A stretch of DNA of 64,000 nt from Halogeometricum sp. S1BR25-6 (lineage in GTDB: Archaea > Halobacteriota > Halobacteria > Halobacteriales > Haloferacaceae). The notes under the pieces were generated by a model, which saw only the letters and a program-made list of their open reading frames with translations, was not told the DNA's origin and made no database searches. This document shows positions 1 to 64,000 of this stretch, in pieces. Positions within the stretch are counted from its first letter, which is position 1; every line of letters starts with the position of its first letter. The DNA is taken from positions 62,001 through 126,000 of the forward strand of contig NZ_JAMQOP010000005.1 in assembly GCF_031624495.1 (NCBI RefSeq). The letters run 5' to 3'. The position numbers and the translations under genes were made by a program.

Positions 1-198
1 GCGCCTCATGGTGGTCGTCGGGGAATGGGTGAGGTCCTTGTCCGGGCGTTCGGGTACACAGTTGCGGCCCGGTATCTCGACAACTCAGAGGAGATGGTTC
101 GTGAGCGGTACTCACATATCGAAGCTGGTGAGTTGGGGGATATGGCTACGGAAGCTCTCGAAGAAATCGGAGGTGAGAACAATAATTTGGAGGTATGA
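1..198 (+). CDS. Tyrosine recombinase (integrase), 3' end only
   Basis: The window opens inside this gene, in frame with base 1, and about 65 C-terminal residues are visible before TGA at 196-198. They contain the HGGRRG box, which supplies the catalytic His and Arg of tyrosine recombinases, and ERYSHIEAGE, which carries the nucleophilic Tyr. The spacing between the two boxes is normal for haloarchaeal site-specific integrases. The enzyme would cut and rejoin att sites to integrate or excise a mobile element. The rest of the gene lies outside the window. The 71-codon ORF starting at base 8 is only an out-of-frame shadow. An integrase here fits the mobile, defence-rich content that follows. 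Confidence 0.85.
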   Translation, partial: APHGGRRGMGEVLVRAFGYTVAARYLDNSEEMVRERYSHIEAGELGDMATEALEEIGGENNNLEV

Positions 199-252
199 GT
201 TTGATATCCACTTCCCGTACTAGCTGTTCAACACCGTTCTTGAAAGAAACCA

Positions 253-1198
253 CTACCCAGGCGGATTCAAAAACCTATTAGGGACTTTCAGGCGGGTCGA
301 ATCGTCGTCTACCGGTGCAAGCGGGTCTGTAGGACCAGGGTTTTCGCGTGCTGCGAGCACGTCAAGATATTGTCTGAACTGCTCGGCAAATTGCTCAGAG
401 TCGACAAATATCTCTCTTGCCGCCAGGACTAATTCCTGTACAGACGCTGTCGCGTTCGATATGTCGTCTTCAGCTGTCTCTCGGAATGCAACCGGAGCCA
501 TACCCATGAACTGTCGGTCGGGACCGAATTTACAGAGGCCACAGCTGAACTTCTCGGGAGTGAACTGTTGACCGTACCACTGGTGATCGGGGCAGACGAA
601 CCCTTTCCATGGTTCATCAAGTCCATGAACAGCGACCTCCAACCCGTCATCATCGAGAATACCGGTGAAGTAGGCGCCATTGAACCCCTTGTCGTTATGT
701 AGATATCCCGTATTGAGTGCGGTTTTGAACTGACGTGCTCGATGCGTATCGCCACAGATGTAGGCACTAGCGGACGATTGGAAGAATGCCTCCTGAGAGA
801 TGCCGTGAGTGAGAAGGATATCTTCTGGGCCAGCATCGGCCGGATTAGTTGTAAATCGCTGTCCATCGACCTAGTTCACCGCCCGCCTGGAGACGGTGAC
901 CGATACCCAGTTCGTATTCTTCCGAGACATGCGTCACTGAGCCACCGAATGTCCGTTCCTTATCCCGATTGCCGTAAATGTAGATGAGAGTGCCGCGTTC
1001 CGCTAATGTCCGGAAATACGATTCCACGGCCCGGAGCTGGTTAACGCCCGTCTCAAGATCAGTCTTGTAGGTATTCGTGATATCTCCGGTATGGATTATG
1101 AAGTCGAATTCCTCACCCTCCGTGGCTTCAACCAGTTTCTCGAGTGATTCAGTATCTCCATGATTGTCTCCACAGGCGAGGATCCGCTGATGGACCAT
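253..1198 (-). pseudogene. Calcineurin-like metallophosphoesterase, disrupted by a one-base frameshift
   Basis: The ATG at 1198 opens a frame with ACGDNHGDTE, HTGDITN and YIYGNRD, the first three metal-binding blocks of calcineurin-like phosphoesterases. That frame stops near 845. The next frame, from about 870 to 253, continues the same domain with ILLTHG and ICGDTH, which supply the last two metal-binding His motifs, then a C-terminal tail with several Cys and Trp. Removing one of the two adjacent G residues (plus-strand CC at 870-871) joins the halves into one protein of about 314 residues. The total length is 3n+1, as expected for a single insertion. It is either a recent pseudogene or a sequencing error. 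It lies downstream of the helicase gene on the same strand. The substrate is unknown. Confidence 0.8.
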
Positions 1199-1458
1199 AT
1201 CTGGAAGTGATACGCAGTTGCGATAAGACCACCGTTGGATTGCCGACTTGTCGTCTGTAATCCAGATAAGGAGAACGTTCAAGCAGTCCACGTATCTATG
1301 CTCAGGTGATTGTGTTTTCCAGAGTCTTAACTAACACCTTAAGTGGAACGACCACATCAATACGTCCACCCTCTGTCGCCGTCTACTCGGCGGGGGCTGA
1401 CGGTTCGCGATATTGATTCAGAGACTCCTGTATTATCTGAAAACGGGGTTAGTTACTC

Positions 1459-4104
1459 CTATACCTTCCAACCCATTCTCGCTGCTGAAACATTGTGTTC
1501 ACGCAGGAACTGCTTCTTCTGTTCAAGCGGCCATGAATCACCATACCGCTTTGCATAGTACATGCGCGTACTATCCTCCTTAGTCTCTTGGTTGGATTTG
1601 TTCTTTTTCTGCTTCCTGTCGTTGCCGTTCTTTGATTCCTTCTTGTTCTCAGATTGGTTCTTCGATGAGTTCTCTCCGAGGTCTTGATTAGCTTTATCTT
1701 CTGACATCGTATTCTCAGCATCCGGGTCACAGGTTGGCCCACTGTCCATCCGGTCATGAAACGTCTCTTGGCTGTCTCCGGTTGTGCCAGAGGACGGTTC
1801 TATCAGAGAAAGCATTCTATCCGCGCTGTAGATGTGCTCCGCTAAGTTAGCATAGTAGTGGGCACAACTATCCTCCGAAGAGCGGTGTGGGGCCCGAGTC
1901 CCTAACGTCCTCCAGTTCCCGACAAGCACTAATCGTTTGCGAGCACGGGTGAGCGCGACGTTAAGACGTCGCGGACCAACATCTGGGAATTCCAGGAAGC
2001 CGCTGTTCCCCTGATCGTTGCTTCGAACGAAGGATACGATGATTGCCTCTCGTTCACCGCCTTGGAATGAATCAACGGTATCGACCGTCACCCGCCCGGC
2101 ACCATCTATATCCAGTTGGTTTATTTTACGCTGTATTTTCCGTTTCTGCCCACTATAAGCAGAGATAACCCCGATATCCTCCGGGGAAACACCTGACATT
2201 GCGAGCAGTTTAACCTGTTTGGCAACCGCCTCAGCCTCCTCGAGATTGTAGAAGGAGTTCCCATAGGATTCGCGTTGCTCCGTTCCGATGATATCAATTC
2301 CCATGAGTGGTTTGAGGTCGTCGATCTGCCACCCTTTGTTTCTCTCTGCAGTCTCTAATTCACCATCGTAGAATGCTTGATTTGGGAAGTCTGCAATTTC
2401 CTTATTCATCCGGTACTGCTTGCGGAGAAGCACCGAGATTTCAGGCCCATATCGGTCCAGCAGATGCTCAAACAGGGATATATGCAGTTCTTCGTCCTGC
2501 ATCGTTTCGTCTGCACAATACGGCGGTAGCTGCTTATGGTCACCAGCTAGGATCAATTTCTTTGCACAGTTAAGCACAATTGCTGTCGAAGGTCTGCTGG
2601 CTTGGGTTGCTTCGTCTACGATCGCGATATCGAAGGTATTCTGATCGAACTCAGAGGCTCCACTTGTCGTGGCTGCGACAACATTGGCTGCGCCGATTGA
2701 TTTGTTGAGGTAGTTCTTCTCTATGACTCGGTTTCTGGTGTTAGAGCCAACCCGCGCAATGGTAATGGGTGAGTCCGTGCTTTGAGCCATCGCATGGAGG
2801 GTGTCTGCTTCTGGTTCGTCAAGCGTGCTATCGCCAGCGATGAGGTTGTCTACTGCTTGGTTTGAGTGCGCGGTGACGAGGACAGACTGGTCTTGGGAGA
2901 CTGCATACTGTACGTAGGCCGTGAGGGTCCGTGTCTTCCCCGTCCCCGGAGGGCCGTGAATGCACATGATATCAGTCGCGCCATCTGCCCAGGTCAACGC
3001 TTTCTGCTGATACGTGTTCAAATCTATTTCAGGGTCAGGGATGTTGTACTCGTTTGCAAGGAACTCTACTGGGCGTGTTCCGGTGATGAGCTGGCGCTTT
3101 GAATTGCTTTGTTTCACCTGTTGAATAGCATCTAACTGCCGCTGGTAGGGGACAGGGTTGAGGAGTTCTTTCACCCAGACGTCGATGTCCCCGCTTTTGA
3201 GGTGTTTCTCAACGACGTGGCGGTTGTTAACCTGTTTCCACTCTGGGCGGAAGAGAAGTGTACCGCCGTTCACATCGAGAATCTTTGCAGGAAATGGGAA
3301 AGCGTCTTTTTTGACGTCTGCGTCGATAATACAGAGATTTCCCCAAAAGAGTCCTTCATCATCCCGGAGATCGATCTCCTCGTCATCGTCCTCATCTTGA
3401 GTGATCTGGAACTGGAGTCCTTGTTCTCCACCTCGTCCTTGACCTGTCCCGATATAGATGAATGGACCTGCAATCTGGTTCCGTCGAATAGATTCTTCAA
3501 GACCAAGATCAGTATAGTAGTCCCAGTTTGTCTCTCGGGCGGTCTGTTTCTCTTTGCGAACGAACTGTTTGAGTTTGGTGAAGAACCGGTTCTGTTCAGC
3601 CTGGGAGAGGGTATCGGAGGGTGAGACCTCTGTCTTTGGGAGGTCGTATTCGATTTCTGCGGGGTCTAGTTGGTTTTCAGACAGCCAGTACCGAAGTCGA
3701 TGACCGATGATGGTGTCTGAAAGGTTCTCTGCATCGGTGAACCGTTCAATACCGGAGCTGCCGAAGCCAGTGTCGAACCAGCCGATGGTTTCTGTTTTGG
3801 GACGCCAGATGATGTACTGAGTAGTAGGTGAGGGACCATTCGTGTCGTGGAGAGGGATGATGTACCCTTTGTGATCAGGTGCGTCGATGTCGAGGACGTT
3901 TTGAGCGTTCTGTGCTGCGGTTACGACATCGACGGAGGGATAGCTTCCGTGCCTGGTGTTTGCTTTGAGGAGTCGTGCTTGGGAGAGACGCCAGTTGGTG
4001 AACAGTTCCTGGATCATTAGATTTGGAGGGATAAGTGGCTCATTGACGGAATTACGCTGACTATGGTAGGATGACACGACTTGTCTCAATATATTCTTTT
4101 GCAT
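1459..4104 (-). CDS. SF1 helicase of the Dna2/Upf1 type (AAA_11/AAA_12)
   Basis: This is an 881-residue protein. About 350 N-terminal residues resemble no domain I recognise and include an acidic run near residue 240. A superfamily 1 core follows: Walker A GPPGTGKTRT near residue 383, Walker B-type IVDEATQAS near 500, KQYRM near 575, then a C-terminal RecA domain with VDTVDSFQGGERE and VALTRARKRL. These are hallmarks of Dna2/Upf1-like helicases that move 5' to 3' on nucleic acid. The tail is a Lys/Asn/Gln/Glu-rich spacer ending in a short conserved-looking segment. The ATG at 4104 is the first in frame. It lies in a minus-strand set with a PD-(D/E)XK-like gene upstream and a metallophosphoesterase downstream, which suggests nucleic-acid defence or repair. 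Confidence 0.9.
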   Translation of the reverse strand: MQKNILRQVVSSYHSQRNSVNEPLIPPNLMIQELFTNWRLSQARLLKANTRHGSYPSVDVVTAAQNAQNVLDIDAPDHKGYIIPLHDTNGPSPTTQYIIWRPKTETIGWFDTGFGSSGIERFTDAENLSDTIIGHRLRYWLSENQLDPAEIEYDLPKTEVSPSDTLSQAEQNRFFTKLKQFVRKEKQTARETNWDYYTDLGLEESIRRNQIAGPFIYIGTGQGRGGEQGLQFQITQDEDDDEEIDLRDDEGLFWGNLCIIDADVKKDAFPFPAKILDVNGGTLLFRPEWKQVNNRHVVEKHLKSGDIDVWVKELLNPVPYQRQLDAIQQVKQSNSKRQLITGTRPVEFLANEYNIPDPEIDLNTYQQKALTWADGATDIMCIHGPPGTGKTRTLTAYVQYAVSQDQSVLVTAHSNQAVDNLIAGDSTLDEPEADTLHAMAQSTDSPITIARVGSNTRNRVIEKNYLNKSIGAANVVAATTSGASEFDQNTFDIAIVDEATQASRPSTAIVLNCAKKLILAGDHKQLPPYCADETMQDEELHISLFEHLLDRYGPEISVLLRKQYRMNKEIADFPNQAFYDGELETAERNKGWQIDDLKPLMGIDIIGTEQRESYGNSFYNLEEAEAVAKQVKLLAMSGVSPEDIGVISAYSGQKRKIQRKINQLDIDGAGRVTVDTVDSFQGGEREAIIVSFVRSNDQGNSGFLEFPDVGPRRLNVALTRARKRLVLVGNWRTLGTRAPHRSSEDSCAHYYANLAEHIYSADRMLSLIEPSSGTTGDSQETFHDRMDSGPTCDPDAENTMSEDKANQDLGENSSKNQSENKKESKNGNDRKQKKNKSNQETKEDSTRMYYAKRYGDSWPLEQKKQFLREHNVSAARMGWKV

Positions 4105-4424
4105 AGCTGAATATCTCCCCCAATTTCATTTACTGGGATCGTTGAAAGGGGGATAAGTAAAGTCATAGATAAGTTCAAATATGGGCCTCTGAGGATCGCT
4201 GTATATCTGGTCGCTACACAGTATGAATGGCGAGTAGACCTATCAGATAGCACTTCATATGATCCCTTGCAAGGGGGAATCTGCCTGCCCGGTTCGCCCC
4301 TGGCCCTCTTGCATCTTCTAGGGAGGAGCTCAAGTCACTTTGACCCGTATCCAGTCCTCACAGCTACTATACTTCAGGATTTTAACTTGCTGTCCAGGAG
4401 GATGAACACCTTCTGCTATGCTCG
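4105..4424. other. Gene-free spacer
   Basis: About 320 bases lie between the helicase gene and the upstream nuclease-like gene. The open frames here are short, overlap the neighbour out of phase and carry no recognisable motif. It probably contains the helicase promoter, but no single TATA box stands out. Confidence 0.4.
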
Positions 4425-5120
4425 TCAGAACGCCGTAGTATCTACGCCGAATTCCGTTTCAATCGTTTCCAGAACAGCATCTAGCATGAAGTCTGAAAAT
4501 ATATCTGTGTCGATGTTGTTTCGAACGCGGTGTGGCTGGTACGGTGCTGTCTTCATGTTCCGTGTCCGGACGGTTTTCAGCGAGTCCCTCAGGCTGGCTT
4601 TAGCGTACGGGTTATCCAGGTCATCTACCGATTCTCCTTTTGGTCTAATCCAGATTTCCCACTCAAACCCATCAGTAAGGATCGCGACCGCGTGCACATC
4701 GAGATCACTGTCGAGGTAGTTCACCATGTCATTCCGTGCATTCTCGATTTTCTTCGGAGGTTTCACCTCACCGAAGAACCGGAGATCGCTCTCCATCGCT
4801 GCAGCAATCGGGATAGACGTGATGCAGAAATCAGGAACACCACCACCTCTCGGCCATCGAGGCGCGTACTGCATCGGCTGGGGGCGAAGCGAGTACCCGA
4901 ATGCGCGGCGGAGCATCGGGAAGACCAAGTGTTCTTCGGTGAAGCGCTCTGGCTTCTGGATCAGATGTTTCCCTTTTAGGAAGTACTTGCCATCGACAAC
5001 TTTGTCGAAGTGCGCGGTGCACTCCCGAGATCCGACTTCATCGATGAAGTCTTCTAAGACTTGGAGGATACTGTAGGCAAGAGGGTCGTGATCATCGAAT
5101 GTTGTAGATCGATCGGACAT
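4425..5120 (-). CDS. PD-(D/E)XK nuclease-like protein (type I HsdR N-terminal-like)
   Basis: A 231-residue protein from the ATG at 5120; an in-frame GTG at 5165 would add 15 residues. The middle reads GGGVPDFCI, then about 20 residues later RFFGEVKPPKK, then a hydrophobic strand ending in ILTDGFEWEIW. A catalytic-type Asp, an E-x-K and a following V-TDG--W strand are the usual arrangement in HsdR N-terminal and related PD-(D/E)XK domains. It would cut or bind DNA alone or with a partner. The nearest candidate partner is the SF1 helicase 320 bases downstream on the same strand. No helicase or methylase domain is fused to it. The fold assignment is by motif only. Confidence 0.6.
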   Translation of the reverse strand: MSDRSTTFDDHDPLAYSILQVLEDFIDEVGSRECTAHFDKVVDGKYFLKGKHLIQKPERFTEEHLVFPMLRRAFGYSLRPQPMQYAPRWPRGGGVPDFCITSIPIAAAMESDLRFFGEVKPPKKIENARNDMVNYLDSDLDVHAVAILTDGFEWEIWIRPKGESVDDLDNPYAKASLRDSLKTVRTRNMKTAPYQPHRVRNNIDTDIFSDFMLDAVLETIETEFGVDTTAF

Positions 5121-5332
5121 CTGTTCTGATTTGGAGTCTGTCTTATTTCCGTATAAATCCCTCACCTTGAACAGAGAGGAAGGGGGGAGTATACTCGGTC
5201 AAGGAACGGAACGACCGCTCACCGCTTTTAATCTCAGATGCTCGTTCGAGAAGTCGTGCGATTGTGAAAAGACTATCTGGCGTCTGTGAGTTGATCTTCT
5301 TAGTTACCGTGCTCTACGACCGACCGAGATTA

Positions 5333-5830
5333 TTACTCGGAGGGTATGTGAGGGAGCACTTCTTGGAGAAAGACAAGTAAACCATCTCGCTCGCTTGTTG
5401 GCGTAATCCGGATTATCTCGCAGATGTCGTCATCGTAATTGAGCAGCCAGAGTAAATAATGGGTCCGAGAATACCATTTCCATTCTTCGCCTGCTTTTCG
5501 ACCAGCTCCTCCTTTCTCGTCGGTGGTTGCGACGAGGTTGACTCTGTACGGTTTGCCCGTGCCATCGGGGACTGGTTCCTGATTATATTCAAACTCGACC
5601 GATTCGATCCGATGGTTTTCGACTGCGTCCGAAAACAGGTCGCGATTCTCGAGATAGAACTCGTAGGTGTCAAGATTGTACGAGGGGTCCGTTGCTGTGA
5701 GCCAGTTAACAGGGATTCGGTGGATATACCGTTGTGTATTAAACATGGTCGATTCAACATCTACAGGCTCCGTGAAGTGGTGTCTTCTTGTCTGGTTAGA
5801 GACTAGGTTATCCCAGTATCCGGTTGACAT
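5333..5830 (-). CDS. Unknown protein, 165 residues
   Basis: I do not recognise this protein. Reading from the ATG at 5830 gives 165 residues; ATG at 5746 would give 137. The sequence is soluble, acidic and rich in aromatic residues in its C-terminal half (EEWKWYSRTHYLLWLLNY), with no signal peptide, membrane helix or Cys cluster. It is the first gene of a same-strand series with the nuclease-like and helicase genes (213- and 320-base gaps), so it may be functionally linked, but the gaps are wide for an operon. Codon use looks coding, and the frame is open for more than 500 bases. Confidence 0.55.
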   Translation of the reverse strand: MSTGYWDNLVSNQTRRHHFTEPVDVESTMFNTQRYIHRIPVNWLTATDPSYNLDTYEFYLENRDLFSDAVENHRIESVEFEYNQEPVPDGTGKPYRVNLVATTDEKGGAGRKAGEEWKWYSRTHYLLWLLNYDDDICEIIRITPTSERDGLLVFLQEVLPHIPSE

Positions 5831-6924
5831 ACAAAATTGTAGAGAAGGCAACCAGATAGCATTAGTGGGTTCTCATGACTAAAATCGCTGATCCAGAGAA
5901 CTATCCCTAAATACAGAATATTCTGGACTCTAGCAAAATCCATTACTTAGTCATATATCGGATGTCAATCCAGACCGGCTTGATAAGCCACACAACAACG
6001 CTGACCAACCAGCAATCAGTGGTGGAGGGCGACGATGAACCACCCCAAGTAGTAATGGAGCCTTGCTAGACCGATCAGGGTCCGTTCATTTCGATCCTAG
6101 TGACAGAATTGAGCGAGAGGTTTCCCTTGCGGAGTCTTTGATACTACACTAGCGGGGAATTCAGTTACTCATTCGGTTGGATTTCATCCAGAGGAGCCCA
6201 GCTACAATAATGGCGGACCGGATATCGAAATCTACCTGATTCGCAATTATTGAGCTACCTACTAATGCGACGACTGGATGCACAAAGAGCAGAGGCTTGC
6301 CGGCAGGAGCCACTGCACATGGTCACTGCAAGTTTATCGATGACGTTGATCGACGCCGAAGTTGAATCAGCATCGTGCACACCAGACCAGAAGAACAGGA
6401 ACGCAATAGCGAGAGCGCAAGCGCCTCTGATCTCAACTAAGAGTCAGTGATGACCCCGAGAACATCTGAGGGCGGAGGGCCGCAGTCATCCCGTAGGGCT
6501 GCCAGAGTCTGTAGTCTCCGCTCGCGGGTGTTCCCACTAGACAGCGTAGAGCCTGCTTTCGGGCTGAGTTCCTACTGTGTTGGCGAGTCGGTCGAATGCG
6601 CCGCCTCAAGAGCGGAGAACTCGGGTCCTGTGAGAAGCACGCACTATGGCATACCGCTCATGCTTCTCCTCAGTGGTATGAGCCTTCCGTCAGACGGGTT
6701 CTGGATTGCCTGGTGGCTATGCTAGGCTGAACTGCGATGTGAACTGACGATACTGCCGCCGAGATTGAACGCTAGCTCACGGCCCTATGCGAGGAAGGTG
6801 TGGTCATTGAGGACGGACCGGAGTAAGAAATGACCACTCGAGTCTTCACGTTCAGAAATTCGTCCCGGAGCAAACCTTGATCGAGATCGACCACGAAGTT
6901 GCCGCTGCATTGAATCGGTAAGCG
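5831..6924. other. Decayed region without an intact gene
   Basis: About 1.1 kb with no convincing intact CDS on either strand. Short open frames at 6250-6450 and 6447-6725 have no family I recognise. Around 6745-6830 (plus strand) the frame reads AAEIER, a stop, then LTALCEEGVVIEDG, which looks like the recognition end of a broken winged-helix protein. Together with the adjacent HNH remnant this suggests a graveyard of small genes at the edge of the island. Confidence 0.45.
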
Positions 6925-7290
6925 TTAGTCGAATTCGTGTCGTCGATGGTGGGTCTTCAGGAAGGCTGGATGTGGTCGCATCGCCTCGCCATCCGGAAGT
7001 CGAATCCGACTCACCCCAAGTAACGTACACTTGTATAGCCATTGGCGTCAGGGAGGTCTTCCACTAGAATCATGTATCATCCGACGTAATATCTAATCCA
7101 AATCAAAGGCCCAGTAGTGGAGATAGCAAAGTGCGATTCCGTTACCTCGTTTTCGTCTCTTCTCACGCTTCGGGTAGATGTGGGCAGCCTCAACTTCTGG
7201 ATTCCCCATCGGAGAGCGCCACTCGCTTCCGCAGAATGCACATATCTCATCGTCGACATCGCAGACGTGCTGAGTAAACGCCAGTACGAC
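6925..7290 (-). pseudogene. HNH endonuclease remnant
   Basis: Reading the minus strand from 7290 gives an HNH core: ICAFCGSEW (first Cys pair), EVEAAHIYPK (the AH catalytic segment) and GNGIALCYLHYWAFD (the N/H segment). A TAG follows at 7095-7093. Beyond it, two other frames continue the same protein: ILVEDLPDANGYTSVRYL (about 7075-7020) and IRLPDGEAMRPHPAFL with a final TAA at 6927-6925. The gene therefore has at least one nonsense change (probably Trp to stop) and two frameshifts. No start codon is evident. The core is in the same frame as the coiled-coil gene that ends at 7291, separated only by that gene's TGA. Confidence 0.75.
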
Positions 7291-8472
7291 TCAGGAATCG
7301 GTGGAATCCGGACCACCTACACAGCAATCCCCGACAAACTGATTTCCTATCTGATGCACCGGGTTGGTGTCGGTAATCGGTTGCTCACATCTATCGCACG
7401 AAACCCGTTCAAGCGGACCGATTCCTGGTGCGAACGCGATCGTCTTCGAGATCGATCCTGAGGCTGCTGAATCTATCAGCTCAAGCTCACCACGCTCATA
7501 GGTTACAGCAGTTACCGCAACGGGGCTTATCGAAACGCGAACAGCGTGCCGGTCAAGGATGTCCGACCGCTTGTCCGGGAAGCCGGTGTTGAGTTCCGTC
7601 TGGATCCGGTCGCGTTCATCCTCCAGTACGACTTGCTCGTCGGTCAGCTCCTGCCGACGACTGAGCGCTTCGACTCGTTCCCCCTGGCTGCTGGCCGCCT
7701 CAATCTCGTGCGAGGCCTTAGAGAGCTCATCATCGATCTGCTGGAGCCGCTCGTGAATGTTCTGCAGCTCCTGTTGCTGGAGCTGCTGGTACTGCGCGAT
7801 CTCCTCGGCTGCCGCCTCTGAGGCCTTCTGCTGGAGCTCTTCGAGCTCCGGCCTGACCTCGGCTTCGACGGCCTGCTGTGCGGTGTCGAGGGCCTGTTCG
7901 ACTTGCTCGTCATTGAGCTCGGGCGGTCGGGGTCCGGTTTCATCCGTATCGACAACTGTCTCGAGGTGATCGAGGAGTCCCGTCGCGATTTCGGGGTTCG
8001 GGTCTCCCGTCTGCAGGTCGATAGCCACCGCTCGCAAAAATTCGGTCTGGTATTCGCTGACTGTCTCGACGCTCACCCGGAAGAGAAAGCAGAGTGCCTC
8101 TCGGTCGTAGAGTGGATAGAACGTGTACTCGGTCGTGTCTGGATCGGAAACGAGCCACGTTGGCAGGTCGACGGGCGCCGTCTCACGGGTGAGCGTCGCT
8201 GATCCGAGGGGCTGGGCCGCCATCGCGGTATCAACCAGCTCGTGGAAGAGCTTGCTCTCAGGCGTGAGGCGAGCATCGCTCTCGTTCTCGCCGAGCTGAT
8301 TCCCGAGGCCGATCGTGAATGTCCGGTCGTCCGTGGAGAGGGGGTGGTCAGTCGGTAGTTTAACGTGCCAGCGGTCGGTCCGTGCGTCGATCGACGCGCC
8401 GAACGATTCGAGATACGACCGAGCGAATGACTCGACGGCTGCCTGCGTCACCGAGCGGGCTGCATCAGGCAT
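7291..8472 (-). CDS. Coiled-coil protein with C-terminal Cys cluster, partner of the SNF2 helicase
   Basis: A 393-residue protein from the ATG at 8472; this start overlaps the end of the helicase gene by 8 bases, which points to coupled translation. Residues 1-200 form a mixed domain (SYLESFGASIDA, YPLYDREALCFLFRVS). Residues about 205-305 are a long Gln/Glu/Ala-rich coiled coil. The C-terminus has CDRCEQP and GDCCVGG, a likely zinc site. I know no enzyme activity for it. Tight linkage suggests it is a structural or target-sensing subunit of the helicase. The ORF stays in frame past its TGA into the HNH remnant, so an ancestral fusion is possible but unproven. Confidence 0.7.
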   Translation of the reverse strand: MPDAARSVTQAAVESFARSYLESFGASIDARTDRWHVKLPTDHPLSTDDRTFTIGLGNQLGENESDARLTPESKLFHELVDTAMAAQPLGSATLTRETAPVDLPTWLVSDPDTTEYTFYPLYDREALCFLFRVSVETVSEYQTEFLRAVAIDLQTGDPNPEIATGLLDHLETVVDTDETGPRPPELNDEQVEQALDTAQQAVEAEVRPELEELQQKASEAAAEEIAQYQQLQQQELQNIHERLQQIDDELSKASHEIEAASSQGERVEALSRRQELTDEQVVLEDERDRIQTELNTGFPDKRSDILDRHAVRVSISPVAVTAVTYERGELELIDSAASGSISKTIAFAPGIGPLERVSCDRCEQPITDTNPVHQIGNQFVGDCCVGGPDSTDS

Positions 8473-10210
8473 CGCTCGTCCCCAGATCGAATCCCTCGAA
8501 GACGCCACTATTGAACTCATGAAGCTTCTCAGCCAGTTCCTGCTGTTCCTCTAGGTCAACGGCCATCGCGTCGAAGTCATTCTCGAGTTCCCGCTCCGTG
8601 TCAGCGTGCATCAGCCGCTCGAACACTTCGTCCTCGAAACTCTGGTCGTCGCCTTCAAGGCGCGTGAGGACGGCGCTAAGCTCACCGACGGTCTGCTGGA
8701 AGAGATCGATCTTGTGAAAGAGCTTCTCGACGACGTACTCTTCGATCGTATCTTCGAGGGCCATGTTGAACACGTAAACGTCGCGTTTCTGGCCAATGCG
8801 GTGGATGCGACCGATTCGTTGTTCGACCTTCATCGGGTTCCACGGTAGGTCGTAGTTGACCATCACGTTGCAGAACTGGAGGTTCCGCCCCTCGTTCATC
8901 GCATCCGTTGAGACAAGAATACCACCCTCCTCACGGAACGCATCGATCACGGCCTCTTTCTCCGAACTGGAGAGACCACCGTGAAAGGCATGGGTCGTGT
9001 AGTCCTGCTCGTCGAGGCGGGAGATAATCGCCCAGAGCGTCGGAAGGAACTGCGTGAACACGATGACGCGACTCTTAGGGACGTGGTCGCGGGCCTCCTC
9101 GACGATGTCGTCGAGCCGATCGAGTTTCGTAACCGTTTCGATGGTCTCAATCATGTTGCGGATTGACTCGAGTTCGTCCCGGTGAGTCAGTTCGTTCAGT
9201 TCGTCCAGCTGCTTGTCGATTGTCTGCTTGAGCGCGAAGGGACTGGAGACGATCTCCTTCTGAAGTGTCGCGAGCACGAGGTGCTGGCCCTGGCTTTCAG
9301 CGTACCGGTTCCGGACGTACTCAGTCAGCGCCTGGTAGAGGTCTAACTCGGCGTCGGTGGGTTTGAACGAGCGTGTGTAGATGTGTCGATCAGTGAAGTC
9401 GATGTCTGTCTCGTCCCGGCGGTTCCGAATCATGACCTGTCTGAGTCGCTCCTGGAGCGTCTCGCGGTTGATTAGCGTCTGCTGGCCGGAGTCCGTGAAG
9501 TAATTGTGGAACACGTCGCGGGAACCGAACAGCCCCGGGCGGAGCAGCGAGACGATGTTGTAGAGATCGGTGAGTTCGTTTTGAATCGGTGTGGCAGTGA
9601 GGAAGAACGCGTAGTTGTAGCGTAGCTCCTCGATTAGGTCGTAGCGGTTCGTCTCCTCGTTTTTGACGTAGTGAGCCTCGTCAAGGACGAGCACGTCCCA
9701 CCGGCGGCGGAGAACGGTTTCTCGGTAACGGTTAGACTTGGCAGTGTCTATTGAGGCGATGATGTGGTCGTGGGCGTCGAAGCCCTCGAAGTCGTCGTCG
9801 TAGTTACAGACAAATTCGAGGCCAAACTTCTCGAAGAGTTCCGCCTGCCACTGCTTGGCGAGTTGGGCGGGGGTGAGGATAAGCACCGAGCTATCGGTGT
9901 CTCGGTAGTGCATCTCCTTGAGGATCATTCCAACCTCGATCGTTTTTCCGAGGCCGACCTCGTCGGCGAGAAGAGCTTTTCCGTCCATCTCAAAGAGGGC
10001 TCGGTGAGCCGCGTCGACCTGGTGTTCGAGGAGTTTGACCGCCTCTTCGTCGAGTTGCTGGAGAGACTGGAGTTCCTTGGAGGGCTGGCCGGCATGGAGG
10101 CGGAGGGCTTCGAGGGTGGTTTGGTGTGTGGCGTGGGATTTGGTGGGGTTGAAGATGTGGTTGGCGTCTTTGTGGGTGATAGAGAGGTTAACGGACGGTC
10201 CCCGGGGCAT
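8465..10210 (-). CDS. SNF2-family DEAH helicase/translocase
   Basis: A 581-residue SF2 protein of the Swi2/Snf2 (HepA/RapA-like) type. Visible motifs are LADEVGLGKTIEVG (motif I, near residue 83), VLVLDEAH (II, near 175), FLTATPIQN (III), VIVFTQF (IV), STDAMNEGRNLQF (V) and EQRIGRIHRIGQ (VI). These proteins translocate on double-stranded DNA using ATP. It has no attached nuclease or PLD domain. The ATG at 10210 follows a gene-free 257-base gap. SNF2 helicases recur in DISARM- and helicase-methylase-ATPase-type defence loci, and DUF1156 and DUF499 genes lie 14-20 kb away. Its immediate partner is the overlapping coiled-coil gene. Confidence 0.92.
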   Translation of the reverse strand: MPRGPSVNLSITHKDANHIFNPTKSHATHQTTLEALRLHAGQPSKELQSLQQLDEEAVKLLEHQVDAAHRALFEMDGKALLADEVGLGKTIEVGMILKEMHYRDTDSSVLILTPAQLAKQWQAELFEKFGLEFVCNYDDDFEGFDAHDHIIASIDTAKSNRYRETVLRRRWDVLVLDEAHYVKNEETNRYDLIEELRYNYAFFLTATPIQNELTDLYNIVSLLRPGLFGSRDVFHNYFTDSGQQTLINRETLQERLRQVMIRNRRDETDIDFTDRHIYTRSFKPTDAELDLYQALTEYVRNRYAESQGQHLVLATLQKEIVSSPFALKQTIDKQLDELNELTHRDELESIRNMIETIETVTKLDRLDDIVEEARDHVPKSRVIVFTQFLPTLWAIISRLDEQDYTTHAFHGGLSSSEKEAVIDAFREEGGILVSTDAMNEGRNLQFCNVMVNYDLPWNPMKVEQRIGRIHRIGQKRDVYVFNMALEDTIEEYVVEKLFHKIDLFQQTVGELSAVLTRLEGDDQSFEDEVFERLMHADTERELENDFDAMAVDLEEQQELAEKLHEFNSGVFEGFDLGTSDA

Positions 10211-10467
10211 ATTCGAGTTATGCAGGGCAGTTGGTAAAGAGTATTCGCTCTGATGTGATCACAAATTCTGAATGTATATTGATCAGAATGCTATTGAGAT
10301 CCGGGAGTTGACATATCTATTTTTATTCCGAACATATTCACCAGACAGCGTAGCTTTAAGCGGTGAGGAACAGGATTTGCAGTTCGTCTATAAGAACGAC
10401 AATACCAACGTCGTCGGCAAGCGCCATTCATTCGTCCAGTAAGAAAGGGCAGTACTAGGTTGAGTCA

Positions 10468-13446
10468 CTACTTGGTGCCGAGAGATGCTAACCCAGACTC
10501 TAGCTTCTCGTGAAGCAGGTTGTTCAACGCATTACCATTAGCGCCATGATGGATACGCTTGTGACAGGTTGGACAGACTGCAACGACCTTGTCCGGGTGA
10601 TCTGCCCCTCCATCCGATAGCTCGTCGACATGATGGGCCTCAAGATACGGTTCACCATTAGGCGTCTCGAACGGAGCTGGTTCGTCACATGCCTCGCAGA
10701 TTCCATCTGCTCTAGCTTTCACGTACTCCTTAATTGCCGCTGAACGTTGGTAGCGCGATCCACCACCGCTATTCGAGGTATCTCGGATTGGATTATTGGA
10801 GGCATTGGCTTCAGCTCGCTTCCGTAGTCGTCGGAGTTCATGTTCGGGTATATTCCGTTGTTCTCGATTGGTATTAACTGAAACGTCAGTATCGATTTCT
10901 CGGTCAGATGCTCTTGCAGATGTTTCAACCTCCTCTGAGCTCGTCTCTGAATTAGAAGAATTTGTATCTCGATTTTCCGAGTGAGCAGGAGAATCAGCAG
11001 TTGTAGTGTTCTGTTCACTACTCTCTGTTTTGCTTTCACTCAAGGAGTATTCCATCTCCCCAGCAGTAGTCGCTTCATCTGTCACTCCTGTCCTTTCACT
11101 CGTAACCGTCTCGTCTGGTTCAGTTGGCTCACCTGGGCCGGACAGTTTTGCTGAGTCCTCTGACGACGGAATTCCTCCAGTACCGTCTGTCGAATCATCT
11201 GCTAGTCTAACTGTCTCGGCGGTCTTGTCGGCACTGATCGTTGAATCAGATTCAGCTACCTCTTCAATAACGTGAACATCCAGTGCCTCATCTGTGTGAG
11301 GATCATTCAAAATAGCCAATGTGAGACTCCAACGGAGTTGTTCAATCTGCTGAGAACCATCTATAAACCGATGGATCTCCTTCGGTTCTCTCTCGAATCC
11401 CTTTGCAAGTTGTTTGATTCGTTGGATTGCCAGCGGATGGGGGAACACCGGCTCGAAATCAGAATCATCTGCTTTGACTGTCTCCATAGCGCTGGTGAAA
11501 TGAGCGATCGCTTCTTTGGCTAATGGAAGGAAGCCGAAATTAGCCGCTATCCTCTGTAAACCATTAGCCTCAGTATTGTTTCCGCTCCTAGCTCGCTTCG
11601 TCGCTTTTACCAGCTTTCTGTATGCCGTGATTTCGCTTTCAATTGCAGAGCAGTAGTTGTCTGGAATTAGTTCTGCATGGAGACTGTTTTCTAACTCGTT
11701 CAACTGATTCTGAGCATCATCAAAATCGCCCATAGACAGTGCATCTTCAACAGCCGTGAAGCATGCGCCTCGCCGAGCGTCAGCATCAAGATAGACGTCC
11801 ACTGTGGCTTTGTAGGTATTTTCCCAATGTTTGACTGCCTCGGAGAACGCCTCTCGTCTCGTTGCGAATAATGCCCGTTGGAGATGAACAAGACCGGGTT
11901 TGAGTCGATACCACCCATCGTTATTCTGCCAGCCGACGATTGTTCCCTCACCAAGATACTCTGCCTGACTCTGGAGAGCCACCGCAACACTCGAATCTGA
12001 TGGGAATAGGTCTGGAACTACCATTGGGTTCGAGTATCCGCCGGATTCAGTGTCGAGCCAGGCCAATCCAGCATACACATGGTCTCCGGACACTTGGGCG
12101 GGGAGAACCGACCCTGGTTCAATCGAATCATCTATCATAAGCGACGGCATTGTTCCACGGAGCCCATCGATCCTAATATCTGAGACCTGTACTGTCAGCT
12201 GTTCCGGCTCAATTGGTTCATCGAATGGGATCCAAATTGGAACATCAGCGAAACTGCCACGCATATATCCGTTCTCAACGGATTTTACATCGACAGTTAT
12301 CGTACTTTCCTTAGTAACCCCTTTTATTCCTGGATGAGATTCAAAATATCCTTCAATACCGTCAGAGTCAACCCGGTCAACTGTTACGTTCAGCTCTTCG
12401 GGTATTTCTTTAACTGCCGAATCTTGTCGAATTCCAATCGGGACATTGCGATAATACCCGACAATACTGTGTTCCTGCCATTCAATATTAGAAACCGTGA
12501 CAGTCGATCCCACACCGAATTCATCAGTTTTGAACTGTCGGAAGTCAACTTCCCCGAGAATTCGATTTCGGTCGCTTTCGGTAACCTCAACCTCTGCTTC
12601 ACCTTGGTATGTATGTTTACCACCGGTTACAAGGATAGGAACTCCATCACTAAGAACACAAGTTTCTTCATTTTGATATGGGAGATGCAACTCCGTAGTT
12701 AGAACATCATTGACTGTTGGATGGTCTGATGGCGGCAATGGTTCGATACTGGCAGTAATAACGGGAGGGCCAACGTCTTGAATAGCGACTTTCACTACGT
12801 CACCTACGTCAGCTGGAGACCCAGTGAGCTTAACCGGGAGACCTTCAAGATGGCCATATGCAGTCGATCCAACATGCGATTCAACAGTAATCGCGAAGAC
12901 GTCACCAGGAGTCGCTGTAGACTTGAATTTCTTATCAGGTAAAATGGCAGTCATCACGTCACTGTCAATATCAGTTACTTGGACGTTGTAGATCCTCCCA
13001 ACTTCCAGCATCGGGAAATTGATTCGGATAGGTTGACCACCTTCAAGGATAGCAAAACTAAATTCGTCTGCTGCAAAGGCAATCGTCAAATCCACGTAAT
13101 CTCCGAGTCCGATGGATTCTGGTTGCAGCTCAGTTATTTCTCCGGATTTTCTGAGAATCTCGTCAGTCTCATCTGAATCAACTGACGAGATTGAATTGGC
13201 AATCTTCTGTTCAAGCTTGCTGCGGCGATATGGTGCGGCCTCTAGGAACTCCTTGAAATATTGTTCTATGGGCTTCTGAGGTGTCAAACAGACAGCCCAA
13301 TCTCCTAACGGAAGAGCAAGAACTTGTTGACGGACGACCGACTTCTCCATCGGGCCGAGGTTGTACTCAGTTCTACCATCTTTCACCATTGCGTTTCCAG
13401 ACCCGCTAATTCGATCTACTTCCCCGATGAACATTTCCTGACCCAT
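10468..13446 (-). CDS. Large TRAM/OB-like multidomain protein with C-terminal HNH nuclease
   Basis: A 992-residue protein. Residues 1-450 contain at least six repeated beta-rich units of about 60 residues with the pattern G-(D/S)-x-(V/Y)-x-V-x-(D/V)-(I/V), such as YNVQVTDIDSD and VTVSNIEWQE, resembling TRAM/OB-fold nucleic-acid-binding modules. A helical middle follows (about 500-690), then a Ser/Thr/Glu-rich disordered linker (about 700-880). The last 110 residues hold a complete HNH: CEACDEPAPF, EAHHVDEL and VCPTCHKRIHH. I infer a DNA-binding nuclease with many OB-like modules acting as reader or clamp. It starts 180 bases from, and divergent to, the giant ATPase gene, so the two may share a control region. 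The repeat assignment is by eye. Confidence 0.75.
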   Translation of the reverse strand: MGQEMFIGEVDRISGSGNAMVKDGRTEYNLGPMEKSVVRQQVLALPLGDWAVCLTPQKPIEQYFKEFLEAAPYRRSKLEQKIANSISSVDSDETDEILRKSGEITELQPESIGLGDYVDLTIAFAADEFSFAILEGGQPIRINFPMLEVGRIYNVQVTDIDSDVMTAILPDKKFKSTATPGDVFAITVESHVGSTAYGHLEGLPVKLTGSPADVGDVVKVAIQDVGPPVITASIEPLPPSDHPTVNDVLTTELHLPYQNEETCVLSDGVPILVTGGKHTYQGEAEVEVTESDRNRILGEVDFRQFKTDEFGVGSTVTVSNIEWQEHSIVGYYRNVPIGIRQDSAVKEIPEELNVTVDRVDSDGIEGYFESHPGIKGVTKESTITVDVKSVENGYMRGSFADVPIWIPFDEPIEPEQLTVQVSDIRIDGLRGTMPSLMIDDSIEPGSVLPAQVSGDHVYAGLAWLDTESGGYSNPMVVPDLFPSDSSVAVALQSQAEYLGEGTIVGWQNNDGWYRLKPGLVHLQRALFATRREAFSEAVKHWENTYKATVDVYLDADARRGACFTAVEDALSMGDFDDAQNQLNELENSLHAELIPDNYCSAIESEITAYRKLVKATKRARSGNNTEANGLQRIAANFGFLPLAKEAIAHFTSAMETVKADDSDFEPVFPHPLAIQRIKQLAKGFEREPKEIHRFIDGSQQIEQLRWSLTLAILNDPHTDEALDVHVIEEVAESDSTISADKTAETVRLADDSTDGTGGIPSSEDSAKLSGPGEPTEPDETVTSERTGVTDEATTAGEMEYSLSESKTESSEQNTTTADSPAHSENRDTNSSNSETSSEEVETSARASDREIDTDVSVNTNREQRNIPEHELRRLRKRAEANASNNPIRDTSNSGGGSRYQRSAAIKEYVKARADGICEACDEPAPFETPNGEPYLEAHHVDELSDGGADHPDKVVAVCPTCHKRIHHGANGNALNNLLHEKLESGLASLGTK

Positions 13447-13626
13447 TAGCGAAATCCTCCGAACATCTACCTACGAATAATATCTATGTAACGATAACTC
13501 TGGCGAGGAGAACTATAATATTGAGGATATCAATTGGCGAATACCGGTAGTCAGCAATCCTTTCGAGGTTCAGATTTAATTATGAAGGGTTCGGACTGTT
13601 ACAGAACTGTTGCCTCGGTGGATAGA

Positions 13627-16600
13627 ATGTCACAGACACAGCTTATACAAGACACGATCGCTGACCGCTGTCGCACCGAACACCAGGAACTGCTCGATGG
13701 GCTGGCGAACAAGAGCGCCTGGAGCAAAGAGGCCGAACTCGGTGCCGGAAACCGGATGGTTGCGTCGACCCACGACAATCGGACGATTCTGGAACTGGTT
13801 CAGAACGCCCGCGACGCGATTCGGGAGGGACCGGCCGACTGCGGCGCCGTCTCGATTATCGTTGGCCCGGAATCGCTCTTGATCGCCAACACCGGCGCCC
13901 CATTTCGCCTACACGACGAAGACGTGTTTGAGGCAGTCACGTCGCTCGGCCGCTCCGAAAAAGCACGAAAGCGTGGTTCGATCGGCGAGAAAGGCGTTGG
14001 GCTGAAGTCGGTCCTCCAACTGAGCGAGGCGTTCTCCATTCGGTCGACAGTCGACACAGACGCTGGCGACGGAACGACATCAGTGGCAGCACAGTTCTCC
14101 CGTGCCCGTACCAGCCGGATGTTACTCGGGGCTTATCGGCAGCTACTCGATTCCGACACCGAGTTTTACGACCAGCTTACTGAGGGCAAGTGCAGTACGA
14201 AGACGGTCGATGCATGTCGGGACTTACTGGAGGATCTACCTGTTAAGGTGGCGGACTGGGATGATGAGCCGGTTCCTCCCCATGTGGATGTGAACGGTAT
14301 CACGCGAGCAGCTGCGGCTGGGAAGACACCACCGAGCCCGCTCAATGTGCTGGGCGATCTTCCGCGGCTGTCACTGTTCCGCTACCCGTTCGTCGCGGTG
14401 GATGGGGCTGGGCAGGATACCCCTACAGAACAGCTTGCCGAGCGACTGTTGCAGGCGGAGGAAAGTAGTGGCACTGCCACAGCGCAACTCGGTAAGCGGC
14501 TCACTGATCGGTTGGAGCAAGCTACGGGGCAGTATCAGACCGTTGTAAAGCTCGATTACACCGATCGCGACTGGTCCGAACTCCTGGACGCGATCGGGGG
14601 ACGGTTAGACGACATCGATTCGGATGCTGTGGCTCAGTTCGATGATTACCGCGAGACGCCACGGGTGGCTGAACTCGGCACGTACCAGCAGGACAGACAG
14701 GAGGAGTTCTGGGACGAATGTACTGCGCTGACGCCCGAGACGCTCATCCTCCTCGGCCAGCTGGAGCGCATCGACTTCCTGAAAGTCAGTCGGAACGGTA
14801 CGGACGGCCAGCTCGAACTCGAGGAGTATCGGGACGTGTCGATCCAACCGGGCGAGACTCGCTCGTCTGGACAGGAATCCTTGATCGAGCGGCAGACAGT
14901 GACGGTCGAGGAGCGCGAAGGCAATACGGAAACCAGCTCGACGCTTCGGAAGGAGTTCCGGCTTTACTCGCGTTCTTTGGATCCTGCCGATCTTCCGGAT
15001 ACCGACGACGACACGTCGACCGAGGACAAGGACGATTATTACGACGTCCGGATACTCTTCGAGCGGCCACGTCCAGCGGATGACCAGTGGGCGCCGACGG
15101 CGAAACCGCTCTCACTCTACTACCCTATCGAGGAGGCCCGGACGCCATTCCCGTTCGTGGTCCATGCGCCGTTCCAGGTCAGTTTCGATCGCCAACGTCT
15201 GGAGTCGGACGATCCGCTCAACCACGCCTTGCTGAACGAGCTTCCGGGAATCGTCGCGACAGCTGCGGAGGACCTGGCTCGAGCTCGGGCGGATTCTATG
15301 GCCAGAGAAGAGATGGCCAACGCCTATCGCCCGTGGCTACCGTGGCTGTTGCTGCCAGTCGCGGATGTCGCCGAGCGGACACCTGAGTTCCTCTACAAGG
15401 CGATCGAGCAGACGCTCGCACGCCTGCGCGAAACGTCGCTCGTCCCAGTTGACGGAGGTGGGGTTCGGAACCCGACGGAGGTGTTGCTGGATCCGGATCG
15501 CCTGACGGCGTTCGAAGCCCTCCGGAATCACGAGGACGATGGCGAGGCCCCGATCCCTCCAAAATCAGTAATTGCCAACGGACAGCAGTGGCGTGACCGG
15601 GCGGTCGAGGCTAGTATCCTCGAATCCGACCGATTTCGGACACACGCGGCCCGAATTGGGCTGACGACGGTCATCGATCAGCTATTCGACGACGAGACCG
15701 GCCGTGGCTGTATCGATATTCTCCGTGAACTCTGGGGTATCAACCCAGAAGACAGCACGGCTGCTGGCGTCGAGACGGACTGGGCCGTGTCGGTCGAAAA
15801 GGAGCGATACGCAGTCGCGTATTTCGAGGCCATCAAGGCGGCTCTCGACCGACACGGAGACACGGATGACGAGGGCGACGACGTTGGCGATGCGGCGCGA
15901 CAGCTGGGCCAGTGGCGCGTTCCGCTCTTGCCGGCAGAAGCACACACCGGCGATGGAGATGTCGATGTAGGGGGCGACTCAGGTCAAACCACACATCTCG
16001 TCCGGGCAGCATCGCGGGCGAGGGGTAAGGATGCGCCCCAGTATCAGCGAAGCGAGCGAATCGTCTTCCGCCGAACTGAGAAGCGTGAATCCGGGGATCG
16101 ACAGGTCGACCGACTGCCGACTCCTCCTACTGGGCTGCCCGTGTTCATCATCCCATTCGACACCCACTGGGACGGGTTACTAAAGCAGCATAGTCGTACA
16201 TGGGGGACACGAGAACTTGATAGCCCGACCGTGTTCTATCGCCGTGTCGCCGCCGAGGCCGGCGGCTTCTCGACAGACCCCGAGTTTGACATCGAGGTTC
16301 TCAGCTATCTCGTCCAACTGTATCGACAGATCACAGCAAGTAGCGGGAGTGACTGGCTCGTCCCCGAACCATACGTACAACGTCGCTTCAACGACGTGGA
16401 GAAACTGGTGCGCTCCGGCTCGTTCGGCGCTACTCCAGATGATTACGAGACGTTCGTCGAGCGTCGTTATACACAGCGGATTCCCCTGCCAAGTGCGGAT
16501 GGAAGGTCTCAGCCTGCCGAGGAACTGGTCTTCAGTTCAGCGTGGGCGGATCGCTTCTTCGAAGCGGCAGAGATGCTCGCGGCTGACGACCATATTGAGG

Positions 16601-19600
16601 ACCCGTTCGAGGATGAAGATGAGGAGCGAATTCGACCAGGGCAGCTCCGACGATGGGGTCACGCGATCAAATGTGCGGATGTTGCCGTTCCAACGTCACG
16701 GCCACGGCTCGCCCCACCCGACGATGAGCAGTGGGACGGGCTACTGGATCGCGTCGATGTGACGAAAGAAGAAGGGGGTATCTGGCGGCTGAACTGTCTC
16801 ATCCACTTGGGCGTGCAGATCGGTCCACAGATCGACTGGGCGTGGCTCTTCCCGGGGCGCGGCAAACAGGAGCGTCGTACCGGGTCGATTTCCGCCAGCG
16901 AGGCGCAATCACTAGCCGCAGGGGAGGTGTCGGTCGAAGAGGATTCGCCGTTCGAGCCGCCCGAGACACTGGTTCAGCGGTACTGCGAGATCTCGTGGCG
17001 AGCCGAGAATCACCCCGCCTTCACCGCGGATCACTCTACGATGTGTCAGCGTAACTGGTTGGACTGCAATCCTGCTACGTGGGCTGGTGGAGGAAGCGAC
17101 GTGGCCATCCTGACGTGGTGGTATTTTACGGAGCTTGACGCGATTGCGGATCCTGAGCAGGCTGCTGCCTATCGGGATGCTATCGTCTTGCTGTGGCCCG
17201 AACTTGAGGACGCACTGCTGGAAACGGCATGGGTCTGTGATGGTCACAACCTGAAGGAGCCGGACGAGACGATCCCGGCGCTCGGGCTAGTTCAACTTCG
17301 GGAAGCGGCTCTCTGGCCGGTCGAGGAGCTGGGTGCAGAAGACGACGGTGCCGACGAGTTCATCGATCTGGACCCGGAGCGGCTCCACACAGCGACCTAC
17401 CTTGTCACAACCGCTGATGAACAGCCACGGGGCGCCGAGCAGTATCTTCCGCGACTCGATTTCGCGGCACTCAAACAGAATGTGGAGTTACGACTATTGG
17501 AGTCAGACGGTCTGCCCAACGCACTCAATCTCAACGCCGTGGCACAGGGACTGGGTGCGATCGCCGTCGAGGAGTTGACAACTGCGGCGGCAGCTGTCCG
17601 GCTCGACTGGTTCTTGGACCGCCGATCAACTTCCGGCGGAGCAGTGGATAGGCCCCTTCGTGAACTCCAGTCCGCGTTCACGATACGGGCGAACAGTGCT
17701 CCTGCGTATGGCCTGATGCGGCGGTTGGTTTCAACAACCCATCTCAAACGGGAGCTCTCTGATCAGGCACCACAGCAGGCCTGGCAACGACGTGATATCT
17801 GGCATACGGGGACGCGTGTCCCCATCACCCGAAACCAGAATTCGTTCTCGCTGGCGATCGGTGCCGAGGCCTCGCCTGTGGATAGGATCGACATGCGGAT
17901 CTACTCGAAACAGCTCCCGCAGTATGCCCGTGATCAACTAGAGCCCACTGGGGTCGGGATCGTGGAACGGCCACGCAGAGAGGCCGCCGAGGTTGCGAAT
18001 GTGCTCGGACGCGGTACCGGCGAAGACTTGGCCGTCGATTTCGGCATCGAGAAACGGACGCAGGTTCCGGAGCTGGAGACTGTTAGTGGCGAGCACGAGG
18101 ACATCGTTGGGAATGACGCGATTACCGACCTCCGGCAAACGCTACAAGGCAAGCTCGAATATCTCCTCGCCGCCTATCTCGCGAGCTCACAGTCGCCGGA
18201 TCTAGAAGATGCGTACATGAAGCTGTCGATCGCCATGAAAAAAGACATCGGGATCGTCGCAAGCGACAGCACCGGAGCGATGCGCCGCCGCTCGGCGGAG
18301 TGGACTCCCGTCGAGAGCGCGGCGACTGGCGGACCGCGAATCGCTATATTCAGCGATGCATTAGCGGAACACCGGGACGGTGCGAACGAGGGGATTCCGG
18401 CCTACCTTGCAGCAGAGGGCCTCGCTCAGGTAATCGAGCAGTACGATCTTCGTGAGGTGTTCGAGAACATCCTCTTCAAGCGTCGGGAAGCGCTTGATTC
18501 TGAATATCAGGACGAGTTGCAAACCGTCGAGCACGAAGTGACCGCGCTTCGTGAGCGGCGGCTCGACCGAGTGAACAGAGCGCTGACGGCGCTCGTCGAA
18601 ACCGTCGACCCTGGGGCTGGTCTCCCCGACGTGGACAGTCCCGATATCGAGGCAGCCCTTCGTGATCTTAGAACTGCACGGAGCATTGTGGAGAACGATG
18701 ACGACCGCCATCTGCTACTCGACGGGTGGCTAACGTGTCTGCAGGACGTCGGACTGTCGCTAGGGGTCGCAGCCTCGTGTATCGAAGCTGCCGCGACCGA
18801 CGACGAGGGAACTCGACAGGAACTGCTGTGTACTGTCGCTGGTGGCGTGTCGATAGACTTGGACGAACTGGTGGACTCTGATCCGGTGTGGCGGATTATA
18901 AACGACTGGCAGGTATCGGATGCTGCTGCACAGCTTCGCGACTATCTGGCCGCCGTGGTGAAACTACAGACGTTCTGGGCCACGCTTGACGATCACGAGG
19001 ATGGGGGTGAGGAGGCGATCGAACTCGCCATTAGTCGTGCACGGCATGAGGATGCACCGCCCGGACCGTTAAGCAAAACGAGTTCTTTCATTCCATATCC
19101 GGAACGACTCCCCAAGGCGATCCAGCAGCGACCACTCGGTGCGCTGGCCTACGTTGATGACGGGCCGATTCCGACAGTGCTGTGGACAGCCGTCACCGAC
19201 TGGTGTCAGAAAGAACGGACCGCGTTGGTGTCGTCGGATGTCGTGTTCGACGACGAGCGAATAGAGAAACTCCTCGATGGGCTCGTGGCCGCTGTTGCTG
19301 AGCCACAGCATTCCGGAGAGTCCGTTCGGAAGGCGTTTTCGGACTACACCGGCGGGGGAATAGGCACATCTCGAACGAGAGTGAAACAGCGGCGGCAGGA
19401 GCAGACCACGAGATGGGTGTCGAACGAGGACGAGCAACTCGAAACTATCTCGACAACTGGTTTGTCGGCAGCCGGATCGCCAGCGAGCAATGGGTCGCCA
19501 TCCGTGGGGAACACACGTGGGACTGGAAGCGACCACCAGAATGCAGAAATCGACGACGAACGCGGCCGCGAAGGGGAGTTAATCTGTCTCGGACGGATCT

Positions 19601-20238
19601 GGCAGCAGTTCCGCTCGGTATCAGCCGAGCAACGGGCGCAAATTCTCGACTTCATCGAGACGTGGCGTGAAGCAGAGGCGTGGCGGCTGCAATCTGTGGC
19701 GTCGATCGCAGGCTCACTTGATAGCGCTGCACTGGAGGATATGTCGGGGGCGGAATCGCTGCTCGATATCCTTCGTACGCCGGAGCTGGCGGATTCCTTC
19801 CGTGAGCGAGCCGCGTTCCACGCCATCTTCGACGTCTCCGATGAGCGGGGGCCGGGATTCGACCTCATCGACCCGTTCGGGGCGGCTACTGTGTCCGGGG
19901 ACTCGTCCGAGTGGACGCCGGAGGATATGCGGCGCGTCGAGGTGAAAACGATCGCCGCCGACCGCGCTGCGAAGGGGCGCATTAAGCTCACTGGTAACGA
20001 GTTTCGAATGGCCCGGCGGCCAGGTCCAGGACACCATGGCGCTGGGGACGGGACGGTCTATCAGTATCTTGTTCGGATCGTCGCGCTACCGACGGGATGG
20101 CGAGAGAATGTCGCGGAAGCGACGGTTTGGGACATCGAGGACGTAATCTCGTTCGCTGAGTTCGACTCATCAGATGAGCCGCTGTGGGAGAAACTCCGCG
20201 GCGGGTCATTCTACGTAGAGTTCGGGACCGGGGACTGA
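13627..20238 (+). CDS. Giant sacsin-like GHKL (Bergerat) ATPase with C-terminal DUF3883 domain
   Basis: About 2203 residues from the ATG at 13627 (ATG at 13582 is possible). The N-terminal 170 residues carry a Bergerat-fold ATPase: ELVQNARDA (N box), IANTGAPF (G1-like) and GSIGEKGVGLKSV (G2), as in Hsp90, sacsin and MORC proteins. The next 1800 residues are large acidic domains without motifs I know. A linker of low complexity (about 1940-2020) precedes the end domain, where GFDLIDP, RRVEVKTI and LTGNEFRMA match DUF3883, a PD-(D/E)XK-like fold found in defence proteins. It is transcribed alone, against its neighbours. The role is unknown: an ATP-gated clamp linked to a nuclease-like effector is a reasonable guess. 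Confidence 0.88.
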   Translation: MSQTQLIQDTIADRCRTEHQELLDGLANKSAWSKEAELGAGNRMVASTHDNRTILELVQNARDAIREGPADCGAVSIIVGPESLLIANTGAPFRLHDEDVFEAVTSLGRSEKARKRGSIGEKGVGLKSVLQLSEAFSIRSTVDTDAGDGTTSVAAQFSRARTSRMLLGAYRQLLDSDTEFYDQLTEGKCSTKTVDACRDLLEDLPVKVADWDDEPVPPHVDVNGITRAAAAGKTPPSPLNVLGDLPRLSLFRYPFVAVDGAGQDTPTEQLAERLLQAEESSGTATAQLGKRLTDRLEQATGQYQTVVKLDYTDRDWSELLDAIGGRLDDIDSDAVAQFDDYRETPRVAELGTYQQDRQEEFWDECTALTPETLILLGQLERIDFLKVSRNGTDGQLELEEYRDVSIQPGETRSSGQESLIERQTVTVEEREGNTETSSTLRKEFRLYSRSLDPADLPDTDDDTSTEDKDDYYDVRILFERPRPADDQWAPTAKPLSLYYPIEEARTPFPFVVHAPFQVSFDRQRLESDDPLNHALLNELPGIVATAAEDLARARADSMAREEMANAYRPWLPWLLLPVADVAERTPEFLYKAIEQTLARLRETSLVPVDGGGVRNPTEVLLDPDRLTAFEALRNHEDDGEAPIPPKSVIANGQQWRDRAVEASILESDRFRTHAARIGLTTVIDQLFDDETGRGCIDILRELWGINPEDSTAAGVETDWAVSVEKERYAVAYFEAIKAALDRHGDTDDEGDDVGDAARQLGQWRVPLLPAEAHTGDGDVDVGGDSGQTTHLVRAASRARGKDAPQYQRSERIVFRRTEKRESGDRQVDRLPTPPTGLPVFIIPFDTHWDGLLKQHSRTWGTRELDSPTVFYRRVAAEAGGFSTDPEFDIEVLSYLVQLYRQITASSGSDWLVPEPYVQRRFNDVEKLVRSGSFGATPDDYETFVERRYTQRIPLPSADGRSQPAEELVFSSAWADRFFEAAEMLAADDHIEDPFEDEDEERIRPGQLRRWGHAIKCADVAVPTSRPRLAPPDDEQWDGLLDRVDVTKEEGGIWRLNCLIHLGVQIGPQIDWAWLFPGRGKQERRTGSISASEAQSLAAGEVSVEEDSPFEPPETLVQRYCEISWRAENHPAFTADHSTMCQRNWLDCNPATWAGGGSDVAILTWWYFTELDAIADPEQAAAYRDAIVLLWPELEDALLETAWVCDGHNLKEPDETIPALGLVQLREAALWPVEELGAEDDGADEFIDLDPERLHTATYLVTTADEQPRGAEQYLPRLDFAALKQNVELRLLESDGLPNALNLNAVAQGLGAIAVEELTTAAAAVRLDWFLDRRSTSGGAVDRPLRELQSAFTIRANSAPAYGLMRRLVSTTHLKRELSDQAPQQAWQRRDIWHTGTRVPITRNQNSFSLAIGAEASPVDRIDMRIYSKQLPQYARDQLEPTGVGIVERPRREAAEVANVLGRGTGEDLAVDFGIEKRTQVPELETVSGEHEDIVGNDAITDLRQTLQGKLEYLLAAYLASSQSPDLEDAYMKLSIAMKKDIGIVASDSTGAMRRRSAEWTPVESAATGGPRIAIFSDALAEHRDGANEGIPAYLAAEGLAQVIEQYDLREVFENILFKRREALDSEYQDELQTVEHEVTALRERRLDRVNRALTALVETVDPGAGLPDVDSPDIEAALRDLRTARSIVENDDDRHLLLDGWLTCLQDVGLSLGVAASCIEAAATDDEGTRQELLCTVAGGVSIDLDELVDSDPVWRIINDWQVSDAAAQLRDYLAAVVKLQTFWATLDDHEDGGEEAIELAISRARHEDAPPGPLSKTSSFIPYPERLPKAIQQRPLGALAYVDDGPIPTVLWTAVTDWCQKERTALVSSDVVFDDERIEKLLDGLVAAVAEPQHSGESVRKAFSDYTGGGIGTSRTRVKQRRQEQTTRWVSNEDEQLETISTTGLSAAGSPASNGSPSVGNTRGTGSDHQNAEIDDERGREGELICLGRIWQQFRSVSAEQRAQILDFIETWREAEAWRLQSVASIAGSLDSAALEDMSGAESLLDILRTPELADSFRERAAFHAIFDVSDERGPGFDLIDPFGAATVSGDSSEWTPEDMRRVEVKTIAADRAAKGRIKLTGNEFRMARRPGPGHHGAGDGTVYQYLVRIVALPTGWRENVAEATVWDIEDVISFAEFDSSDEPLWEKLRGGSFYVEFGTGD

Positions 20239-20366
20239 TTGAAGAAGTCGATTCCGTCTGTGTGAACACTCTATATGGGGTTGATTAGTGTATCCTAATC
20301 CGGTCATGGGCGGATTCCTTCGTCTACACGGCTGACATAGAGATCTGACTGTCTAACGAGTTAGTC

Positions 20367-21935
20367 CTACTCAAAGGGATGATCCGCGTCGTCTTCCCAG
20401 CCTTTGATTTGGATGCCTGGCAGGTCATGCTCCCGGATGATATTGGCGTGGCCGACGAACAGGCCTAACCCGAGCTCCGGACTCCGAAGGGGGTCGGGAG
20501 TGCTTCCCACGTACTCACGTTGGCCATCACGAGCTAACTCTATATCTTCGCCTGGCCGTGCATAGGCCCCGTACTCTAAGATTCTCTTCGTTCCCTTGAT
20601 GACTTGGGGTTCGAAGTCATCGTGCACCAATACGACACTGTATTTGACTTCCCCGACGAACAGACGGATGAGCGTTGGGTCGTCTGCTGCGGCGTCCAAC
20701 TCTAGTAGGACGATATCTGGAGTCATGCGACCGCTTTCGGATGCCTGACTGAACGCTTCATCGCGCATCCACCGCTGATGTTGGTGCACGTAGCCGACCC
20801 GGGTCGGGGCGCTTGCGCCGAACTCGTCAGTTGAGGGTGATGTAGGTGATGGATACCCCGGTTCTTGGAAAGACAAGAGGTCACGAAGATCGCCACTATC
20901 GCCGTAAGGATACTTCCCCTCCCAATCATTGAACAGGAGATATTCTGCACTATCATGTTCCCATCGGGCCAGGAGTTCACCACGATAGTCATCGTTCGTT
21001 CCCCCGGTGAAGGGTTCCAATTGATTCTCGACTTGCTCAACCTGATCGAGGAGTTTGAATATCCAGTATAGTTCGTAGACGTCCGAACCCTTTTCATTCT
21101 CTTCAGTGGGGTGGAACAGGTCTAGGCTGAGAAGGCTTGCTGCGTACTCCTCGTGTTCGTCAAACCAATCTGATCCTAACCCTCGGTAGTACTCAAGTAG
21201 AGCCGCCGCCTCCCGATACAGTCGGTCACGATCGGCTTTCACTTCCGTGATTTCTCGGTCGGTAACCGAGACGGCTTGGAAGTCGACGGCTTCGAAATGT
21301 GGATTATTCAGGATACGGTCCAGCTCTTGACGATACTCGCCCTCTGGGCCCCATCCCTCGAACCACGTTGGCCACTTACTATCCCCGACGACGTTACGCT
21401 TGAAGTCCGTATAGATGGCCTGGATTGTCGAGAGGACCGCAAACAGAACCCGATTCCGGGTCGAATAGGGCGTCTTCTCTCGAACGCGGCAAGCGAACTT
21501 CTGTGACCCTATGTCGCCGGTTCGATAGCGATACTGAACAGTCTCTCGCCAGTCTATATGACCCCGGACTGCCCCATCGGTGATTTCGACACGCTGGGTG
21601 ACTGCCGGATCCAGTGACCGGAGCCTAGCAGGCAACAGTGAAATGAAATCCAGAACTCCGACCGGCTCTCCATATCTATCTCTGAGCCCTGCCGTTTGCT
21701 CGATCGGAATAGCGAACTCTTCGCGGCGTTTAGCCGTTCGTGGCTCCCACATCCCCGTTCGGAGGAAGTGATACGAAAGGACGTCGTCCAGCCCACGGAT
21801 GTTGACTTTGGGGTCGAGATTCCTAATCCACCCTTCGGTATTGGTCACATCGCCGAGATAGCTCGTCAGGTACTCAGCACATTCTTTGACGATTTGCTCT
21901 GGTTCCGGCGCCCTGATATCACCGTTACTCACCAT
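20367..21935 (-). CDS. PD-(D/E)XK-type partner of the McrB-like ATPase
   Basis: A 522-residue protein whose start (21935) overlaps the end of the McrB-like gene by 11 bases. The C-terminal third shows TPDIVLLELD, then about 12 residues later LFVGEVKYSVV, the D...E-x-K signature of PD-(D/E)XK nucleases, followed by a helix with QVIKGTKRILEYG. This is the arrangement of the catalytic McrC subunit, though the N-terminal 350 residues are not obviously McrC. They include a predicted helical segment with EAAALLEYYRGLG. I infer that it is the DNA-cleaving half of a type IV-like, modified-DNA restriction pair. Confidence 0.7.
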   Translation of the reverse strand: MVSNGDIRAPEPEQIVKECAEYLTSYLGDVTNTEGWIRNLDPKVNIRGLDDVLSYHFLRTGMWEPRTAKRREEFAIPIEQTAGLRDRYGEPVGVLDFISLLPARLRSLDPAVTQRVEITDGAVRGHIDWRETVQYRYRTGDIGSQKFACRVREKTPYSTRNRVLFAVLSTIQAIYTDFKRNVVGDSKWPTWFEGWGPEGEYRQELDRILNNPHFEAVDFQAVSVTDREITEVKADRDRLYREAAALLEYYRGLGSDWFDEHEEYAASLLSLDLFHPTEENEKGSDVYELYWIFKLLDQVEQVENQLEPFTGGTNDDYRGELLARWEHDSAEYLLFNDWEGKYPYGDSGDLRDLLSFQEPGYPSPTSPSTDEFGASAPTRVGYVHQHQRWMRDEAFSQASESGRMTPDIVLLELDAAADDPTLIRLFVGEVKYSVVLVHDDFEPQVIKGTKRILEYGAYARPGEDIELARDGQREYVGSTPDPLRSPELGLGLFVGHANIIREHDLPGIQIKGWEDDADHPFE

Positions 21936-23865
21936 CTGATTCTATCTTGATGTCGAGGTACTCTCTGGTGAACTCCTCGGCAATATCGGGATCGAACCAG
22001 TCGCTACCACGGGTATCCATCATCGTCAATACATCCTCCATTCGGCTCGGCGGAAGGCCGTCAAGCTGTGGTAGCAACTTTGCCACGACTGCGTACTCGT
22101 AGTGCAATTCACCCGTCTGTTCGATACCGGTGAGCGTTTGCTCGAGGACATCTTTGATCACTCCAGGTCCGACCTTCTGATATTGTTGCACTGCATACCA
22201 GAAGTTGCTCAGGTCGGTCTTCAGGCGCTCTTGCACCTCAGTCTCGTCATCAATGTTATCAACGTTCGAAGAGTCGGGACATTCTACCTCCCAGACGTTC
22301 AGATACTCTTCTAGGAGACCTTTCCCGTTCTTGTTTAGGTCTTTGGCAGTCGGGGTGGGAATCGGGATGAACGCAAAGCGTCGCATGAACGCTCGGCTCA
22401 TACGGTACAGCGACGATTTATCGACGGAGTTGATCGTCGCGATCAACCGCCAGTCTTCGGGGATGTAGTAGGTATGGGAGTTCACTCGCGGCTCTGTGAT
22501 CGCGTTGGGGTTCCCGTTCAACTTGATCGGTTTTGTCGGTTCTTGGGTTGTATCGTCGAATGGTAGCGTGACGTTGTTGCCCGTCAATGCGGAGAACAGC
22601 GAGCCGAAGGCCTTGTCGATGTTCGCTCGATTTAGCTCGTCGATCACCAGCCACTCGTTTTTCGCCTCGATACCGCGGGTCCCTAGGCGACTCTCGTCCA
22701 TGAATCGCTGGAGGAACAGGCCAGGGTGGAACTCGAGGTCGCCGTCACTCTGTGGTCGATACCCACCGATCGTGTCGAAGGTTGTCCAGTCGTCCGTCGC
22801 CGTCGCCATCTGGTAGTTGTGGGCGTAGTATTCAGCCACTTGCTCGGCAAGGTCGCTTTTCCCCGAACCAGGGGGACCGGTCAGAATGACGTGGTTCCCG
22901 CTTCGAAGCGCAATATCGATCTGTTCGATGACGGTTTGACTCCGTTCTTCGTCAGGTGGAAAATACAGATCAATATCGTCCGGGGTGCCGTCGACGTCTT
23001 CGAAGACGACCGGCTCCTTCCATAGATTGTAGCTCTCGAAGTAGCGTCGTTCGATTTGAGGCAACAGAGAATTCAGCGACTCCGGTAGCGTACCGGACTC
23101 GTGCTCACCGTATACGTCGGCCCGAAGTGAGTTCTTGATTGCCTCCTCACTTATGTCCTGCAATTCATGAACTCGTGAGAAGGCTTGTTCCCGCCGATCT
23201 TGCGCGGATTTACGTCGGTCAGTATTTGCGAGAAACTCATACACGAGATGCTCCAGACGTTGGGCTCGATATTGATTTTCGGCCCAATCATCCTCAAGTT
23301 CCTCATTCAGCTGTGTTCGGATCCACTCGATACGGTCACGCATCTGAAGAGCTTCATCAATGCGATCCGGAGTCACTGTGATTACAGTCTCACCACCCCG
23401 TTCACCGCGTGCTCTTAGACTCCGTGGCTGAATCGACATCCCGTTGTCACTCGCTCTTGTGAGGGTCTCGTCAGATACATAGGACTTGTGTGGATCGTTG
23501 TCATCTCCTGTGTCGTAGTGCGAATAGACTGCGTCGTCCCAGAAAGTGAACATATCATAGTTTTCGTTATATCCTCCGAGAATCACCTGATACTCTCCGT
23601 CTGGGTTCCAATCGCTGCCGCTTTCACGATCGGTGATTTCGTAGCCGTTTTCGTCTGTATTATCTAGGCGGACGTTTATCGCCCATCCGTGATCATCGTC
23701 ACTATAGCTCGTCTCAAACAGATAGAATCGTGCTTGATTCGGAAGCGGGTCCTCTAGATCAACATCGAGTGGATTAGAATCAACACCAGAGTGTTTCTTG
23801 ACGTACCCGCCTAAGGCATCCAAAAGAAGTTCACGAGGAGTCGGAGAAGGCATGCTGCGAGGCAT
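21925..23865 (-). CDS. McrB-like AAA+ ATPase with N-terminal recognition-like domain
   Basis: A 646-residue protein. The C-terminal half is a McrB-type AAA+ module: LTGPPGSGKSDLAEQ (Walker A, near residue 335), WLVIDELNRANIDKAFG (Walker B with the McrB-type NRA), ATINSVDKSSLYRMS and RAFMRRFAF (sensor and arginine region). McrB proteins use GTP or ATP to translocate DNA and drive McrC cleavage. The N-terminal 150 residues (FTFWDDAVYSHYD, then SYVSDETL) look like a separate globular domain, positioned where McrB-type proteins carry modified-base readers. The central part is helical. It starts at the ATG at 23865; ATG at 23853 is also possible. A 694-base gap separates it from the divergent DUF1156 gene. 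Confidence 0.85.
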   Translation of the reverse strand: MPRSMPSPTPRELLLDALGGYVKKHSGVDSNPLDVDLEDPLPNQARFYLFETSYSDDDHGWAINVRLDNTDENGYEITDRESGSDWNPDGEYQVILGGYNENYDMFTFWDDAVYSHYDTGDDNDPHKSYVSDETLTRASDNGMSIQPRSLRARGERGGETVITVTPDRIDEALQMRDRIEWIRTQLNEELEDDWAENQYRAQRLEHLVYEFLANTDRRKSAQDRREQAFSRVHELQDISEEAIKNSLRADVYGEHESGTLPESLNSLLPQIERRYFESYNLWKEPVVFEDVDGTPDDIDLYFPPDEERSQTVIEQIDIALRSGNHVILTGPPGSGKSDLAEQVAEYYAHNYQMATATDDWTTFDTIGGYRPQSDGDLEFHPGLFLQRFMDESRLGTRGIEAKNEWLVIDELNRANIDKAFGSLFSALTGNNVTLPFDDTTQEPTKPIKLNGNPNAITEPRVNSHTYYIPEDWRLIATINSVDKSSLYRMSRAFMRRFAFIPIPTPTAKDLNKNGKGLLEEYLNVWEVECPDSSNVDNIDDETEVQERLKTDLSNFWYAVQQYQKVGPGVIKDVLEQTLTGIEQTGELHYEYAVVAKLLPQLDGLPPSRMEDVLTMMDTRGSDWFDPDIAEEFTREYLDIKIESDGE

Positions 23866-24559
23866 ATTTCTGCTACCTGCTGATACATCAATGAATCTTT
23901 TGTAAATGAGAGTTCCCGAATCATCAGGCTGCTAATAAGATTTAACATCGCCAAATACGAAATACGCCGAATGTCCGACCATGTAGCCCCGACCGGCGGT
24001 ATATCTCCGAGATGTCAGGGTTCGAGATCGACAACGCGAAAGCCCGTGCTTGTTGTCCTCGGGCTCGAATGTCGAGTAGCGGAGTTCGACGAAAGTGTCA
24101 TCACTCTCGTTGAATAGCCTCATTACCCGTCGCTAATTCGCATCGAGCGAGGCGTATGTTCTCGTCTTCACTTCAATTGCGATTGTTCACGGGATATCCG
24201 GACGAGTGTGTCAGGGGAGGCTACTCATATGGATTGTTGGATCTGCCTGCCCCTGGTTTCGTATCGTTTGATCATTCTTGTGTATCTCCTCGAATGTGAA
24301 TCGTCGATAGTACCGAACCCGTGTGTAGATCGACTATGGAGAGATATGAACTCGAACACGGTAAAGAGGTCCGCCGGTCACTCTTCGATGATTAGCCTCT
24401 GGTACCTCCCGTGAACTCGCTCATTTCTCTTCCGATTTGCAGAGAGGGTTTGAAGCCAGTCATTGGCAAGCCCGAAGTCTATCGATGGGTGTGGGTTTCA
24501 GGCTGACGTGAGAGGGAGAAAAGCTATACAGGGTTCCCGGAAACAGTAGGTATACTTCG
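23866..24559. other. Divergent intergenic region between McrB-like and DUF1156 genes
   Basis: About 690 bases. A minus-strand frame of 63 codons at 23932-24123 begins MRLFNESDDTFVELRY and might be a small gene or a remnant, but I find no motif and did not annotate it. Just before the plus-strand methyltransferase, a GCTATAC sequence near 24522 and GGTATACTTC near 24551 could be promoter elements. Nothing else is visible. Confidence 0.4.
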
Positions 24560-27254
24560 ATGTCTGAAGAAGGCGGTCACTCTGAGGAAGGGGAGCAGGA
24601 GCGGACTACACTGCCGATCGAGAGGGGGTTCCCGATCGAACGGGTAAACGAGATCGCTGAGAAGGAGAGCCGGGCCAAGCAGTGGTATCGGCCGATCTAC
24701 ACCATGCACAAGTGGTGGGCACGTCGCCCTGGCTGTCTATTCCGGGCGATTACGCTCTACTCGCTGCTCGATGATGAGACGACTCTAGACGATGTAGAGG
24801 TCTACGAGCCTGGAGAGAACGAGACGCTCGGATTGAATGGGCTGAGCAAGGAAGACCTGCTAGAGGCGATTCAGGAGACTAGCATGGAGGACCCCCGAGC
24901 CGCTCTGGGAGTTCTATTCGAAGGATGTCCGTATCAAGGACAAGAAGATTCTGGACCCGTTCATGGGGGGTGGTACAACCCTTGTAGAAGCATCTAGGTT
25001 TGGGATAGAATCAACCGGATACGACCTTAACCCCGTAGCATGGTTTATTACAAAGAAAGAAATCGATGCTGGAAAAACTAATTCCCAGGAGTTACAATCG
25101 GCTTTCGATCGCGTCAAAGATGACGTCGCAGACGATATTCTCCAATATTATAAGACACCCTGTCCAAACGTAGATGGTGAGCATGATGCGGACGTAATGT
25201 ACAATTTCTGGGTAAAGGAAGTAAACTGCGTTTCTTGTGATTCAGATGTCCCCCTTTATCGGGATTTCCGTATCGCTTCTGGTCGGTACGAGAACGATGA
25301 CAAGGAGAACGTTCTCTGTCCGGATTGTGAATCTGTGATACTCGTTGACGATTGGCGAGGAGAATCGACGTGTGCTGAGTGTGGATTTGAGTTCAATCCT
25401 GAAGACGGGAACGTAGATTACGGCGATTATATTTGTCCTGCTTGTGCTCAAAAGTATCCCGTTACAGATGCTATTGAAGATCAAGGCGGCTTTGACTTAC
25501 GGCTGTTTGCTGTGGAATACTATTGTCCTCACTGTGCAGAACAAGGACGGACTAAGAGTGAAGTTAAGGGTTATAAATCGGCCCAAGCAGCCGACCATGA
25601 TCTATTTGAAGCTGCTAAGACCGATTGGGAAAATGCAGATGATCTTCGGCAGTATATTCCTGACAAACCCATTCGGCCAGGGTGGTCTACCGATGCCAAT
25701 CAGTTTGAGGGTTCGATGTCCGGAAATGGGAATCTTCCTCGACACGGATATCATGATTGGACGGACATGTATAATGAGCGCCAACTCCTCTGCATCTCTT
25801 CACTAATTAAATCAATAAGCAGAATTGAAAAGCAGAATATCAAGGAGTATTTATTCTTGTCTATTTCTGGAGTTATGCACTACCATTCCACTTTCTGTTC
25901 TTATAATAGGGGTTATAATAAAATAGCAGACACATTCAAAACAAATCGGATGAATCCCTCCCTTGCTCCTGTCGAGAATAATGTTTGGGGGGGTGAATAC
26001 GGTGCTGGTACATTCCTTTCTTCCTTTAGCATGGTACAGTCTGCAATCGAATACGCTCGAAATCCAACGGAAAGGATTATAGATAATGGAGAAACACACG
26101 AAACGTCACACTTCAGCCAGCCAATTGGTGGGTCAGCATCTGTATTCCAAGGTGATGCCAAGAATATCGATGGAGAAGATGAATACCAAGCTGTGATTAC
26201 TGATCCGCCATATTACAATAATGTACTATACTCAGAATTGTCTGACTACTTTTATGTATGGCTAAAGCCAATGCTTGAATCGGAATACGAGTGCTTTCGG
26301 TCTGAACATACTCCCCGGACAGACAGTATTGTCGTAAACCCCGCCTCGAATAAAGATGAGACTGATTTTGAGGCCGAACTCCGTCAAGCCTTTGAGAAAA
26401 TCCGTCGGGCATTAAAAGACGATGGGGTCTTAGTTTTCACCTACCATCACAGTGGCTCCGAATCTTGGGGTGAACTTCTTCAGGCGCTCTGCAACGAAGA
26501 ATTTGAAATCACTGCGACTTATCCAGTACAGTCAGATATTAACAAGTTCACCAAGGGCGAAACAGTTGAGTTTGACATCGTGATTGTTGCTCGCCCCACA
26601 GAGTCACGGATGCCGATTTCTTGGAACACACTCCGTCGAAATATTCACAGAGCCGCCACTCAAGTTCAAGAAAAATTAGAAGAGAATAGAAACCTCTCTA
26701 GTGGGGATATCGGGGTTATCGAAATGGGACAAGCATTCTACGAGTACTCCAAACATCACAACGAAGTATACCGTGCCGGTGAGATCATGTCTGCCAAGGA
26801 CGTTGTCGACGCTATCTATGGGATTATCCAATCGGGCAACCGTGGTGAGGAAGAGGTATATATAGATCTGCTGGAGGAATCAAGGCCAACATACAGTGAC
26901 CTGAACAAACATCTTAAGCGATCCGACGCGTCGGAAGAGCTGATGCGAGAGATGTGCCTCTTTCGGACCGACTCCACGGAGTTCCAGCTCCTCAACTGGC
27001 GCGACGAGAAACGTCAGGCGTATGCCCAGAGCAAGGTCCAGGAGGACAACGGCGATCTGACAGATCTGGACAAGGCACACTTCCTGCGCTACCGATACGA
27101 GCAGGGGAAATCAACAGGTGAATACCTCGAACGGTGGGACATCACCGAACTGCAGGAGCTGTGCGAGGGTCTAGCAGAGGCGACCAGCGACGACACCTAC
27201 CTGAAGATGCTCGGCGTCGATACCACGCTCGACGAGTACGGCGACGGAAGTTAG
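24560..27254 (+). pseudogene. DUF1156-type DNA methyltransferase 1, frameshifted in a C5 run
   Basis: The first frame (24560 to about 24897) has LPIERGFPIERVNEIAEKES and MHKWWARRPGCLFR, the DUF1156 N-terminus. Frame then changes: GACCCCCGAG at 24890-24899 needs one C fewer to run into LWEFYSKDV and then FMGGGTT (the SAM motif I). The second frame continues with five CxxC zinc-ribbon pairs, ITDPPYYNN (catalytic DPPY) and a C-terminal helical domain, ending at 27254. The total length is 3n+1, so removing one base restores about 897 residues, matching the intact paralogue at 30949. It would methylate adenine or N4-cytosine. Bases from about 25000 to 26860 are clearly AT-richer than both ends, suggesting a mosaic gene. 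The frameshift may be real or a homopolymer error. Confidence 0.85.
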
Positions 27255-27502
27255 AGCCTCACCTATTTTCCTGCCGGTCCGCCGGTGGGGTGTTGTGCTT
27301 ATTCTTCGATTACGCTGTTGCCGGGTCAGCTGAACCGGGAACAGTCACCGATCTCAGACTCGGGACATCAACGCATGCCAAAGAGAGTTCCAATCTCAGG
27401 TTAGAATATCGGCACTACAACCGGTTAGCGTTGTCTCTTGGAGATTACTTACATACCCATGTATCTAAATTAGCTCTAATACAAGTTCTACTATCCTATA
27501 CC

Positions 27503-27510
27503 TTAATATA
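27503..27510 (+). promoter_or_regulatory. TATA-like box upstream of the DUF499 gene
   Basis: TTAATATA lies 62 bases before the ATG at 27572, in the 317-base gap after methyltransferase 1. The gap is locally AT-rich and holds no other gene. This placement would give a leader of about 35 bases. Assigned by sequence only. Confidence 0.4.
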
Positions 27511-27571
27511 CAACCGACTATAGTTGGATGTCGGGAGTAACTACTTGTATCGGGGTGGAGTATGCCGAGAC

Positions 27572-30500
27572 ATGGCGAGTAAATCAGGAACTCTCCCGCA
27601 GGTAGTTGGAGACGTCCTCAAGCCGAGTAGCGAGCTCTTCGAGGGTGACGAGCTGATCAAGGGACAGATCAGGCTCTACGACGTTGAGTCGGATGATAAG
27701 GCAGCGCTGGAGGCTGACGCACGGCGATTCTTCGACCGGACGCTGCTGACGGAGGGGTTGGGGGATTCGCTGAAGCTCCTCCGGGACGCCCGAATCGGCG
27801 AGGGTGCCTCGAACATACACGAGTTTTACGGGCCCTACGGAACCGGGAAATCCCACCAGATGGTGGCGATGTACCACGCGTTTAACGCGCCGGAGGTCGT
27901 CGCCGAGTGGGCTGACGGTCGCATCGAGAACCTCGAGGAGGGACTTCCGGACGAGGCGACCCCGATCGTCGTTTCACTCCAGATGGACAGCGATACGTAC
28001 GAGTACCTCTGGGAGCCGTTCTTCGACGAGCTCGACTACGAGCTCGACGAGGACGAGTTCGAGGAGGGTGGCTACCCGGGCATCAAGACTATCGAGCGGG
28101 CCGTCGACGACCGGACTGTCGCGTTCTTCGCCGACGAGCTGGAGGATTGGTTCACCTCGCTGACGGGCAAGCGCGAAGCAGCCAATCGTGGGTTCTTGCA
28201 GGCACTGCTGGAAGCGACGTCCCGGACGAACCTGTTCGTCTTCGTCTCGACGCTGCGCCAGGACTCGGCGGTACATAAGATCCTCAATCGACAGGATCGA
28301 GTCGAGGTCAACATGTCCAACCAGGTTGACATCCGGGACGTACTCCGTCACCGGCTCATCGAGCCCGGCAGCATCGACGAGGGGGCGGTACGCGAGCTCG
28401 TTGACGACTACATCAGTACGTACGCAGAGACGGACCACGTCGATCTGCCCACGGGCCTGCGCGAGGAGATGGAACACACGTATCCGTTCCATCCCGAACT
28501 CGTCTCAACGCTGAAGACGCGCTACTACGCCGACGTCGAATCCGGAGCGACGCGGGGAATGCTGTTCCTGTTTGCAAAAGTACTCGTCGACGCCTACGAG
28601 GATACCGACCTCATCACTCACGGTGACGTCGACGCCGTCAAGTACAACGACGAACTGACCCGCATCAACACGGAGCACCAGCGTCCGAACAAAGCCTACG
28701 ATGACATCGTCGATCGACTCGACAACACGAACATCACGCACGGGCGCCGGATCATGAGCACGGTCCTGCTTTACTCGCTCACACCCGGTCTCGCAGAGGG
28801 GGCCACCCGCTCGGACATCGTCATGGGGACGTATCGAACGGGCGAGCGCGTGAACGACATTATGGTCAACTTGGAGCGACTACAGGGGAACGTCTACCAC
28901 CTCTGGGAGCAGGACGACGACCACTACGTCATCCGCGAGGCTGAGAACCCGCGCTCGCTCATCAAGAACGCCGCCCGCAACGTGAACGACGAGCGGGCGA
29001 TGGTGGAGCTGGGCAGCGCCATCAGCAACCTGTTCGGACCGCAAGCGTACGCGGTTGGCTTCGCGGAGGATGATTTCGGAGCAGTCTCAGACAACGAATC
29101 AGTCAAAGTCGTCATCTCAAACACGGAATGGACCCACGATGCGGTCAAGCGTGTCATCAAGAACGACGGCGCCGGCCGACAATGGCGAAACACGCTCGTG
29201 TTCGTCCAGCCGAAGGACGGACGCACGATCGCCCCTGGGGCTGAGGTGACGGGGCCGTTGGCGAAAATCCGACAGGTACTCGGTGCCGAGCAGATCATCG
29301 ACGACGACTCCCGCGACCCGGAGATCCGCGAGAAGGTCCGCGAGGAACAGACGAAGGACCGCGAGAGCCTCACGAAGCTTCTACGCCAGAACTACGGAGA
29401 GGTGCTCGACGTCGACGACGTACTCAACAACTTCGAGGGCCGGGCCAACATGGAGCTAGATTCGTTCGTCGTTGAGGGGCCCGTCTACGACGCGAAGAAT
29501 ATTGCCAAGTGGGCGGCGGCCGATACGTGGGACCTCCAGACCCCCATCTGGGACGTCGCGAGGACTCTGTTCGAGCGTAAGGACATGATCACGATCGAGG
29601 ACCTCTATGAGGCCTTCCTCCGTGACCCGTCGCTGCCGATTCCCCAAAGTGAGCAGGACGTACTCTCGGCGGCCCGTGAGGGCCTCGAGGACCAGCCCGT
29701 ACTAGCCCACCGCGAGAGTGAAGGGTTCCTCGCCAGCGTGGCTGATGCGACCGCGGACACGACGCTCGTCCTCGCTGAGAACGTCGAAGAATGGACCGGG
29801 GACGACGTGATCGAGAGCCTCCGGTCGCAACTGGTCAAGGAGGGCAGCGTCGATGTCAGCAGCTTCGAGCACGACCTGTTCAAGCGGAAGGACGTCCGTC
29901 TCATCGGTGACGACCCCCATGACGTGATGATGACGGCGGTCGCCCGTCTCGCCCGCGAGGACCGCTACGTGCTAGTGAGGGGGACCGATATCGTAGACAA
30001 GCCCCGGTCGGGCGTGGAGATTCGCGATATCTCCGACGCCGAAACCGTCAACAGCAGCGACGTCGTCGCGGCGATCAAGGAAGAGATCGGCAGTCAGGGG
30101 GCCGCTGCGATCAGCGACGTGCTCCGGACCATCCGTCAGGATCCCACCCAGCACCTGCCGGCCAATCACACGACAGACACGTTCAAGACCGCCATCCAGC
30201 AGCTGACCAACGACGACTACACGCTCCGCGTTGACGGGGAATACACCGACACGCTCGGCGCTCGCGACGTGCTGGCAGTAACGGTCGTACCGACGCTCTC
30301 GGCAGGCGAAGCTGACCGCCTCCGCGAGTATCTCGAAAACCGCGAGGAGAGGGAAACGTTCACCGTCGAGGAGGCACAGCAGGCAGCGGTTCCTGGGGCG
30401 GTGAAGGCCGCAGTGCGGACGTTCTTACTGCGGCATCTCGGCGACGAGGAACCCCTGCGGTTGGTCATCGCATCAAACGGCTCCGACGATGCCGATGACT

Positions 30501-30823
30501 ACTTCCCCGGTGCCGGATTCCGGGTGCCTGCTGATACCGGGTGGACGTTCAGCGGCTCGTTCACAAGTCCCGCCGATCTCCGCAGTCACTTCGCCGACGC
30601 GGTTGAGGAGCACGACGGCGGCACCCTCTCCCGCGGCACGCTCAGTCTCACGACCCGCGACGGAGGCGTGCTGTCTGAGACCCTCGATCCCATCGTCAAG
30701 AGCACACAGCAGTACATCGAGCTGACACTCGATGCCGGTCAGTCCCACGTGGATCTGGAGCAGCTGTTCGAGCGCCTACCGGACTCGATCACCGAGATCG
30801 AGATCAGGGTCGAGTTCGAATAG
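27572..30823 (+). CDS. DUF499-family ATPase
   Basis: 1083 residues from the ATG at 27572, chosen over a TTG 48 bases upstream. It begins LPQVVGDVLKPSSELFEGDE, the DUF499 N-terminal signature, with a Walker A FYGPYGTGKSHQMV near residue 88 and FFADELEDW (Walker B-like) near 195. The rest is long and helical, with IRDVLRHRLIEP, a DUF499 C-terminal segment and several winged-helix-like repeats. DUF499 proteins occur next to DUF1156 methyltransferases and helicases in phage-defence loci. The ATPase probably acts as a P-loop motor or switch coupled to methylation status. It sits between two DUF1156 genes on the same strand, 317 bases after the first and 125 before the second. Confidence 0.88.
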   Translation: MASKSGTLPQVVGDVLKPSSELFEGDELIKGQIRLYDVESDDKAALEADARRFFDRTLLTEGLGDSLKLLRDARIGEGASNIHEFYGPYGTGKSHQMVAMYHAFNAPEVVAEWADGRIENLEEGLPDEATPIVVSLQMDSDTYEYLWEPFFDELDYELDEDEFEEGGYPGIKTIERAVDDRTVAFFADELEDWFTSLTGKREAANRGFLQALLEATSRTNLFVFVSTLRQDSAVHKILNRQDRVEVNMSNQVDIRDVLRHRLIEPGSIDEGAVRELVDDYISTYAETDHVDLPTGLREEMEHTYPFHPELVSTLKTRYYADVESGATRGMLFLFAKVLVDAYEDTDLITHGDVDAVKYNDELTRINTEHQRPNKAYDDIVDRLDNTNITHGRRIMSTVLLYSLTPGLAEGATRSDIVMGTYRTGERVNDIMVNLERLQGNVYHLWEQDDDHYVIREAENPRSLIKNAARNVNDERAMVELGSAISNLFGPQAYAVGFAEDDFGAVSDNESVKVVISNTEWTHDAVKRVIKNDGAGRQWRNTLVFVQPKDGRTIAPGAEVTGPLAKIRQVLGAEQIIDDDSRDPEIREKVREEQTKDRESLTKLLRQNYGEVLDVDDVLNNFEGRANMELDSFVVEGPVYDAKNIAKWAAADTWDLQTPIWDVARTLFERKDMITIEDLYEAFLRDPSLPIPQSEQDVLSAAREGLEDQPVLAHRESEGFLASVADATADTTLVLAENVEEWTGDDVIESLRSQLVKEGSVDVSSFEHDLFKRKDVRLIGDDPHDVMMTAVARLAREDRYVLVRGTDIVDKPRSGVEIRDISDAETVNSSDVVAAIKEEIGSQGAAAISDVLRTIRQDPTQHLPANHTTDTFKTAIQQLTNDDYTLRVDGEYTDTLGARDVLAVTVVPTLSAGEADRLREYLENREERETFTVEEAQQAAVPGAVKAAVRTFLLRHLGDEEPLRLVIASNGSDDADDYFPGAGFRVPADTGWTFSGSFTSPADLRSHFADAVEEHDGGTLSRGTLSLTTRDGGVLSETLDPIVKSTQQYIELTLDAGQSHVDLEQLFERLPDSITEIEIRVEFE

Positions 30824-30948
30824 CACGACCGACAGGCACAGCCTCGAAACGAACCCGACTCTCGACGTACCGACCCGCCACACAACGACTCACGATACGG
30901 CGGCCCACCACCCGATACGATACACCATCACGATCCAACCTACAAATT

Positions 30949-33612
30949 ATGTCAAGAGAACAATACAACACCAAAGCGGACGAGCGGTTCCAGTACCCAA
31001 TCGAGCGTGGCTTCCCCATTGAGCGGGTGAACGACATCGCCGAGAAGGAGGGGAGCTCGAAGATGCACTACCGACCCACCTCGATGATGCACAAGTGGTG
31101 GGCTCGTCGGCTCGGTTGTGTCTTTCGGAGCATCTGCCTCTATTCGCTCGTTGACAACCCAAAGAAGCTCACCGTCACAGATCCAGACACCGGCGAGAAT
31201 ACACTCGGCGAGTTCGACGGCGGCACCTCGGATATCGAACAGTTGATCGCCGACGTTAACCTGTCCGATCCGGACTCGCTCTGGCCGCTCTACACGAAGG
31301 ACGTCCGCGTCGAGGACAAGTCCGTCCTCGATCCGTTCATGGGTGGGGGCACGACGCTGATGGAGGCGAGCCGGTTTGGTGCCGACGTGACAGGCGTCGA
31401 TCTGAATCCTGTCGCGTGGTTCGTCACCAAGAAAGAACTCGAGGCCGGCGAGACCGACGTCGAGGAGCTGGAGACAGCCTACGAGAACGTGAAGGCCGCC
31501 GTCGCCGATGAGCTACGGTCGTACTACACGCGGTCGTGCCCAAACGGCCACGATCACGAAGCCGACGTGATGTACGAGTTCTGGGTTCGTGAACTTGGCT
31601 GTATCTCCTGTAGCGCGACGGTGCCGCTGTTCAAGGATTACCGTGTCGCCGCTGGCCGGTACGACAACAAGGGTAGCTATTACGTCTACTGTCCAGAGTG
31701 TGAATCGGTCTTCCTCACTGATGACGCTCGGTCCGAGTCCGCCTGCACAGAGTGTAGCCACACGTTCACACCCTCACAGGGACCGGTGAGCCGTGGCGGC
31801 TACTACACCTGCCAGGACTGCGGGCAGAAATACAGCATCACCGACGCAATCGCTGAGGGGCAGTCGTACAACGATCGGCTCTACGCCGTCGAATACTACT
31901 GCTCGCACTGTGATGAGGACGAATCCCACTCGAAGGCGGACGCGAAGAGCTACATCGCAGCCACCGCGGAGGACCGTGAACGCTACCGGAATGCCGCCGA
32001 GACGTGGGCCGAGCGCGAGGACCTACACGGCTACATTCCCAACACAGAGATCCCCCGGGGTGCTATCACCGAGGCGTCATCGATCAGCGGCAACGACGTG
32101 TTCCAGCATGGTTACGAGACGTGGGACGACATGTTTAACGAGCGCCAACTGCTTGCACTCGCGCTTCTACTGGACGCGATCGACGACATCAACGACCAGA
32201 ATCGAAAGGAGTACCTCCTCCTGGCGTTCTCGGACTCGCTGATGTTCCACAACAACTTCACCATCTACAACCGGTCCGGGAACAAGATCGAGGGCGTCTT
32301 CAAGACGAATTCATACAACCCCCAGATGGAGCACATCGAGAACAACGTCTGGGGCTGTGACTACGGTCGCGGCACGTTCTCGGCCACCTGGGACAAGGTC
32401 GTCGACGGCGTTCGGTGGGCACAGGCCCCGACCGAGCGGTATATCGACGAGGATGGCAACACCGCGAAGACGGCCTCGTTCGAGACGCCGCTGGGCGCGA
32501 GCTCCTACACGCTCCACCATGGTGACATGCGAGCCGTCGACCTCGAGGAGACGTACGATGCGGTCATCACTGACCCACCATACTACGACAATATCATCTA
32601 TAACGAGGTGGCAAACTTCTTCTACGTCTGGCAGCGCCAGCTGCTTGCCGACATGTACGAGGCCTTCGAGACGCCACTGACACCCGACCTAGAGTCGATC
32701 GCTACCAATCCTGCACTGGGAAAGGGCGACGAGGACTTCGAGAGAGATCTCGCGCAGGCATTCTCACGCATCCGTGATGTGCTCGATGACGAGGACGGCA
32801 TCCTCGCGTTTACCTACCATCATAAGGGCTCGGAGTCGTGGGGTGAGCTGTTGGAGGCCCTCTGTGATGTCGGATTCGAGATCACGGCGACATATCCCGT
32901 TTCGGCCGACCTCAACAAGTTCATCCAGGGCGAGGCGGTCTCGTTCGACATCATCGTGGTCGCTCGGCCCGCGAGCGAGCGGACTATGATCAGCTGGCGT
33001 GACCTCAAGCGCGAGATCTACAAGACGGCACGGCAGACGCGCCGCAACCTGCAGGAGAGCCGGACGCTCTCACAAGGCGACATCGGCGTCATGGAGATGG
33101 GCGTCTGCTTCCGTGAATATTCAAAGCACCACGACAAGGTTCGGCGTGGCGATAGACTAATGTCCGCCAAGGAGGTAGTCAACGAGATCTACGGAATCAT
33201 TCAGGATGCCAGCGACGTCGGCGCCGTCGACGTCTTCATCGACCTTCTGCGGACAGATGATCCCACGTATGACGACGTGATGAAGCTGTGCCGGGGAACA
33301 AGTGCGAACCCGGAGGAGCTGAAGGAGATGGCCCTCTACGACACTGAGGACCGTTTCGAGCTTGGCACGTGGCAGAGCGATGCGCGGCAGGCCTACATCC
33401 AGGACAAACTGTCGAACGAGCCCGACGAACTGACAGATCTAGACCGGCTGCAGTTCCTTCGGTCCGAGTTCGACCGCGGTGGCCGCATTCAGGACTACAC
33501 AAATAGATGGGAGATCACGCCAGAGCTGATCGACCTGGCCGAGCGCCTCGCTGATGCCACCGGCGATGAGGTCTATCATCGATTACTTGGCGATACCTCA
33601 CTCGGGGTGTGA
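30949..33612 (+). CDS. DUF1156-type DNA methyltransferase 2, intact
   Basis: 887 residues. Order of parts: YPIERGFPIERVNDIAEKEG with MMHKWWARRLG (DUF1156, residues about 15-60), LDPFMGGGTTLMEASRFG (SAM-binding motif I, near 125) with VDLNPVAWF, five CxxC-type pairs (about 185-330) forming zinc ribbons, AVITDPPYYDNIIYNE (catalytic DPPY, near 540), FTYHHKGSESW, then a helical tail. Motif I before DPPY with a long insert between suggests an alpha-class amino-methyltransferase whose insert holds target recognition. In a defence locus it would mark host DNA as self. It is collinear with the frameshifted copy and uniformly GC-rich. Confidence 0.92.
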   Translation: MSREQYNTKADERFQYPIERGFPIERVNDIAEKEGSSKMHYRPTSMMHKWWARRLGCVFRSICLYSLVDNPKKLTVTDPDTGENTLGEFDGGTSDIEQLIADVNLSDPDSLWPLYTKDVRVEDKSVLDPFMGGGTTLMEASRFGADVTGVDLNPVAWFVTKKELEAGETDVEELETAYENVKAAVADELRSYYTRSCPNGHDHEADVMYEFWVRELGCISCSATVPLFKDYRVAAGRYDNKGSYYVYCPECESVFLTDDARSESACTECSHTFTPSQGPVSRGGYYTCQDCGQKYSITDAIAEGQSYNDRLYAVEYYCSHCDEDESHSKADAKSYIAATAEDRERYRNAAETWAEREDLHGYIPNTEIPRGAITEASSISGNDVFQHGYETWDDMFNERQLLALALLLDAIDDINDQNRKEYLLLAFSDSLMFHNNFTIYNRSGNKIEGVFKTNSYNPQMEHIENNVWGCDYGRGTFSATWDKVVDGVRWAQAPTERYIDEDGNTAKTASFETPLGASSYTLHHGDMRAVDLEETYDAVITDPPYYDNIIYNEVANFFYVWQRQLLADMYEAFETPLTPDLESIATNPALGKGDEDFERDLAQAFSRIRDVLDDEDGILAFTYHHKGSESWGELLEALCDVGFEITATYPVSADLNKFIQGEAVSFDIIVVARPASERTMISWRDLKREIYKTARQTRRNLQESRTLSQGDIGVMEMGVCFREYSKHHDKVRRGDRLMSAKEVVNEIYGIIQDASDVGAVDVFIDLLRTDDPTYDDVMKLCRGTSANPEELKEMALYDTEDRFELGTWQSDARQAYIQDKLSNEPDELTDLDRLQFLRSEFDRGGRIQDYTNRWEITPELIDLAERLADATGDEVYHRLLGDTSLGV

Positions 33613-33618
33613 TACAGG

Positions 33619-34023
33619 ATGTCTAAGTCCGATATCGACGGCCTCGCGGGTATGTACAACATACTTGTTGAAGAGGAGTTCAGTATTGTTGATTACCGCG
33701 TCCCGATCGAGACGTTCATCGAGATGCTTGAGGAGGGTGAGCTTCCGGAAGAACTCGCTGTCTCAGGACTTGACGATGCACTCACGACCGAGAACCAAGA
33801 ATTGCTCTCAGAGATGCAGGCGGCGATGCGGCAACGGCGCGACTGGCTCGACAGCCGGCCGTCACTCCCCACAGTCCAGTTCGTGGTTGACGGCGAGCTG
33901 CAGGATACTGGCGAGAGTTTTGAACTGCTCGTTGACGGGGAGTTCTACTCCCTCAAATCTGTATTCGGGCGAAGTATCAGCGAGCGCGAGCCGGGCTGGC
34001 TCGTCACGTCGTATCGGATCTGA
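33619..34023 (+). CDS. Small unknown protein in the methyltransferase operon
   Basis: 134 residues starting six bases after the stop of methyltransferase 2, so almost certainly cotranscribed with it. The sequence is acidic and soluble, with a helical N-terminal half (ETFIEMLEEGELPEEL) and a beta-rich end (VQFVVDGELQDTGESFELLV). No Cys cluster, membrane helix or known motif. I do not recognise the family. Its position makes it a candidate regulatory or specificity subunit of the DUF1156/DUF499 unit. Confidence 0.65.
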   Translation: MSKSDIDGLAGMYNILVEEEFSIVDYRVPIETFIEMLEEGELPEELAVSGLDDALTTENQELLSEMQAAMRQRRDWLDSRPSLPTVQFVVDGELQDTGESFELLVDGEFYSLKSVFGRSISEREPGWLVTSYRI

Positions 34024-34128
34024 GTCCAGGCGACGGGTGACCACGATTTCTCGTCGGTGTCGTTCGGTCCCGATCCGGTTCGGGTCTAGCTCCAACTTGG
34101 TTCCGAATCACCGCAGTGAGCGGCGTTC

Positions 34129-36003
34129 TCAACGGATCCAGACCTCTTCTTTGGTCGCCATCGTCGGCTCTCCCGCCTCATCCGGACGCTGCAGGAAAAA
34201 GAGAGTGAGCCGCCCAAGGCTTGCACCCGATCTATTGTCCGAATCTGCCGACACTTCGGGTAGCCGATACACCGGAATACAGGTGATTTCATGTTGGGGG
34301 TATACCCGTTGGTCGTTCTCGTCTTCTCGGGTGAGAACCGACTTCAGCCGCCTCCTCAATACCTGTCCTTCACCTTCGAGATCGGTTCTGAACACGGACG
34401 TGGACCGAACTAGTGCCCTAACCGCATCGTCGGCGAACCAATCCGGCCGTGCGATACTGAAGGGGGCGCCCTCGTCGGTGTCATAGAGGAACTCAAACGG
34501 TGCTTCCAGTCTGCCGTCTATGCAGAGCTGCGTATTCGGCTTCTCGAGCAGTTCGAACACCTCGAGCTCCGGATACCGATTGAACAGCACCCCACGCACG
34601 TACCCTTGGACGGCGGCTTGATACGCCTCGTGGTTGAATTCGTCGGTGGTCGGCGTGACGACAGCCACTTCGGCATCGGTCTGTGCGACCGTCCCACTCC
34701 AAGGTGTTGCGAGCGGACAGAGGAACGCGAGTTGCCCAGTCTGCTGAAGATACGCGTAGGTAAACAGCCGCGACCGGGATTTCGACTCCCGTGCCGGGTT
34801 CGACCCTTCTTGATAATACTTTGAATCGAGGACAGCGATCGTTCGCTCATCCTCCATGAGGAGATGGTCCGGACGATGGTGGACGTTCTGGCCATGCAGT
34901 TTCTTGAACGGACGGATCCTCTTCTGGGCGACACAGGTAATATCGTCAAGGACGCCGATCGGGTCCTGCTCACGAATCTGATCGACAGCCCGCTCGAGGA
35001 CTGCGTGCGAATAGTCCTCGAAAAACGGCTCCATTTTGAGGACGTAATCAATGTGGAGCCGCTGTGGGCCGTCGTCGCCCCGGCCGAACAGACTCGATGT
35101 CAGGAGCGACTGGGCAACGTAGAGTGCCCGCTGGTAGTAGCGGCGTTGCCGGGGCAGTGAGTGCGTTGAGACGCGTGCATATTCACCGAGATCGCTATAT
35201 TTGCTCGTGATTCCGTGCCGTTCGAGATACTTGAGATCGTCGTAGATATCGTTGAAGACGCGGACGATACGGCGGTCGGAAATGCGCGCCTCGGACACTT
35301 CCTGCTTAAGGAAATACAGTAGCTGCTTGCCGGCGAAGTGGAGTAGTGAGTTCACCGGGTTGTTATACTCCGGACGACTGCGAATCCAGTTCGGCACCGG
35401 TTCGCCTTTCGCGTGATTACGGAGTGTTTGTCCGAGATCGATCGTGCCAGTTCCTCGGTAGCTGTTCGATCGTTCGACGATGATGTCGCGAATGAGTCCC
35501 TGGCGGCTAATCCGATCGATTCCACGATGGTAATTGATGGCGAGCAGAACGATCACGTCCGCCGGATCGACGCTACGTTCGTCGTCCGTACCCGTCGGCA
35601 TGGTATAGGGTTCCTCGGCTGCCGGCACATCGAGGACGGTCAGCAGCATGTCGATGAGCCCGTTCCAGCCGATCTTTGGCTCAATCTCGATCGTGACGCC
35701 TGGGAGGAGGGTTACGATTCCGACAACATCCTTAGCCTCGATTTTCAACGCCTCCTCACTCAGTGTGACAGTGAGGACCGTCGGATTTCCGGGCTCACCG
35801 TCCCAATCACTTCGGTCTGAGCCGGCGTCAAGCAGGACCTGCTGTGACTTCTCGAAGGTCGCGCCGGAGCGTTCGAACCCGACTGTGGTAAGTTGTCTGG
35901 CGATACGGTCCGTGTCGAACGTCTCATCCCCATCAGCGGGGACGAACTTCTTTTCGCGTTTCTCCCGGATCGAATGCTGTCCTCGTGTGAGCGCGGTCGA
36001 CAT
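34129..36003 (-). CDS. McrC-family nuclease subunit
   Basis: 624 residues from the ATG at 36003. The N-terminal half has the McrC beta module (VGIVTLLPGVTIEIEPKIGW), then helices and HRPDHLLMEDERTIAVLDSKYY near residues 377-396, where the D and D-x-K form a PD-(D/E)XK active site, followed by a helix with SRLFTYAYLQQTGQ. McrC cuts DNA after McrB-driven translocation. The gene starts 13 bases after the McrB-like gene and is last in a three-gene minus-strand operon. Its last 170 residues (about 460-624) are an addition I do not recognise. Confidence 0.85.
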   Translation of the reverse strand: MSTALTRGQHSIREKREKKFVPADGDETFDTDRIARQLTTVGFERSGATFEKSQQVLLDAGSDRSDWDGEPGNPTVLTVTLSEEALKIEAKDVVGIVTLLPGVTIEIEPKIGWNGLIDMLLTVLDVPAAEEPYTMPTGTDDERSVDPADVIVLLAINYHRGIDRISRQGLIRDIIVERSNSYRGTGTIDLGQTLRNHAKGEPVPNWIRSRPEYNNPVNSLLHFAGKQLLYFLKQEVSEARISDRRIVRVFNDIYDDLKYLERHGITSKYSDLGEYARVSTHSLPRQRRYYQRALYVAQSLLTSSLFGRGDDGPQRLHIDYVLKMEPFFEDYSHAVLERAVDQIREQDPIGVLDDITCVAQKRIRPFKKLHGQNVHHRPDHLLMEDERTIAVLDSKYYQEGSNPARESKSRSRLFTYAYLQQTGQLAFLCPLATPWSGTVAQTDAEVAVVTPTTDEFNHEAYQAAVQGYVRGVLFNRYPELEVFELLEKPNTQLCIDGRLEAPFEFLYDTDEGAPFSIARPDWFADDAVRALVRSTSVFRTDLEGEGQVLRRRLKSVLTREDENDQRVYPQHEITCIPVYRLPEVSADSDNRSGASLGRLTLFFLQRPDEAGEPTMATKEEVWIR

Positions 36004-36016
36004 ATGTTTGACTGTG

Positions 36017-37252
36017 CTATTCGAAGACCGTCCGGTTCATCTGCCGCCCCTCTGCAGTGATTTCACGCTTGACGAGTTCGATCGCTGGCGTCAGATCGAA
36101 GCGAATGAACTCCTCATCATTGCTCAGCACCTCGTAATGCGTTTCGAGCTGGCGCATCTGCGGCAGAGTCGCTGTGTTCAGTAGCCGCGGCAGCGTGTAC
36201 GTCGCAAATGCTTGCCCGACGGCTTCATCCATGAGCTCCTCGTCCTCGTACTGCCCACCAGAGCCGCAGGCGCTGCCGAGGAATTCGGCGATGTCCTTGT
36301 AGTGCATCGGGCCGAACCGTGAAATCGGCTCATCGTCATCGATTGTAGTTCCTTCATTGAGGCCGTCGTAGTCGGCGTGGAACAGGGACACGAGCGTCTC
36401 ATGATCGTAGGGGACTATCGCAGGAACGTGCTCGTCGACCCACTCGCTGAACAGGTCATCACGGGCTGCCCGATCGTACTCGTCCAGCCCGACCATAGCG
36501 AACCGGCGGGTGATCGCGTCGTCCAGCTCGTTGACCGTCCGGTCAGACATATTCATCGTACAGATTATATGTACATTACTATCAAGCTGCACATTGTGCT
36601 TGTCGTCCTGATAGATGGTTTGTTCGGAATTTTCGATAGCCGTGTAGAGCGGCCCGAACACCTGAGAAATGTCGGCACGGGTGATTTCGTCGAGGATAAG
36701 TCCCCATTCGATACCGAACTCACGAGCATCGATGACGGCCTTCGAGACGATACCGGGTTGTTTTCGGTAGGCGAATCCGTTCTCCTCCTCTGCGGGCTGG
36801 ATACCGCCGATGATGTCTGAGGGAGTCCAGGAGGGCGTCGCGGTATGCACCTCATCCCAGTCGTAGAGGTCATCAGCGAGCTGCCGGGCGAAGTACGTCT
36901 TGCCCGTCCCAGTTGGGCCATAAAGGACGAGCGGTTTTCCCATCTCAAGGGCGGCTCGGGCGTTCCGCTCGACACGGTCGGGGACGCGGATTTTGGCGAG
37001 TTCCTGCCGGTCAGTAACGAGTTGCTTATACCTGTCGGGGATTTCCAGATTCCCCAGTACTGCCCGACGGACTTCCCCAAGCTGGCGAGTCGATTCGTGT
37101 TTTACGTCCAACTGTTCCTTGATCAAGATCTCGTCAAGAACCTCCTCATTCGTGGCTGCATTTTTGACCCACTCGGCAGTAGTCTCTGGATCCCGCCGGA
37201 GCGTCCCGAGTTGCTCTTTAAGACTCCTGAACGAATAATCCCCTGAACTCAT
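36017..37252 (-). CDS. McrB-like AAA+ ATPase
   Basis: 411 residues. The core is a McrB/MoxR-type AAA+ module: VLYGPTGTGKTYFARQ (Walker A, near 107-122), GLILDEITRADISQVFG (Walker B) and ICTMNMSDRTVNELDDAI with TRRFAM. The first 85 residues are helical and do not look like a modified-base reader, so target recognition must lie elsewhere, perhaps in the 617-residue AAA protein upstream or in the C-terminal part of McrC. The stop is 13 bases before the McrC start, so the two are coupled. The ATG at 37252 is 95 bases past the end of the upstream AAA gene. Confidence 0.87.
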   Translation of the reverse strand: MSSGDYSFRSLKEQLGTLRRDPETTAEWVKNAATNEEVLDEILIKEQLDVKHESTRQLGEVRRAVLGNLEIPDRYKQLVTDRQELAKIRVPDRVERNARAALEMGKPLVLYGPTGTGKTYFARQLADDLYDWDEVHTATPSWTPSDIIGGIQPAEEENGFAYRKQPGIVSKAVIDAREFGIEWGLILDEITRADISQVFGPLYTAIENSEQTIYQDDKHNVQLDSNVHIICTMNMSDRTVNELDDAITRRFAMVGLDEYDRAARDDLFSEWVDEHVPAIVPYDHETLVSLFHADYDGLNEGTTIDDDEPISRFGPMHYKDIAEFLGSACGSGGQYEDEELMDEAVGQAFATYTLPRLLNTATLPQMRQLETHYEVLSNDEEFIRFDLTPAIELVKREITAEGRQMNRTVFE

Positions 37253-37347
37253 ACACTAACAGGGTATTCACGTCGGTTAAAATAAGGTTCCGGTTATTAA
37301 ACAATCTACTGGAGCGAGAACAGAATCCAGGAAAGCTGTGTGGCGGA

Positions 37348-39201
37348 TTATACCAATCTTAGGTACACCCACTGCGGGATACGGACGATCGGCCGCGCAG
37401 CCCCGTCTGACTCGTGGACGGTCACCGGGGCTGTTGAGTCCCCGTGATCAGTCGTAAGCATGACACCGAACGGTGGTTCTCCGTCGTAAACCTCATCTCC
37501 GTCAAGCGTTCCGTGATAATCGTTAGTTACGTAGTCTCGACGTTTGCGTATGTCCGTCTCGGTCATAGTTTCGTAGCGCGCTGTATCGAGAGAATCGCGC
37601 TCCGACGCTGATGCATCTGAGTTGAGGAACTCGAGGAGTGCGGCGAATCCACCAGGCTGGTTTCGCTGGTCGATGAGGTTGGAAACATTTCGCTGTCGAG
37701 CCCAGTACATCGGTACAGGGCGCCCGTTGAACTTCGGAATGAAGTCAATCTCACCCACGGACCCGTTCCAGAACTTAACCACCCCACGTTTCGGGTCATG
37801 CGCATCGTTCAGCAGGTATGAGAGCCTAACCGTGTGGTCGAAGAGCACCGACTTCGAGAGCGCCGCCTCGACATCGGCGTCCGCGCCGAGCACTCCATTG
37901 AGATCGCGGTTCATGAATGCGTTTGCGATCCCTGGATCTCGGAGATAAACGCGAACTGACCGTGGGCGAAGGTTGTCGTATTCGGGTGACGGAGCGAGGG
38001 CATACAGTTTCGAGAGGACACCGAAGTACTTCCGCCGTAACGTTCGGCGATCGATATCGAACAGGTCGGTGAGCGTCGTGAACTGGACGGACGTACTCGG
38101 ATGCTCCGCAGCGACGAGTGCACAAAGCCGCTCAAGTCCTGCCGGTTCCTCCACGGCACCGAGTTCCGGTCCCCGTTCACGGAGCATGTGGCGAAACGCG
38201 GTCAGGGCCCGCTGTTGGACGGCGTTGATGTCGAGTTCACCGCGACCACGGAGGACAGGGGCGAGCTGATCTCCCGTCAGGACGCCAGCGGCTGCCAGCC
38301 GCAATCCCACGAACCCGCCGATCGTGAGATAATTCGAGAGTTCTCTGCGGAGGTCGGTTCCGGAAACGACTGCGTTCTCGACTTCGGTGTTCAGCCTGTT
38401 TGCTAGTTGCGTTGCATTGCCTGTCGATACCGCCTCGGCGAATGCAGCTCGGGCTTTCGATGCGCTAAATCGGTTATCGGATGCGGTCGTCTCGAGTTCC
38501 CGAAACCGGAAACGGGCGAAATCGGTGAACTTCATCGGCAGCATACTCGAAACCGTTGCCAGCTCGTCAGCATCGGTTGACGTCAGGTCCGCCGTAGCCA
38601 AGGGTGGCTTGAGCTGTGAGTCGGAGACAGCCGTCAGCACGAACCGTCGGGTCGAATTATCCGTCACTAGATCCGCGAGTGTGGTTGCCCAATCCACTCG
38701 CTGGCCACGTCCATTGCCCGGAGTAATCGCACCAAGATCGTCGAGAATGATGTAGCTGGGGGTAGTCTCCGAGCCACTGTGGCAATAGTGCGTCTCAAAG
38801 TGGTCAATGGCGGCGCGGAGCTGGGCCGGCGCCTGGATTTGGATAAGCGGCGTTGCCGAGAGAGGGATATATAGGATGTGTTCAGGCGGGACGACTGCCT
38901 CGTGGGCCTTGTCCCGGAAGCCAGGGTGGCGATAGAACTTCTCGACGAAATCCGGGTCGATAAGGGCAGAGATAAGCTGTCGCAGTAGATCGGTTTTACC
39001 GATCCCGTCCGGGCCTGCAATACCAAAGACGTGGTTTTCATCTGTTATGATCGACTTGTGGAGCCCGTAGAAGTCGCTCCGGAGGGAGACAAACTCGTCA
39101 GTCGCTGCGGCACCGGCTCCTTGTTCCCACCACGGATTGTAGTCTGACAGACGCTGGATCAGGTAGTGGCCTTCCTCGGCGTTGGTGGGATCGAGGGACA
39201 T
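37348..39201 (-). CDS. AAA ATPase with DUF4143-like C-terminal region
   Basis: 617 residues. A degenerate Walker A, FGIAGPDGIGKTDLLRQ near residue 60-75, is followed by SYIILDDLGAI (Walker B-like) and a sensor strand FVLTAVSDSQ. This pattern fits AAA_14/archaeal STAND-like ATPases. In the C-terminal third, VKFWNGSVGEIDFIP and RPVPMYWARQRN match the nuclease-like DUF4143 ending, in which E-I-D-F recalls the (E/D)V(D)F of that family. It is the first gene of the minus-strand operon with McrB and McrC, and its promoter faces the conjugation operon. I infer a sensor or regulatory ATPase. Its function with McrBC is not known to me. Confidence 0.65.
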   Translation of the reverse strand: MSLDPTNAEEGHYLIQRLSDYNPWWEQGAGAAATDEFVSLRSDFYGLHKSIITDENHVFGIAGPDGIGKTDLLRQLISALIDPDFVEKFYRHPGFRDKAHEAVVPPEHILYIPLSATPLIQIQAPAQLRAAIDHFETHYCHSGSETTPSYIILDDLGAITPGNGRGQRVDWATTLADLVTDNSTRRFVLTAVSDSQLKPPLATADLTSTDADELATVSSMLPMKFTDFARFRFRELETTASDNRFSASKARAAFAEAVSTGNATQLANRLNTEVENAVVSGTDLRRELSNYLTIGGFVGLRLAAAGVLTGDQLAPVLRGRGELDINAVQQRALTAFRHMLRERGPELGAVEEPAGLERLCALVAAEHPSTSVQFTTLTDLFDIDRRTLRRKYFGVLSKLYALAPSPEYDNLRPRSVRVYLRDPGIANAFMNRDLNGVLGADADVEAALSKSVLFDHTVRLSYLLNDAHDPKRGVVKFWNGSVGEIDFIPKFNGRPVPMYWARQRNVSNLIDQRNQPGGFAALLEFLNSDASASERDSLDTARYETMTETDIRKRRDYVTNDYHGTLDGDEVYDGEPPFGVMLTTDHGDSTAPVTVHESDGAARPIVRIPQWVYLRLV

Positions 39202-39290
39202 ACATTCCCCTGTCTTCGCTTTCCGCTATGAAACTTACCATCTTCTGTATTCTTCTGCGGAAAAGGTTACATTGCTATGTGACAATAGCT

Positions 39291-39321
39291 CCCCGATCAA
39301 CTGTTCACTTGCTGATCGGGG
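39291..39321. repeat. Perfect 9-bp inverted repeat
   Basis: CCCCGATCA at 39291-39299 pairs with TGATCGGGG at 39313-39321 across a 13-base gap. It lies 90 bases upstream of the AAA-McrB-McrC operon start, so it may be an operator or a small terminator-like hairpin. Confidence 0.55.
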
Positions 39322-39511
39322 CTGCTAAGGCTGTTGTCAGTCTCTTCGTCTCTCAGAGTTATTCGAGTTCGAGGAGAAAACGGTTCAGCAACACCTCCGC
39401 AACGACTGCAAGCACTACTGAGCGACTTCTCGGTGGTACCACCAAAACCATCGTACACTCGATGTCGCTTGATTCTGAGTTGAAGTCGCAGGGCCGACTG
39501 ATTGCTCTATC

Positions 39512-39553
39512 TTAACCAACAATCAGCCGAAATCCTCCCGTACCGTTGGTTAA
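39512..39553. repeat. Perfect 9-bp inverted repeat upstream of the conjugation operon
   Basis: TTAACCAAC at 39512-39520 pairs with GTTGGTTAA at 39545-39553 across 24 bases. It ends about 58 bases before the likely TATA box of the plus-strand operon, a normal place for a repressor or activator site. Confidence 0.55.
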
Positions 39554-39611
39554 TCATACACCGTGACATTTCAGTCGGAACTATCACATACATCACCCAA
39601 TTATACACTCT

Positions 39612-39619
39612 CTATATAC
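39612..39619 (+). promoter_or_regulatory. TATA box of the conjugation/primase operon
   Basis: CTATATAC lies 36 bases before the ATG at 39656. That spacing would put transcription start within about ten bases of the codon, giving a leaderless or nearly leaderless mRNA, which is common in haloarchaea. This position supports the 39656 start of the first gene. Confidence 0.5.
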
Positions 39620-39655
39620 AGAACTTACTTATTACCCGCAGAATATGCTATCCAC

Positions 39656-40375
39656 ATGTACCGCAGCTCAGCCGGTGCATACCCACCCGCAGGAATGAGA
39701 ACTCGGTCAGCCACCATCAACGGGAACGATGATCCGTACTTCGAGTGGAGCGGCCACAGCAGCGCATCCGCCCTTTATCGCCGTCTGCTCGGTGAGGAGA
39801 TGACGGGTCGCGCTGCTGATTCAGAGAATCACCGTGACCTTCTCACACAAGTCCACACGCGGGAGTACACGGATGTCGAAACCACTACTGAGACCAATCA
39901 TTCCGGCGATCGTGCGGCACTCGCCATATATGCGGAGCACGACCAACTTGCTATGTCACAGGACAGTACTCCATCCCAGACGTCTGAGAATCGTACTGAC
40001 AATCATTACCTACTAACGAGCACCAGTTATAGACAGGCTCTTCTCACCCTTGCACTGGTGAGCCTGTTTGCTGTCCACCCCGCTGCGGCGCAGACAAGCG
40101 CGGTCTGTAGTGCCGACAAGCTCCCGAGTATGATTGAGGGATTCTTCCAGTTAACTACGGGACTCGGTATCGTCGGACTCGCTGTAGTCTGGCAGGCCGA
40201 TTCCCTCATCGAGATGTTCACCCTCAATTCGGAGCAGAAGAAAGGGCTCAAGCGCCACAAGCGCTCGGCGATGAAGTCTGCCGTCATCCTCCTCGTCCTC
40301 GGCCCGCTGTACACGGTCGCCGGATCGATGATGAGTCTTCCACTGGCTGACTGCGTTAATCTCACTCCCTGGTAA
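39656..40375 (+). CDS. Small membrane protein, first gene of the conjugation operon
   Basis: 239 residues from the ATG at 39656; ATG at 39953 would leave 140. Residues 1-100 are soluble and acidic (DDPYFEWSGHSSASALYRRL). After an internal Met come a hydrophobic segment (LLTLALVSLFAVHPAAA, signal-like), then VCSADKLPSMIEGFF, a TM helix (TGLGIVGLAVVWQAD) and another (SAVILLVLGPLYTVAGSM). The C-terminal part resembles small VirB2/TrbC-like pilin or membrane-scaffold subunits in size and layout, but I have no family match. It is 27 bases from the next gene. The long N-terminal part is unusual and could be a fused or misread segment. Confidence 0.55.
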   Translation: MYRSSAGAYPPAGMRTRSATINGNDDPYFEWSGHSSASALYRRLLGEEMTGRAADSENHRDLLTQVHTREYTDVETTTETNHSGDRAALAIYAEHDQLAMSQDSTPSQTSENRTDNHYLLTSTSYRQALLTLALVSLFAVHPAAAQTSAVCSADKLPSMIEGFFQLTTGLGIVGLAVVWQADSLIEMFTLNSEQKKGLKRHKRSAMKSAVILLVLGPLYTVAGSMMSLPLADCVNLTPW

Positions 40376-40402
40376 GCGACTTTACACTCCCACCACGAGC
40401 CC

Positions 40403-42139
40403 ATGAACCAACGAGACCTCTCCGTGCTCATTGCCGCCCTATTCGTGACGAGCCTCGCTACAGGCCTCGTCACAGCTACCCCACCACGACCGGGGACGGA
40501 AGACAATGGGCTCTCTGAGAACGAATCCGCGACGCTGTGGTCTCGCGATACGGATAACTACACGAGTCAAGAGGAGTACCGCCAACGCTACGGTAACGAG
40601 CGAACGGCCATTCACCAGCTCGCAAACGGCAGCGATATCACGTTCAAGCGGCCGCCGGCGACTGCCGCGACGTGGACTCGGAACGATTTCGAGGATCTCG
40701 AAGCCGGAGATGCAGATACGTCCGTGCATCCGCCCCATGCGTCGCTCAAAAACGGAGTCTTCATCGAGGACGCCCATGCGACTGTGTTCGCGATTCAACC
40801 GTCGACTCGAGGCCATCTCGAATCCGGTGACACGCCACTCTACATCGCACCAAATGGGACGATGCGTGGGTTCGTCGATTACCGCGTCCGTCTTCCAAAC
40901 GGGAGTTCTTCCGATAATCGAACTGTCGAGTGGTCGTTGGCAGAGCACGAGATCAAAGAGGTTCGACTGCAGAAAGATGGAGAGACTATTGCGAGGACGG
41001 GGGGGTCGCACACACCAGCAATCGACTATCGGATCGACGACGACTGGAGTGCAACCCTCACGCTTGAAGCAGAGATCGACGTCCGGTTGAAGAAGAGGAT
41101 AGAGACTGACGGAATCAACGGAACTGATGTCGACGTCGTCTACCGTGAGGAGACACGAAACGTCTCTGACTCGATTGACGTCGAGATTTACGACCTCTCT
41201 GCGTACCCCTACTACGCTGAGTATCCCAACGGCGACGCTGGCGTCGCCATCTTCCAGTCTCGGCCGTGGCAAGGATACACCCTTACCGACGAGGGGAACG
41301 CGAGTGTGCGTGGTGTCTGGCGGTTCTACACCGCTCGCAACACCAACTGGGATACGCTCGTCAGATCGAATCAGACCGACAGTGTCGAAGTCGCGTCCGA
41401 TGCAATCCCCGTGTCCGTTCACGCGTATCCATCCCGAATCGGACCGCGTGCTGAACCTATTCGAGACGGCCCGGAGATAATCGACACGTGGGGAACAGAA
41501 CGTCCCTCGCCGAAGAGGACCATCGGAGAGAACGTCACCATCGAGGTCGTCAACCAGTCCTACGAGACGACGTACGGTGTCGCTGTCCGTGCTGAGAACG
41601 TCGACAGAGAGGCGCTTCACGTCGCCGGCATCGTTCGCGGCGTGAATGCATCTATCGTCAAGCCCGACGCCGGGTCTGAACGACAGCTCCGGCGTAGCAA
41701 CCTGACGGTAGAGGTTCTTCAGCAGAACCAGTCGCAGGCGACGCTCCGAATCGAACTACGCGACAACGAGACTGGTGCACCGATCATCCTCAATGACGAT
41801 ACTCGCCGGTATCTAATCGGTGGAAGCGCCCGTAACGGCTCCATCACCATCGCCGATCAGAAAGTTGAGACCAACGCCTCTGGCGTCGCCATCGTAACGG
41901 TCACTGAACCCGGCATCTACACGGCCCGCTATCATCCAGGATCGTGGCTCGGACACAACCCGGCCTACGTGAGTGACACGGCGACTGCCCGGTGGCATCC
42001 ACTCGGATCCATCGACGGCTGGTTCGCGTTCGTCTTCGAGGTCGGCTGGCAGTTCATCCCTTTCTTCGTGATGTTCTACGCGGGGCGCCGTCTCCTCCGA
42101 ATGCTCGGTCCAGCAGACGTCTTCCAACGAAACCCATGA
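40403..42139 (+). CDS. Secreted, membrane-anchored surface protein
   Basis: 578 residues. A signal peptide is visible (LSVLIAALFVTSLATGLVTA, residues 6-25), then a 500-residue extracellular part rich in Asp, Glu, Thr and N-glycosylation sequons (NGS, NGT, NVS, NVT), with Ig-like beta strands. It ends in a membrane helix (FVFEVGWQFIPFFVMFYAG) and a short basic tail. No enzyme motif. As second gene of the operon, it is a candidate surface or mating-contact component. The ATGA overlap at 42136-42139 couples it to the lipoprotein gene. Confidence 0.75.
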   Translation: MNQRDLSVLIAALFVTSLATGLVTATPPRPGTEDNGLSENESATLWSRDTDNYTSQEEYRQRYGNERTAIHQLANGSDITFKRPPATAATWTRNDFEDLEAGDADTSVHPPHASLKNGVFIEDAHATVFAIQPSTRGHLESGDTPLYIAPNGTMRGFVDYRVRLPNGSSSDNRTVEWSLAEHEIKEVRLQKDGETIARTGGSHTPAIDYRIDDDWSATLTLEAEIDVRLKKRIETDGINGTDVDVVYREETRNVSDSIDVEIYDLSAYPYYAEYPNGDAGVAIFQSRPWQGYTLTDEGNASVRGVWRFYTARNTNWDTLVRSNQTDSVEVASDAIPVSVHAYPSRIGPRAEPIRDGPEIIDTWGTERPSPKRTIGENVTIEVVNQSYETTYGVAVRAENVDREALHVAGIVRGVNASIVKPDAGSERQLRRSNLTVEVLQQNQSQATLRIELRDNETGAPIILNDDTRRYLIGGSARNGSITIADQKVETNASGVAIVTVTEPGIYTARYHPGSWLGHNPAYVSDTATARWHPLGSIDGWFAFVFEVGWQFIPFFVMFYAGRRLLRMLGPADVFQRNP

Positions 42140-42972
42140 CCAGAAACAATCCACACATCAGTCGTAGAAACGCCCTCCGAACAGTGGCAGGTGCGACGCT
42201 CGTAAGCGTGGCTGGCTGTCTGAATAGCGGTGGAAGCTCCGGAACACCCGGTAACGGGACAACCGCCTCAGACAGCGAGGGGCCGCTCAATCGAGTCACC
42301 GTCGAAGGGACGATACTCGTCGTCGAGCTCTTGGCAGAAGCCGATGTCGACCAAGTCAACCTCATCCAGCCGAACGAAGAGCTGTTCGGAACGCGTGACG
42401 TGGCTGCAGGGGCCCAGCAGGTCTCGTTCAAGATCGGAACCGCATACGAGCTTGGTGAGTACCGCGTGGTCGCACTGAAAGGCGAGGAGACAGTCGCAGA
42501 GAGTATCGAGGAAATCAGGCCACAGATCGAGATTCGGGAGATCGGGCTGTATCGAAATAACCCAGACAAACCTTGGGATGAGGTCTATGGAGAGAGTCAG
42601 ACTGATAGGAAAAAGAACGGAGAGGCATTTGTTACAGTGGAGAACACAGGCAGTGGTCCAGATGCTATCGTGGAGCTACAATTTACTGGGGACGTCCCCA
42701 ATCCAATTGAGAATCCTAGGGAAGGTGGGCTGTATGAGACTGAACGAGTGGTAATTCCGCCTGGTGAGACGATCGACTTGTTCAGTAGCTCGTTCCCGTT
42801 TGGGACAGAAACAGCGGACGGAATGGGCTGCTCACCAGATGGCAATAACGGCCAATTCACTGTATCTGTTAGAACACAGGTTAGTGGCGATCAGGTCTCG
42901 AAAACCTACGAAGCCCAATACACTGGTTCCAACGACATGACTAATTGCGAGGTTACAATCACGGAGTCCTGA
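42136..42972 (+). CDS. Tat-exported lipoprotein
   Basis: 278 residues from the ATG at 42136. The N-terminus has a twin-arginine signal (SRRNALRTVAG) and lipobox VAGC with Cys28, so the protein is exported folded and anchored by lipid. A Gly/Ser/Thr linker (GGSSGTPGNGTT) leads to two beta-rich domains, the second with ENTGSGPDAIVELQF and ending in a disulfide-type pair (GMGCSPDG, NCEVTI). It is 2 bases from the next gene. Its position suggests an accessory to the mating or secretion complex. I do not know a specific function. Confidence 0.75.
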   Translation: MTRNNPHISRRNALRTVAGATLVSVAGCLNSGGSSGTPGNGTTASDSEGPLNRVTVEGTILVVELLAEADVDQVNLIQPNEELFGTRDVAAGAQQVSFKIGTAYELGEYRVVALKGEETVAESIEEIRPQIEIREIGLYRNNPDKPWDEVYGESQTDRKKNGEAFVTVENTGSGPDAIVELQFTGDVPNPIENPREGGLYETERVVIPPGETIDLFSSSFPFGTETADGMGCSPDGNNGQFTVSVRTQVSGDQVSKTYEAQYTGSNDMTNCEVTITES

Positions 42973-42974
42973 CT

Positions 42975-44036
42975 ATGGTTGATCTGATTGACGTCGTACT
43001 GGAAGGTGCCAAAGCCGTCGTCGATTGGTTTACCGGTCTGTTCATGGACGGGCTCAGATCGGGGTACGAGACATTGACAGAGGCGATGTTCGGGACACCT
43101 ACTCCAAACACGGACGGAGCATTTGTCTTCGGAGATCCGACGAACGCACCTTGGCCAGCAATTCAAGATGCTCTTGTCGGTGGAGAGATTATGCTCATCT
43201 CTCTTCTACTCCTCGTGATGAGTGTTCAAGGGCGGCACACGATTCGAATCTTCAATATCGGAAGTGCCTACGAGGCCCGAAAAACGAAGAAAACTGCATG
43301 GGTCGGTGCCTTCCTTATCATAACTTGGTACTGGGTTGGGTCTCTGGCCCTCTACCTCGTCGATGGGTTCACTATTGCACTGATGCCAGAGCTCTCCTCG
43401 GTCACAGAGGCTATGCTTGGATATTTAGAGGTGTCAATTACAAATCCCGGATTGGCACTGTTGTTTGCCCTTGTTGGTGGTATTTCGATGTGGGTATTGG
43501 AGGCACTATTCTACATCCGGAAGATTCTCATCTATGTGTACTTGTATGGAATGCCCGTTGCCTTCGCTCTCGCCTATGGGAATATTCCAGTAGTCTCTGA
43601 TATCGCTCTAGGATTCAGTAAGCGGTTTGTCCCACTCACAGTTCTCCCACTACCTGCCGCGATAATCCTCAAAGGCTATGACCTGATTTACGCTGGGGAA
43701 ACGCTGACTCCAGGAACGAGATTCCTCAAATATCTGGTCGCAGCATCACTTCCGCTAATTGCTCTCTACGTAACTTGGAAGACGTTCAGATACGCGACGC
43801 CGCTGACCGCCAAGGTCATGGGAGGAGCGACGAAAGGAGCGGCACTCATCGGTGGCGTCGCAGCAGGCGCGTCCGTCGGTGGTGCCGGCGTCGCGACGAC
43901 TGCGGCACGGTGGGGACCAAAAGCTGCTGCTGGTCACGCTCTCGCTCAGAAGGCCGCAGCACGAGCAGAGACTGGTGACGGAGAGAATAGCACGCCGTCG
44001 TACCGGCGGACTGAGAACGACCCCGGAATCCACTAA
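42975..44036 (+). CDS. Polytopic membrane protein, VirB6/TrbL-like
   Basis: 353 residues from the ATG at 42975, chosen over an in-frame upstream codon because it lies two bases after the lipoprotein stop. About six membrane helices are visible, for example EIMLISLLLLVMSVQ, TAWVGAFLIITWYWVGS, LALLFALVGGISMWVLEAL and ILIYVYLYGMPVAFALA, then an Ala/Gly-rich amphipathic C-terminus (GAALIGGVAAGASVGG). The size and topology match VirB6/TrbL inner-membrane channel subunits of type IV secretion. The assignment rests on topology and operon position, two genes before the VirB4-like ATPase. Confidence 0.6.
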   Translation: MVDLIDVVLEGAKAVVDWFTGLFMDGLRSGYETLTEAMFGTPTPNTDGAFVFGDPTNAPWPAIQDALVGGEIMLISLLLLVMSVQGRHTIRIFNIGSAYEARKTKKTAWVGAFLIITWYWVGSLALYLVDGFTIALMPELSSVTEAMLGYLEVSITNPGLALLFALVGGISMWVLEALFYIRKILIYVYLYGMPVAFALAYGNIPVVSDIALGFSKRFVPLTVLPLPAAIILKGYDLIYAGETLTPGTRFLKYLVAASLPLIALYVTWKTFRYATPLTAKVMGGATKGAALIGGVAAGASVGGAGVATTAARWGPKAAAGHALAQKAAARAETGDGENSTPSYRRTENDPGIH

Positions 44037-44038
44037 CA

Positions 44039-45160
44039 ATGTCGATAGATCAAGACGCAGCCGCACGACGCATCATGGACCAGTTCGGCGAAGAGAGTCG
44101 CATCCCGTACCTCAATATTGAGGAGGGAGACGTCGGCCTACTCATCGCCTTCCCGATTATCGGCCTGTTCATCGCAGGCCTCACGGGGATTGAATCACTT
44201 GCCCTTCCGTTTGTCGTGGGCGGATTCGGGTTTGGCGTTGCTGTCATCTACGTCTCTCCCAACCACCTCAATGCGTGGACCTGGACGAAGAGCATCTATC
44301 GGTACGCCAAACGTCCGCAGATTACGTTTAGTGCCCCAGAGGAGGCAAACGAGAACACGAACGAGACAGAGCGAAATGAGGGCGGGCTCGCGAACTACAC
44401 GCCGTTCAAACCGGACGAGCGAACGCAGGACCTCACGAACGTCAAGCGAGCGTGGCCCGGTGCTGGAGCGGTCCAACGAGAAGATGGCACAATGGAAGCG
44501 TTCATCGAAATCGACCCGGGGAACATGGACTTCGCGATGTCCGAAGACTGGGCGCAGCTCCAGGAAGCGGGCGAAGAGTTCGCCAACAAGGAACTCGACT
44601 CGAAGCTCAAGCTCCATGCGACAACTCGGTCATTCCCAGTAGAACAGATCACCGAGACGATAGAAGAGCGACTCAACGACGAAGACGTCACGCAGAACCT
44701 GATCTTCCGGGAACTCCTCGAGGAGTACCGTGAGACCCGCCCCAAAGAGATGCGTGATCGAGGTATCCAGCAGGTGCGATACTATCTCGGTGTCGAAGTC
44801 TCGCCGCTAGAGGTCTACGATCGATTCCGAGACGAAGGGACACCTGCCGAGAAACTGACGCAGTTCCCCGTTATCGGGTTCCTGTTCAACCCGTTCGTGA
44901 CGCGGCGTGAGGACCTGACGGATGTCGAACGTCGGGCACAGATGTTCGAGAAACTCGACAGTCGCGTCAACGACGTCCGCGCCGAGTTCATCCAGCAAGC
45001 GTCCGGGTGGTCCGCTCGTCGGCTCAGTACGGTCGAACTGTTCGTCCTGAACATGGACTTCTGGAACGGACGAGAGCACGACGCCGAGGAGGCTGAGCAC
45101 GCTGTTCGCGAGCAACCGATCGTCGGTCGCTCACGCCGGGAGGATGAGGTCAGTGCGTAA
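44039..45160 (+). CDS. Membrane-anchored T4SS subunit (PrgI/VirB3-like N-terminus)
   Basis: 373 residues. Two adjacent membrane helices (VGLLIAFPIIGLFIAGLTG and ALPFVVGGFGFGVAVIYVS, residues about 32-75) sit where PrgI/VirB3-like proteins carry theirs. A charged cytoplasmic part follows, with WPGAGAVQREDGTMEAFIEI, LHATTRSFPVEQI and VRYYLGVEVSPLEVY, which resembles the N-terminal domain found in VirB4-type ATPases. I infer a split N-terminal part of the VirB4 machine, whose ATPase is the next gene (17-base overlap). Confidence 0.65.
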   Translation: MSIDQDAAARRIMDQFGEESRIPYLNIEEGDVGLLIAFPIIGLFIAGLTGIESLALPFVVGGFGFGVAVIYVSPNHLNAWTWTKSIYRYAKRPQITFSAPEEANENTNETERNEGGLANYTPFKPDERTQDLTNVKRAWPGAGAVQREDGTMEAFIEIDPGNMDFAMSEDWAQLQEAGEEFANKELDSKLKLHATTRSFPVEQITETIEERLNDEDVTQNLIFRELLEEYRETRPKEMRDRGIQQVRYYLGVEVSPLEVYDRFRDEGTPAEKLTQFPVIGFLFNPFVTRREDLTDVERRAQMFEKLDSRVNDVRAEFIQQASGWSARRLSTVELFVLNMDFWNGREHDAEEAEHAVREQPIVGRSRREDEVSA

Positions 45161-47351
45161 CGTCATCCTGCAAGCGAGTGGCGGTATCCTCGGCCAACTC
45201 ACAGAGTGGCTTCTGAACCCGACGTCGCCCGAAGGTGCGGCGATTTACGCCATACTGGTTGTTACCCTCGTGACCGGTGGCAAACACCTCTGGGGCCGGT
45301 ACACCGACGACGACGAACCGGAAGTCGATTTCTCAGATGTCCTCGACGAGAAGACGCTCAAAGAGGGTCACGTAGAGGGCCAACTCCTCGACGACATCTC
45401 CGAATCCCATAAGACAGTGATTGCGCCGGCAGCCATCGAGTGGGAGACACGAGCAGCTCACGTCGGCGAGCAGTGGACGACGACGCTGTACATTGCTGAC
45501 TATGCCGACTACCCGAACGACGGCTACCTGAGCGACCTCTTCGAGTTGACCGACGTCGAGTTCGACCTCACAGCACACATCACACCGAAGAACCAGCAAC
45601 GGGCGCGGAACGAACTGCAGGACATCGCTAACGACCTTCAGGTCGACGCCGATCTTGAACAGAGCGTCCGGAGTGCGTATCTCCAGGAGCGAGCGAACGA
45701 AGCGGCTGCGACCTACAAGGCCGTCGAGAGCGGCGCGAACGTCTTCGATCAAGGGATGTTCATCACGGTTCGCGCCGACGACAAGGACGACCTCAGGGAC
45801 TCAGTCCAGAAGGTCAAGAGTGCGCTCCGCGATGACCCGGCGAACCTCACACCGAAAACCGCGATCTGTCGGCAGGACCTCGCGCTGCAATCGGCAGCGC
45901 CGATCGGAGATAACGAATTTGGCCGCGAGTCGATCGCCCTCGGTGGTGCTATCGGTGCACTCCTCTCGTCACCGCACAACGCGACAATCCTCGAAGAGGG
46001 TGGGGTCGAGTTCGGTATCCACAAGGACAATCAGAGTCCCGTCGTCATCGACCCGTTTGCCCGTGACAGCGGGTACGCAATGTTCACCGTCGGCGATACT
46101 GGCTCCGGGAAATCGTTCGGCTCGAAACAGAATTTCATCCGCTCGATCGAACAGAGCAAGGATCGCATCGGCATTATTCTTGAACCGCTCAACAACTGGG
46201 CGGGTGTCTCCGAAGCACTCGATGCGAAACGTATCACCGTCGGTGGGACGCTCGGCCTGAATCCTCTGGAGATTCGCCAGACACCCGACCACGTCCAGCG
46301 GGCGATGGGTGAGGATGCGAGTCCGTTCAACGAGAAACTCGACGACGCGATGAGCTTCCTGACGAACTTCTTCGCACTGCGCGGTATCTCGCTCGGGGAT
46401 CGTCGGACGACACTCGAACTCGGACTCAAACGCGCCTACATGCGTAATAGTATCTCCGATGATATATCGACGCACAGTAACCCAAGCCCGACGATTCGGG
46501 AGATGATGGACGTCTTCGAGGACATGGTCGACGAACCGGAGGAGTTCGTCGTCCGGTCCGACGAGGAGGCTGGGAAGATCCGTGAGGACGCGACGTGGCT
46601 TCTGGATCAACTACGCCCCTTCGAGGAAGAGGGTCGCCACGCCAACCTCGGGAAGTCCTCGGAGTTCGACATCCGCGACGAGAAGGTCATCTATCTCGAT
46701 CTCGCCCAGCAGGAGGGCAGCGTCGACAGTAGTACAGCGCTGACGATGCAGTTGCTCATCTCGCTCGTATACGAACGAGCGAAAGAGACAGACAAGGAAG
46801 TCGTGTTCGTTATCGACGAGGCGCGGTACATCATGCAGGACGCCGCGAGTCTAGCGTTCCTCGAAACGGTGTTCCGGCACCACCGTCACCACGACCTCTC
46901 GATCCGACTCGTCACCCAGACGGTCGATGAGTTCTTCGAGCACGCTGAGTCCGAGGCCATTCTTGACCAGTGTGCCGTCAAGCAGTTCCATCGCCTGGAT
47001 GGGATGGACGAGGAATGGGCCGAGGAGTTCGGTCTGAATCACGCACAGATGCGCTACGTACAGGACGCGGTGCCCGGCAACGAGGACGCCGGGTTCTCCG
47101 AGGCGCTCGTCGGTGTCGACGGCGAGTGGCGCGGGATCAAGGTGCAGGCAATGTCCAAGGAAAAGCAAGTTATCGATTTCGACCCGGCTGAGCAGACACG
47201 AGAAACACTGCCCGGTGCTGACGAGGAGGCCGTTACTACTGACGTGCAGCAGTTCCGTGAGGAGCTAGAACAGCAGGCCGCAAGCGGAGAGTCACAGGCG
47301 GTCACTGCGAAACCTGATGGTGGTCAGATGGAGGTGGATGAGGATGCGTGA
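45144..47351 (+). CDS. VirB4-like conjugation ATPase
   Basis: 735 residues; the ATG at 45144 lies inside the end of the preceding gene. One helix (GAAIYAILVVTLVTGGK) anchors the N-terminus. The ATPase core has FTVGDTGSGKSFGSKQ (Walker A, near residue 315), VIYLDLAQQEGSVD, VVFVIDEARYIM (Walker B, near 555) and RLVTQTVDEF. This is the VirB4/TraC arrangement that powers pilus assembly and DNA transfer in type IV secretion. It overlaps the next ATPase gene by eight bases. Confidence 0.85.
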   Translation: MRSVRNVILQASGGILGQLTEWLLNPTSPEGAAIYAILVVTLVTGGKHLWGRYTDDDEPEVDFSDVLDEKTLKEGHVEGQLLDDISESHKTVIAPAAIEWETRAAHVGEQWTTTLYIADYADYPNDGYLSDLFELTDVEFDLTAHITPKNQQRARNELQDIANDLQVDADLEQSVRSAYLQERANEAAATYKAVESGANVFDQGMFITVRADDKDDLRDSVQKVKSALRDDPANLTPKTAICRQDLALQSAAPIGDNEFGRESIALGGAIGALLSSPHNATILEEGGVEFGIHKDNQSPVVIDPFARDSGYAMFTVGDTGSGKSFGSKQNFIRSIEQSKDRIGIILEPLNNWAGVSEALDAKRITVGGTLGLNPLEIRQTPDHVQRAMGEDASPFNEKLDDAMSFLTNFFALRGISLGDRRTTLELGLKRAYMRNSISDDISTHSNPSPTIREMMDVFEDMVDEPEEFVVRSDEEAGKIREDATWLLDQLRPFEEEGRHANLGKSSEFDIRDEKVIYLDLAQQEGSVDSSTALTMQLLISLVYERAKETDKEVVFVIDEARYIMQDAASLAFLETVFRHHRHHDLSIRLVTQTVDEFFEHAESEAILDQCAVKQFHRLDGMDEEWAEEFGLNHAQMRYVQDAVPGNEDAGFSEALVGVDGEWRGIKVQAMSKEKQVIDFDPAEQTRETLPGADEEAVTTDVQQFREELEQQAASGESQAVTAKPDGGQMEVDEDA

Positions 47352-50300
47352 GTATCTCCGCGTCACGCCGACGTCCGAACAGCTCGACTCCGCGGGAATC
47401 TCGCGTGTTCTCGCCAGTCTTCACAAGCTCACGAATACGGGAACGGAAAGCCTCACAGAGAAGCTGAACCCGTTCCACAGTGAAACACCGCCCCGGTTCG
47501 AGTTCCTTGCCCTGAGCGATGGACCGGACGAGCCAGTCGAGTTCTACTACGGCGTCGACGAGAACCTCGACACTTTCGAGAAGCGTCTCCGTTCGATCTA
47601 TCCCGAGACGTTCGATATCGAACGCGTTGACGTCGACGTCGCCTCACGGCTCATCCAGCCAGTCGAGTTCACACGATCGGAGTTCATCGACCACTACGAA
47701 ACAGGGCAACTACAGTACGAATTTGGTCCCGAGGAGCAGCACGATCTCGACGGTGAGGACCAGACAGAAACGTCGGAAACCTCCCCCCTCTCTAACGACG
47801 ATGCAACGGTCCAGAGAGCCACGAATCATCTCATCGAGACAGGGAACACCGCACTTGAACTCGCACCACCGAGTGCAGTTCCCGAAGAGGAACCACTGAC
47901 GACACTCGAAAAGCCAACCGAGACGACGGAGGGAACGATACTCGCTCGACCAACCACCGACGCCGTCTCGCCAGTTGGCGTGCGCTGGTCCGGTTCAGCG
48001 ACCCGGAAGAAGGACTGGATGACGTCGCTGACGCCCTTTGCATCCGGTGATGACGACGACGCAGTGACTGCTGTCGACCAGCCCGGCGCGGCGTTGGCCT
48101 CACTCGTCGACTATCTGATGGAGACAGCGTCGCCTGTGGCATTCCAAGTTGTGTTCGAACGGCGGGCACCCTGGCAGGCCGACGCTGAAGTTCGCAGAGA
48201 GGACCTTCTCGATGGACGGGATACCTTCATCCAAGAATTCATTGGCTCATTCTTCGCGGTCGAAGAGCGACAGAACGGACGCGAGGAGAGACAGCTCCCC
48301 GAATCAGTCGCAAAGCGGATCGAATACATCGACGCGAAGAACCACAACCGGTCGTTTACCGCAAACATCCGAGCAGTGGGCGTTCCAGTTGATAGTGCAT
48401 CCCGCGACGAGCTTGCAGCTCAGATGGACTCCCTTCGCCCTGTGTTCGACCCGATAGACGGTCCCTATTACGAAGTCACGGGCGAACGACTCCGTGCTGA
48501 GGGCTTTCGAGAAACAACGAAGGAGAAGAACGCTCGGTCGGCTCTTCGGCAGCTACTTGATCGAGAAATTGCGGTCGGTCGAGGCAAGACCCGACCGGAT
48601 TTCGTCCTCGGTGGGGCGGAACTCGCGAACTTCGTGCTGGTCCCATCGTCTGAGCAGCTCACAGTAGAAGGAACACGTGGGACTCGCGCTGAACAGCAGA
48701 GCCGGAACCCGCTTCCGTGGCCGAATCCAGACCTTGTTCAACAGTTCCAACAAGGGATGGCGATCGGGTATGCACTCGATGAGAACGGAGCACCCCAACC
48801 GAACCCGATCCGGATTCCGCCAAATCTCCTGACGACGCACTACGGCCGGTTTGCATCGACCGGCGGCGGGAAATCGAAGGCGATCATCAACGATGCGCTG
48901 TCCCTTCGAGAGACAACGGGCGGACCTGTCGTCATCGTCGATCGGAAAGGCGATGGGATGTGCGCGAACTACCTTCGCTGCCACTACGAGCACTTCAGTG
49001 GGTTGGACGACGTCTATCAGTTCCGCGTCCCAGAGACGCTCCCTGCGTTCTCTTTCTTCGATATTCGGCCTGCGCTTGAAGCAGGGCGGAACCGCGAAGA
49101 CGCGATTCAGGATAAGGTCGACCATTTCCACGATATCATGGGAATGGTGATGGGACGCGAGATGTACGGACAAGCGTTCGTCGCCAACGAAATCCTCAGC
49201 TACCTCATCAAGGCGCTCTTCGATGAGGAGTACGGGAACGACGTCTTTGGGCTCGACGACCTCTTCGCGGCGGCACTTCAGATGCAACGTGAGCGAACCA
49301 TCCCACCGGTTTCGGCAGACAATACAAACGTCGAGGAGTCGCTCACGCGTCATTTCGCGAAGGACGACCACCAGTTCCAGGTGTCGATGGACGCGGTCGG
49401 CAACCGCCTCGATAAACTCAGAGAAGACGCGCACTTGCGACGGATCTTCAGTCACGTTCCGGAACAGGACGATGCCGGAGAGTACGTCGACAACCGATTC
49501 GACTTCCGCGAGTTCCTCGACGAAGACATCACAATTCTGTTCGATCTCGGTGATCTCCGTCCGGAAGCCCAGCGGGCCATCACACTTCTGCTCTTGAGTA
49601 ACCTCTGGGATGCGGTGCAGGTGCGTCGACGTGACGGGCAAACGGACTACGAGAAGCTCACCAACCTCATCATTGAGGAGGCGGCACCCATCGCCGCAAC
49701 GAAACTCGTTTCCGAGCAGTTGCTTCCCCAAGGTCGGTCGTTCGGTCTAAGTATGGGGCTGGTGATGCAGTTCCCCGGGCAGGTTCGGAATCGAAGCGAA
49801 CGCGCCTACGACGAAGTCCTCAACAATATCAAGACGAAGCTCATCGGGAATATTTCCATCGAGCGCGACCTCGCTGAGTCGTTGGCCCACGAAGACTTGA
49901 GCCCGACTGACCTCCGCAATCGGATCAACACGCTCCCCAGTGGAGAATGGATTGCGCAACTCCCGAGTCCCTCGTTCGGAGAGACGGGCCCAGCCCCGTT
50001 CTCGGTGAAGCCACTGCCGATCGCACCGGGGCATCCAGAAAGCGACGAGCCGCTTTCTGTCGAGCAGGAGGACCACTTCGAGACCGTGGCCCTCCCACGA
50101 CTGTCAGAGCGAACACAGACCCAGTATGGGCTCACCAACAGCCAGGACACAACAGCCTCATCCGAAGAGGAGAGCTGGGGAAGTGAATCCACAGACACGA
50201 CAGCCACGTTGACAGAACAAACCGATTCCCACGATTCGACGCAATCATCGTTCCTTGGACAGATGTCCACAGACGCACAGTCTCACCCAGGGGACGAAAC

Positions 50301-51153
50301 GACGGGTTCTGACGCCACCGATCGACCGTTTGGAAGTGAAACCACAGCAGATCAAGATACAGAGTTGATGAGCGAGACAGACTCGTCAGTACAAACCGAG
50401 AATGGGTCAACTCCGGTGGAAGCGGGTGGAGTAACTGTTCCGGATGAAGAACTCAGACGGCGTGGGCTCAGCCGCGACGATATTCGGTTCCTGAACTGCG
50501 TCCTCGATGTGATGAACGGTGATTCCCCGGAGTACACGCTCTTGGACACGATGACCTCGTTCAGAGAGCAATTCGATGACGTGGATGTTCAGCGGCTCAT
50601 CGATCAGAATCTACTGGAAGAAGCACCGGCCTGCCGACGGAAGTACTACACTGTGCTCCCTGCAGGGCGCGAATTACTCGGTCAAAAGCTTGCGGTCGGG
50701 CCGGGGCAGGGGGACATTGGAGAGAAAACCCCGCACAAAGTCGGTGTCAAACTCCTCAAACGATGGCTCCAGGATCAGGATGGTGTTGCACGCGTCGCGA
50801 CCTACTACGAATACGACGAGGAGACGGTCTTTGACGTCGCTGCCTTCAACGCTGATAGCGAGTTGGTGTGGGTCGGTGAAGCGGAACTACCGAGCAACAA
50901 TAGACACGCCCCAGTTGAGGACTACGACAAGCTAAGCGATGTTGATGCGAGCGCTGTCTGGGCGTTCAACAAGCGAGAGACAGCAGTAGAGGTTCTCGAC
51001 CGACTTGCTGAGGCCGACCGGATCGAAAGCAGCGTGAGCGGGCGTGCAGCCCGATCGTTCGCAGATATCCGAGATGCAGTCGAGAGCTTCGATGCAGCGG
51101 GCCTAACGACGCTTCGGGGTTTCCATACCCTTGATGGAGAATTCAATTCATGA
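47344..51153 (+). CDS. TraD/VirD4- or HerA-like ATPase with extra C-terminal domains
   Basis: 1269 residues from the ATG at 47344, eight bases inside the previous gene (ATG at 47338 also possible). Residues 1-500 are non-enzymatic with VirB4-like character. The P-loop RFASTGGGKSKAIIND is near 503, followed by VVIVDRKGDG, ITILFDLGDLR and LIIEEAAPIA (Walker B-like), as in TraD-type coupling proteins. A Ser/Thr-rich disordered linker (about 900-1030) leads to a winged-helix region (LRRRGLSRDDIRFL) and an end domain with VATYYEYDEETVFDVAAF and ELVWVGEAEL. That end shows D...E-x-E spacing and could be a PD-(D/E)XK-like fold. It couples by ATGA to the primase gene. Confidence 0.75.
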   Translation: MREYLRVTPTSEQLDSAGISRVLASLHKLTNTGTESLTEKLNPFHSETPPRFEFLALSDGPDEPVEFYYGVDENLDTFEKRLRSIYPETFDIERVDVDVASRLIQPVEFTRSEFIDHYETGQLQYEFGPEEQHDLDGEDQTETSETSPLSNDDATVQRATNHLIETGNTALELAPPSAVPEEEPLTTLEKPTETTEGTILARPTTDAVSPVGVRWSGSATRKKDWMTSLTPFASGDDDDAVTAVDQPGAALASLVDYLMETASPVAFQVVFERRAPWQADAEVRREDLLDGRDTFIQEFIGSFFAVEERQNGREERQLPESVAKRIEYIDAKNHNRSFTANIRAVGVPVDSASRDELAAQMDSLRPVFDPIDGPYYEVTGERLRAEGFRETTKEKNARSALRQLLDREIAVGRGKTRPDFVLGGAELANFVLVPSSEQLTVEGTRGTRAEQQSRNPLPWPNPDLVQQFQQGMAIGYALDENGAPQPNPIRIPPNLLTTHYGRFASTGGGKSKAIINDALSLRETTGGPVVIVDRKGDGMCANYLRCHYEHFSGLDDVYQFRVPETLPAFSFFDIRPALEAGRNREDAIQDKVDHFHDIMGMVMGREMYGQAFVANEILSYLIKALFDEEYGNDVFGLDDLFAAALQMQRERTIPPVSADNTNVEESLTRHFAKDDHQFQVSMDAVGNRLDKLREDAHLRRIFSHVPEQDDAGEYVDNRFDFREFLDEDITILFDLGDLRPEAQRAITLLLLSNLWDAVQVRRRDGQTDYEKLTNLIIEEAAPIAATKLVSEQLLPQGRSFGLSMGLVMQFPGQVRNRSERAYDEVLNNIKTKLIGNISIERDLAESLAHEDLSPTDLRNRINTLPSGEWIAQLPSPSFGETGPAPFSVKPLPIAPGHPESDEPLSVEQEDHFETVALPRLSERTQTQYGLTNSQDTTASSEEESWGSESTDTTATLTEQTDSHDSTQSSFLGQMSTDAQSHPGDETTGSDATDRPFGSETTADQDTELMSETDSSVQTENGSTPVEAGGVTVPDEELRRRGLSRDDIRFLNCVLDVMNGDSPEYTLLDTMTSFREQFDDVDVQRLIDQNLLEEAPACRRKYYTVLPAGRELLGQKLAVGPGQGDIGEKTPHKVGVKLLKRWLQDQDGVARVATYYEYDEETVFDVAAFNADSELVWVGEAELPSNNRHAPVEDYDKLSDVDASAVWAFNKRETAVEVLDRLAEADRIESSVSGRAARSFADIRDAVESFDAAGLTTLRGFHTLDGEFNS

Positions 51154-52034
51154 CGTGGCGACAGGCTACTCGCGAGGAAATCTACGCCTACTACGCCGAC
51201 GAGTTTCCCTCGTACGTCAATCAGATGCCATCGTTCATCACACCGGCTGGCCCGAAACAGTACGCCCTCGCGTTTCGAGAGTCTCATCCCGTGCGGAAAA
51301 ATGAGGTCCCTGCAAAGGACTTCATTCGCCGGGATACACGACAGACGAACGCATCGGGTGAACATACTCACTGCGAATTCGATGAGTTCGAGGACATCGT
51401 GGAGTTCATTCGCCACCCGGCCCGGAATGACCCTCTTGAACGAAGTACGTTCGCGCTCGCTGACCCTGCTCTTCTCGATAAGCCCGATCCGTGCCCCGAC
51501 GCCGTCTACTACGCGCTTGATCACTGGGAGCGCCCGTGGATACTCCTCGTGGATATCGACGCGAAAACGATTGCTCGGAAGCGGGCAGAACGAACGGTAG
51601 CGGACGACGTCGATAATCGAGATACCGAGGATTTCCTCGATGCAGCCGGAATTCGAGCAGCGTCACCAACCGGATATCCCTACGCATTCGAGGACGTCGA
51701 CCGTGCTATCGAGTACGGGTTCGAGGTCCGAGATATTTTCGAGGATGATTTCGACGCTGAGGAGACGATGGTGATGTACAGCGGACAGGGAGTCCACGTC
51801 TACCTGCTTGACACCGACTTGGCCCATCGGTACGACACCAAGAGTCGTGAGGTGCTGAACGACCTCTTGTTGGATACCTATGGCATTCCAATTGATCCGG
51901 TGGTGACCGCAGACCGTCGTCGGGTCGCCCGGCTCCCCTACTCATTACACGCTGACGTCTGCAGTATCGTCCAGCCAATCGACAGCCCGAACTTCGATAT
52001 TCGGACGGCGACACCTGAATTCATCGACTCATGA
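51150..52034 (+). CDS. PriS-like primase catalytic subunit (AEP superfamily)
   Basis: 294 residues. Motif I is ILLVDIDAK (two catalytic Asp) near residue 134. Motif II is MVMYSGQGVHVYLLD near 206, with Ser, Gly and His as in archaeo-eukaryotic primases, and motif III-type ADRRRVARLPYSLH is near 255. These primases make RNA or DNA primers. Its ATG overlaps the coupling-ATPase stop, and its own stop overlaps the next start (ATGA at 52031-52034). It is shorter than cellular PriS and probably primes element or transferred single-stranded DNA. Confidence 0.85.
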   Translation: MTWRQATREEIYAYYADEFPSYVNQMPSFITPAGPKQYALAFRESHPVRKNEVPAKDFIRRDTRQTNASGEHTHCEFDEFEDIVEFIRHPARNDPLERSTFALADPALLDKPDPCPDAVYYALDHWERPWILLVDIDAKTIARKRAERTVADDVDNRDTEDFLDAAGIRAASPTGYPYAFEDVDRAIEYGFEVRDIFEDDFDAEETMVMYSGQGVHVYLLDTDLAHRYDTKSREVLNDLLLDTYGIPIDPVVTADRRRVARLPYSLHADVCSIVQPIDSPNFDIRTATPEFIDS

Positions 52035-53557
52035 GTACTCCTACCCCAGTTGACGACGAGCGCACCGCTTACCAAGTTGCTGCCCTCCCACTCGAGTATG
52101 GGTCGACACGCATCAACCAGCTGTTTACGCGTGGCTACAACCGTTACATCGTCGACGGCGAAGACCAGCCCGACGATCTGTTGAACGATCTCGAACGGTT
52201 CGGAACGGCCGCGTTCAAAGAGGACGTCCGGACCAACGCCGCTGACGAGCCCTTCGTCGACGAGCCAGGGACGCTCGCCGTGCTCGCCACACTAACTGCC
52301 ATCTGCGTCAAGGCACACCCGAAATTCGAGCACGCCCCACCGCGGAAGATCCAAATCCTCTACAACATTCGAGAGCTGTACGTCAACAATCTTGCGTCAC
52401 TCCTCCGAGAATTCGGCGATGCCACCCTCCAGCAAGATATCGCTGAGGTGCTGTACGCGAAGGACACCAGCGGGGAGAGTCCCCACCCCGGTCGTGTCTG
52501 TACAGGCATTACGGAGATGCCTGAGTTCGGAGGTGGGTTGTACCTCGAAATCCCGATGGTTGCTGCCTCCCGGAACTGTCTCGTCTACGACGCGGACAGA
52601 CGTGATGCAGGAACGGAGGATGACAGAGAGATCCTGACGCGAGTAAAGGATAACCGGCTGTACGTTCCTGCCGGTGACTTCGATGAGAAGTATCACGCCT
52701 ATGCGGAGAGGGCATTCAAGAAGCTTCTTCGCGTCCAAGAGGACGGCCTCTCCGAAGACCAGCAGGTGTGGTTGACGACGAACGAGTCAGCAATCACTGA
52801 TCGGATCAACCGTTTCATGGAAGCAGGACACCACGAACGTATTTGGCGAAACTGGGATCAAGGCGAACGAACGATTCGTGTCCTACGGCGGGCGATCAAC
52901 GAGTCAGCCGACGATGTCGTCCAGCAAGATGAGTTCCATACGGCGAAAGAACTCTACAGTGCAGTCACAGCGTACGATACAGAAAACAACTGGGAGGCCT
53001 CGATTACGGACTGGATTTCGAGCCCGAGTAGCCTAGCGAAGACGCTTGCAAACCATCAGTCACATTCGGCGGTCACCATCAAGCGGGATGGGCGCGTCAA
53101 TCAGTATCGCATTGGCCACCCAGGCAGCGGATCGACGCAAATCGATGTCGACGCTATCGAGGACCTGTTTGAGTTGCCCTGCATGGCAAACATGGAGGAA
53201 CGCCTTCACGAGAAGAAACCCGTCCGGAAGGACCTCTACAACTTCGCTCGGATGGTGATGTGGTTGCCGCAATATCAGAACAGCAACCTTGACGAAATCG
53301 TCGCGGACCTCAAAGACGTCTTCTCGCGCTGGCCATGGTACGACGAGCAGGTCACGGACTACCAAATTCGCTATGAATTCACGAATACGATCGACGGGAA
53401 TACGCCGCTCCCAATGAACTGTGACAACGACGATATGCAGCGCTACTGTATCGGGAAGGACCAGTGTCCCTACTCGATCTGGGGGAGTCTCCCCTTCCCG
53501 GATGAGATGTACAACCAAGTGGATGAACACGCCGCTGGTCCCACCGAGCAATTCTGA
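52031..53557 (+). CDS. PriL-like primase-associated protein with Fe-S type C-terminus
   Basis: 508 residues. The C-terminus reads LPCMANMEERLHEKKPV, then RKDLYNFARMVMWLPQYQ, IVADLKDVFSRW, YQIRYEF and finally MNCDNDDMQRYC and KDQCPYSIWGSL. Four Cys with this order and the R-x-LxxFLxxxG-like helix match the [4Fe-4S] domain of archaeal and eukaryotic PriL. The N-terminal 350 residues resemble no family I can name; they may bind the catalytic subunit or the DNA end. It is the last gene of the nine-gene operon and is coupled to the PriS-like gene. Confidence 0.72.
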   Translation: MSTPTPVDDERTAYQVAALPLEYGSTRINQLFTRGYNRYIVDGEDQPDDLLNDLERFGTAAFKEDVRTNAADEPFVDEPGTLAVLATLTAICVKAHPKFEHAPPRKIQILYNIRELYVNNLASLLREFGDATLQQDIAEVLYAKDTSGESPHPGRVCTGITEMPEFGGGLYLEIPMVAASRNCLVYDADRRDAGTEDDREILTRVKDNRLYVPAGDFDEKYHAYAERAFKKLLRVQEDGLSEDQQVWLTTNESAITDRINRFMEAGHHERIWRNWDQGERTIRVLRRAINESADDVVQQDEFHTAKELYSAVTAYDTENNWEASITDWISSPSSLAKTLANHQSHSAVTIKRDGRVNQYRIGHPGSGSTQIDVDAIEDLFELPCMANMEERLHEKKPVRKDLYNFARMVMWLPQYQNSNLDEIVADLKDVFSRWPWYDEQVTDYQIRYEFTNTIDGNTPLPMNCDNDDMQRYCIGKDQCPYSIWGSLPFPDEMYNQVDEHAAGPTEQF

Positions 53558-54109
53558 CGAACGCGGATATATCTACTATCGTATGGATTATGTCAAGACA
53601 GGCTAAGCATCCGACTAGAAATCCCGTCGGGCACATTTCAGCCGCTAAAACCCTCGATATCGCGGCATTCGGTGTGTCCTATAGGGCTATTCGAGTTATC
53701 GACGGAAGATCAGATGAGCAGCGTGAACTCTATTCACCTGCTCGTATCTACTGAAAACCGCGAAAATCTGGGTTTCAACCACTCGTCGCGCACATTTTGT
53801 GTTCTGGGGCAAATTGCAATTTTCGTCGAGCACATTATCATTGGCTCAAATCTGCCCGACGGGCCTATAATCTTATCTGAGGTATTCATTGGCCGATGCA
53901 TATTGCCAAAATTGTCCAAAGAAACCCCCCAATATGCACTATGCAAACGCCGCTGGCTCTCTCGGGCCGAGGGCCATCAAACGAGAAGAGTCTCTAAATG
54001 ATATATCAGAAGACTAGTAACCACTCACGAAACGATTCGCAGTTGAGTGTATCCTCCAAGAGGGATGAGGGAACGCAGGGAGCATCCACTGTATTCCTGT
54101 CTTCAGAAC
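53558..54109. other. AT-rich intergenic region after the primase genes
   Basis: About 550 bases. A plus-strand frame at 53672-54001 has no motif and poor coding character. Three near-identical 13-base repeats and a palindrome are listed separately. Position next to primase genes and AT-richness fit a replication origin or control region. Confidence 0.5.
53625..53836 (+). repeat. Three direct repeats CGTCGNGCACATT (possible iterons)
   Basis: Copies at 53625-53637 (N=G), 53784-53796 (N=C) and 53824-53836 (N=A). The first is preceded by CC, giving CCCGTCGGGC. The same ten bases recur inverted within a GCCCGACGGGC palindrome at 53854-53864, just before a CCTATAATC stretch. Spacing is uneven (159 and 40 bases), so this is suggestive of protein-binding sites rather than a classical iteron array. 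Confidence 0.5.
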
Positions 54110-54268
54110 ATGAACCAGCAGTCACGACGACGTGACACGTGGATCCTACTCCTCATCACTGCTTCTGCCATTGCATTGCTCTGGCTGTCGTCAGCGACAC
54201 CGACAAATGGAGACAGTATCCGTCGTCAAGAACGCGATGGAATCCGCAGTTCGTCTTCAACTTCGTAG
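54110..54268 (+). CDS. Possible single-helix membrane micropeptide
   Basis: 52 residues: a basic start (MNQQSRRRDTW), one hydrophobic helix (ILLLITASAIALLWLSSA) and a polar tail. The positive-inside pattern looks genuine, but the gene is short and converges with the winged-helix gene, overlapping its last 43 bases. I have no homology evidence. Confidence 0.35.
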   Translation: MNQQSRRRDTWILLLITASAIALLWLSSATPTNGDSIRRQERDGIRSSSSTS

Positions 54269-54459
54269 AGATAGCCCTTCAACAGCAGTTGTTCGACGTG
54301 TGCTTGCGCGTCGGCCTGTTCGACATTCTGTCCCTGGAGATGGGCGACGGCATCCTCTCGAGTAAGGCTCTCGTCATCCTCTGCCGCATCGAGATACTGC
54401 TTGAGGTAATCAAGCGCGGCTGTCTGACTGGAGTTGATTGGTGTCCGCGAGTTCTCCAT
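54226..54459 (-). CDS. Small winged-helix-like protein
   Basis: 77 residues from the ATG at 54459 (ATG at 54471 would add four). Helices (SQTAALDYLKQYLDAAEDD), then LTREDAVAHL, QAHVEQLLLKGYLYEV and a final beta strand fit a winged-helix DNA-binding fold of the small haloarchaeal type. It is alone and divergent to the next plus-strand gene, which starts 126 bases away. It could be a local repressor. Frame extensions upstream of 54471 look non-coding. Confidence 0.6.
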   Translation of the reverse strand: MENSRTPINSSQTAALDYLKQYLDAAEDDESLTREDAVAHLQGQNVEQADAQAHVEQLLLKGYLYEVEDELRIPSRS

Positions 54460-54584
54460 TACGTGAAGCATGGACCTCCCCAGATTAGACAATTGGGGTG
54501 GATTCGCAGTGTCAGTGCATGCCGGCGACGGGAGCGTTTGTCGGCGCCGGAACGCGCGAGGCGCGTCTCCGAGCGTGCCCACGC

Positions 54585-54884
54585 ATGAATCCTATGACTG
54601 GCCCACGTATACTCGACGACACTGCAGACGATCACGAGCGATTTGAAACCGAACTCGTCGCACAGGACCGAGATGTCGCCCGGGTGTCGACGGCAGACAT
54701 CGAAGAGACGACCGCGCGACGACTCGTCAGTGACCTTGTCAACGACGGTATCGTGACAGCAGTCGCCGAGCAGCGAATACTGGTTCACGAACCGAGTGGC
54801 AAGGCGTTTGACTCGATTCGACAGCTTGCTGTCTTCCATCGTGGCTGGTCGGCTGGCCAGGATGCCGACGAGGAGGGCGAATGA
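54585..54884 (+). CDS. Small winged-helix-like unknown protein
   Basis: 99 residues from the ATG at 54585 (ATG at 54594 also possible). It reads LVAQDRDVARVSTADI, ETTARRLVSDLVNDGIVTAV and AEQRILVHEPSGKAF, a helix-turn-helix followed by a beta wing, then a variable tail. It is acidic, in keeping with halophiles. The next gene starts inside its end in another frame (54862). The molecular role is unknown. Confidence 0.6.
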   Translation: MNPMTGPRILDDTADDHERFETELVAQDRDVARVSTADIEETTARRLVSDLVNDGIVTAVAEQRILVHEPSGKAFDSIRQLAVFHRGWSAGQDADEEGE

Positions 54885-55257
54885 TGCAGCAGACGTTTCG
54901 GGATGTGCGTTCTGCGATGCGCTTCCCAGGTCGGAGCGTGGCGCCGCCTTCACCTAGGGGAAAGATGAACGGGTTTCACATCCGATCTGCGTCGACTGCG
55001 CCGTCCAAGCCCGGGCCGACCCCGATGAGCGAGATCACCACGCCTGTGATAGCTGTGGCCTCGTCGCCGATATACGCTCGCGGCGTCGTCGGCACGAAGC
55101 GCCGGCTTCCAGCGGGACCTCCGGTCCCGCCCGGCTCACGCGGTTTCGCGTGGAACTCGGGCATCTCGAGGGGACACTACACCTCTGTGTCCGCTGTAGT
55201 CCTGGCGGACTCGCAACGTACTGGACGCGCGACCTCGAGGAACATCTCGTCGAATGA
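54862..55257 (+). pseudogene. Cys-rich zinc-binding protein with in-frame TAG
   Basis: From ATG at 54862 the frame reads VSGCAFCDALPRSERGAAF and T, then TAG at 54955-54957. It then continues in the same frame with GKDERVSHPICVDCAVQA, HACDSCGLV, LTRFRVELGHLEG and HLCVRCSPGGLATYW to TGA at 55255-55257. Four C-x2-C pairs make a two-site zinc protein of about 131 codons. From memory, related haloarchaeal proteins have Trp where the stop lies, so a TGG to TAG change is likely. A different N-terminus (ATG at 54884 plus a frameshift) is possible. The longer 166-codon frame at 54881 is an out-of-phase shadow. Confidence 0.72.
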
Positions 55258-55313
55258 GAGGTACTGCCGGCTGTTCCCCCTCTCTACCACCGGAGTACAG
55301 TCTGAGCACGTCA

Positions 55314-55319
55314 TTTATA
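55314..55319 (+). promoter_or_regulatory. TATA box of the toxin-antitoxin operon
   Basis: TTTATA lies 30 bases before the antitoxin ATG, which predicts a leaderless transcript beginning at or just before the start codon. Confidence 0.5.
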
Positions 55320-55332
55320 GACCAGTAGCACG

Positions 55333-55345
55333 ATGGTATTACCAT
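55333..55345. promoter_or_regulatory. Palindromic operator over the antitoxin start codon
   Basis: ATGGTATTACCAT has perfect 6-base arms around one central base and overlaps the first two bases of the antitoxin ATG (55344). RHH antitoxins usually bind such sites to repress their own operon, so autoregulation is likely. Confidence 0.6.
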
Positions 55346-55676
55346 GAAATACGCGAGCGTCAGTGTCAAGTTCCCAGTTGAGCTTGACACCGAGATTGAG
55401 CGATTCCTCGATGAGACGGGGGTCTACACGAACAAGAGCGAGTTCATCAAGGAGGCCTGCCGCGCCCACCTCCGTGACCTCAACGATGACACGGCAATCG
55501 CTGCGCTTCGGCTCGAACAGCTACTCGCCCAAGCTGAACAGAGCCGCGAGTCCGATAGTGAGATCGACGCTGAGCTCGCGGCACTCAGCGAGAAAGTTGA
55601 TGCGGGCGACCTTGAGCGAGCCGTCGAAGACGCACGTGAGGAGACGTCCGAGCAGGTGTACGGGTCCGATGCGTGA
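55344..55676 (+). CDS. Ribbon-helix-helix (CopG-type) antitoxin
   Basis: 110 residues. The N-terminus ASVSVKFPVELDTEIERFLDE is a RHH strand and first helix, and NKSEFIKEACRAHLRDL is the second helix. The C-terminal acidic part (DSEIDAELAALSEKV) would bind the toxin. It overlaps the PIN toxin gene by four bases (GTGA), the usual arrangement with antitoxin first. The TATA box and palindrome upstream complete the operon. Confidence 0.88.
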   Translation: MKYASVSVKFPVELDTEIERFLDETGVYTNKSEFIKEACRAHLRDLNDDTAIAALRLEQLLAQAEQSRESDSEIDAELAALSEKVDAGDLERAVEDAREETSEQVYGSDA

Positions 55677-56140
55677 AGATCCTCGATACGAATCTGTGGG
55701 TCTTCGGGACGCTGCGAACCAACGAGCAAGCCGCTGAATTGCTGGCCGACATCGACCGCGGTGAGACGACATCGGCGATTAACGCGTACATGGTCCAAGA
55801 GGCTCTAGCTGCATTTGACCGCACACAGAGTCTCTCCTCGGCAGACCGTGATGCCGTCAAAACAAGGTTTCTGACGAGACTCACGCGGATGACGGGACTC
55901 ATCGAAGCGCCATCCAGTCGCGATGTGAGCGAGTCGCTCCTGCGGGAACAGCGATCTGCGCCTGCAGTTCGAACCCTTGCACGAGTCTGTGGAATTCAGG
56001 CCAAAGACGTTCCAATCCTCGTGCTGGCGTTTGAGCATCGTGACCGCGAGCCGACGATTCTCACGAACGACAAATCGTTCGCTGAGTTCGAGCCAGCAGT
56101 GCACTCACTCCCCGAACTCACTATCGAACACGTTTCCTGA
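55673..56140 (+). CDS. PIN-domain toxin (VapC-like RNase)
   Basis: 155 residues from the GTG at 55673. Acidic active-site residues are in place: KILDTNLW (first Asp), YMVQEALAAF (Glu), GIQAKDVPILVLA (third Asp) and ILTNDKSF (fourth Asp). PIN toxins cut tRNA or rRNA and are held in check by the antitoxin. The protein is slightly longer than typical VapC (about 130-140 residues). It is coupled to the RHH gene. Confidence 0.87.
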   Translation: MKILDTNLWVFGTLRTNEQAAELLADIDRGETTSAINAYMVQEALAAFDRTQSLSSADRDAVKTRFLTRLTRMTGLIEAPSSRDVSESLLREQRSAPAVRTLARVCGIQAKDVPILVLAFEHRDREPTILTNDKSFAEFEPAVHSLPELTIEHVS

Positions 56141-56242
56141 CCAATGCCGGTGTCGCGACGGCAGTTGTCTCCTCTCGAGAACCGTGTGATTCGTTCACGG
56201 TGGCTCAAAATATTGAAAACAGTAGCAACCGTCTGAAGAGCT

Positions 56243-56599
56243 ATGGAGTGCCCGGCGTGTGGCGGTCCCGTCACGATGGAAGTAGGGCCGGATCAGCCGC
56301 TCTCAGCATCAGTGGCGGATGCACTGCTCGCCGGCGACGAGGATGAGCAGATCATCGTCGCCCGAAATTGTTGGGCGTGTGGCTGGACTGAGGAGCGGAC
56401 CGTGGTCATCGATTCGATCGAGACAACCCAGGGTGATACTGACGTTGTTGAGCGAGCCGCGCTTCTCGATGATATTATGAGTGAGGCCACAGCGATTAAC
56501 GACCTTGCGACGCTCGAAGATGCTCTGGCGGGGATTCGCCGTCAGCGCCGTCTCGAGACGACTGCGTCTGGCTCGCCTAAGGATGTCGACGGTGGATAG
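56243..56599 (+). CDS. Small zinc-ribbon protein
   Basis: 118 residues. MECPACGGPVTMEV and NCWACGWTEERTVV provide two C-x2-C pairs of a zinc ribbon. The rest is acidic and helical (ERAALLDDIMSEATAIN). An AT-rich AAAATATTG sits about 35 bases upstream and may be the promoter. It is followed nine bases later by another small gene on the same strand, so they are probably cotranscribed. Such proteins are common near haloarchaeal plasmid replication genes, but I know no specific function. Confidence 0.7.
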   Translation: MECPACGGPVTMEVGPDQPLSASVADALLAGDEDEQIIVARNCWACGWTEERTVVIDSIETTQGDTDVVERAALLDDIMSEATAINDLATLEDALAGIRRQRRLETTASGSPKDVDGG

Positions 56600-56608
56600 G
56601 TTCGACTC

Positions 56609-56938
56609 ATGACCGATACCGACGCCCTCTACGACGTTCGTGAACGGACGGGAAATCCAGCCCACGCGTCGGTCGACGATGTCTGCGAACTCGTCCTTGA
56701 ACGAGCCCGGGAGCCGCGTGAAGACCACCAAGACGCCCATTTCGACGAGGGCATGGCTGCTGTCCTCGATCGATATAGGGCGGATGCTGTCCGAACTGTC
56801 ATCCACCGGGTACTCGTTGAGCACTACCCGTTTCGCACAGCGACGGTCGGTCTCGATATGCGCAATTTCGATGGCGTTCGAATCGGCACGACGGCTGGCT
56901 GGTTCCTTGAGGAGCTGAACGCGGAACCAGATAGTTGA
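56609..56938 (+). CDS. Small unknown haloarchaeal protein
   Basis: 109 residues, nine bases after the zinc-ribbon gene. The sequence is acidic and helical (ASVDDVCELVLERAREPRED, AAVLDRYRADAVRTVIHRVL) with a polar C-terminus. No motif I can name. The coding character is good, and the position suggests an operon with the zinc-ribbon gene. Confidence 0.62.
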   Translation: MTDTDALYDVRERTGNPAHASVDDVCELVLERAREPREDHQDAHFDEGMAAVLDRYRADAVRTVIHRVLVEHYPFRTATVGLDMRNFDGVRIGTTAGWFLEELNAEPDS

Positions 56939-57550
56939 GACACCGTGCCTGAAAGCCCTCGGCTGCTCGGCATCCCGCGACCGCGCGAGACGCAGTCTCG
57001 CTGGCCCTCGTTCGCTGCACTCACGAAGACCACGCTGCGCTCCTCGTGCCTGTGGTGCTTGCGGGGTCGGGGGACGACCGAGACGCCCTCGCCCTTTCTG
57101 AGCCCACCAGGATATCGGCTGTGTCACTGAGCGTCGAGCCCAGTTGAACAGGTTCTTTGTTACGGCACGCCCCGCTCGCCGCTTCCGCCTGTCGGTGAGC
57201 AAGCTCACCGGCGTCCCGCTCACTCCGTTCGCGGGACCTCCGCATCGCTCGCGACCGACCATTCCGGGCGTGCGGGCGCTCTCCGCACCGCGAGCGCCCG
57301 TTCCGGGCTAAAATGTATGTGCCTTCGACGCCAGCGGGTATCCCCCGTCGGTTGCGCCCCTCGCGGGCTTTCGCGTTCCAGCGCTTGGTGCCGCCTGCGC
57401 TGGCGCGCGCCACACAGCGGCGCGCGTGCTCGGCGACAGTCGCCCTGGACACGGTCCCGCGCATCGGGCCGGACACGAGCGGGCATATCCCGCTGGACGC
57501 TCGCTCCGGGCGGGTCGGCGCACGGTGCTGGTTGAACGTCTCTCTTCTGA

Positions 57551-57601
57551 GCGCTCTCGCTCGCGCCCACAGGGCGCTCGCGAAGGCGCGAGCGAGAGCG
57601 C
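57551..57601. repeat. 17-bp perfect inverted repeat
   Basis: GCGCTCTCGCTCGCGCC at 57551-57567 pairs exactly with 57585-57601 across 17 bases, the strongest hairpin in the leader region. Confidence 0.75.
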
Positions 57602-57636
57602 GTAGATGGGTCTGTCGGTCGTTGTAGTACGAAGAA

Positions 57637-57658
57637 CCGCGATGTTTGGGCATCGCGG
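57637..57658. repeat. 8-bp hairpin before the RPA-like gene
   Basis: CCGCGATG (57637-57644) pairs with CATCGCGG (57651-57658) across a 6-base loop, 40 bases before the start codon. Confidence 0.65.
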
Positions 57659-57697
57659 TGTCGGGCGCGTGAGCGCCTTCAGGTCTTAGTGAGACCA

Positions 57698-58594
57698 ATG
57701 TCAAGTAAGAACGTAACCAGTCAAGTAGTTTCGGTCGATGAACAGGCATTCGAGAACGCGGACGAAGCGGCGGTCGACGAGGACGGCTTCGAGGTCGTCG
57801 ACGAGACGCCGGCGTTCCAGGCGACGGTGCAGATGGAGACGCAGGCAAAAGTGGATGCAAACCACCCGGACGGGATGGTTGAGACCAGTGATGAGCGGAT
57901 CTACGGCGCAACGCTCGAACAGGAAGAGCGTATTCGAGCGCGGGAGGCCGAACTGGAGCGCATCAGTGCCAAAGCAGAATTGGGGACGCAGGAAGGACGG
58001 GAGAGACGGACGCGAGATATCGCGACGAAGCGGAGTGCTAAGCGGCGTGCTGAATTCCAGAAGCGGGCCGCGAGCGTGGACCCATGGGCCGACCCGGAGC
58101 GAGATGATCCTCGTGCAGAACTTTCGCAGGAGCAGTTGGCGGCGGTGAACACACAGTCGATGCGGCTGGCGGAGAAGGTGGAGGGTTGGTCGCGAGCGGC
58201 GATTGGGCGGCGACTGGGTGAAGCCGTAGCCGGTGGAAAAGACCTGATGAGTGCGGTCATCGAGGTGTTCGAGGAATTGGAGACGGCGCCGGGACAGGTG
58301 GTTCCGATTGGGAAGCTCGAGGAGGTCAATCGCAAGGAGGTAAGCATCGAAGGGCATGTCGAGACGCTGTGGGATAGTGACTCGCCAGCCATCGCTCAAG
58401 TTGGGCTGATCGCAGACGACAGTGGGAAAACGAAGGTAACGATCTGGGAGAAGTCGAATGCCCCGTGGGTCGAGGAAGGTGAGCAGGTGCGCATTCACGG
58501 AGCGGCACGGAACTGGTACGAGGGACGCGTCTCACTGGCCGTCACTGGGTGGTCGACCCTGCATTTCCCTGAGCGCGGTCGGTGGTGGGAGTAG
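57698..58594 (+). CDS. OB-fold RPA-like ssDNA-binding protein
   Basis: 298 residues from the ATG at 57698 (a GTG nine bases earlier is in frame but less likely). The N-terminal 150 residues are acidic and helical (EQEERIRAREAELERISAKA). Then IGRRLGEAVAGGKDLMSAVI and a C-terminal OB fold (VSIEGHVETLWDSD, IAQVGLIADDSGKTKVTIW, VRIHGAARNWYEGRVSLAV) as in RPA. It binds single-stranded DNA in replication or repair and, from memory, is common on haloarchaeal plasmids. A T9 run just after the gene is the likely terminator. Confidence 0.85.
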   Translation: MSSKNVTSQVVSVDEQAFENADEAAVDEDGFEVVDETPAFQATVQMETQAKVDANHPDGMVETSDERIYGATLEQEERIRAREAELERISAKAELGTQEGRERRTRDIATKRSAKRRAEFQKRAASVDPWADPERDDPRAELSQEQLAAVNTQSMRLAEKVEGWSRAAIGRRLGEAVAGGKDLMSAVIEVFEELETAPGQVVPIGKLEEVNRKEVSIEGHVETLWDSDSPAIAQVGLIADDSGKTKVTIWEKSNAPWVEEGEQVRIHGAARNWYEGRVSLAVTGWSTLHFPERGRWWE

Positions 58595-58608
58595 CCGGTC
58601 GTCGCACC

Positions 58609-58617
58609 TTTTTTTTT
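58609..58617 (+). terminator. Poly-T terminator after the RPA-like gene
   Basis: Nine T in a row begin 15 bases after the stop codon. Archaeal transcription ends at such T-runs. Confidence 0.6.
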
Positions 58618-58694
58618 GCTACGTGCCGGACCGACCTAGACCCCACCACCCCACCCTCCGCTCCGTGCTTGCTTCGCTGCGCGCGCAGCCACGA

Positions 58695-58835
58695 CCACTC
58701 GAAGCCCGATTTGAACCAGCTGATCAGCCGAAGATTACCACGCCTGAACTTCTCGCTGAAATTGACCGGCTGGCTTCACGACTCGGTTATCCTCCGACGG
58801 TTATAGACCACGGAAAATATAATGGTCCGTTCTGA
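58695..58835 (+). pseudogene. Truncated HEAR-type (homing-endonuclease-associated repeat) protein
   Basis: A plus-strand frame ends TTPELLAEIDRLASRLGYPP, then TVIDHGKYNGPF and TGA at 58833-58835. This matches the first half of the homing-endonuclease-associated repeat found in small haloarchaeal proteins, but the usual second half (tyrosine-rich, FGSW) is missing. No convincing start codon is present. Sequence composition and gene content change immediately after, so this is probably a fragment cut by an insertion or recombination. Confidence 0.55.
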
Positions 58836-58847
58836 GATGGTTGCTCC

Positions 58848-59987
58848 ATGTCACTATCAGGGCTCGTCAGTTCGGCTCGTCGGAGGATCCGGACTATCAA
58901 GACGAGAACTCCTGAATATGTTCACTGGAAGCGAGCTGCTTTGGTACTGCTCATCTTGCTCGTCCTGTTCGGCGGATCGTTGTATGGTATCTATCGGTTC
59001 CGAGGATGGAAGCTCTCTGCGGGAATTTTTGTGGTCGCTATTGCAGTAGTCACAGTATACCGTCGGAACCGGTTCGTCTCTCCATCCTCCGTTCGCCTGC
59101 AAACCACTCTGCTCCGTCTGATTCAACGACTGAGACGACTCAGGAACCGGGATAAGCGGCAGATGATGAGAAATGCGGTCGAGAGTAGACCAGTATCTGG
59201 AGCGGTGGTTGCACCTGTATTGGGAATCGTAGCATTTCCACTTATCACCGCAGTCTACACACTACCTTTGCAATTCAAATTCGCTAATACTGTTGATGAG
59301 ACGTTATGGGCTGTCCACGCATCCGTGACTGGGTTTAGTTTTGTTGTGTTGATATTTTTCTGGGAATACCTCAGAGGCGAGTTCGATAATGTGGTTCTGA
59401 TCCGAACGGCAGTGCGCTATACTTGGTCACTCCATATCATCTACTTCCTCCTCTCTGCGAATGTAGTAATCGGCGGCCTTGCCCTATTGGAGCAGGGTAA
59501 TCAGGCAGTATTCGTTGGCGTTCAGGCAGTCCTGTTTCTTGCGACCATTTTCGGGCTCTATTGGCTGTACCATACGATTTATACGGTTATGGTCAGGGAG
59601 ACGCTCCCGTTACGTGTCAAGCGGATGCTTGAAGAGAAGATCGGTGTCATCCTCACTGAGTCTGATCAAGAGACCTGGGTAGCTGTAGTGAACCGCCAGC
59701 TTAATGAGGACTATCCTCAGCTTGCGCTACCAAATTTTACGGGAGGGAAAGAACGAGTGACTGCCGGTGAACTCGGCCTGAGTGGTGAAGTCACGGACAT
59801 TCATCTCCACAGACTCCATGACCTTCTTGAAGAGGCGTCTGCGCTCGATGTGGAAGTCGAACAGCTACCGGTGCTTGGACGGTCATATAACGACGATGAT
59901 GACCTCTTCGTGTACCAAGGTGACCCTGCGGCACAGGAAGCCGAGCAGATGCGAAATCGTTTGAGACGAGCGATAAAGGTGAGATAA
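58848..59987 (+). CDS. Six-helix membrane protein of unknown family
   Basis: 379 residues from the ATG at 58848. Six hydrophobic segments are visible: about 29-46 (ALVLLILLVLFGGSLYG), 54-70, 120-140 (GAVVAPVLGIVAFPLITAVY), 158-178, 196-216 (HIIYFLLSANVVIGGLAL) and 224-244. A Lys/Arg-rich loop lies between helices 2 and 3, and a cytoplasmic C-terminal part of about 130 residues is acidic (YNDDDDLFVYQGD). The stop overlaps the next start (TAATG at 59985-59989). I do not recognise the family. Pairing of a membrane protein with a large soluble partner is typical of several membrane-acting defence systems. Confidence 0.7.
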   Translation: MSLSGLVSSARRRIRTIKTRTPEYVHWKRAALVLLILLVLFGGSLYGIYRFRGWKLSAGIFVVAIAVVTVYRRNRFVSPSSVRLQTTLLRLIQRLRRLRNRDKRQMMRNAVESRPVSGAVVAPVLGIVAFPLITAVYTLPLQFKFANTVDETLWAVHASVTGFSFVVLIFFWEYLRGEFDNVVLIRTAVRYTWSLHIIYFLLSANVVIGGLALLEQGNQAVFVGVQAVLFLATIFGLYWLYHTIYTVMVRETLPLRVKRMLEEKIGVILTESDQETWVAVVNRQLNEDYPQLALPNFTGGKERVTAGELGLSGEVTDIHLHRLHDLLEEASALDVEVEQLPVLGRSYNDDDDLFVYQGDPAAQEAEQMRNRLRRAIKVR

Positions 59988-61978
59988 TGTCTAGAAAACG
60001 GAATCAAGGCGGGTTTGAAGATCTCGTGGAGTATCTCGTTGAACGTTGTCTCAAGGCAGCCGATAATAGAGACAAAAACAAATTTGTGGAGTCTCTAATC
60101 GATTTTAACGACGTTGTCGACAGCTTTCTGGAACAGCAAGCAACCCTAGGAAACCAAGTTAGCGACACTAATCGCGAATCACTGGAACGGATCTTCTCCA
60201 ACTATTTCGTGGATCTGTATGAGGGGTTAATTGAGGCACCTCCTACTTTCCGAACGGAGGTCATCAGTGCAATCACGACATCCATCCGAAGGAGTCGAGA
60301 TGTTGGGTTCTCGCCCACATACCAAGCATTTCTCTCTACCCTTAATAGATGCTACCGGTTGGAGATGGAGACCGGTGAATTCGAATTTCGGGCGAAGCGG
60401 TTCTTCGTCCGACGCTACAATCTCCTGATCAGGAAAAGCGTCGACCAGATCCAAGCAAGCGATTCACCAGCAGCATTTGAGACGGCGCGGTCGTTCTGGG
60501 AAGTTACATTTGACCAAGCTCAGCAGTTACTTAAGACAGCGATTGAGGCTACCGATGAGGAAACATACTCAGAGATAATCTCAAAACTGACAGAAATCTA
60601 TTATTATGATGTGGTCTCCTCTAACCGGCAGAGGATTGCTGATGTAGGGGACAGTGAAAATGAATTCCTAGAAAAGAAGGCTGAATTCGGGCAATCTATC
60701 GAGTCACAAGTATCGGTGTTAACATTTGTTCTGACTGGGTGGGCGTTCCGTCGTTTTCGAGAGGGGACGCTGTCCGAGGAAGAGTACAAAGAGATAGCAA
60801 CCACGACAGAGTCTCAACGTAATTCGATAGCGGCCGTTGCCGAGGTTTACTACGATGAGATTCGTGGTGAGGGCAGGTTTGAGTACTGGGAGGGTTGGAA
60901 CTTAGATGAGGCAATGGCTGAGACGATGGGGGTGGCGACCAGTGCTCCAGCTGCTTTGTCGTGGCTACAGGCGTTTTATTGTACTGAGTTACTCCGCCTC
61001 GGATCGCAGTCTTTCGAAGACGGTGAGCTTGACGTAAGAGGACTACCGATACCGGTCTCAAAGGCGGTAGTTGCTGAGTCGGACAAAATTCGCAAGACAC
61101 TGGAATCACTTCATACGGACTCAATCGTGGAGATATTCATTGATTCTGGGACGGATATTGAGCGACTGATTGATGCGATAGTGCAGCTGCATGAAGATGC
61201 TGAGGAGACGTATCGCAATCAGGTCCGTGAGGACGTGCATGAGTCTGCGCTTGACGATGAGAGTGTCAAGTCGTTCGAGGATTCCATACAGTCGGATTTC
61301 GTTGAGGGCTGTACACTTCGGAACGTGCTTCGAGATATCGAGGTCATCGCGGAGGACCCGTCAGAAGAGGGTGGTCAACCCAAAGAACTTGGAAGACTTC
61401 AAGTGCCTCGCCGCGCCCTCGTTTCCGTTGACGATATCCCGCTTCACCTCTCGATGCAACGATATGTGAGTCCGATAGAGGACAGGTACCGAGAGCTACT
61501 GTTCGAGAATCTGGAGGTTGTTCAGGAGAGCGTTATCTCTCAGGAGGAACTTCTTGAGCGCGTACGCGAATACGTTGACTCACACGATGTAGAAGCGATA
61601 CTAACAACCCTCGGTGTCAGTGATGATGTTTTCAGAGATGCGGATGCCTATAAATATGTACTAACATCGGAGGAACGAGTCTTTGAGAACCAGCGCGGTA
61701 GTTTCGCAGGAACACCAGTGCTGTCCATGCGAGGAGATGGGTTCTCCATCCTGTTGGTCTTTGCAGGCCCGACACAAATAATCGAGACAAATCCAGCTGA
61801 TAGACCCTTGTCAATCGACATGATCCCTGCTGAGGAGACGCTTTCGGAGGAGGACCGGCAAAATCTATCGGAGGAAGAATTAGAGAACATCAAAGACTGG
61901 GTTTATGTAGACGTATCGTACCTGTGTCAATTTACTCCAGGCGCCAATATAGGGGTGGCAATCACGGTCGAACGGTAG
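59987..61978 (+). CDS. Large soluble protein paired with the membrane protein, unknown
   Basis: 663 residues, translationally coupled to the membrane protein gene. The N-terminal half is helical (FEDLVEYLVERCLKAADNRD, WEVTFDQAQQLLKTA), the C-terminal part has mixed structure (RALVSVDDIPLHLSMQRYV) and ends in VGVAITVE. No P-loop, nuclease, Cys cluster, HEPN or TIR motif is visible. Base composition is lower in GC than the neighbouring RPA-like gene, suggesting separate acquisition. A candidate cytosolic sensor or effector whose partner is the six-helix protein. Confidence 0.65.
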   Translation: MSRKRNQGGFEDLVEYLVERCLKAADNRDKNKFVESLIDFNDVVDSFLEQQATLGNQVSDTNRESLERIFSNYFVDLYEGLIEAPPTFRTEVISAITTSIRRSRDVGFSPTYQAFLSTLNRCYRLEMETGEFEFRAKRFFVRRYNLLIRKSVDQIQASDSPAAFETARSFWEVTFDQAQQLLKTAIEATDEETYSEIISKLTEIYYYDVVSSNRQRIADVGDSENEFLEKKAEFGQSIESQVSVLTFVLTGWAFRRFREGTLSEEEYKEIATTTESQRNSIAAVAEVYYDEIRGEGRFEYWEGWNLDEAMAETMGVATSAPAALSWLQAFYCTELLRLGSQSFEDGELDVRGLPIPVSKAVVAESDKIRKTLESLHTDSIVEIFIDSGTDIERLIDAIVQLHEDAEETYRNQVREDVHESALDDESVKSFEDSIQSDFVEGCTLRNVLRDIEVIAEDPSEEGGQPKELGRLQVPRRALVSVDDIPLHLSMQRYVSPIEDRYRELLFENLEVVQESVISQEELLERVREYVDSHDVEAILTTLGVSDDVFRDADAYKYVLTSEERVFENQRGSFAGTPVLSMRGDGFSILLVFAGPTQIIETNPADRPLSIDMIPAEETLSEEDRQNLSEEELENIKDWVYVDVSYLCQFTPGANIGVAITVER

Positions 61979-62051
61979 AGAGAACGGGGTTAATCGAAGA
62001 TGTCATCCAGTATCGGGCCGACACTGTCATCGGGGAAGTAGATTCAATCCG

Positions 62052-62462
62052 TCACTCCGAGTACCGTGACACGAGAGAGTCCAGAAGGGAGTCAACTGTG
62101 TCAAGCAGCTTTTCACGGATATCATTGACCAAGTCTGAACCGAAGTGGACGTCGTCGGAGTTGCCCCGTAACGCTCCGATGGTGAACTCGTGGAATTTCT
62201 CCCGAATCCGTGAATCACTCATATGGCTCCAATACGCTTCATAGAACCTGAATAGCTCGAACAGAGCGTCAAATTCCATGAACGCGATCTGGATATCATC
62301 CACTCCCTCCTGATCTGCGTTCGCTAAATTCTTGCGTATATTTTCGCTCACCCGCTCGAACTGAGCGTGCGTCATCACCTTCTCAAGGGCGTCCTGCGAC
62401 TGGAGGTTCTCGAACTCCGCGTGTCGAAGCGGCCGGTCGGGCAGGATGTCTTTCAGCGCCAT
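62052..62462 (-). CDS. Small unknown helical protein
   Basis: 136 residues from the ATG at 62462. Acidic and almost all-helical (FENLQSQDALEKVMTHA, IAFMEFDALFELFRFYEAYW, LLDTVDSLLDSLVSRYSE). No known motif. It converges on the two-gene unit (73 bases between stops) and lies downstream of the HEPN protein on the same strand (161-base gap), so it could be its accessory protein. This pairing is inference only. Confidence 0.55.
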   Translation of the reverse strand: MALKDILPDRPLRHAEFENLQSQDALEKVMTHAQFERVSENIRKNLANADQEGVDDIQIAFMEFDALFELFRFYEAYWSHMSDSRIREKFHEFTIGALRGNSDDVHFGSDLVNDIREKLLDTVDSLLDSLVSRYSE

Positions 62463-62623
62463 ATGTCGCGTTCGGGCGCGAGAGCCATAGTTAACACCCG
62501 ATTTCAGAGTTCGACGGCGGCCATCGACTCGACGGGATTTGACTCGGTCGATTCTTTGGCTCTACGAACAACTGACCATATCACTACAATTCTCTGATAT
62601 TTGCCAGCCAGAACTGGATTCCT

Positions 62624-64000
62624 TTACTTTATTTCGCGATCCCTGTATCGGTCCGACATCTGTTCTACGACATGGTTTTCTGGAATCCCCATCTCTGCTA
62701 GTAAGCAGACCTCTACTAACTGTTGAAGCCCCCAGACAAGGTGAATTTGTTCCTTTCCGAGTACTGCTTTGCCCTTCTCATCATAGTGCGTGAGATAGTT
62801 CCGAGTATCGACGACAGCCCTCTCTTTACCGATCAAATTCCAATGAAGTTCCCTGAGCGTGCCTTCGTGTTCACTGATTAGTTCACCTAAGCGCTTTCCC
62901 AGCGAATACTCATTCGCATGTCTGAATGTTCCTTTTCTCAAATGCGTTGTGAAATCGTTCTTTAGGCCATATCTCTGGCCAAGTTGTCCGTTCAGGAAAG
63001 TGATCAGATCCTGGTAAACATCTTCATACTCCTGTTCACTTAGGTAGGTGCCACCTACAGACCGCCGATGATAGGTCTCAAGCGCCTGAGTGAGATTCAG
63101 GAGTTTGTTCTGCACATACATCGCTGAGTTGTCCTGTGTTGCGAAATAGAGGTGGAACACCGGTGTCAGAACTTCTGACTTTTCGAACCACGTTTTTAGG
63201 ATCTCCTCGAAGGAACTGTGAACATCGTCAAGGCGGAATAGAACATTATGCGCTCGCTCTCCATCTGATTGCTTAATATTGGGGCTAGGCTGGTAACTAA
63301 TCTCAACATCTTTTGATTCATATGGAATATCGACATTTCCGATAAGTTTCCAGATACCGACTGGTTGGGCAAGTGCAAAAGAGAGTAGATCCTGGAGGTT
63401 CTGAACGGTTCGCATATACTGGCTAAATGGGACTTGGTTTTTGCGTGGAGTGATTCTCCAGAATACCTCCACTGAGATCTGCCCCAAATCAACTTGCCCC
63501 ATGTTGGTCGTTGGCTTAGTAGCTATCTCGATCTCTATTCCGTTGATCCTTACTGAAGGTAGATCTGGTTGAGTGTATTCAACTCGTAGGATATCTCCAG
63601 GTTTACTTGCTGGAAAAGTAACGTCCGAAAGATTTGTTACTGGTCCAGAGAGATCCGCCCAGTCCGCCAGAAGGGGTTGGTAGACTTCCAAGTCATCAAA
63701 TGCAGGATTGTTGTTGATGAACGGATATCCCACGAACATTGACTGAGCATGGTACGTTTTTGTTTTCGCCCTCCCGAGGGATCCAGAAGTACTGGATATA
63801 TTCTTCCTACTACATTGGTGTAACCGAATGGGCTCCGCGTCCGTTGACATTCCGACAATCTGTCTTACTCGGTCAGGTGTTTTGTCAACGAACAGTTCAT
63901 CCCCTATGTTGAAGAGCTTGACAAGTACTCCATCTTCGGGAGTGAACTCGACTTTTCCGCCGCATTCTTCGCCTTCTTTCCCAGGGATCTGAAATTGTCC
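62624..64000 (-). CDS. ApeA-like HEPN RNase, 5' part beyond the window
   Basis: 458 visible residues, running off the right edge with an open frame to base 64000; the ATG at 63850 is internal. The first visible part, GQFQIPGKEGEECGGKVEFT and PEDGVLVKLFNIGDEL, resembles the ApeA N-terminal beta domain. The C-terminus is helical with DTRNYLTHYDEK, the R-x4-H motif of HEPN RNases (Arg and His in RNYLTH). ApeA proteins in bacteria act in abortive infection. The archaeal member here is probably an RNA-cleaving defence effector. Confidence 0.75.
   Translation of the reverse strand, partial: GQFQIPGKEGEECGGKVEFTPEDGVLVKLFNIGDELFVDKTPDRVRQIVGMSTDAEPIRLHQCSRKNISSTSGSLGRAKTKTYHAQSMFVGYPFINNNPAFDDLEVYQPLLADWADLSGPVTNLSDVTFPASKPGDILRVEYTQPDLPSVRINGIEIEIATKPTTNMGQVDLGQISVEVFWRITPRKNQVPFSQYMRTVQNLQDLLSFALAQPVGIWKLIGNVDIPYESKDVEISYQPSPNIKQSDGERAHNVLFRLDDVHSSFEEILKTWFEKSEVLTPVFHLYFATQDNSAMYVQNKLLNLTQALETYHRRSVGGTYLSEQEYEDVYQDLITFLNGQLGQRYGLKNDFTTHLRKGTFRHANEYSLGKRLGELISEHEGTLRELHWNLIGKERAVVDTRNYLTHYDEKGKAVLGKEQIHLVWGLQQLVEVCLLAEMGIPENHVVEQMSDRYRDREIK

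Follow-up and report, generated by a model that had tools for sequence, protein, structure and literature searches.

A PriS/PriL-like primase pair linked to the coupling ATPase of a conjugation-type operon in haloarchaea

Introduction

The primases TraC of RP4 and Sog of ColIb belong to conjugative systems, are encoded with DNA-processing genes and have been proposed to prime the transferred strand. Bacterial conjugative primases have a relaxase as partner and are not PriS/PriL-like pairs. The coupling of RepB' with MobA in RSF1010 also associates a primase with a conjugative system, according to the sections of PMC5862659 drawn on here. The same sections describe PolpTN2 of the Thermococcus plasmid pTN2, likewise an archaeal primase of a mobile element with PriS-like and PriL-like parts. 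PolpTN2 is a single fused protein, and those sections state no link to a T4SS operon (PMC5862659).

Archaeal transfer machinery has also been described. The fusexin elements of haloarchaea share conjugative-like machinery with the locus reported here (VirB4, HerA and a TraG/VirD4 coupling ATPase), but they are integrated and carry fsx1, and the word primase is absent from the main text of that report (PMC9259645). The crenarchaeal Ced and Ted systems transfer DNA via VirB2/VirB6/VirB4-type proteins without a relaxase, as may be the case here. However, they are domesticated, HerA-NurA is the proposed source of their single-stranded DNA, and the word primase is again absent (PMC9905601).

Here we describe a locus in a 64,000-nucleotide stretch of the Halogeometricum sp. 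S1BR25-6 genome (the window; positions 62001-126000 of contig C5). In contrast to the bacterial conjugative primases and to the fused PolpTN2, a PriS/PriL-like pair is encoded here by two genes within a T4SS operon, no relaxase was found, and the coupling ATPase has a nuclease-like tail. Haloarchaeal T4SS elements, mobile-element primases and the family name of the PriL-like protein are already known. Among the open-access PMC papers searched, we found no report of a coupling ATPase-primase cassette, of its exchange for a PrimPol or of the nuclease-like tail. The cassette offers a candidate answer to the question of how archaeal conjugative elements make and complete the transferred strand.

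Results and Discussion

Genomic setting

The 4.5 Mb genome is in 9 contigs, and C5 (352,747 bases) looks like a large plasmid. We identified four T4SS operons, that of the window and three more. Contig C7 carries a second complete nine-gene operon. Of two copies on C6, one has g1-g7 with g8-g9 replaced by a PrimPol with an NrS-1-type helix-bundle domain, and in the other g7 is broken off at residue 131. Halogeometricum pallidum is the closest named relative for g7-g9. The window also contains many defence-like genes.

Operon organization

Nine genes on one strand (g1-g9, positions 39656-53557 of the window, from ORF calls) encode a channel, a coupling ATPase and a primase pair (Table 1). The components by which a T4SS is recognized, a VirB4-family ATPase, a VirB6-type channel and a VirD4/HerA-type coupling ATPase, are each present. 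Gaps separate g1 from g2 (27 bases), g3 from g4 and g4 from g5 (2 bases each). Four-base ATGA overlaps join g2-g3, g7-g8 and g8-g9, and longer overlaps join g5-g6 (17 bases) and g6-g7 (8 bases, taking the g7 start at 47344, the better choice and the one that most relatives keep). An earlier note on this DNA described nine genes with gaps of at most 27 bases and overlaps of 4-17 bases, and both the ORF calls and the junction sequences agree with it.

Table 1. Features of the operon and of a nearby companion gene, with positions in the window.
Feature	Assignment	Position	Strand	Basis
g1	VirB2/TrbC-like pilin candidate	39656..40375	+	Pfam TrbC/VIRB2 E=0.022, below cut-off
g2	578 aa exported protein, C-terminal membrane anchor	40403..42139	+	Sequence; kept in operon
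g3	Lipoprotein-like, fast-evolving	42136..42972	+	VAGCLN lipobox
g4	VirB6/TrbL-like membrane channel protein	42975..44036	+	Pfam PF19590 TrbL_3 E=1e-134
g5	373 aa, N-terminal membrane segment, VirB4 companion	44039..45160	+	Strong conservation
g6	VirB4-type T4SS ATPase	45144..47351	+	NF045971 E=6.8e-34, NF045975 E=5e-38, CagE_TrbE_VirB 2e-5
g7	HerA/VirD4-like coupling ATPase	47344..51153	+	Pfam DUF87 HerA domain E=1.7e-4; NCBIfam HerA, CedD matches
g7 C-terminal domain	Winged helix and predicted PD-(D/E)XK-like fold, candidate nuclease	50425..51150	+	Alignment, AlphaFold2, weak PDB matches
g8	PriS-like archaeo-eukaryotic primase catalytic subunit	51150..52034	+	Pfam PF01896 5.5e-6, TIGR00335 1.1e-8
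g9	PriL-like subunit	52031..53557	+	NCBIfam NF038197 'primase-associated protein' 9.3e-257
OB-fold gene	OB-fold ssDNA-binding-like protein	57689..58594	+	Pfam OB-fold E=2.5e-4

An ATGA or GTGA overlap is retained in 46 of 67 relatives at g7-g8 and in 44 of 67 at g8-g9; in a second set of relatives, which overlaps the first, the g7-g8 overlap is present in 24 of 25 and the g8-g9 overlap in 21 of 25. Because these overlaps are kept across relatives, the junction arrangement exceeds what chance would produce, and the link between primase and transfer genes looks selected rather than incidental. Overlapping genes are frequent in prokaryotic operons in general, compact archaeal plasmids often have ATGA overlaps, and operon co-regulation of neighbours can occur without joint action. 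The pair could therefore be a genomic hitchhiker with no functional tie to transfer. We consider this extremely unlikely, given that the linkage between the pair and the coupling ATPase persists down to 29-43% identity and that mutually exclusive alternatives occupy the same slot (see below).

The first six genes encode the putative channel and motor. The g1 protein has a signal-like segment followed by two hydrophobic segments, and g1 is the first gene of the operon in almost every relative; its start is uncertain, and the alignment of many relatives begins around residue 95. A Pfam match and a PDB match by profile were not identified for g2, so its assignment as a fusexin or another known fold was rejected. 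Identity in relatives is 31-87% for g3. For g5, which has no Pfam or PDB match, it is 51-96% among operons.

The primase pair

The g8 profile is collinear with Pyrococcus PriS 1g71 (E=9.8e-9) and also with 9f26. D135, D137, SGxGxH and D249 occur in order, with the three catalytic acids intact, and these motifs are invariant in eight diverse members except for S/T at the first position of SGxGxH. The full architecture of cellular PriS is lacking, with about 100 residues absent between motif II and the third Asp compared to Pyrococcus PriS. Judged by its sequence, g8 is a shortened PriS relative, distinct from the host subunit. The host's own PriS is encoded separately at C2:222760, and the host PriL gene is likewise away from the operon.

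The g9 protein is a full-length member of NF038197 (score 852, cut-off 100), a family whose name tells only of primase association and not of T4SS linkage or PriL kinship. Four cysteines (C384, C464, C473 and C479) are invariant in 41 sequences and match in number the four Fe-S cysteines of the PriL C-terminal domain; they are putative cluster ligands. Comparison of the C-terminal region with haloarchaeal PriL (hhalign, E=3.3e-4) aligned the first three cysteines, DLF-x-PCM and C-x8-C. An AlphaFold model of g9 (pLDDT 63) placed PriL chains at the head of the Foldseek list, with 2dla the best, but at E values of 0.25-1; this was too weak to serve as proof of a PriL fold, and the profile comparison was used instead. 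A viral origin of the pair was considered and rejected: no relative was identified in INPHARED phages or IMG/VR, and no PHROG was convincing.

The coupling ATPase and its C-terminal tail

The family matches of g7 (DUF87/HerA and CedD) are weak, and its P-loop region is conserved. A second conserved stretch lies at approximately residues 1037-1278, the tail, which alone has no Pfam match. In an alignment of 56 sequences the tail has invariant H, D, E-x-E and D-Y-x-K. In the AlphaFold2 model (pLDDT 90.4), a winged helix precedes an alpha-beta-beta-beta-alpha-beta core. The core has the element order H109-E130-E141-E154-H169-E183 and the invariant residues D144, E159, E161 and K176, which are residues 1173, 1188, 1190 and 1205 of g7 when numbered from 47317. 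The core and these residues together are predicted to form a PD-(D/E)XK nuclease layout, with an E-x-E motif rather than E-x-K.

The structure matches that the tail gave are weak (all Foldseek E values at or above 0.001; Z of about 7). Those of the PD-(D/E)XK fold include the Pyrococcus abyssi repair endonuclease 2vld, EndoMS, YaeQ, EcoT38I and CRISPR ancillary nuclease 2, and MarR winged helices in the PDB are also weakly matched. We did not assign the tail from Foldseek alone, as the matches to RIO2 kinase and MarR cover mainly the winged helix and not the putative catalytic part. Because the tail combines a winged helix with a PD-(D/E)XK-like layout, g7 may be the strand-processing enzyme that these systems otherwise seem to lack. 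Coupling ATPases of the PrimPol type have a tail that is comparable by sequence, with a conserved KPD...IEVE motif, and terminate in a Pox_D5-like domain.

Linkage across haloarchaea

All comparisons were made within haloarchaea. In GTDB species genomes, every one of 67 related PriS-like loci has g7 upstream and g9 downstream. A VirB4-like gene is present in 60 of these loci, and five of the remaining seven reach the locus start. Among 145 haloarchaeal genomes, matches to the g9 family were identified in 39 and to the VirB6 family in 71. Of the 40 near-complete g9 genes in this set, 37 have a coupling ATPase within 6 kb, and 32 follow a same-strand VirB6 gene at a distance of 7.7-9.6 kb. The three genes outside the 6 kb limit are one by a contig end, one with an internal stop and one divergent orphan.

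Plasmids are a common location of the system. In PLSDB, g8 is found on 78 plasmids, from Halobacterium, Natrinema, Haladaptatus, Haloarcula and others. The cassette occurs on plasmids of the tractable Haloferax, Halorubrum and Halobacterium, so single-gene deletions can address how the transferred strand is made and completed. The plasmid distribution also bears on whether the system could be a domesticated, Ced/Ted-like DNA exchange machinery whose primase serves to fill in single strands of imported chromosomal DNA. Archaeal Ced and Ted use VirB4, VirB6 and VirB2 homologues for DNA import (PMC9905601; PMC11868833), and g7 has a weak CedD match. However, the occurrence of the operon on plasmids of many genera, its patchiness (39 of 145 genomes) and the four T4SS copies in the present genome fit mobile elements, and we regard domesticated exchange as improbable.

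PrimPol exchange and the g7 tail-g8-g9 cassette

The pair is one of two primase types that occur beside these coupling ATPases. Among 79 strong VirB6 loci, the pair occurs in 32 and a PrimPol with the NrS-1-type helix-bundle domain in 31, and no locus has both. The same exclusivity holds for 111 coupling ATPases: the pair is within 6 kb of 37 and a PrimPol is within 6 kb of 44, again never together, with no primase detected within that distance of the other 30. Among the 73 coupling ATPases closest to g7, 69 have a pair or PrimPol nearby; for a random site, the chance of lying this near to a primase is about 1/100 (a rough estimate from genome size). About half of the PrimPol matches (50 of 94) do not adjoin a coupling ATPase, and thus the PrimPol family has other settings too.

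The three primase states require 12 changes on the VirB4 tree, with at least six for the pair required by the starred branches; these switch numbers are approximate, as this is a quick tree with SH-aLRT only and with long branches (L121, L122, L129 and L130). VirB4 proteins that precede a pair are as far apart as 24-27% identity.

Comparison of closely related operons locates the exchanged unit. Between the window and its sister on C7, g2, g5 and g6 are 89-97% identical, g4 is 82% identical and residues 1-950 of g7 are 90-97% identical, and identity is lower in the g7 tail (72-78%) and g8-g9 (75-78%). Against the H. pallidum locus (L132), the g7 tail is 97-99% identical, g8-g9 95-97% and g7 residues 1-950 87-94%. 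This identity edge within g7 in both comparisons indicates that the tail, g8 and g9 moved together. On the sequence evidence, they form a single exchangeable cassette whose recombination edge falls within g7.

The main rival explanation is that the pair is the vegetative replication primase of the element and shares the operon only as part of its backbone. Mobile-element primases are usually taken as replication enzymes, as stated in the sections of PMC5862659 cited above. We consider this explanation unlikely here. The complete pair scarcely ever occurs apart from the coupling ATPase, and the swap of primase types as well as the recombination edge link the primase to the g7 tail and not to a replication initiator. 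In addition, plasmid pNRC200 is still maintained with g9 lost and g1-g4 absent or truncated, and the pair is therefore dispensable for its upkeep. This last point is weak and not decisive against a replicative role, because pNRC200 has other replication origins and genes (PMC1906834).

Relaxase and mobility

The earlier note saw no relaxase in the window, and this holds genome-wide for two families: PF03432 and TrwC PF08751 are absent from the whole 4.5 Mb genome in searches that detected their positive controls. PF13814 (Replic_Relax) was also considered as an identity for the g7 tail; the genome has no match to it, but the control for this family likewise gave no signal. The absence of PF03432 and TrwC agrees with the statement that archaeal conjugative elements and plasmids are without a recognisable relaxase (PMC9905601). 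PLSDB types all 78 of the g8-carrying plasmids as non-mobilizable. A relaxase-free cassette, if true, would explain such calls by plasmid-typing software.

Proposed function

The strongest statement supported by these comparisons is that the primase belongs to a DNA-processing cassette of a conjugation-type system. The coupling ATPase with its predicted nuclease domain is the nearest partner of the primase, and this linkage is clade-wide. The proposal of the earlier note, that primase is made with the transfer complex, is well supported by the conserved overlaps, the rarity of the pair without a coupling ATPase, the presence of a different primase in its place in sister operons and its co-recombination with the g7 C-terminal domain. 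We think it probable that the operon serves the transfer of a conjugative-type plasmid of haloarchaea and that the cassette primase primes the transferred or the replacement strand. Such priming would be the most economical function, and working like the bacterial conjugative primases is plausible by analogy. We infer where and when priming occurs, as well as self-transfer, translational coupling itself and nicking by g7.

In the mechanism that we propose, g1-g6 would form the pilus, channel and VirB4 motor, and g7-g8-g9 would be the DNA-processing cassette. The winged helix of g7 may bind element DNA and its PD-(D/E)XK-like domain may nick or cleave it, replacing a relaxase. The single strand would then be pumped by g7 through the channel. 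The PriS/PriL-like pair, predicted to be translated in step with g7, could prime this strand in the recipient and/or prime replacement synthesis in the donor, after which a host polymerase would make the strand double-stranded. The complete form of this proposal is tentative, and we hold it to be doubtful as a whole: a relaxase-free conjugation in which the coupling ATPase carries a strand-processing nuclease tail, inherited as one cassette with a dedicated two-subunit primase of eukaryotic type by which the transferred strand is completed.

A further possibility is that single-stranded DNA entering the cell is the target of the primase, in a defence or counter-defence role like that reported for the PrimPol encoded by a Thermus ICE. 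Deletion of the ICETh2 PrimPol left replication of the element unaffected and raised transformation 100-1000 fold (PMC7693054), and defence-like genes are numerous in the window. In Thermus, conjugation-like mating did not show this barrier (PMC7693054). In the present system the pair goes with the coupling ATPase, and the defence-like genes of the window hardly ever lie beside the operon in other loci. There is no specific support for a defence role in the present locus, and we judge it very unlikely.

Returning to the transfer of a primed strand, the nearby OB-fold protein may cover the single strand. Its gene is a repeated 3' companion of the operon, present in the vicinity of 29 of the 88 loci with a primase pair and of 12 of the 40 other T4SS loci.

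Variation at the primase position

The slot held in the window by the PriS/PriL-like pair (g8 and g9) is occupied by a PrimPol in the sister T4SS operon on another contig of the same genome (L016, contig C6). The pair itself is interrupted in three loci: a 1386-base insert splits g8 from g9 at the identical position in L107, L116 and L170, of which L116 and L170 may represent one strain.

Relatives of g9 at L123 (G001:C2) and L124 (G010:C2) are very divergent (about 29%). That of L124, a locus in which no coupling ATPase was detected, is also a weak match to the PriL Pfam family (PF04104, E=2.3e-4), and provides a useful bridge from the g9 family to the PriL family.

A broken operon copy occurs on pNRC200, the well-known minichromosome of Halobacterium NRC-1 (L199). 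Genes g5-g8 are retained and g4 (VirB6/TrbL-like) is truncated; g1-g3 and g9 were not found within the stretch examined. IS elements lie close to this copy.

Genes surrounding the operon

The OB-fold protein encoded downstream of the operon was found again, within a few kb, in many relatives. The small unannotated protein is nearby in 45 of 88 primase-pair loci versus 13 of 40 others. The two overlapping genes look like a toxin-antitoxin pair, and closely similar copies adjoin other T4SS operons (L168, L076, L085).

Features of the window and of the sister operon
Feature	Position	Remarks
PrimPol	L016:17026-18291 (C6:93026-94288)	NrS-1-type helix-bundle domain
Small unannotated protein	54498-54884	
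Ribbon-helix-helix-like protein and 155 aa protein	55344-56140	small overlapping genes
OB-fold ssDNA-binding-like protein	57689-58594	few kb 3' of operon
Defence-like island	7291-13446, 24963-39201	
ApeA-like HEPN abortive-infection gene	62624-63850	Pfam HEPN_Apea, ApeA_NTD1

Defence-like genes are densely packed as an island, which includes a DrmD/HmaA-like helicase, an HNH gene, two HmaB-like methylases, a HmaC/DUF499-like ATPase and an AAA gene with restriction-type matches.

Follow-up and report, generated by a model that had tools for sequence, protein, structure and literature searches.

A conserved, hairpin-rich non-coding element joined to the start of RPA-like and TFB-like genes in haloarchaeal conjugative elements

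The locus and its hairpins

The window, by which is meant the whole 64-kb stretch of DNA analysed here, contains an operon of type IV secretion genes and, 3' of it, a non-coding element rich in hairpins that runs up to the start codon of an RPA-like gene (Table 1). The element begins 11 nucleotides past the stop codon of the gene upstream, and the small genes lying between it and the primase-associated gene resemble by eye an RHH/PIN toxin-antitoxin pair, with Pfam matches below the cut-off. In the case of the RPA-like protein, the AlphaFold prediction had a mean pLDDT of 46.6, and the model was set aside.

Table 1. Positions of the element, its parts and the neighbouring genes in the window
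Feature	Position	Strand	Remarks
TrbL/VirB6-like gene	42945-44036	+	PF19590, 1e-134
VirB4/TraC-like gene	45144-47351	+	
Large ATPase	47317-51153	+	weak HerA/DUF87 similarity
PriS-like primase	51150-52034	+	
Primase-associated protein	52031-53557	+	NF038197, 9.3e-257
Conserved hairpin-rich non-coding element	56950-57697	+	~740 nt (start approximate); from conservation and alignment
Hairpin E	57273-57300	+	9 bp perfect; variable, between conserved ATTCCGGGC and GTTCCGGGC
Long-range helix P2	57331-57496 (57331-57341 with 57485-57496)	+	covariation; compensatory changes
Hairpin F	57404-57426	+	8 bp perfect
Hairpin D	57551-57601	+	17 bp perfect; sequence almost invariant
Hairpin A	57636-57659	+	9 bp perfect, loop of 6 nt
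Hairpin B	57664-57677	+	GGCGC(GTGA)GCGCC
Terminal hairpin T	57682-57696	+	GGTCTT(AGT)GAGACC; ends 1 nt 5' of ATG
Coding start conserved with the element	57698-57747	+	~50 nt, synonymous sites included; common to TFB-linked copies
RPA-like gene	57698-58594	+	298 aa; C-terminal OB fold (PDB 2kbn, E 1.5e-7)

The segment at 56939-57697 had been described as free of genes and as holding at least five perfect hairpins of up to 17 bp, far more than expected. The excess is real, as there are four perfect hairpins that do not overlap one another and have arms of 8 bp or longer, compared with a mean of 0.52 and a maximum of 3 in 300 dinucleotide shuffles. The figure of five applies from 7 bp, where eight hairpins are found (mean of 1.63 and maximum of 6 in 300 dinucleotide shuffles), and is one too many at 8 bp. 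The longest arm is indeed 17 bp, in hairpin D, against 11-12 bp for the longest in any shuffle. When the window is divided into segments of 759 nucleotides, the two richest in hairpins (5 and 4, with a segment mean of 0.41) both fall here; the GC content of 57001-57500 is 70%. The segment also proved gene-free, since substitutions among relatives lack 3-base periodicity in each of five blocks, ruling out a coding region within the element.

An alignment of 36 upstream regions consists of long conserved blocks interrupted by optional hairpin modules, each of which is either present or absent as a whole, and the length of the element in relatives is mostly 540-870 nucleotides (median of 651 nucleotides for 122 copies). 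For instance, the position of hairpin E is occupied in relatives by hairpins of different sequence. Within hairpin D lies an inner hairpin (GCGCCC/GGGCGC) whose formation is partly incompatible with that of the 17-bp stem; both are conserved, and the stem and its competitor could constitute a two-state switch. It was also observed that TCGGTCGTTG (57615-57624) and TCGGTCGATG (57731-57740) are repeats of each other, and that the highly conserved CGACCGACC (57251-57259) could, judging from complementarity, pair with either of them.

Distribution and position relative to start codons

Of the 391 Halobacteria genomes sampled, 279 match the element at E up to 0.001, and these represent 73 of 86 genera; 168 plasmid records of PLSDB match as well. 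All 60 similar plasmid records among the matches listed bear haloarchaeal names, and in a sample of the phylum the element was present in 30 of 246 genomes, each within the source's own order. Two laboratory strains have copies, Halobacterium salinarum NRC-1 at 146382-147078 of pNRC100, ahead of VNG_RS12910, and Haloferax mediterranei on plasmid pHME132. The source genome has four, one of them split. A search with an 18-mer also matched a few bacterial records, which were judged to be chance. A viral origin was rejected, as the single IMG/VR contig matched by the 18-mer was negative in a search with the element profile. A known RNA family is likewise ruled out: the best match in Rfam release 15 scores 22.6 bits against a gathering cut-off of 92. 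No earlier report of the element was found in the literature covered, which included parts of the H. salinarum atlas (PMC10134880) and of a vesicle paper (PMC10927574), placed supplements outside its scope, and in part returned few or off-topic matches; the table rows covered from a paper on H. mediterranei sRNAs (PMC5852579) give loci other than the element.

The element lies directly upstream of the gene in 145 of 147 distinct RPA-like loci, even at 35% protein identity, a count in which some of the 145 are partial element matches; before deduplication, 110 RPA-like loci (L041-L070 included) had been picked by protein match only. At the two loci without an element match, L089 and L149, the final bases of the element are still present. 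Conversely, among the 20 genomes listed as lacking the element, 19 show no RPA match stronger than E 3.8e-10, and in the exception (G152) the RPA-like gene sits at a contig edge. Seen from the element, 267 of 270 matches complete at the 3' end (308 loci) terminate at a reading frame, and the 226 distinct proteins encoded downstream comprise 212 that are RPA-like, 12 that are TFB-like with a TFIIB repeat, and two short frames resembling neither. The existence of TFB-linked copies rules out a partner RNA specific to RPA. Between TFB-linked and RPA-linked copies, identity averages 0.756 in the element and 0.467 in the gene bodies.

Conservation does not stop at 57697 and extends to approximately 57747, inside the RPA-like gene. 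In both families, some 50 nucleotides of the coding start are conserved, third positions included (for instance, in the RPA-like genes, the last bases of GTT, GAT and GAA), and the 3' border of the element is thus placed within the gene. The RPA-like and TFB-like proteins (57698-57747 here, and the TFB genes of L291, L294, L302 and others) have a short N-terminus in common, MSSxN...VSVDEQ in one and MSSTSF...SSVEQ in the other, apparently as a consequence of the first codons being carried by the element. The constant position of the element ahead of two gene families speaks for a cis-regulatory role, in which it would govern expression of whichever gene is joined to its 3' end (RPA-like or, in some cases, TFB-like), probably by turning it on.

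Base pairing and the strand that folds

The original prediction, which named the absence of conserved structure in relatives as its refutation and covariation analysis of homologous regions as a check, was supported on this point, as conserved, compensated pairing is present in relatives. Across the seven named helices there are 58 compensatory changes, a total to which helix D, out of register in that count, contributes none, compared with 0-6 when the partners are slid. With helix D in register, there are 4 changes from one Watson-Crick pair to another, 6 to G-U and 9 to A-C. A phylogeny-aware covariation test written for this analysis (122 sequences, 660 columns after removal of those with less than 50% occupancy, 20 null alignments) returned 21 pairs of columns with E up to 0.05, every one in the vicinity of 57319-57348 and 57481-57491. 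For the alignment, 15 of the 147 loci were set aside beforehand as broken or cut and 10 more as redundant; locus L055 was left out for having too short an upstream sequence. The best pair, 57337-57490 (GC in 59, TA in 40 and CG in 23 of 122 sequences), is part of P2, the sole helix with significant pairs in the test.

The terminal hairpin, directly 5' of the ATG, takes the form GG-NNN-loop-NNN-CC-A, and stems of at least 5 bp occur in 61 of 116 distinct tails, as opposed to a mean of 4.6 and a maximum of 12 in shuffles. The sequence of the stem evolves fast while complementarity is maintained, and compensated pairing is clearest in this hairpin. The 116 tails include 28 distinct stems of at least 4 bp. 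In about a quarter of the tails the scripted search detected no such hairpin, which is therefore regarded as optional. The length of its loop varies among relatives, and this favours a folded single strand over a double-stranded operator.

Which nucleic acid folds, and on which strand, is a separate matter. In the strand-neutral helices, Watson-Crick pairs gave way to G-U in 168 cases and to A-C in 173, and the G-U preference expected of a structured RNA on the plus strand is absent. The same script, applied to RNAs from the same organisms, gave G-U to A-C ratios of 60:20 for 30 SRP RNAs and 51:26 for 30 RNase P RNAs, a disparity that makes a plain structured RNA doubtful. RNAalifold energies point the same way, with nearly equal values for the two strands of the element (-338.8 and -336.6) and distinct ones for SRP RNA (-255.9 and -214.3). 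In the RNA folding of homologues that had been suggested as a check, the strand energies are nearly equal and many of the RNAalifold helices were not kept, so the whole-element fold of the two strands was dropped as a model. Individual hairpins differ in polarity, as hairpin A favours G-U (21:6), as expected of the plus strand, whereas hairpin B (G-U to A-C, 0:18) and hairpin T (1:17 among distinct tails) favour A-C, as the minus strand would.

These observations bear on the main rival explanation, a long structured mRNA leader, which would be transcribed with the gene, by read-through or from an internal promoter, and whose folds, chiefly the hairpin 1 nucleotide before the AUG, would either set translation or be cleaved off to yield a leaderless mRNA. 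The constant distance to the ATG, the conservation into the coding start with its third positions, the compensated terminal hairpin, the polarity of hairpin A, the mostly GTGA loop of hairpin B, which is of the GNRA type, and the RNA fold of the plus strand (z of -2.30, 20 shuffles) are all in keeping with such a leader. The lack of an overall G-U preference and the near-equal strand energies, both unlike the RNA controls, argue against it, as does composition, in that T exceeds A in the element, unlike in SRP and RNase P RNA. Long structured mRNA leaders resemble the element in having a conserved fold 5' of the start codon and in serving several gene families; the element differs in its length and in its pairing statistics. 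Haloarchaeal mRNAs mostly have no leader or a short one. On balance, an mRNA leader is a possibility to be taken seriously, if a doubtful one.

A further reading in terms of RNA, that of a large and structured non-coding RNA, independent in itself but transcribed together with the gene that follows, is very unlikely. The size of the element and its modular optional hairpins would suit such an RNA, and the element is more conserved than the gene (identity of 0.776 versus 0.706, with the element ahead in 44 of 60 pairs drawn at random). GOLLD and ROOL, large ornate RNAs of mobile elements, are similar in size, in optional hairpin modules and in their association with mobile DNA. They differ in that the element is fused to a start codon, and two distinct gene families downstream, the absence of a wobble preference or otherwise RNA-like pairing and the lack of an Rfam match all weigh against this reading. 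Of the regulatory RNA that was originally proposed, the cis-regulatory part is supported by the conserved compensated structure and by the constant position ahead of both gene families, and it is the word RNA that the pairing statistics call into question.

Conjugative setting and possible modes of action

The original prediction did not anticipate the conjugative setting of the element. Among the 150 TrbL matches listed, 75 have the element on the same contig, and of the 69 nearest TrbL-element pairs within 40 kb, again among the matches listed, 68 are on the same strand, 67 of them also with the element 3' of TrbL at 12-37 kb. The element and the type IV secretion genes thus form a linked group of fixed order, as in the operon of the window, with roughly one copy per transfer module among the matches listed. 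Named plasmids have the same island, together with ArdC-like and further TFB genes. The wide conservation, the adjacency to the start codons of two unrelated gene families, the compensated pairing and the collinearity with type IV secretion genes together indicate that the element is very probably a leader that belongs to the backbone of haloarchaeal conjugative elements and acts in cis on gene expression, whatever the level of its action.

The same setting might be expected of a double-stranded or nicked DNA site, such as a transfer origin, a replication origin or a partition site, that lies by chance before RPA-like and TFB-like genes. A hairpin-rich, non-coding sequence in about one copy per module, collinear with the transfer genes and paired without strand preference, would answer to this description; fusion to a start codon with conservation into the reading frame, the two gene families downstream and the variable loop of the terminal hairpin would not, and such a site is accordingly judged unlikely. 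The replication origin and the recombination site suggested at the outset were not borne out either, though broken copies reveal frequent invasion by other DNA. In several genomes, many 5' fragments of the element stop near GACCGACCATTC, beyond which come foreign genes (RHH antitoxin-like, TnpB and HTH), and the split copy of the source genome (G000:C5:190567-196194; L004, L005 and L073) is interrupted by approximately 3.7 kb. The interior of the element is an insertion hot spot, often invaded by other DNA. These fragments and the split copy are what a mobile or recombination-prone DNA repeat with no role for the downstream gene would leave, but intact copies throughout the genera sampled retain their structure, spacing and orientation, making it most improbable that the element is mainly such a repeat.

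At what level a cis-acting leader would operate is suggested by comparison with Frpo/ssi. In bacterial conjugative plasmids, Frpo is located directly upstream of ssb genes, according to one study (PMC11541004). The likeness extends to a hairpin-built non-coding element directly before a gene for a single-strand-binding protein in a conjugative element, to the presence of several co-oriented copies, and to toxin-antitoxin and ArdC-like genes nearby (PMC11541004). As for folding as a single strand with pairing maintained, the covariation, the compensatory changes and the terminal hairpin show the corresponding property here. There are also differences, in that the element is about twice as long as Frpo, for which regions of 50-350 bp were screened in that study (PMC11541004), is archaeal with no promoter boxes recognised (by eye in its interior), also precedes TFB genes and continues into the reading frame. 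By analogy, the reading favoured here is that the leader may take up its fold in single-stranded DNA on entry of the plasmid into a new cell, an interpretation that is quite possible and stops short of being probable.

Under such a scheme, the element would act as a folded single strand, namely DNA newly arrived in the recipient cell, and the folded DNA would serve as a promoter, a priming site or both. The outcome would be early production of the RPA-like single-strand-binding protein and of the initiation factor TFB, in the manner of Frpo/ssi. A more specific and more tentative version is that of an archaeal single-stranded-DNA promoter and priming element, which might recruit the host transcription or primase machinery such that the plasmid's single-stranded-DNA-binding protein and TFB would already be produced while the second strand is still unfinished. 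If the element acts on single-stranded DNA, it would be, to our knowledge, the first such promoter known in Archaea. For archaeal conjugation more generally, it offers a defined DNA for tests of strand, timing and template, both in DNA production and in establishment in the recipient.

The arguments for action on an entering single strand come from the cargo, the wobble statistics, the analogy with Frpo and the co-orientation of copies. Among the matches listed, RPA-like copies are co-oriented on 20 of 28 contigs, compared with 11.9 expected (p 0.001), and on 17 of 25 contigs when at least 20 kb apart (p 0.006), whereas the control, Orc1/Cdc6 genes with contig C1 left out, is co-oriented on 6 of 19 contigs with 6.7 expected. 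Co-orientation could have other causes, which weakens its support for this reading. Of 176 cases, only 20 have a TATA-like motif in the 110 nucleotides that precede the element, which was counted in favour of action at the DNA level, but no archaeal promoter motif was recognised by eye inside the element, and this counts against the single-stranded-DNA form. So do the inconsistent wobble polarity of hairpin A as opposed to B and T, and the conserved synonymous sites at the gene start, which fit translation equally well. A recognisable relaxase is absent from 33 of 36 such genomes, the source genome included, which counts against single-stranded transfer; the family is present in the other three. 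On this point, the parts covered of one account of archaeal conjugation (PMC9905601) state that archaeal relaxases are not recognised and that detailed studies of the mechanism are lacking, and put forward a proposal in which HerA-NurA makes the transferred single-stranded DNA without a relaxase.

Two further observations concern the plasmids themselves. On L369 (CP050019.1, 29138-37078), a 54-kb Haloarcula plasmid, genes for a relaxase and a type IV coupling protein lie approximately 5-7 kb from a TFB-linked element, which makes this plasmid helpful for locating a transfer origin. In the window, 24963-33612 contains NCBIfam matches to DUF1156_antiphage and DUF499_antiphage, both below the cut-offs, along with a DUF1156 methylase, and this region is likely an anti-phage system aboard the conjugative plasmid.
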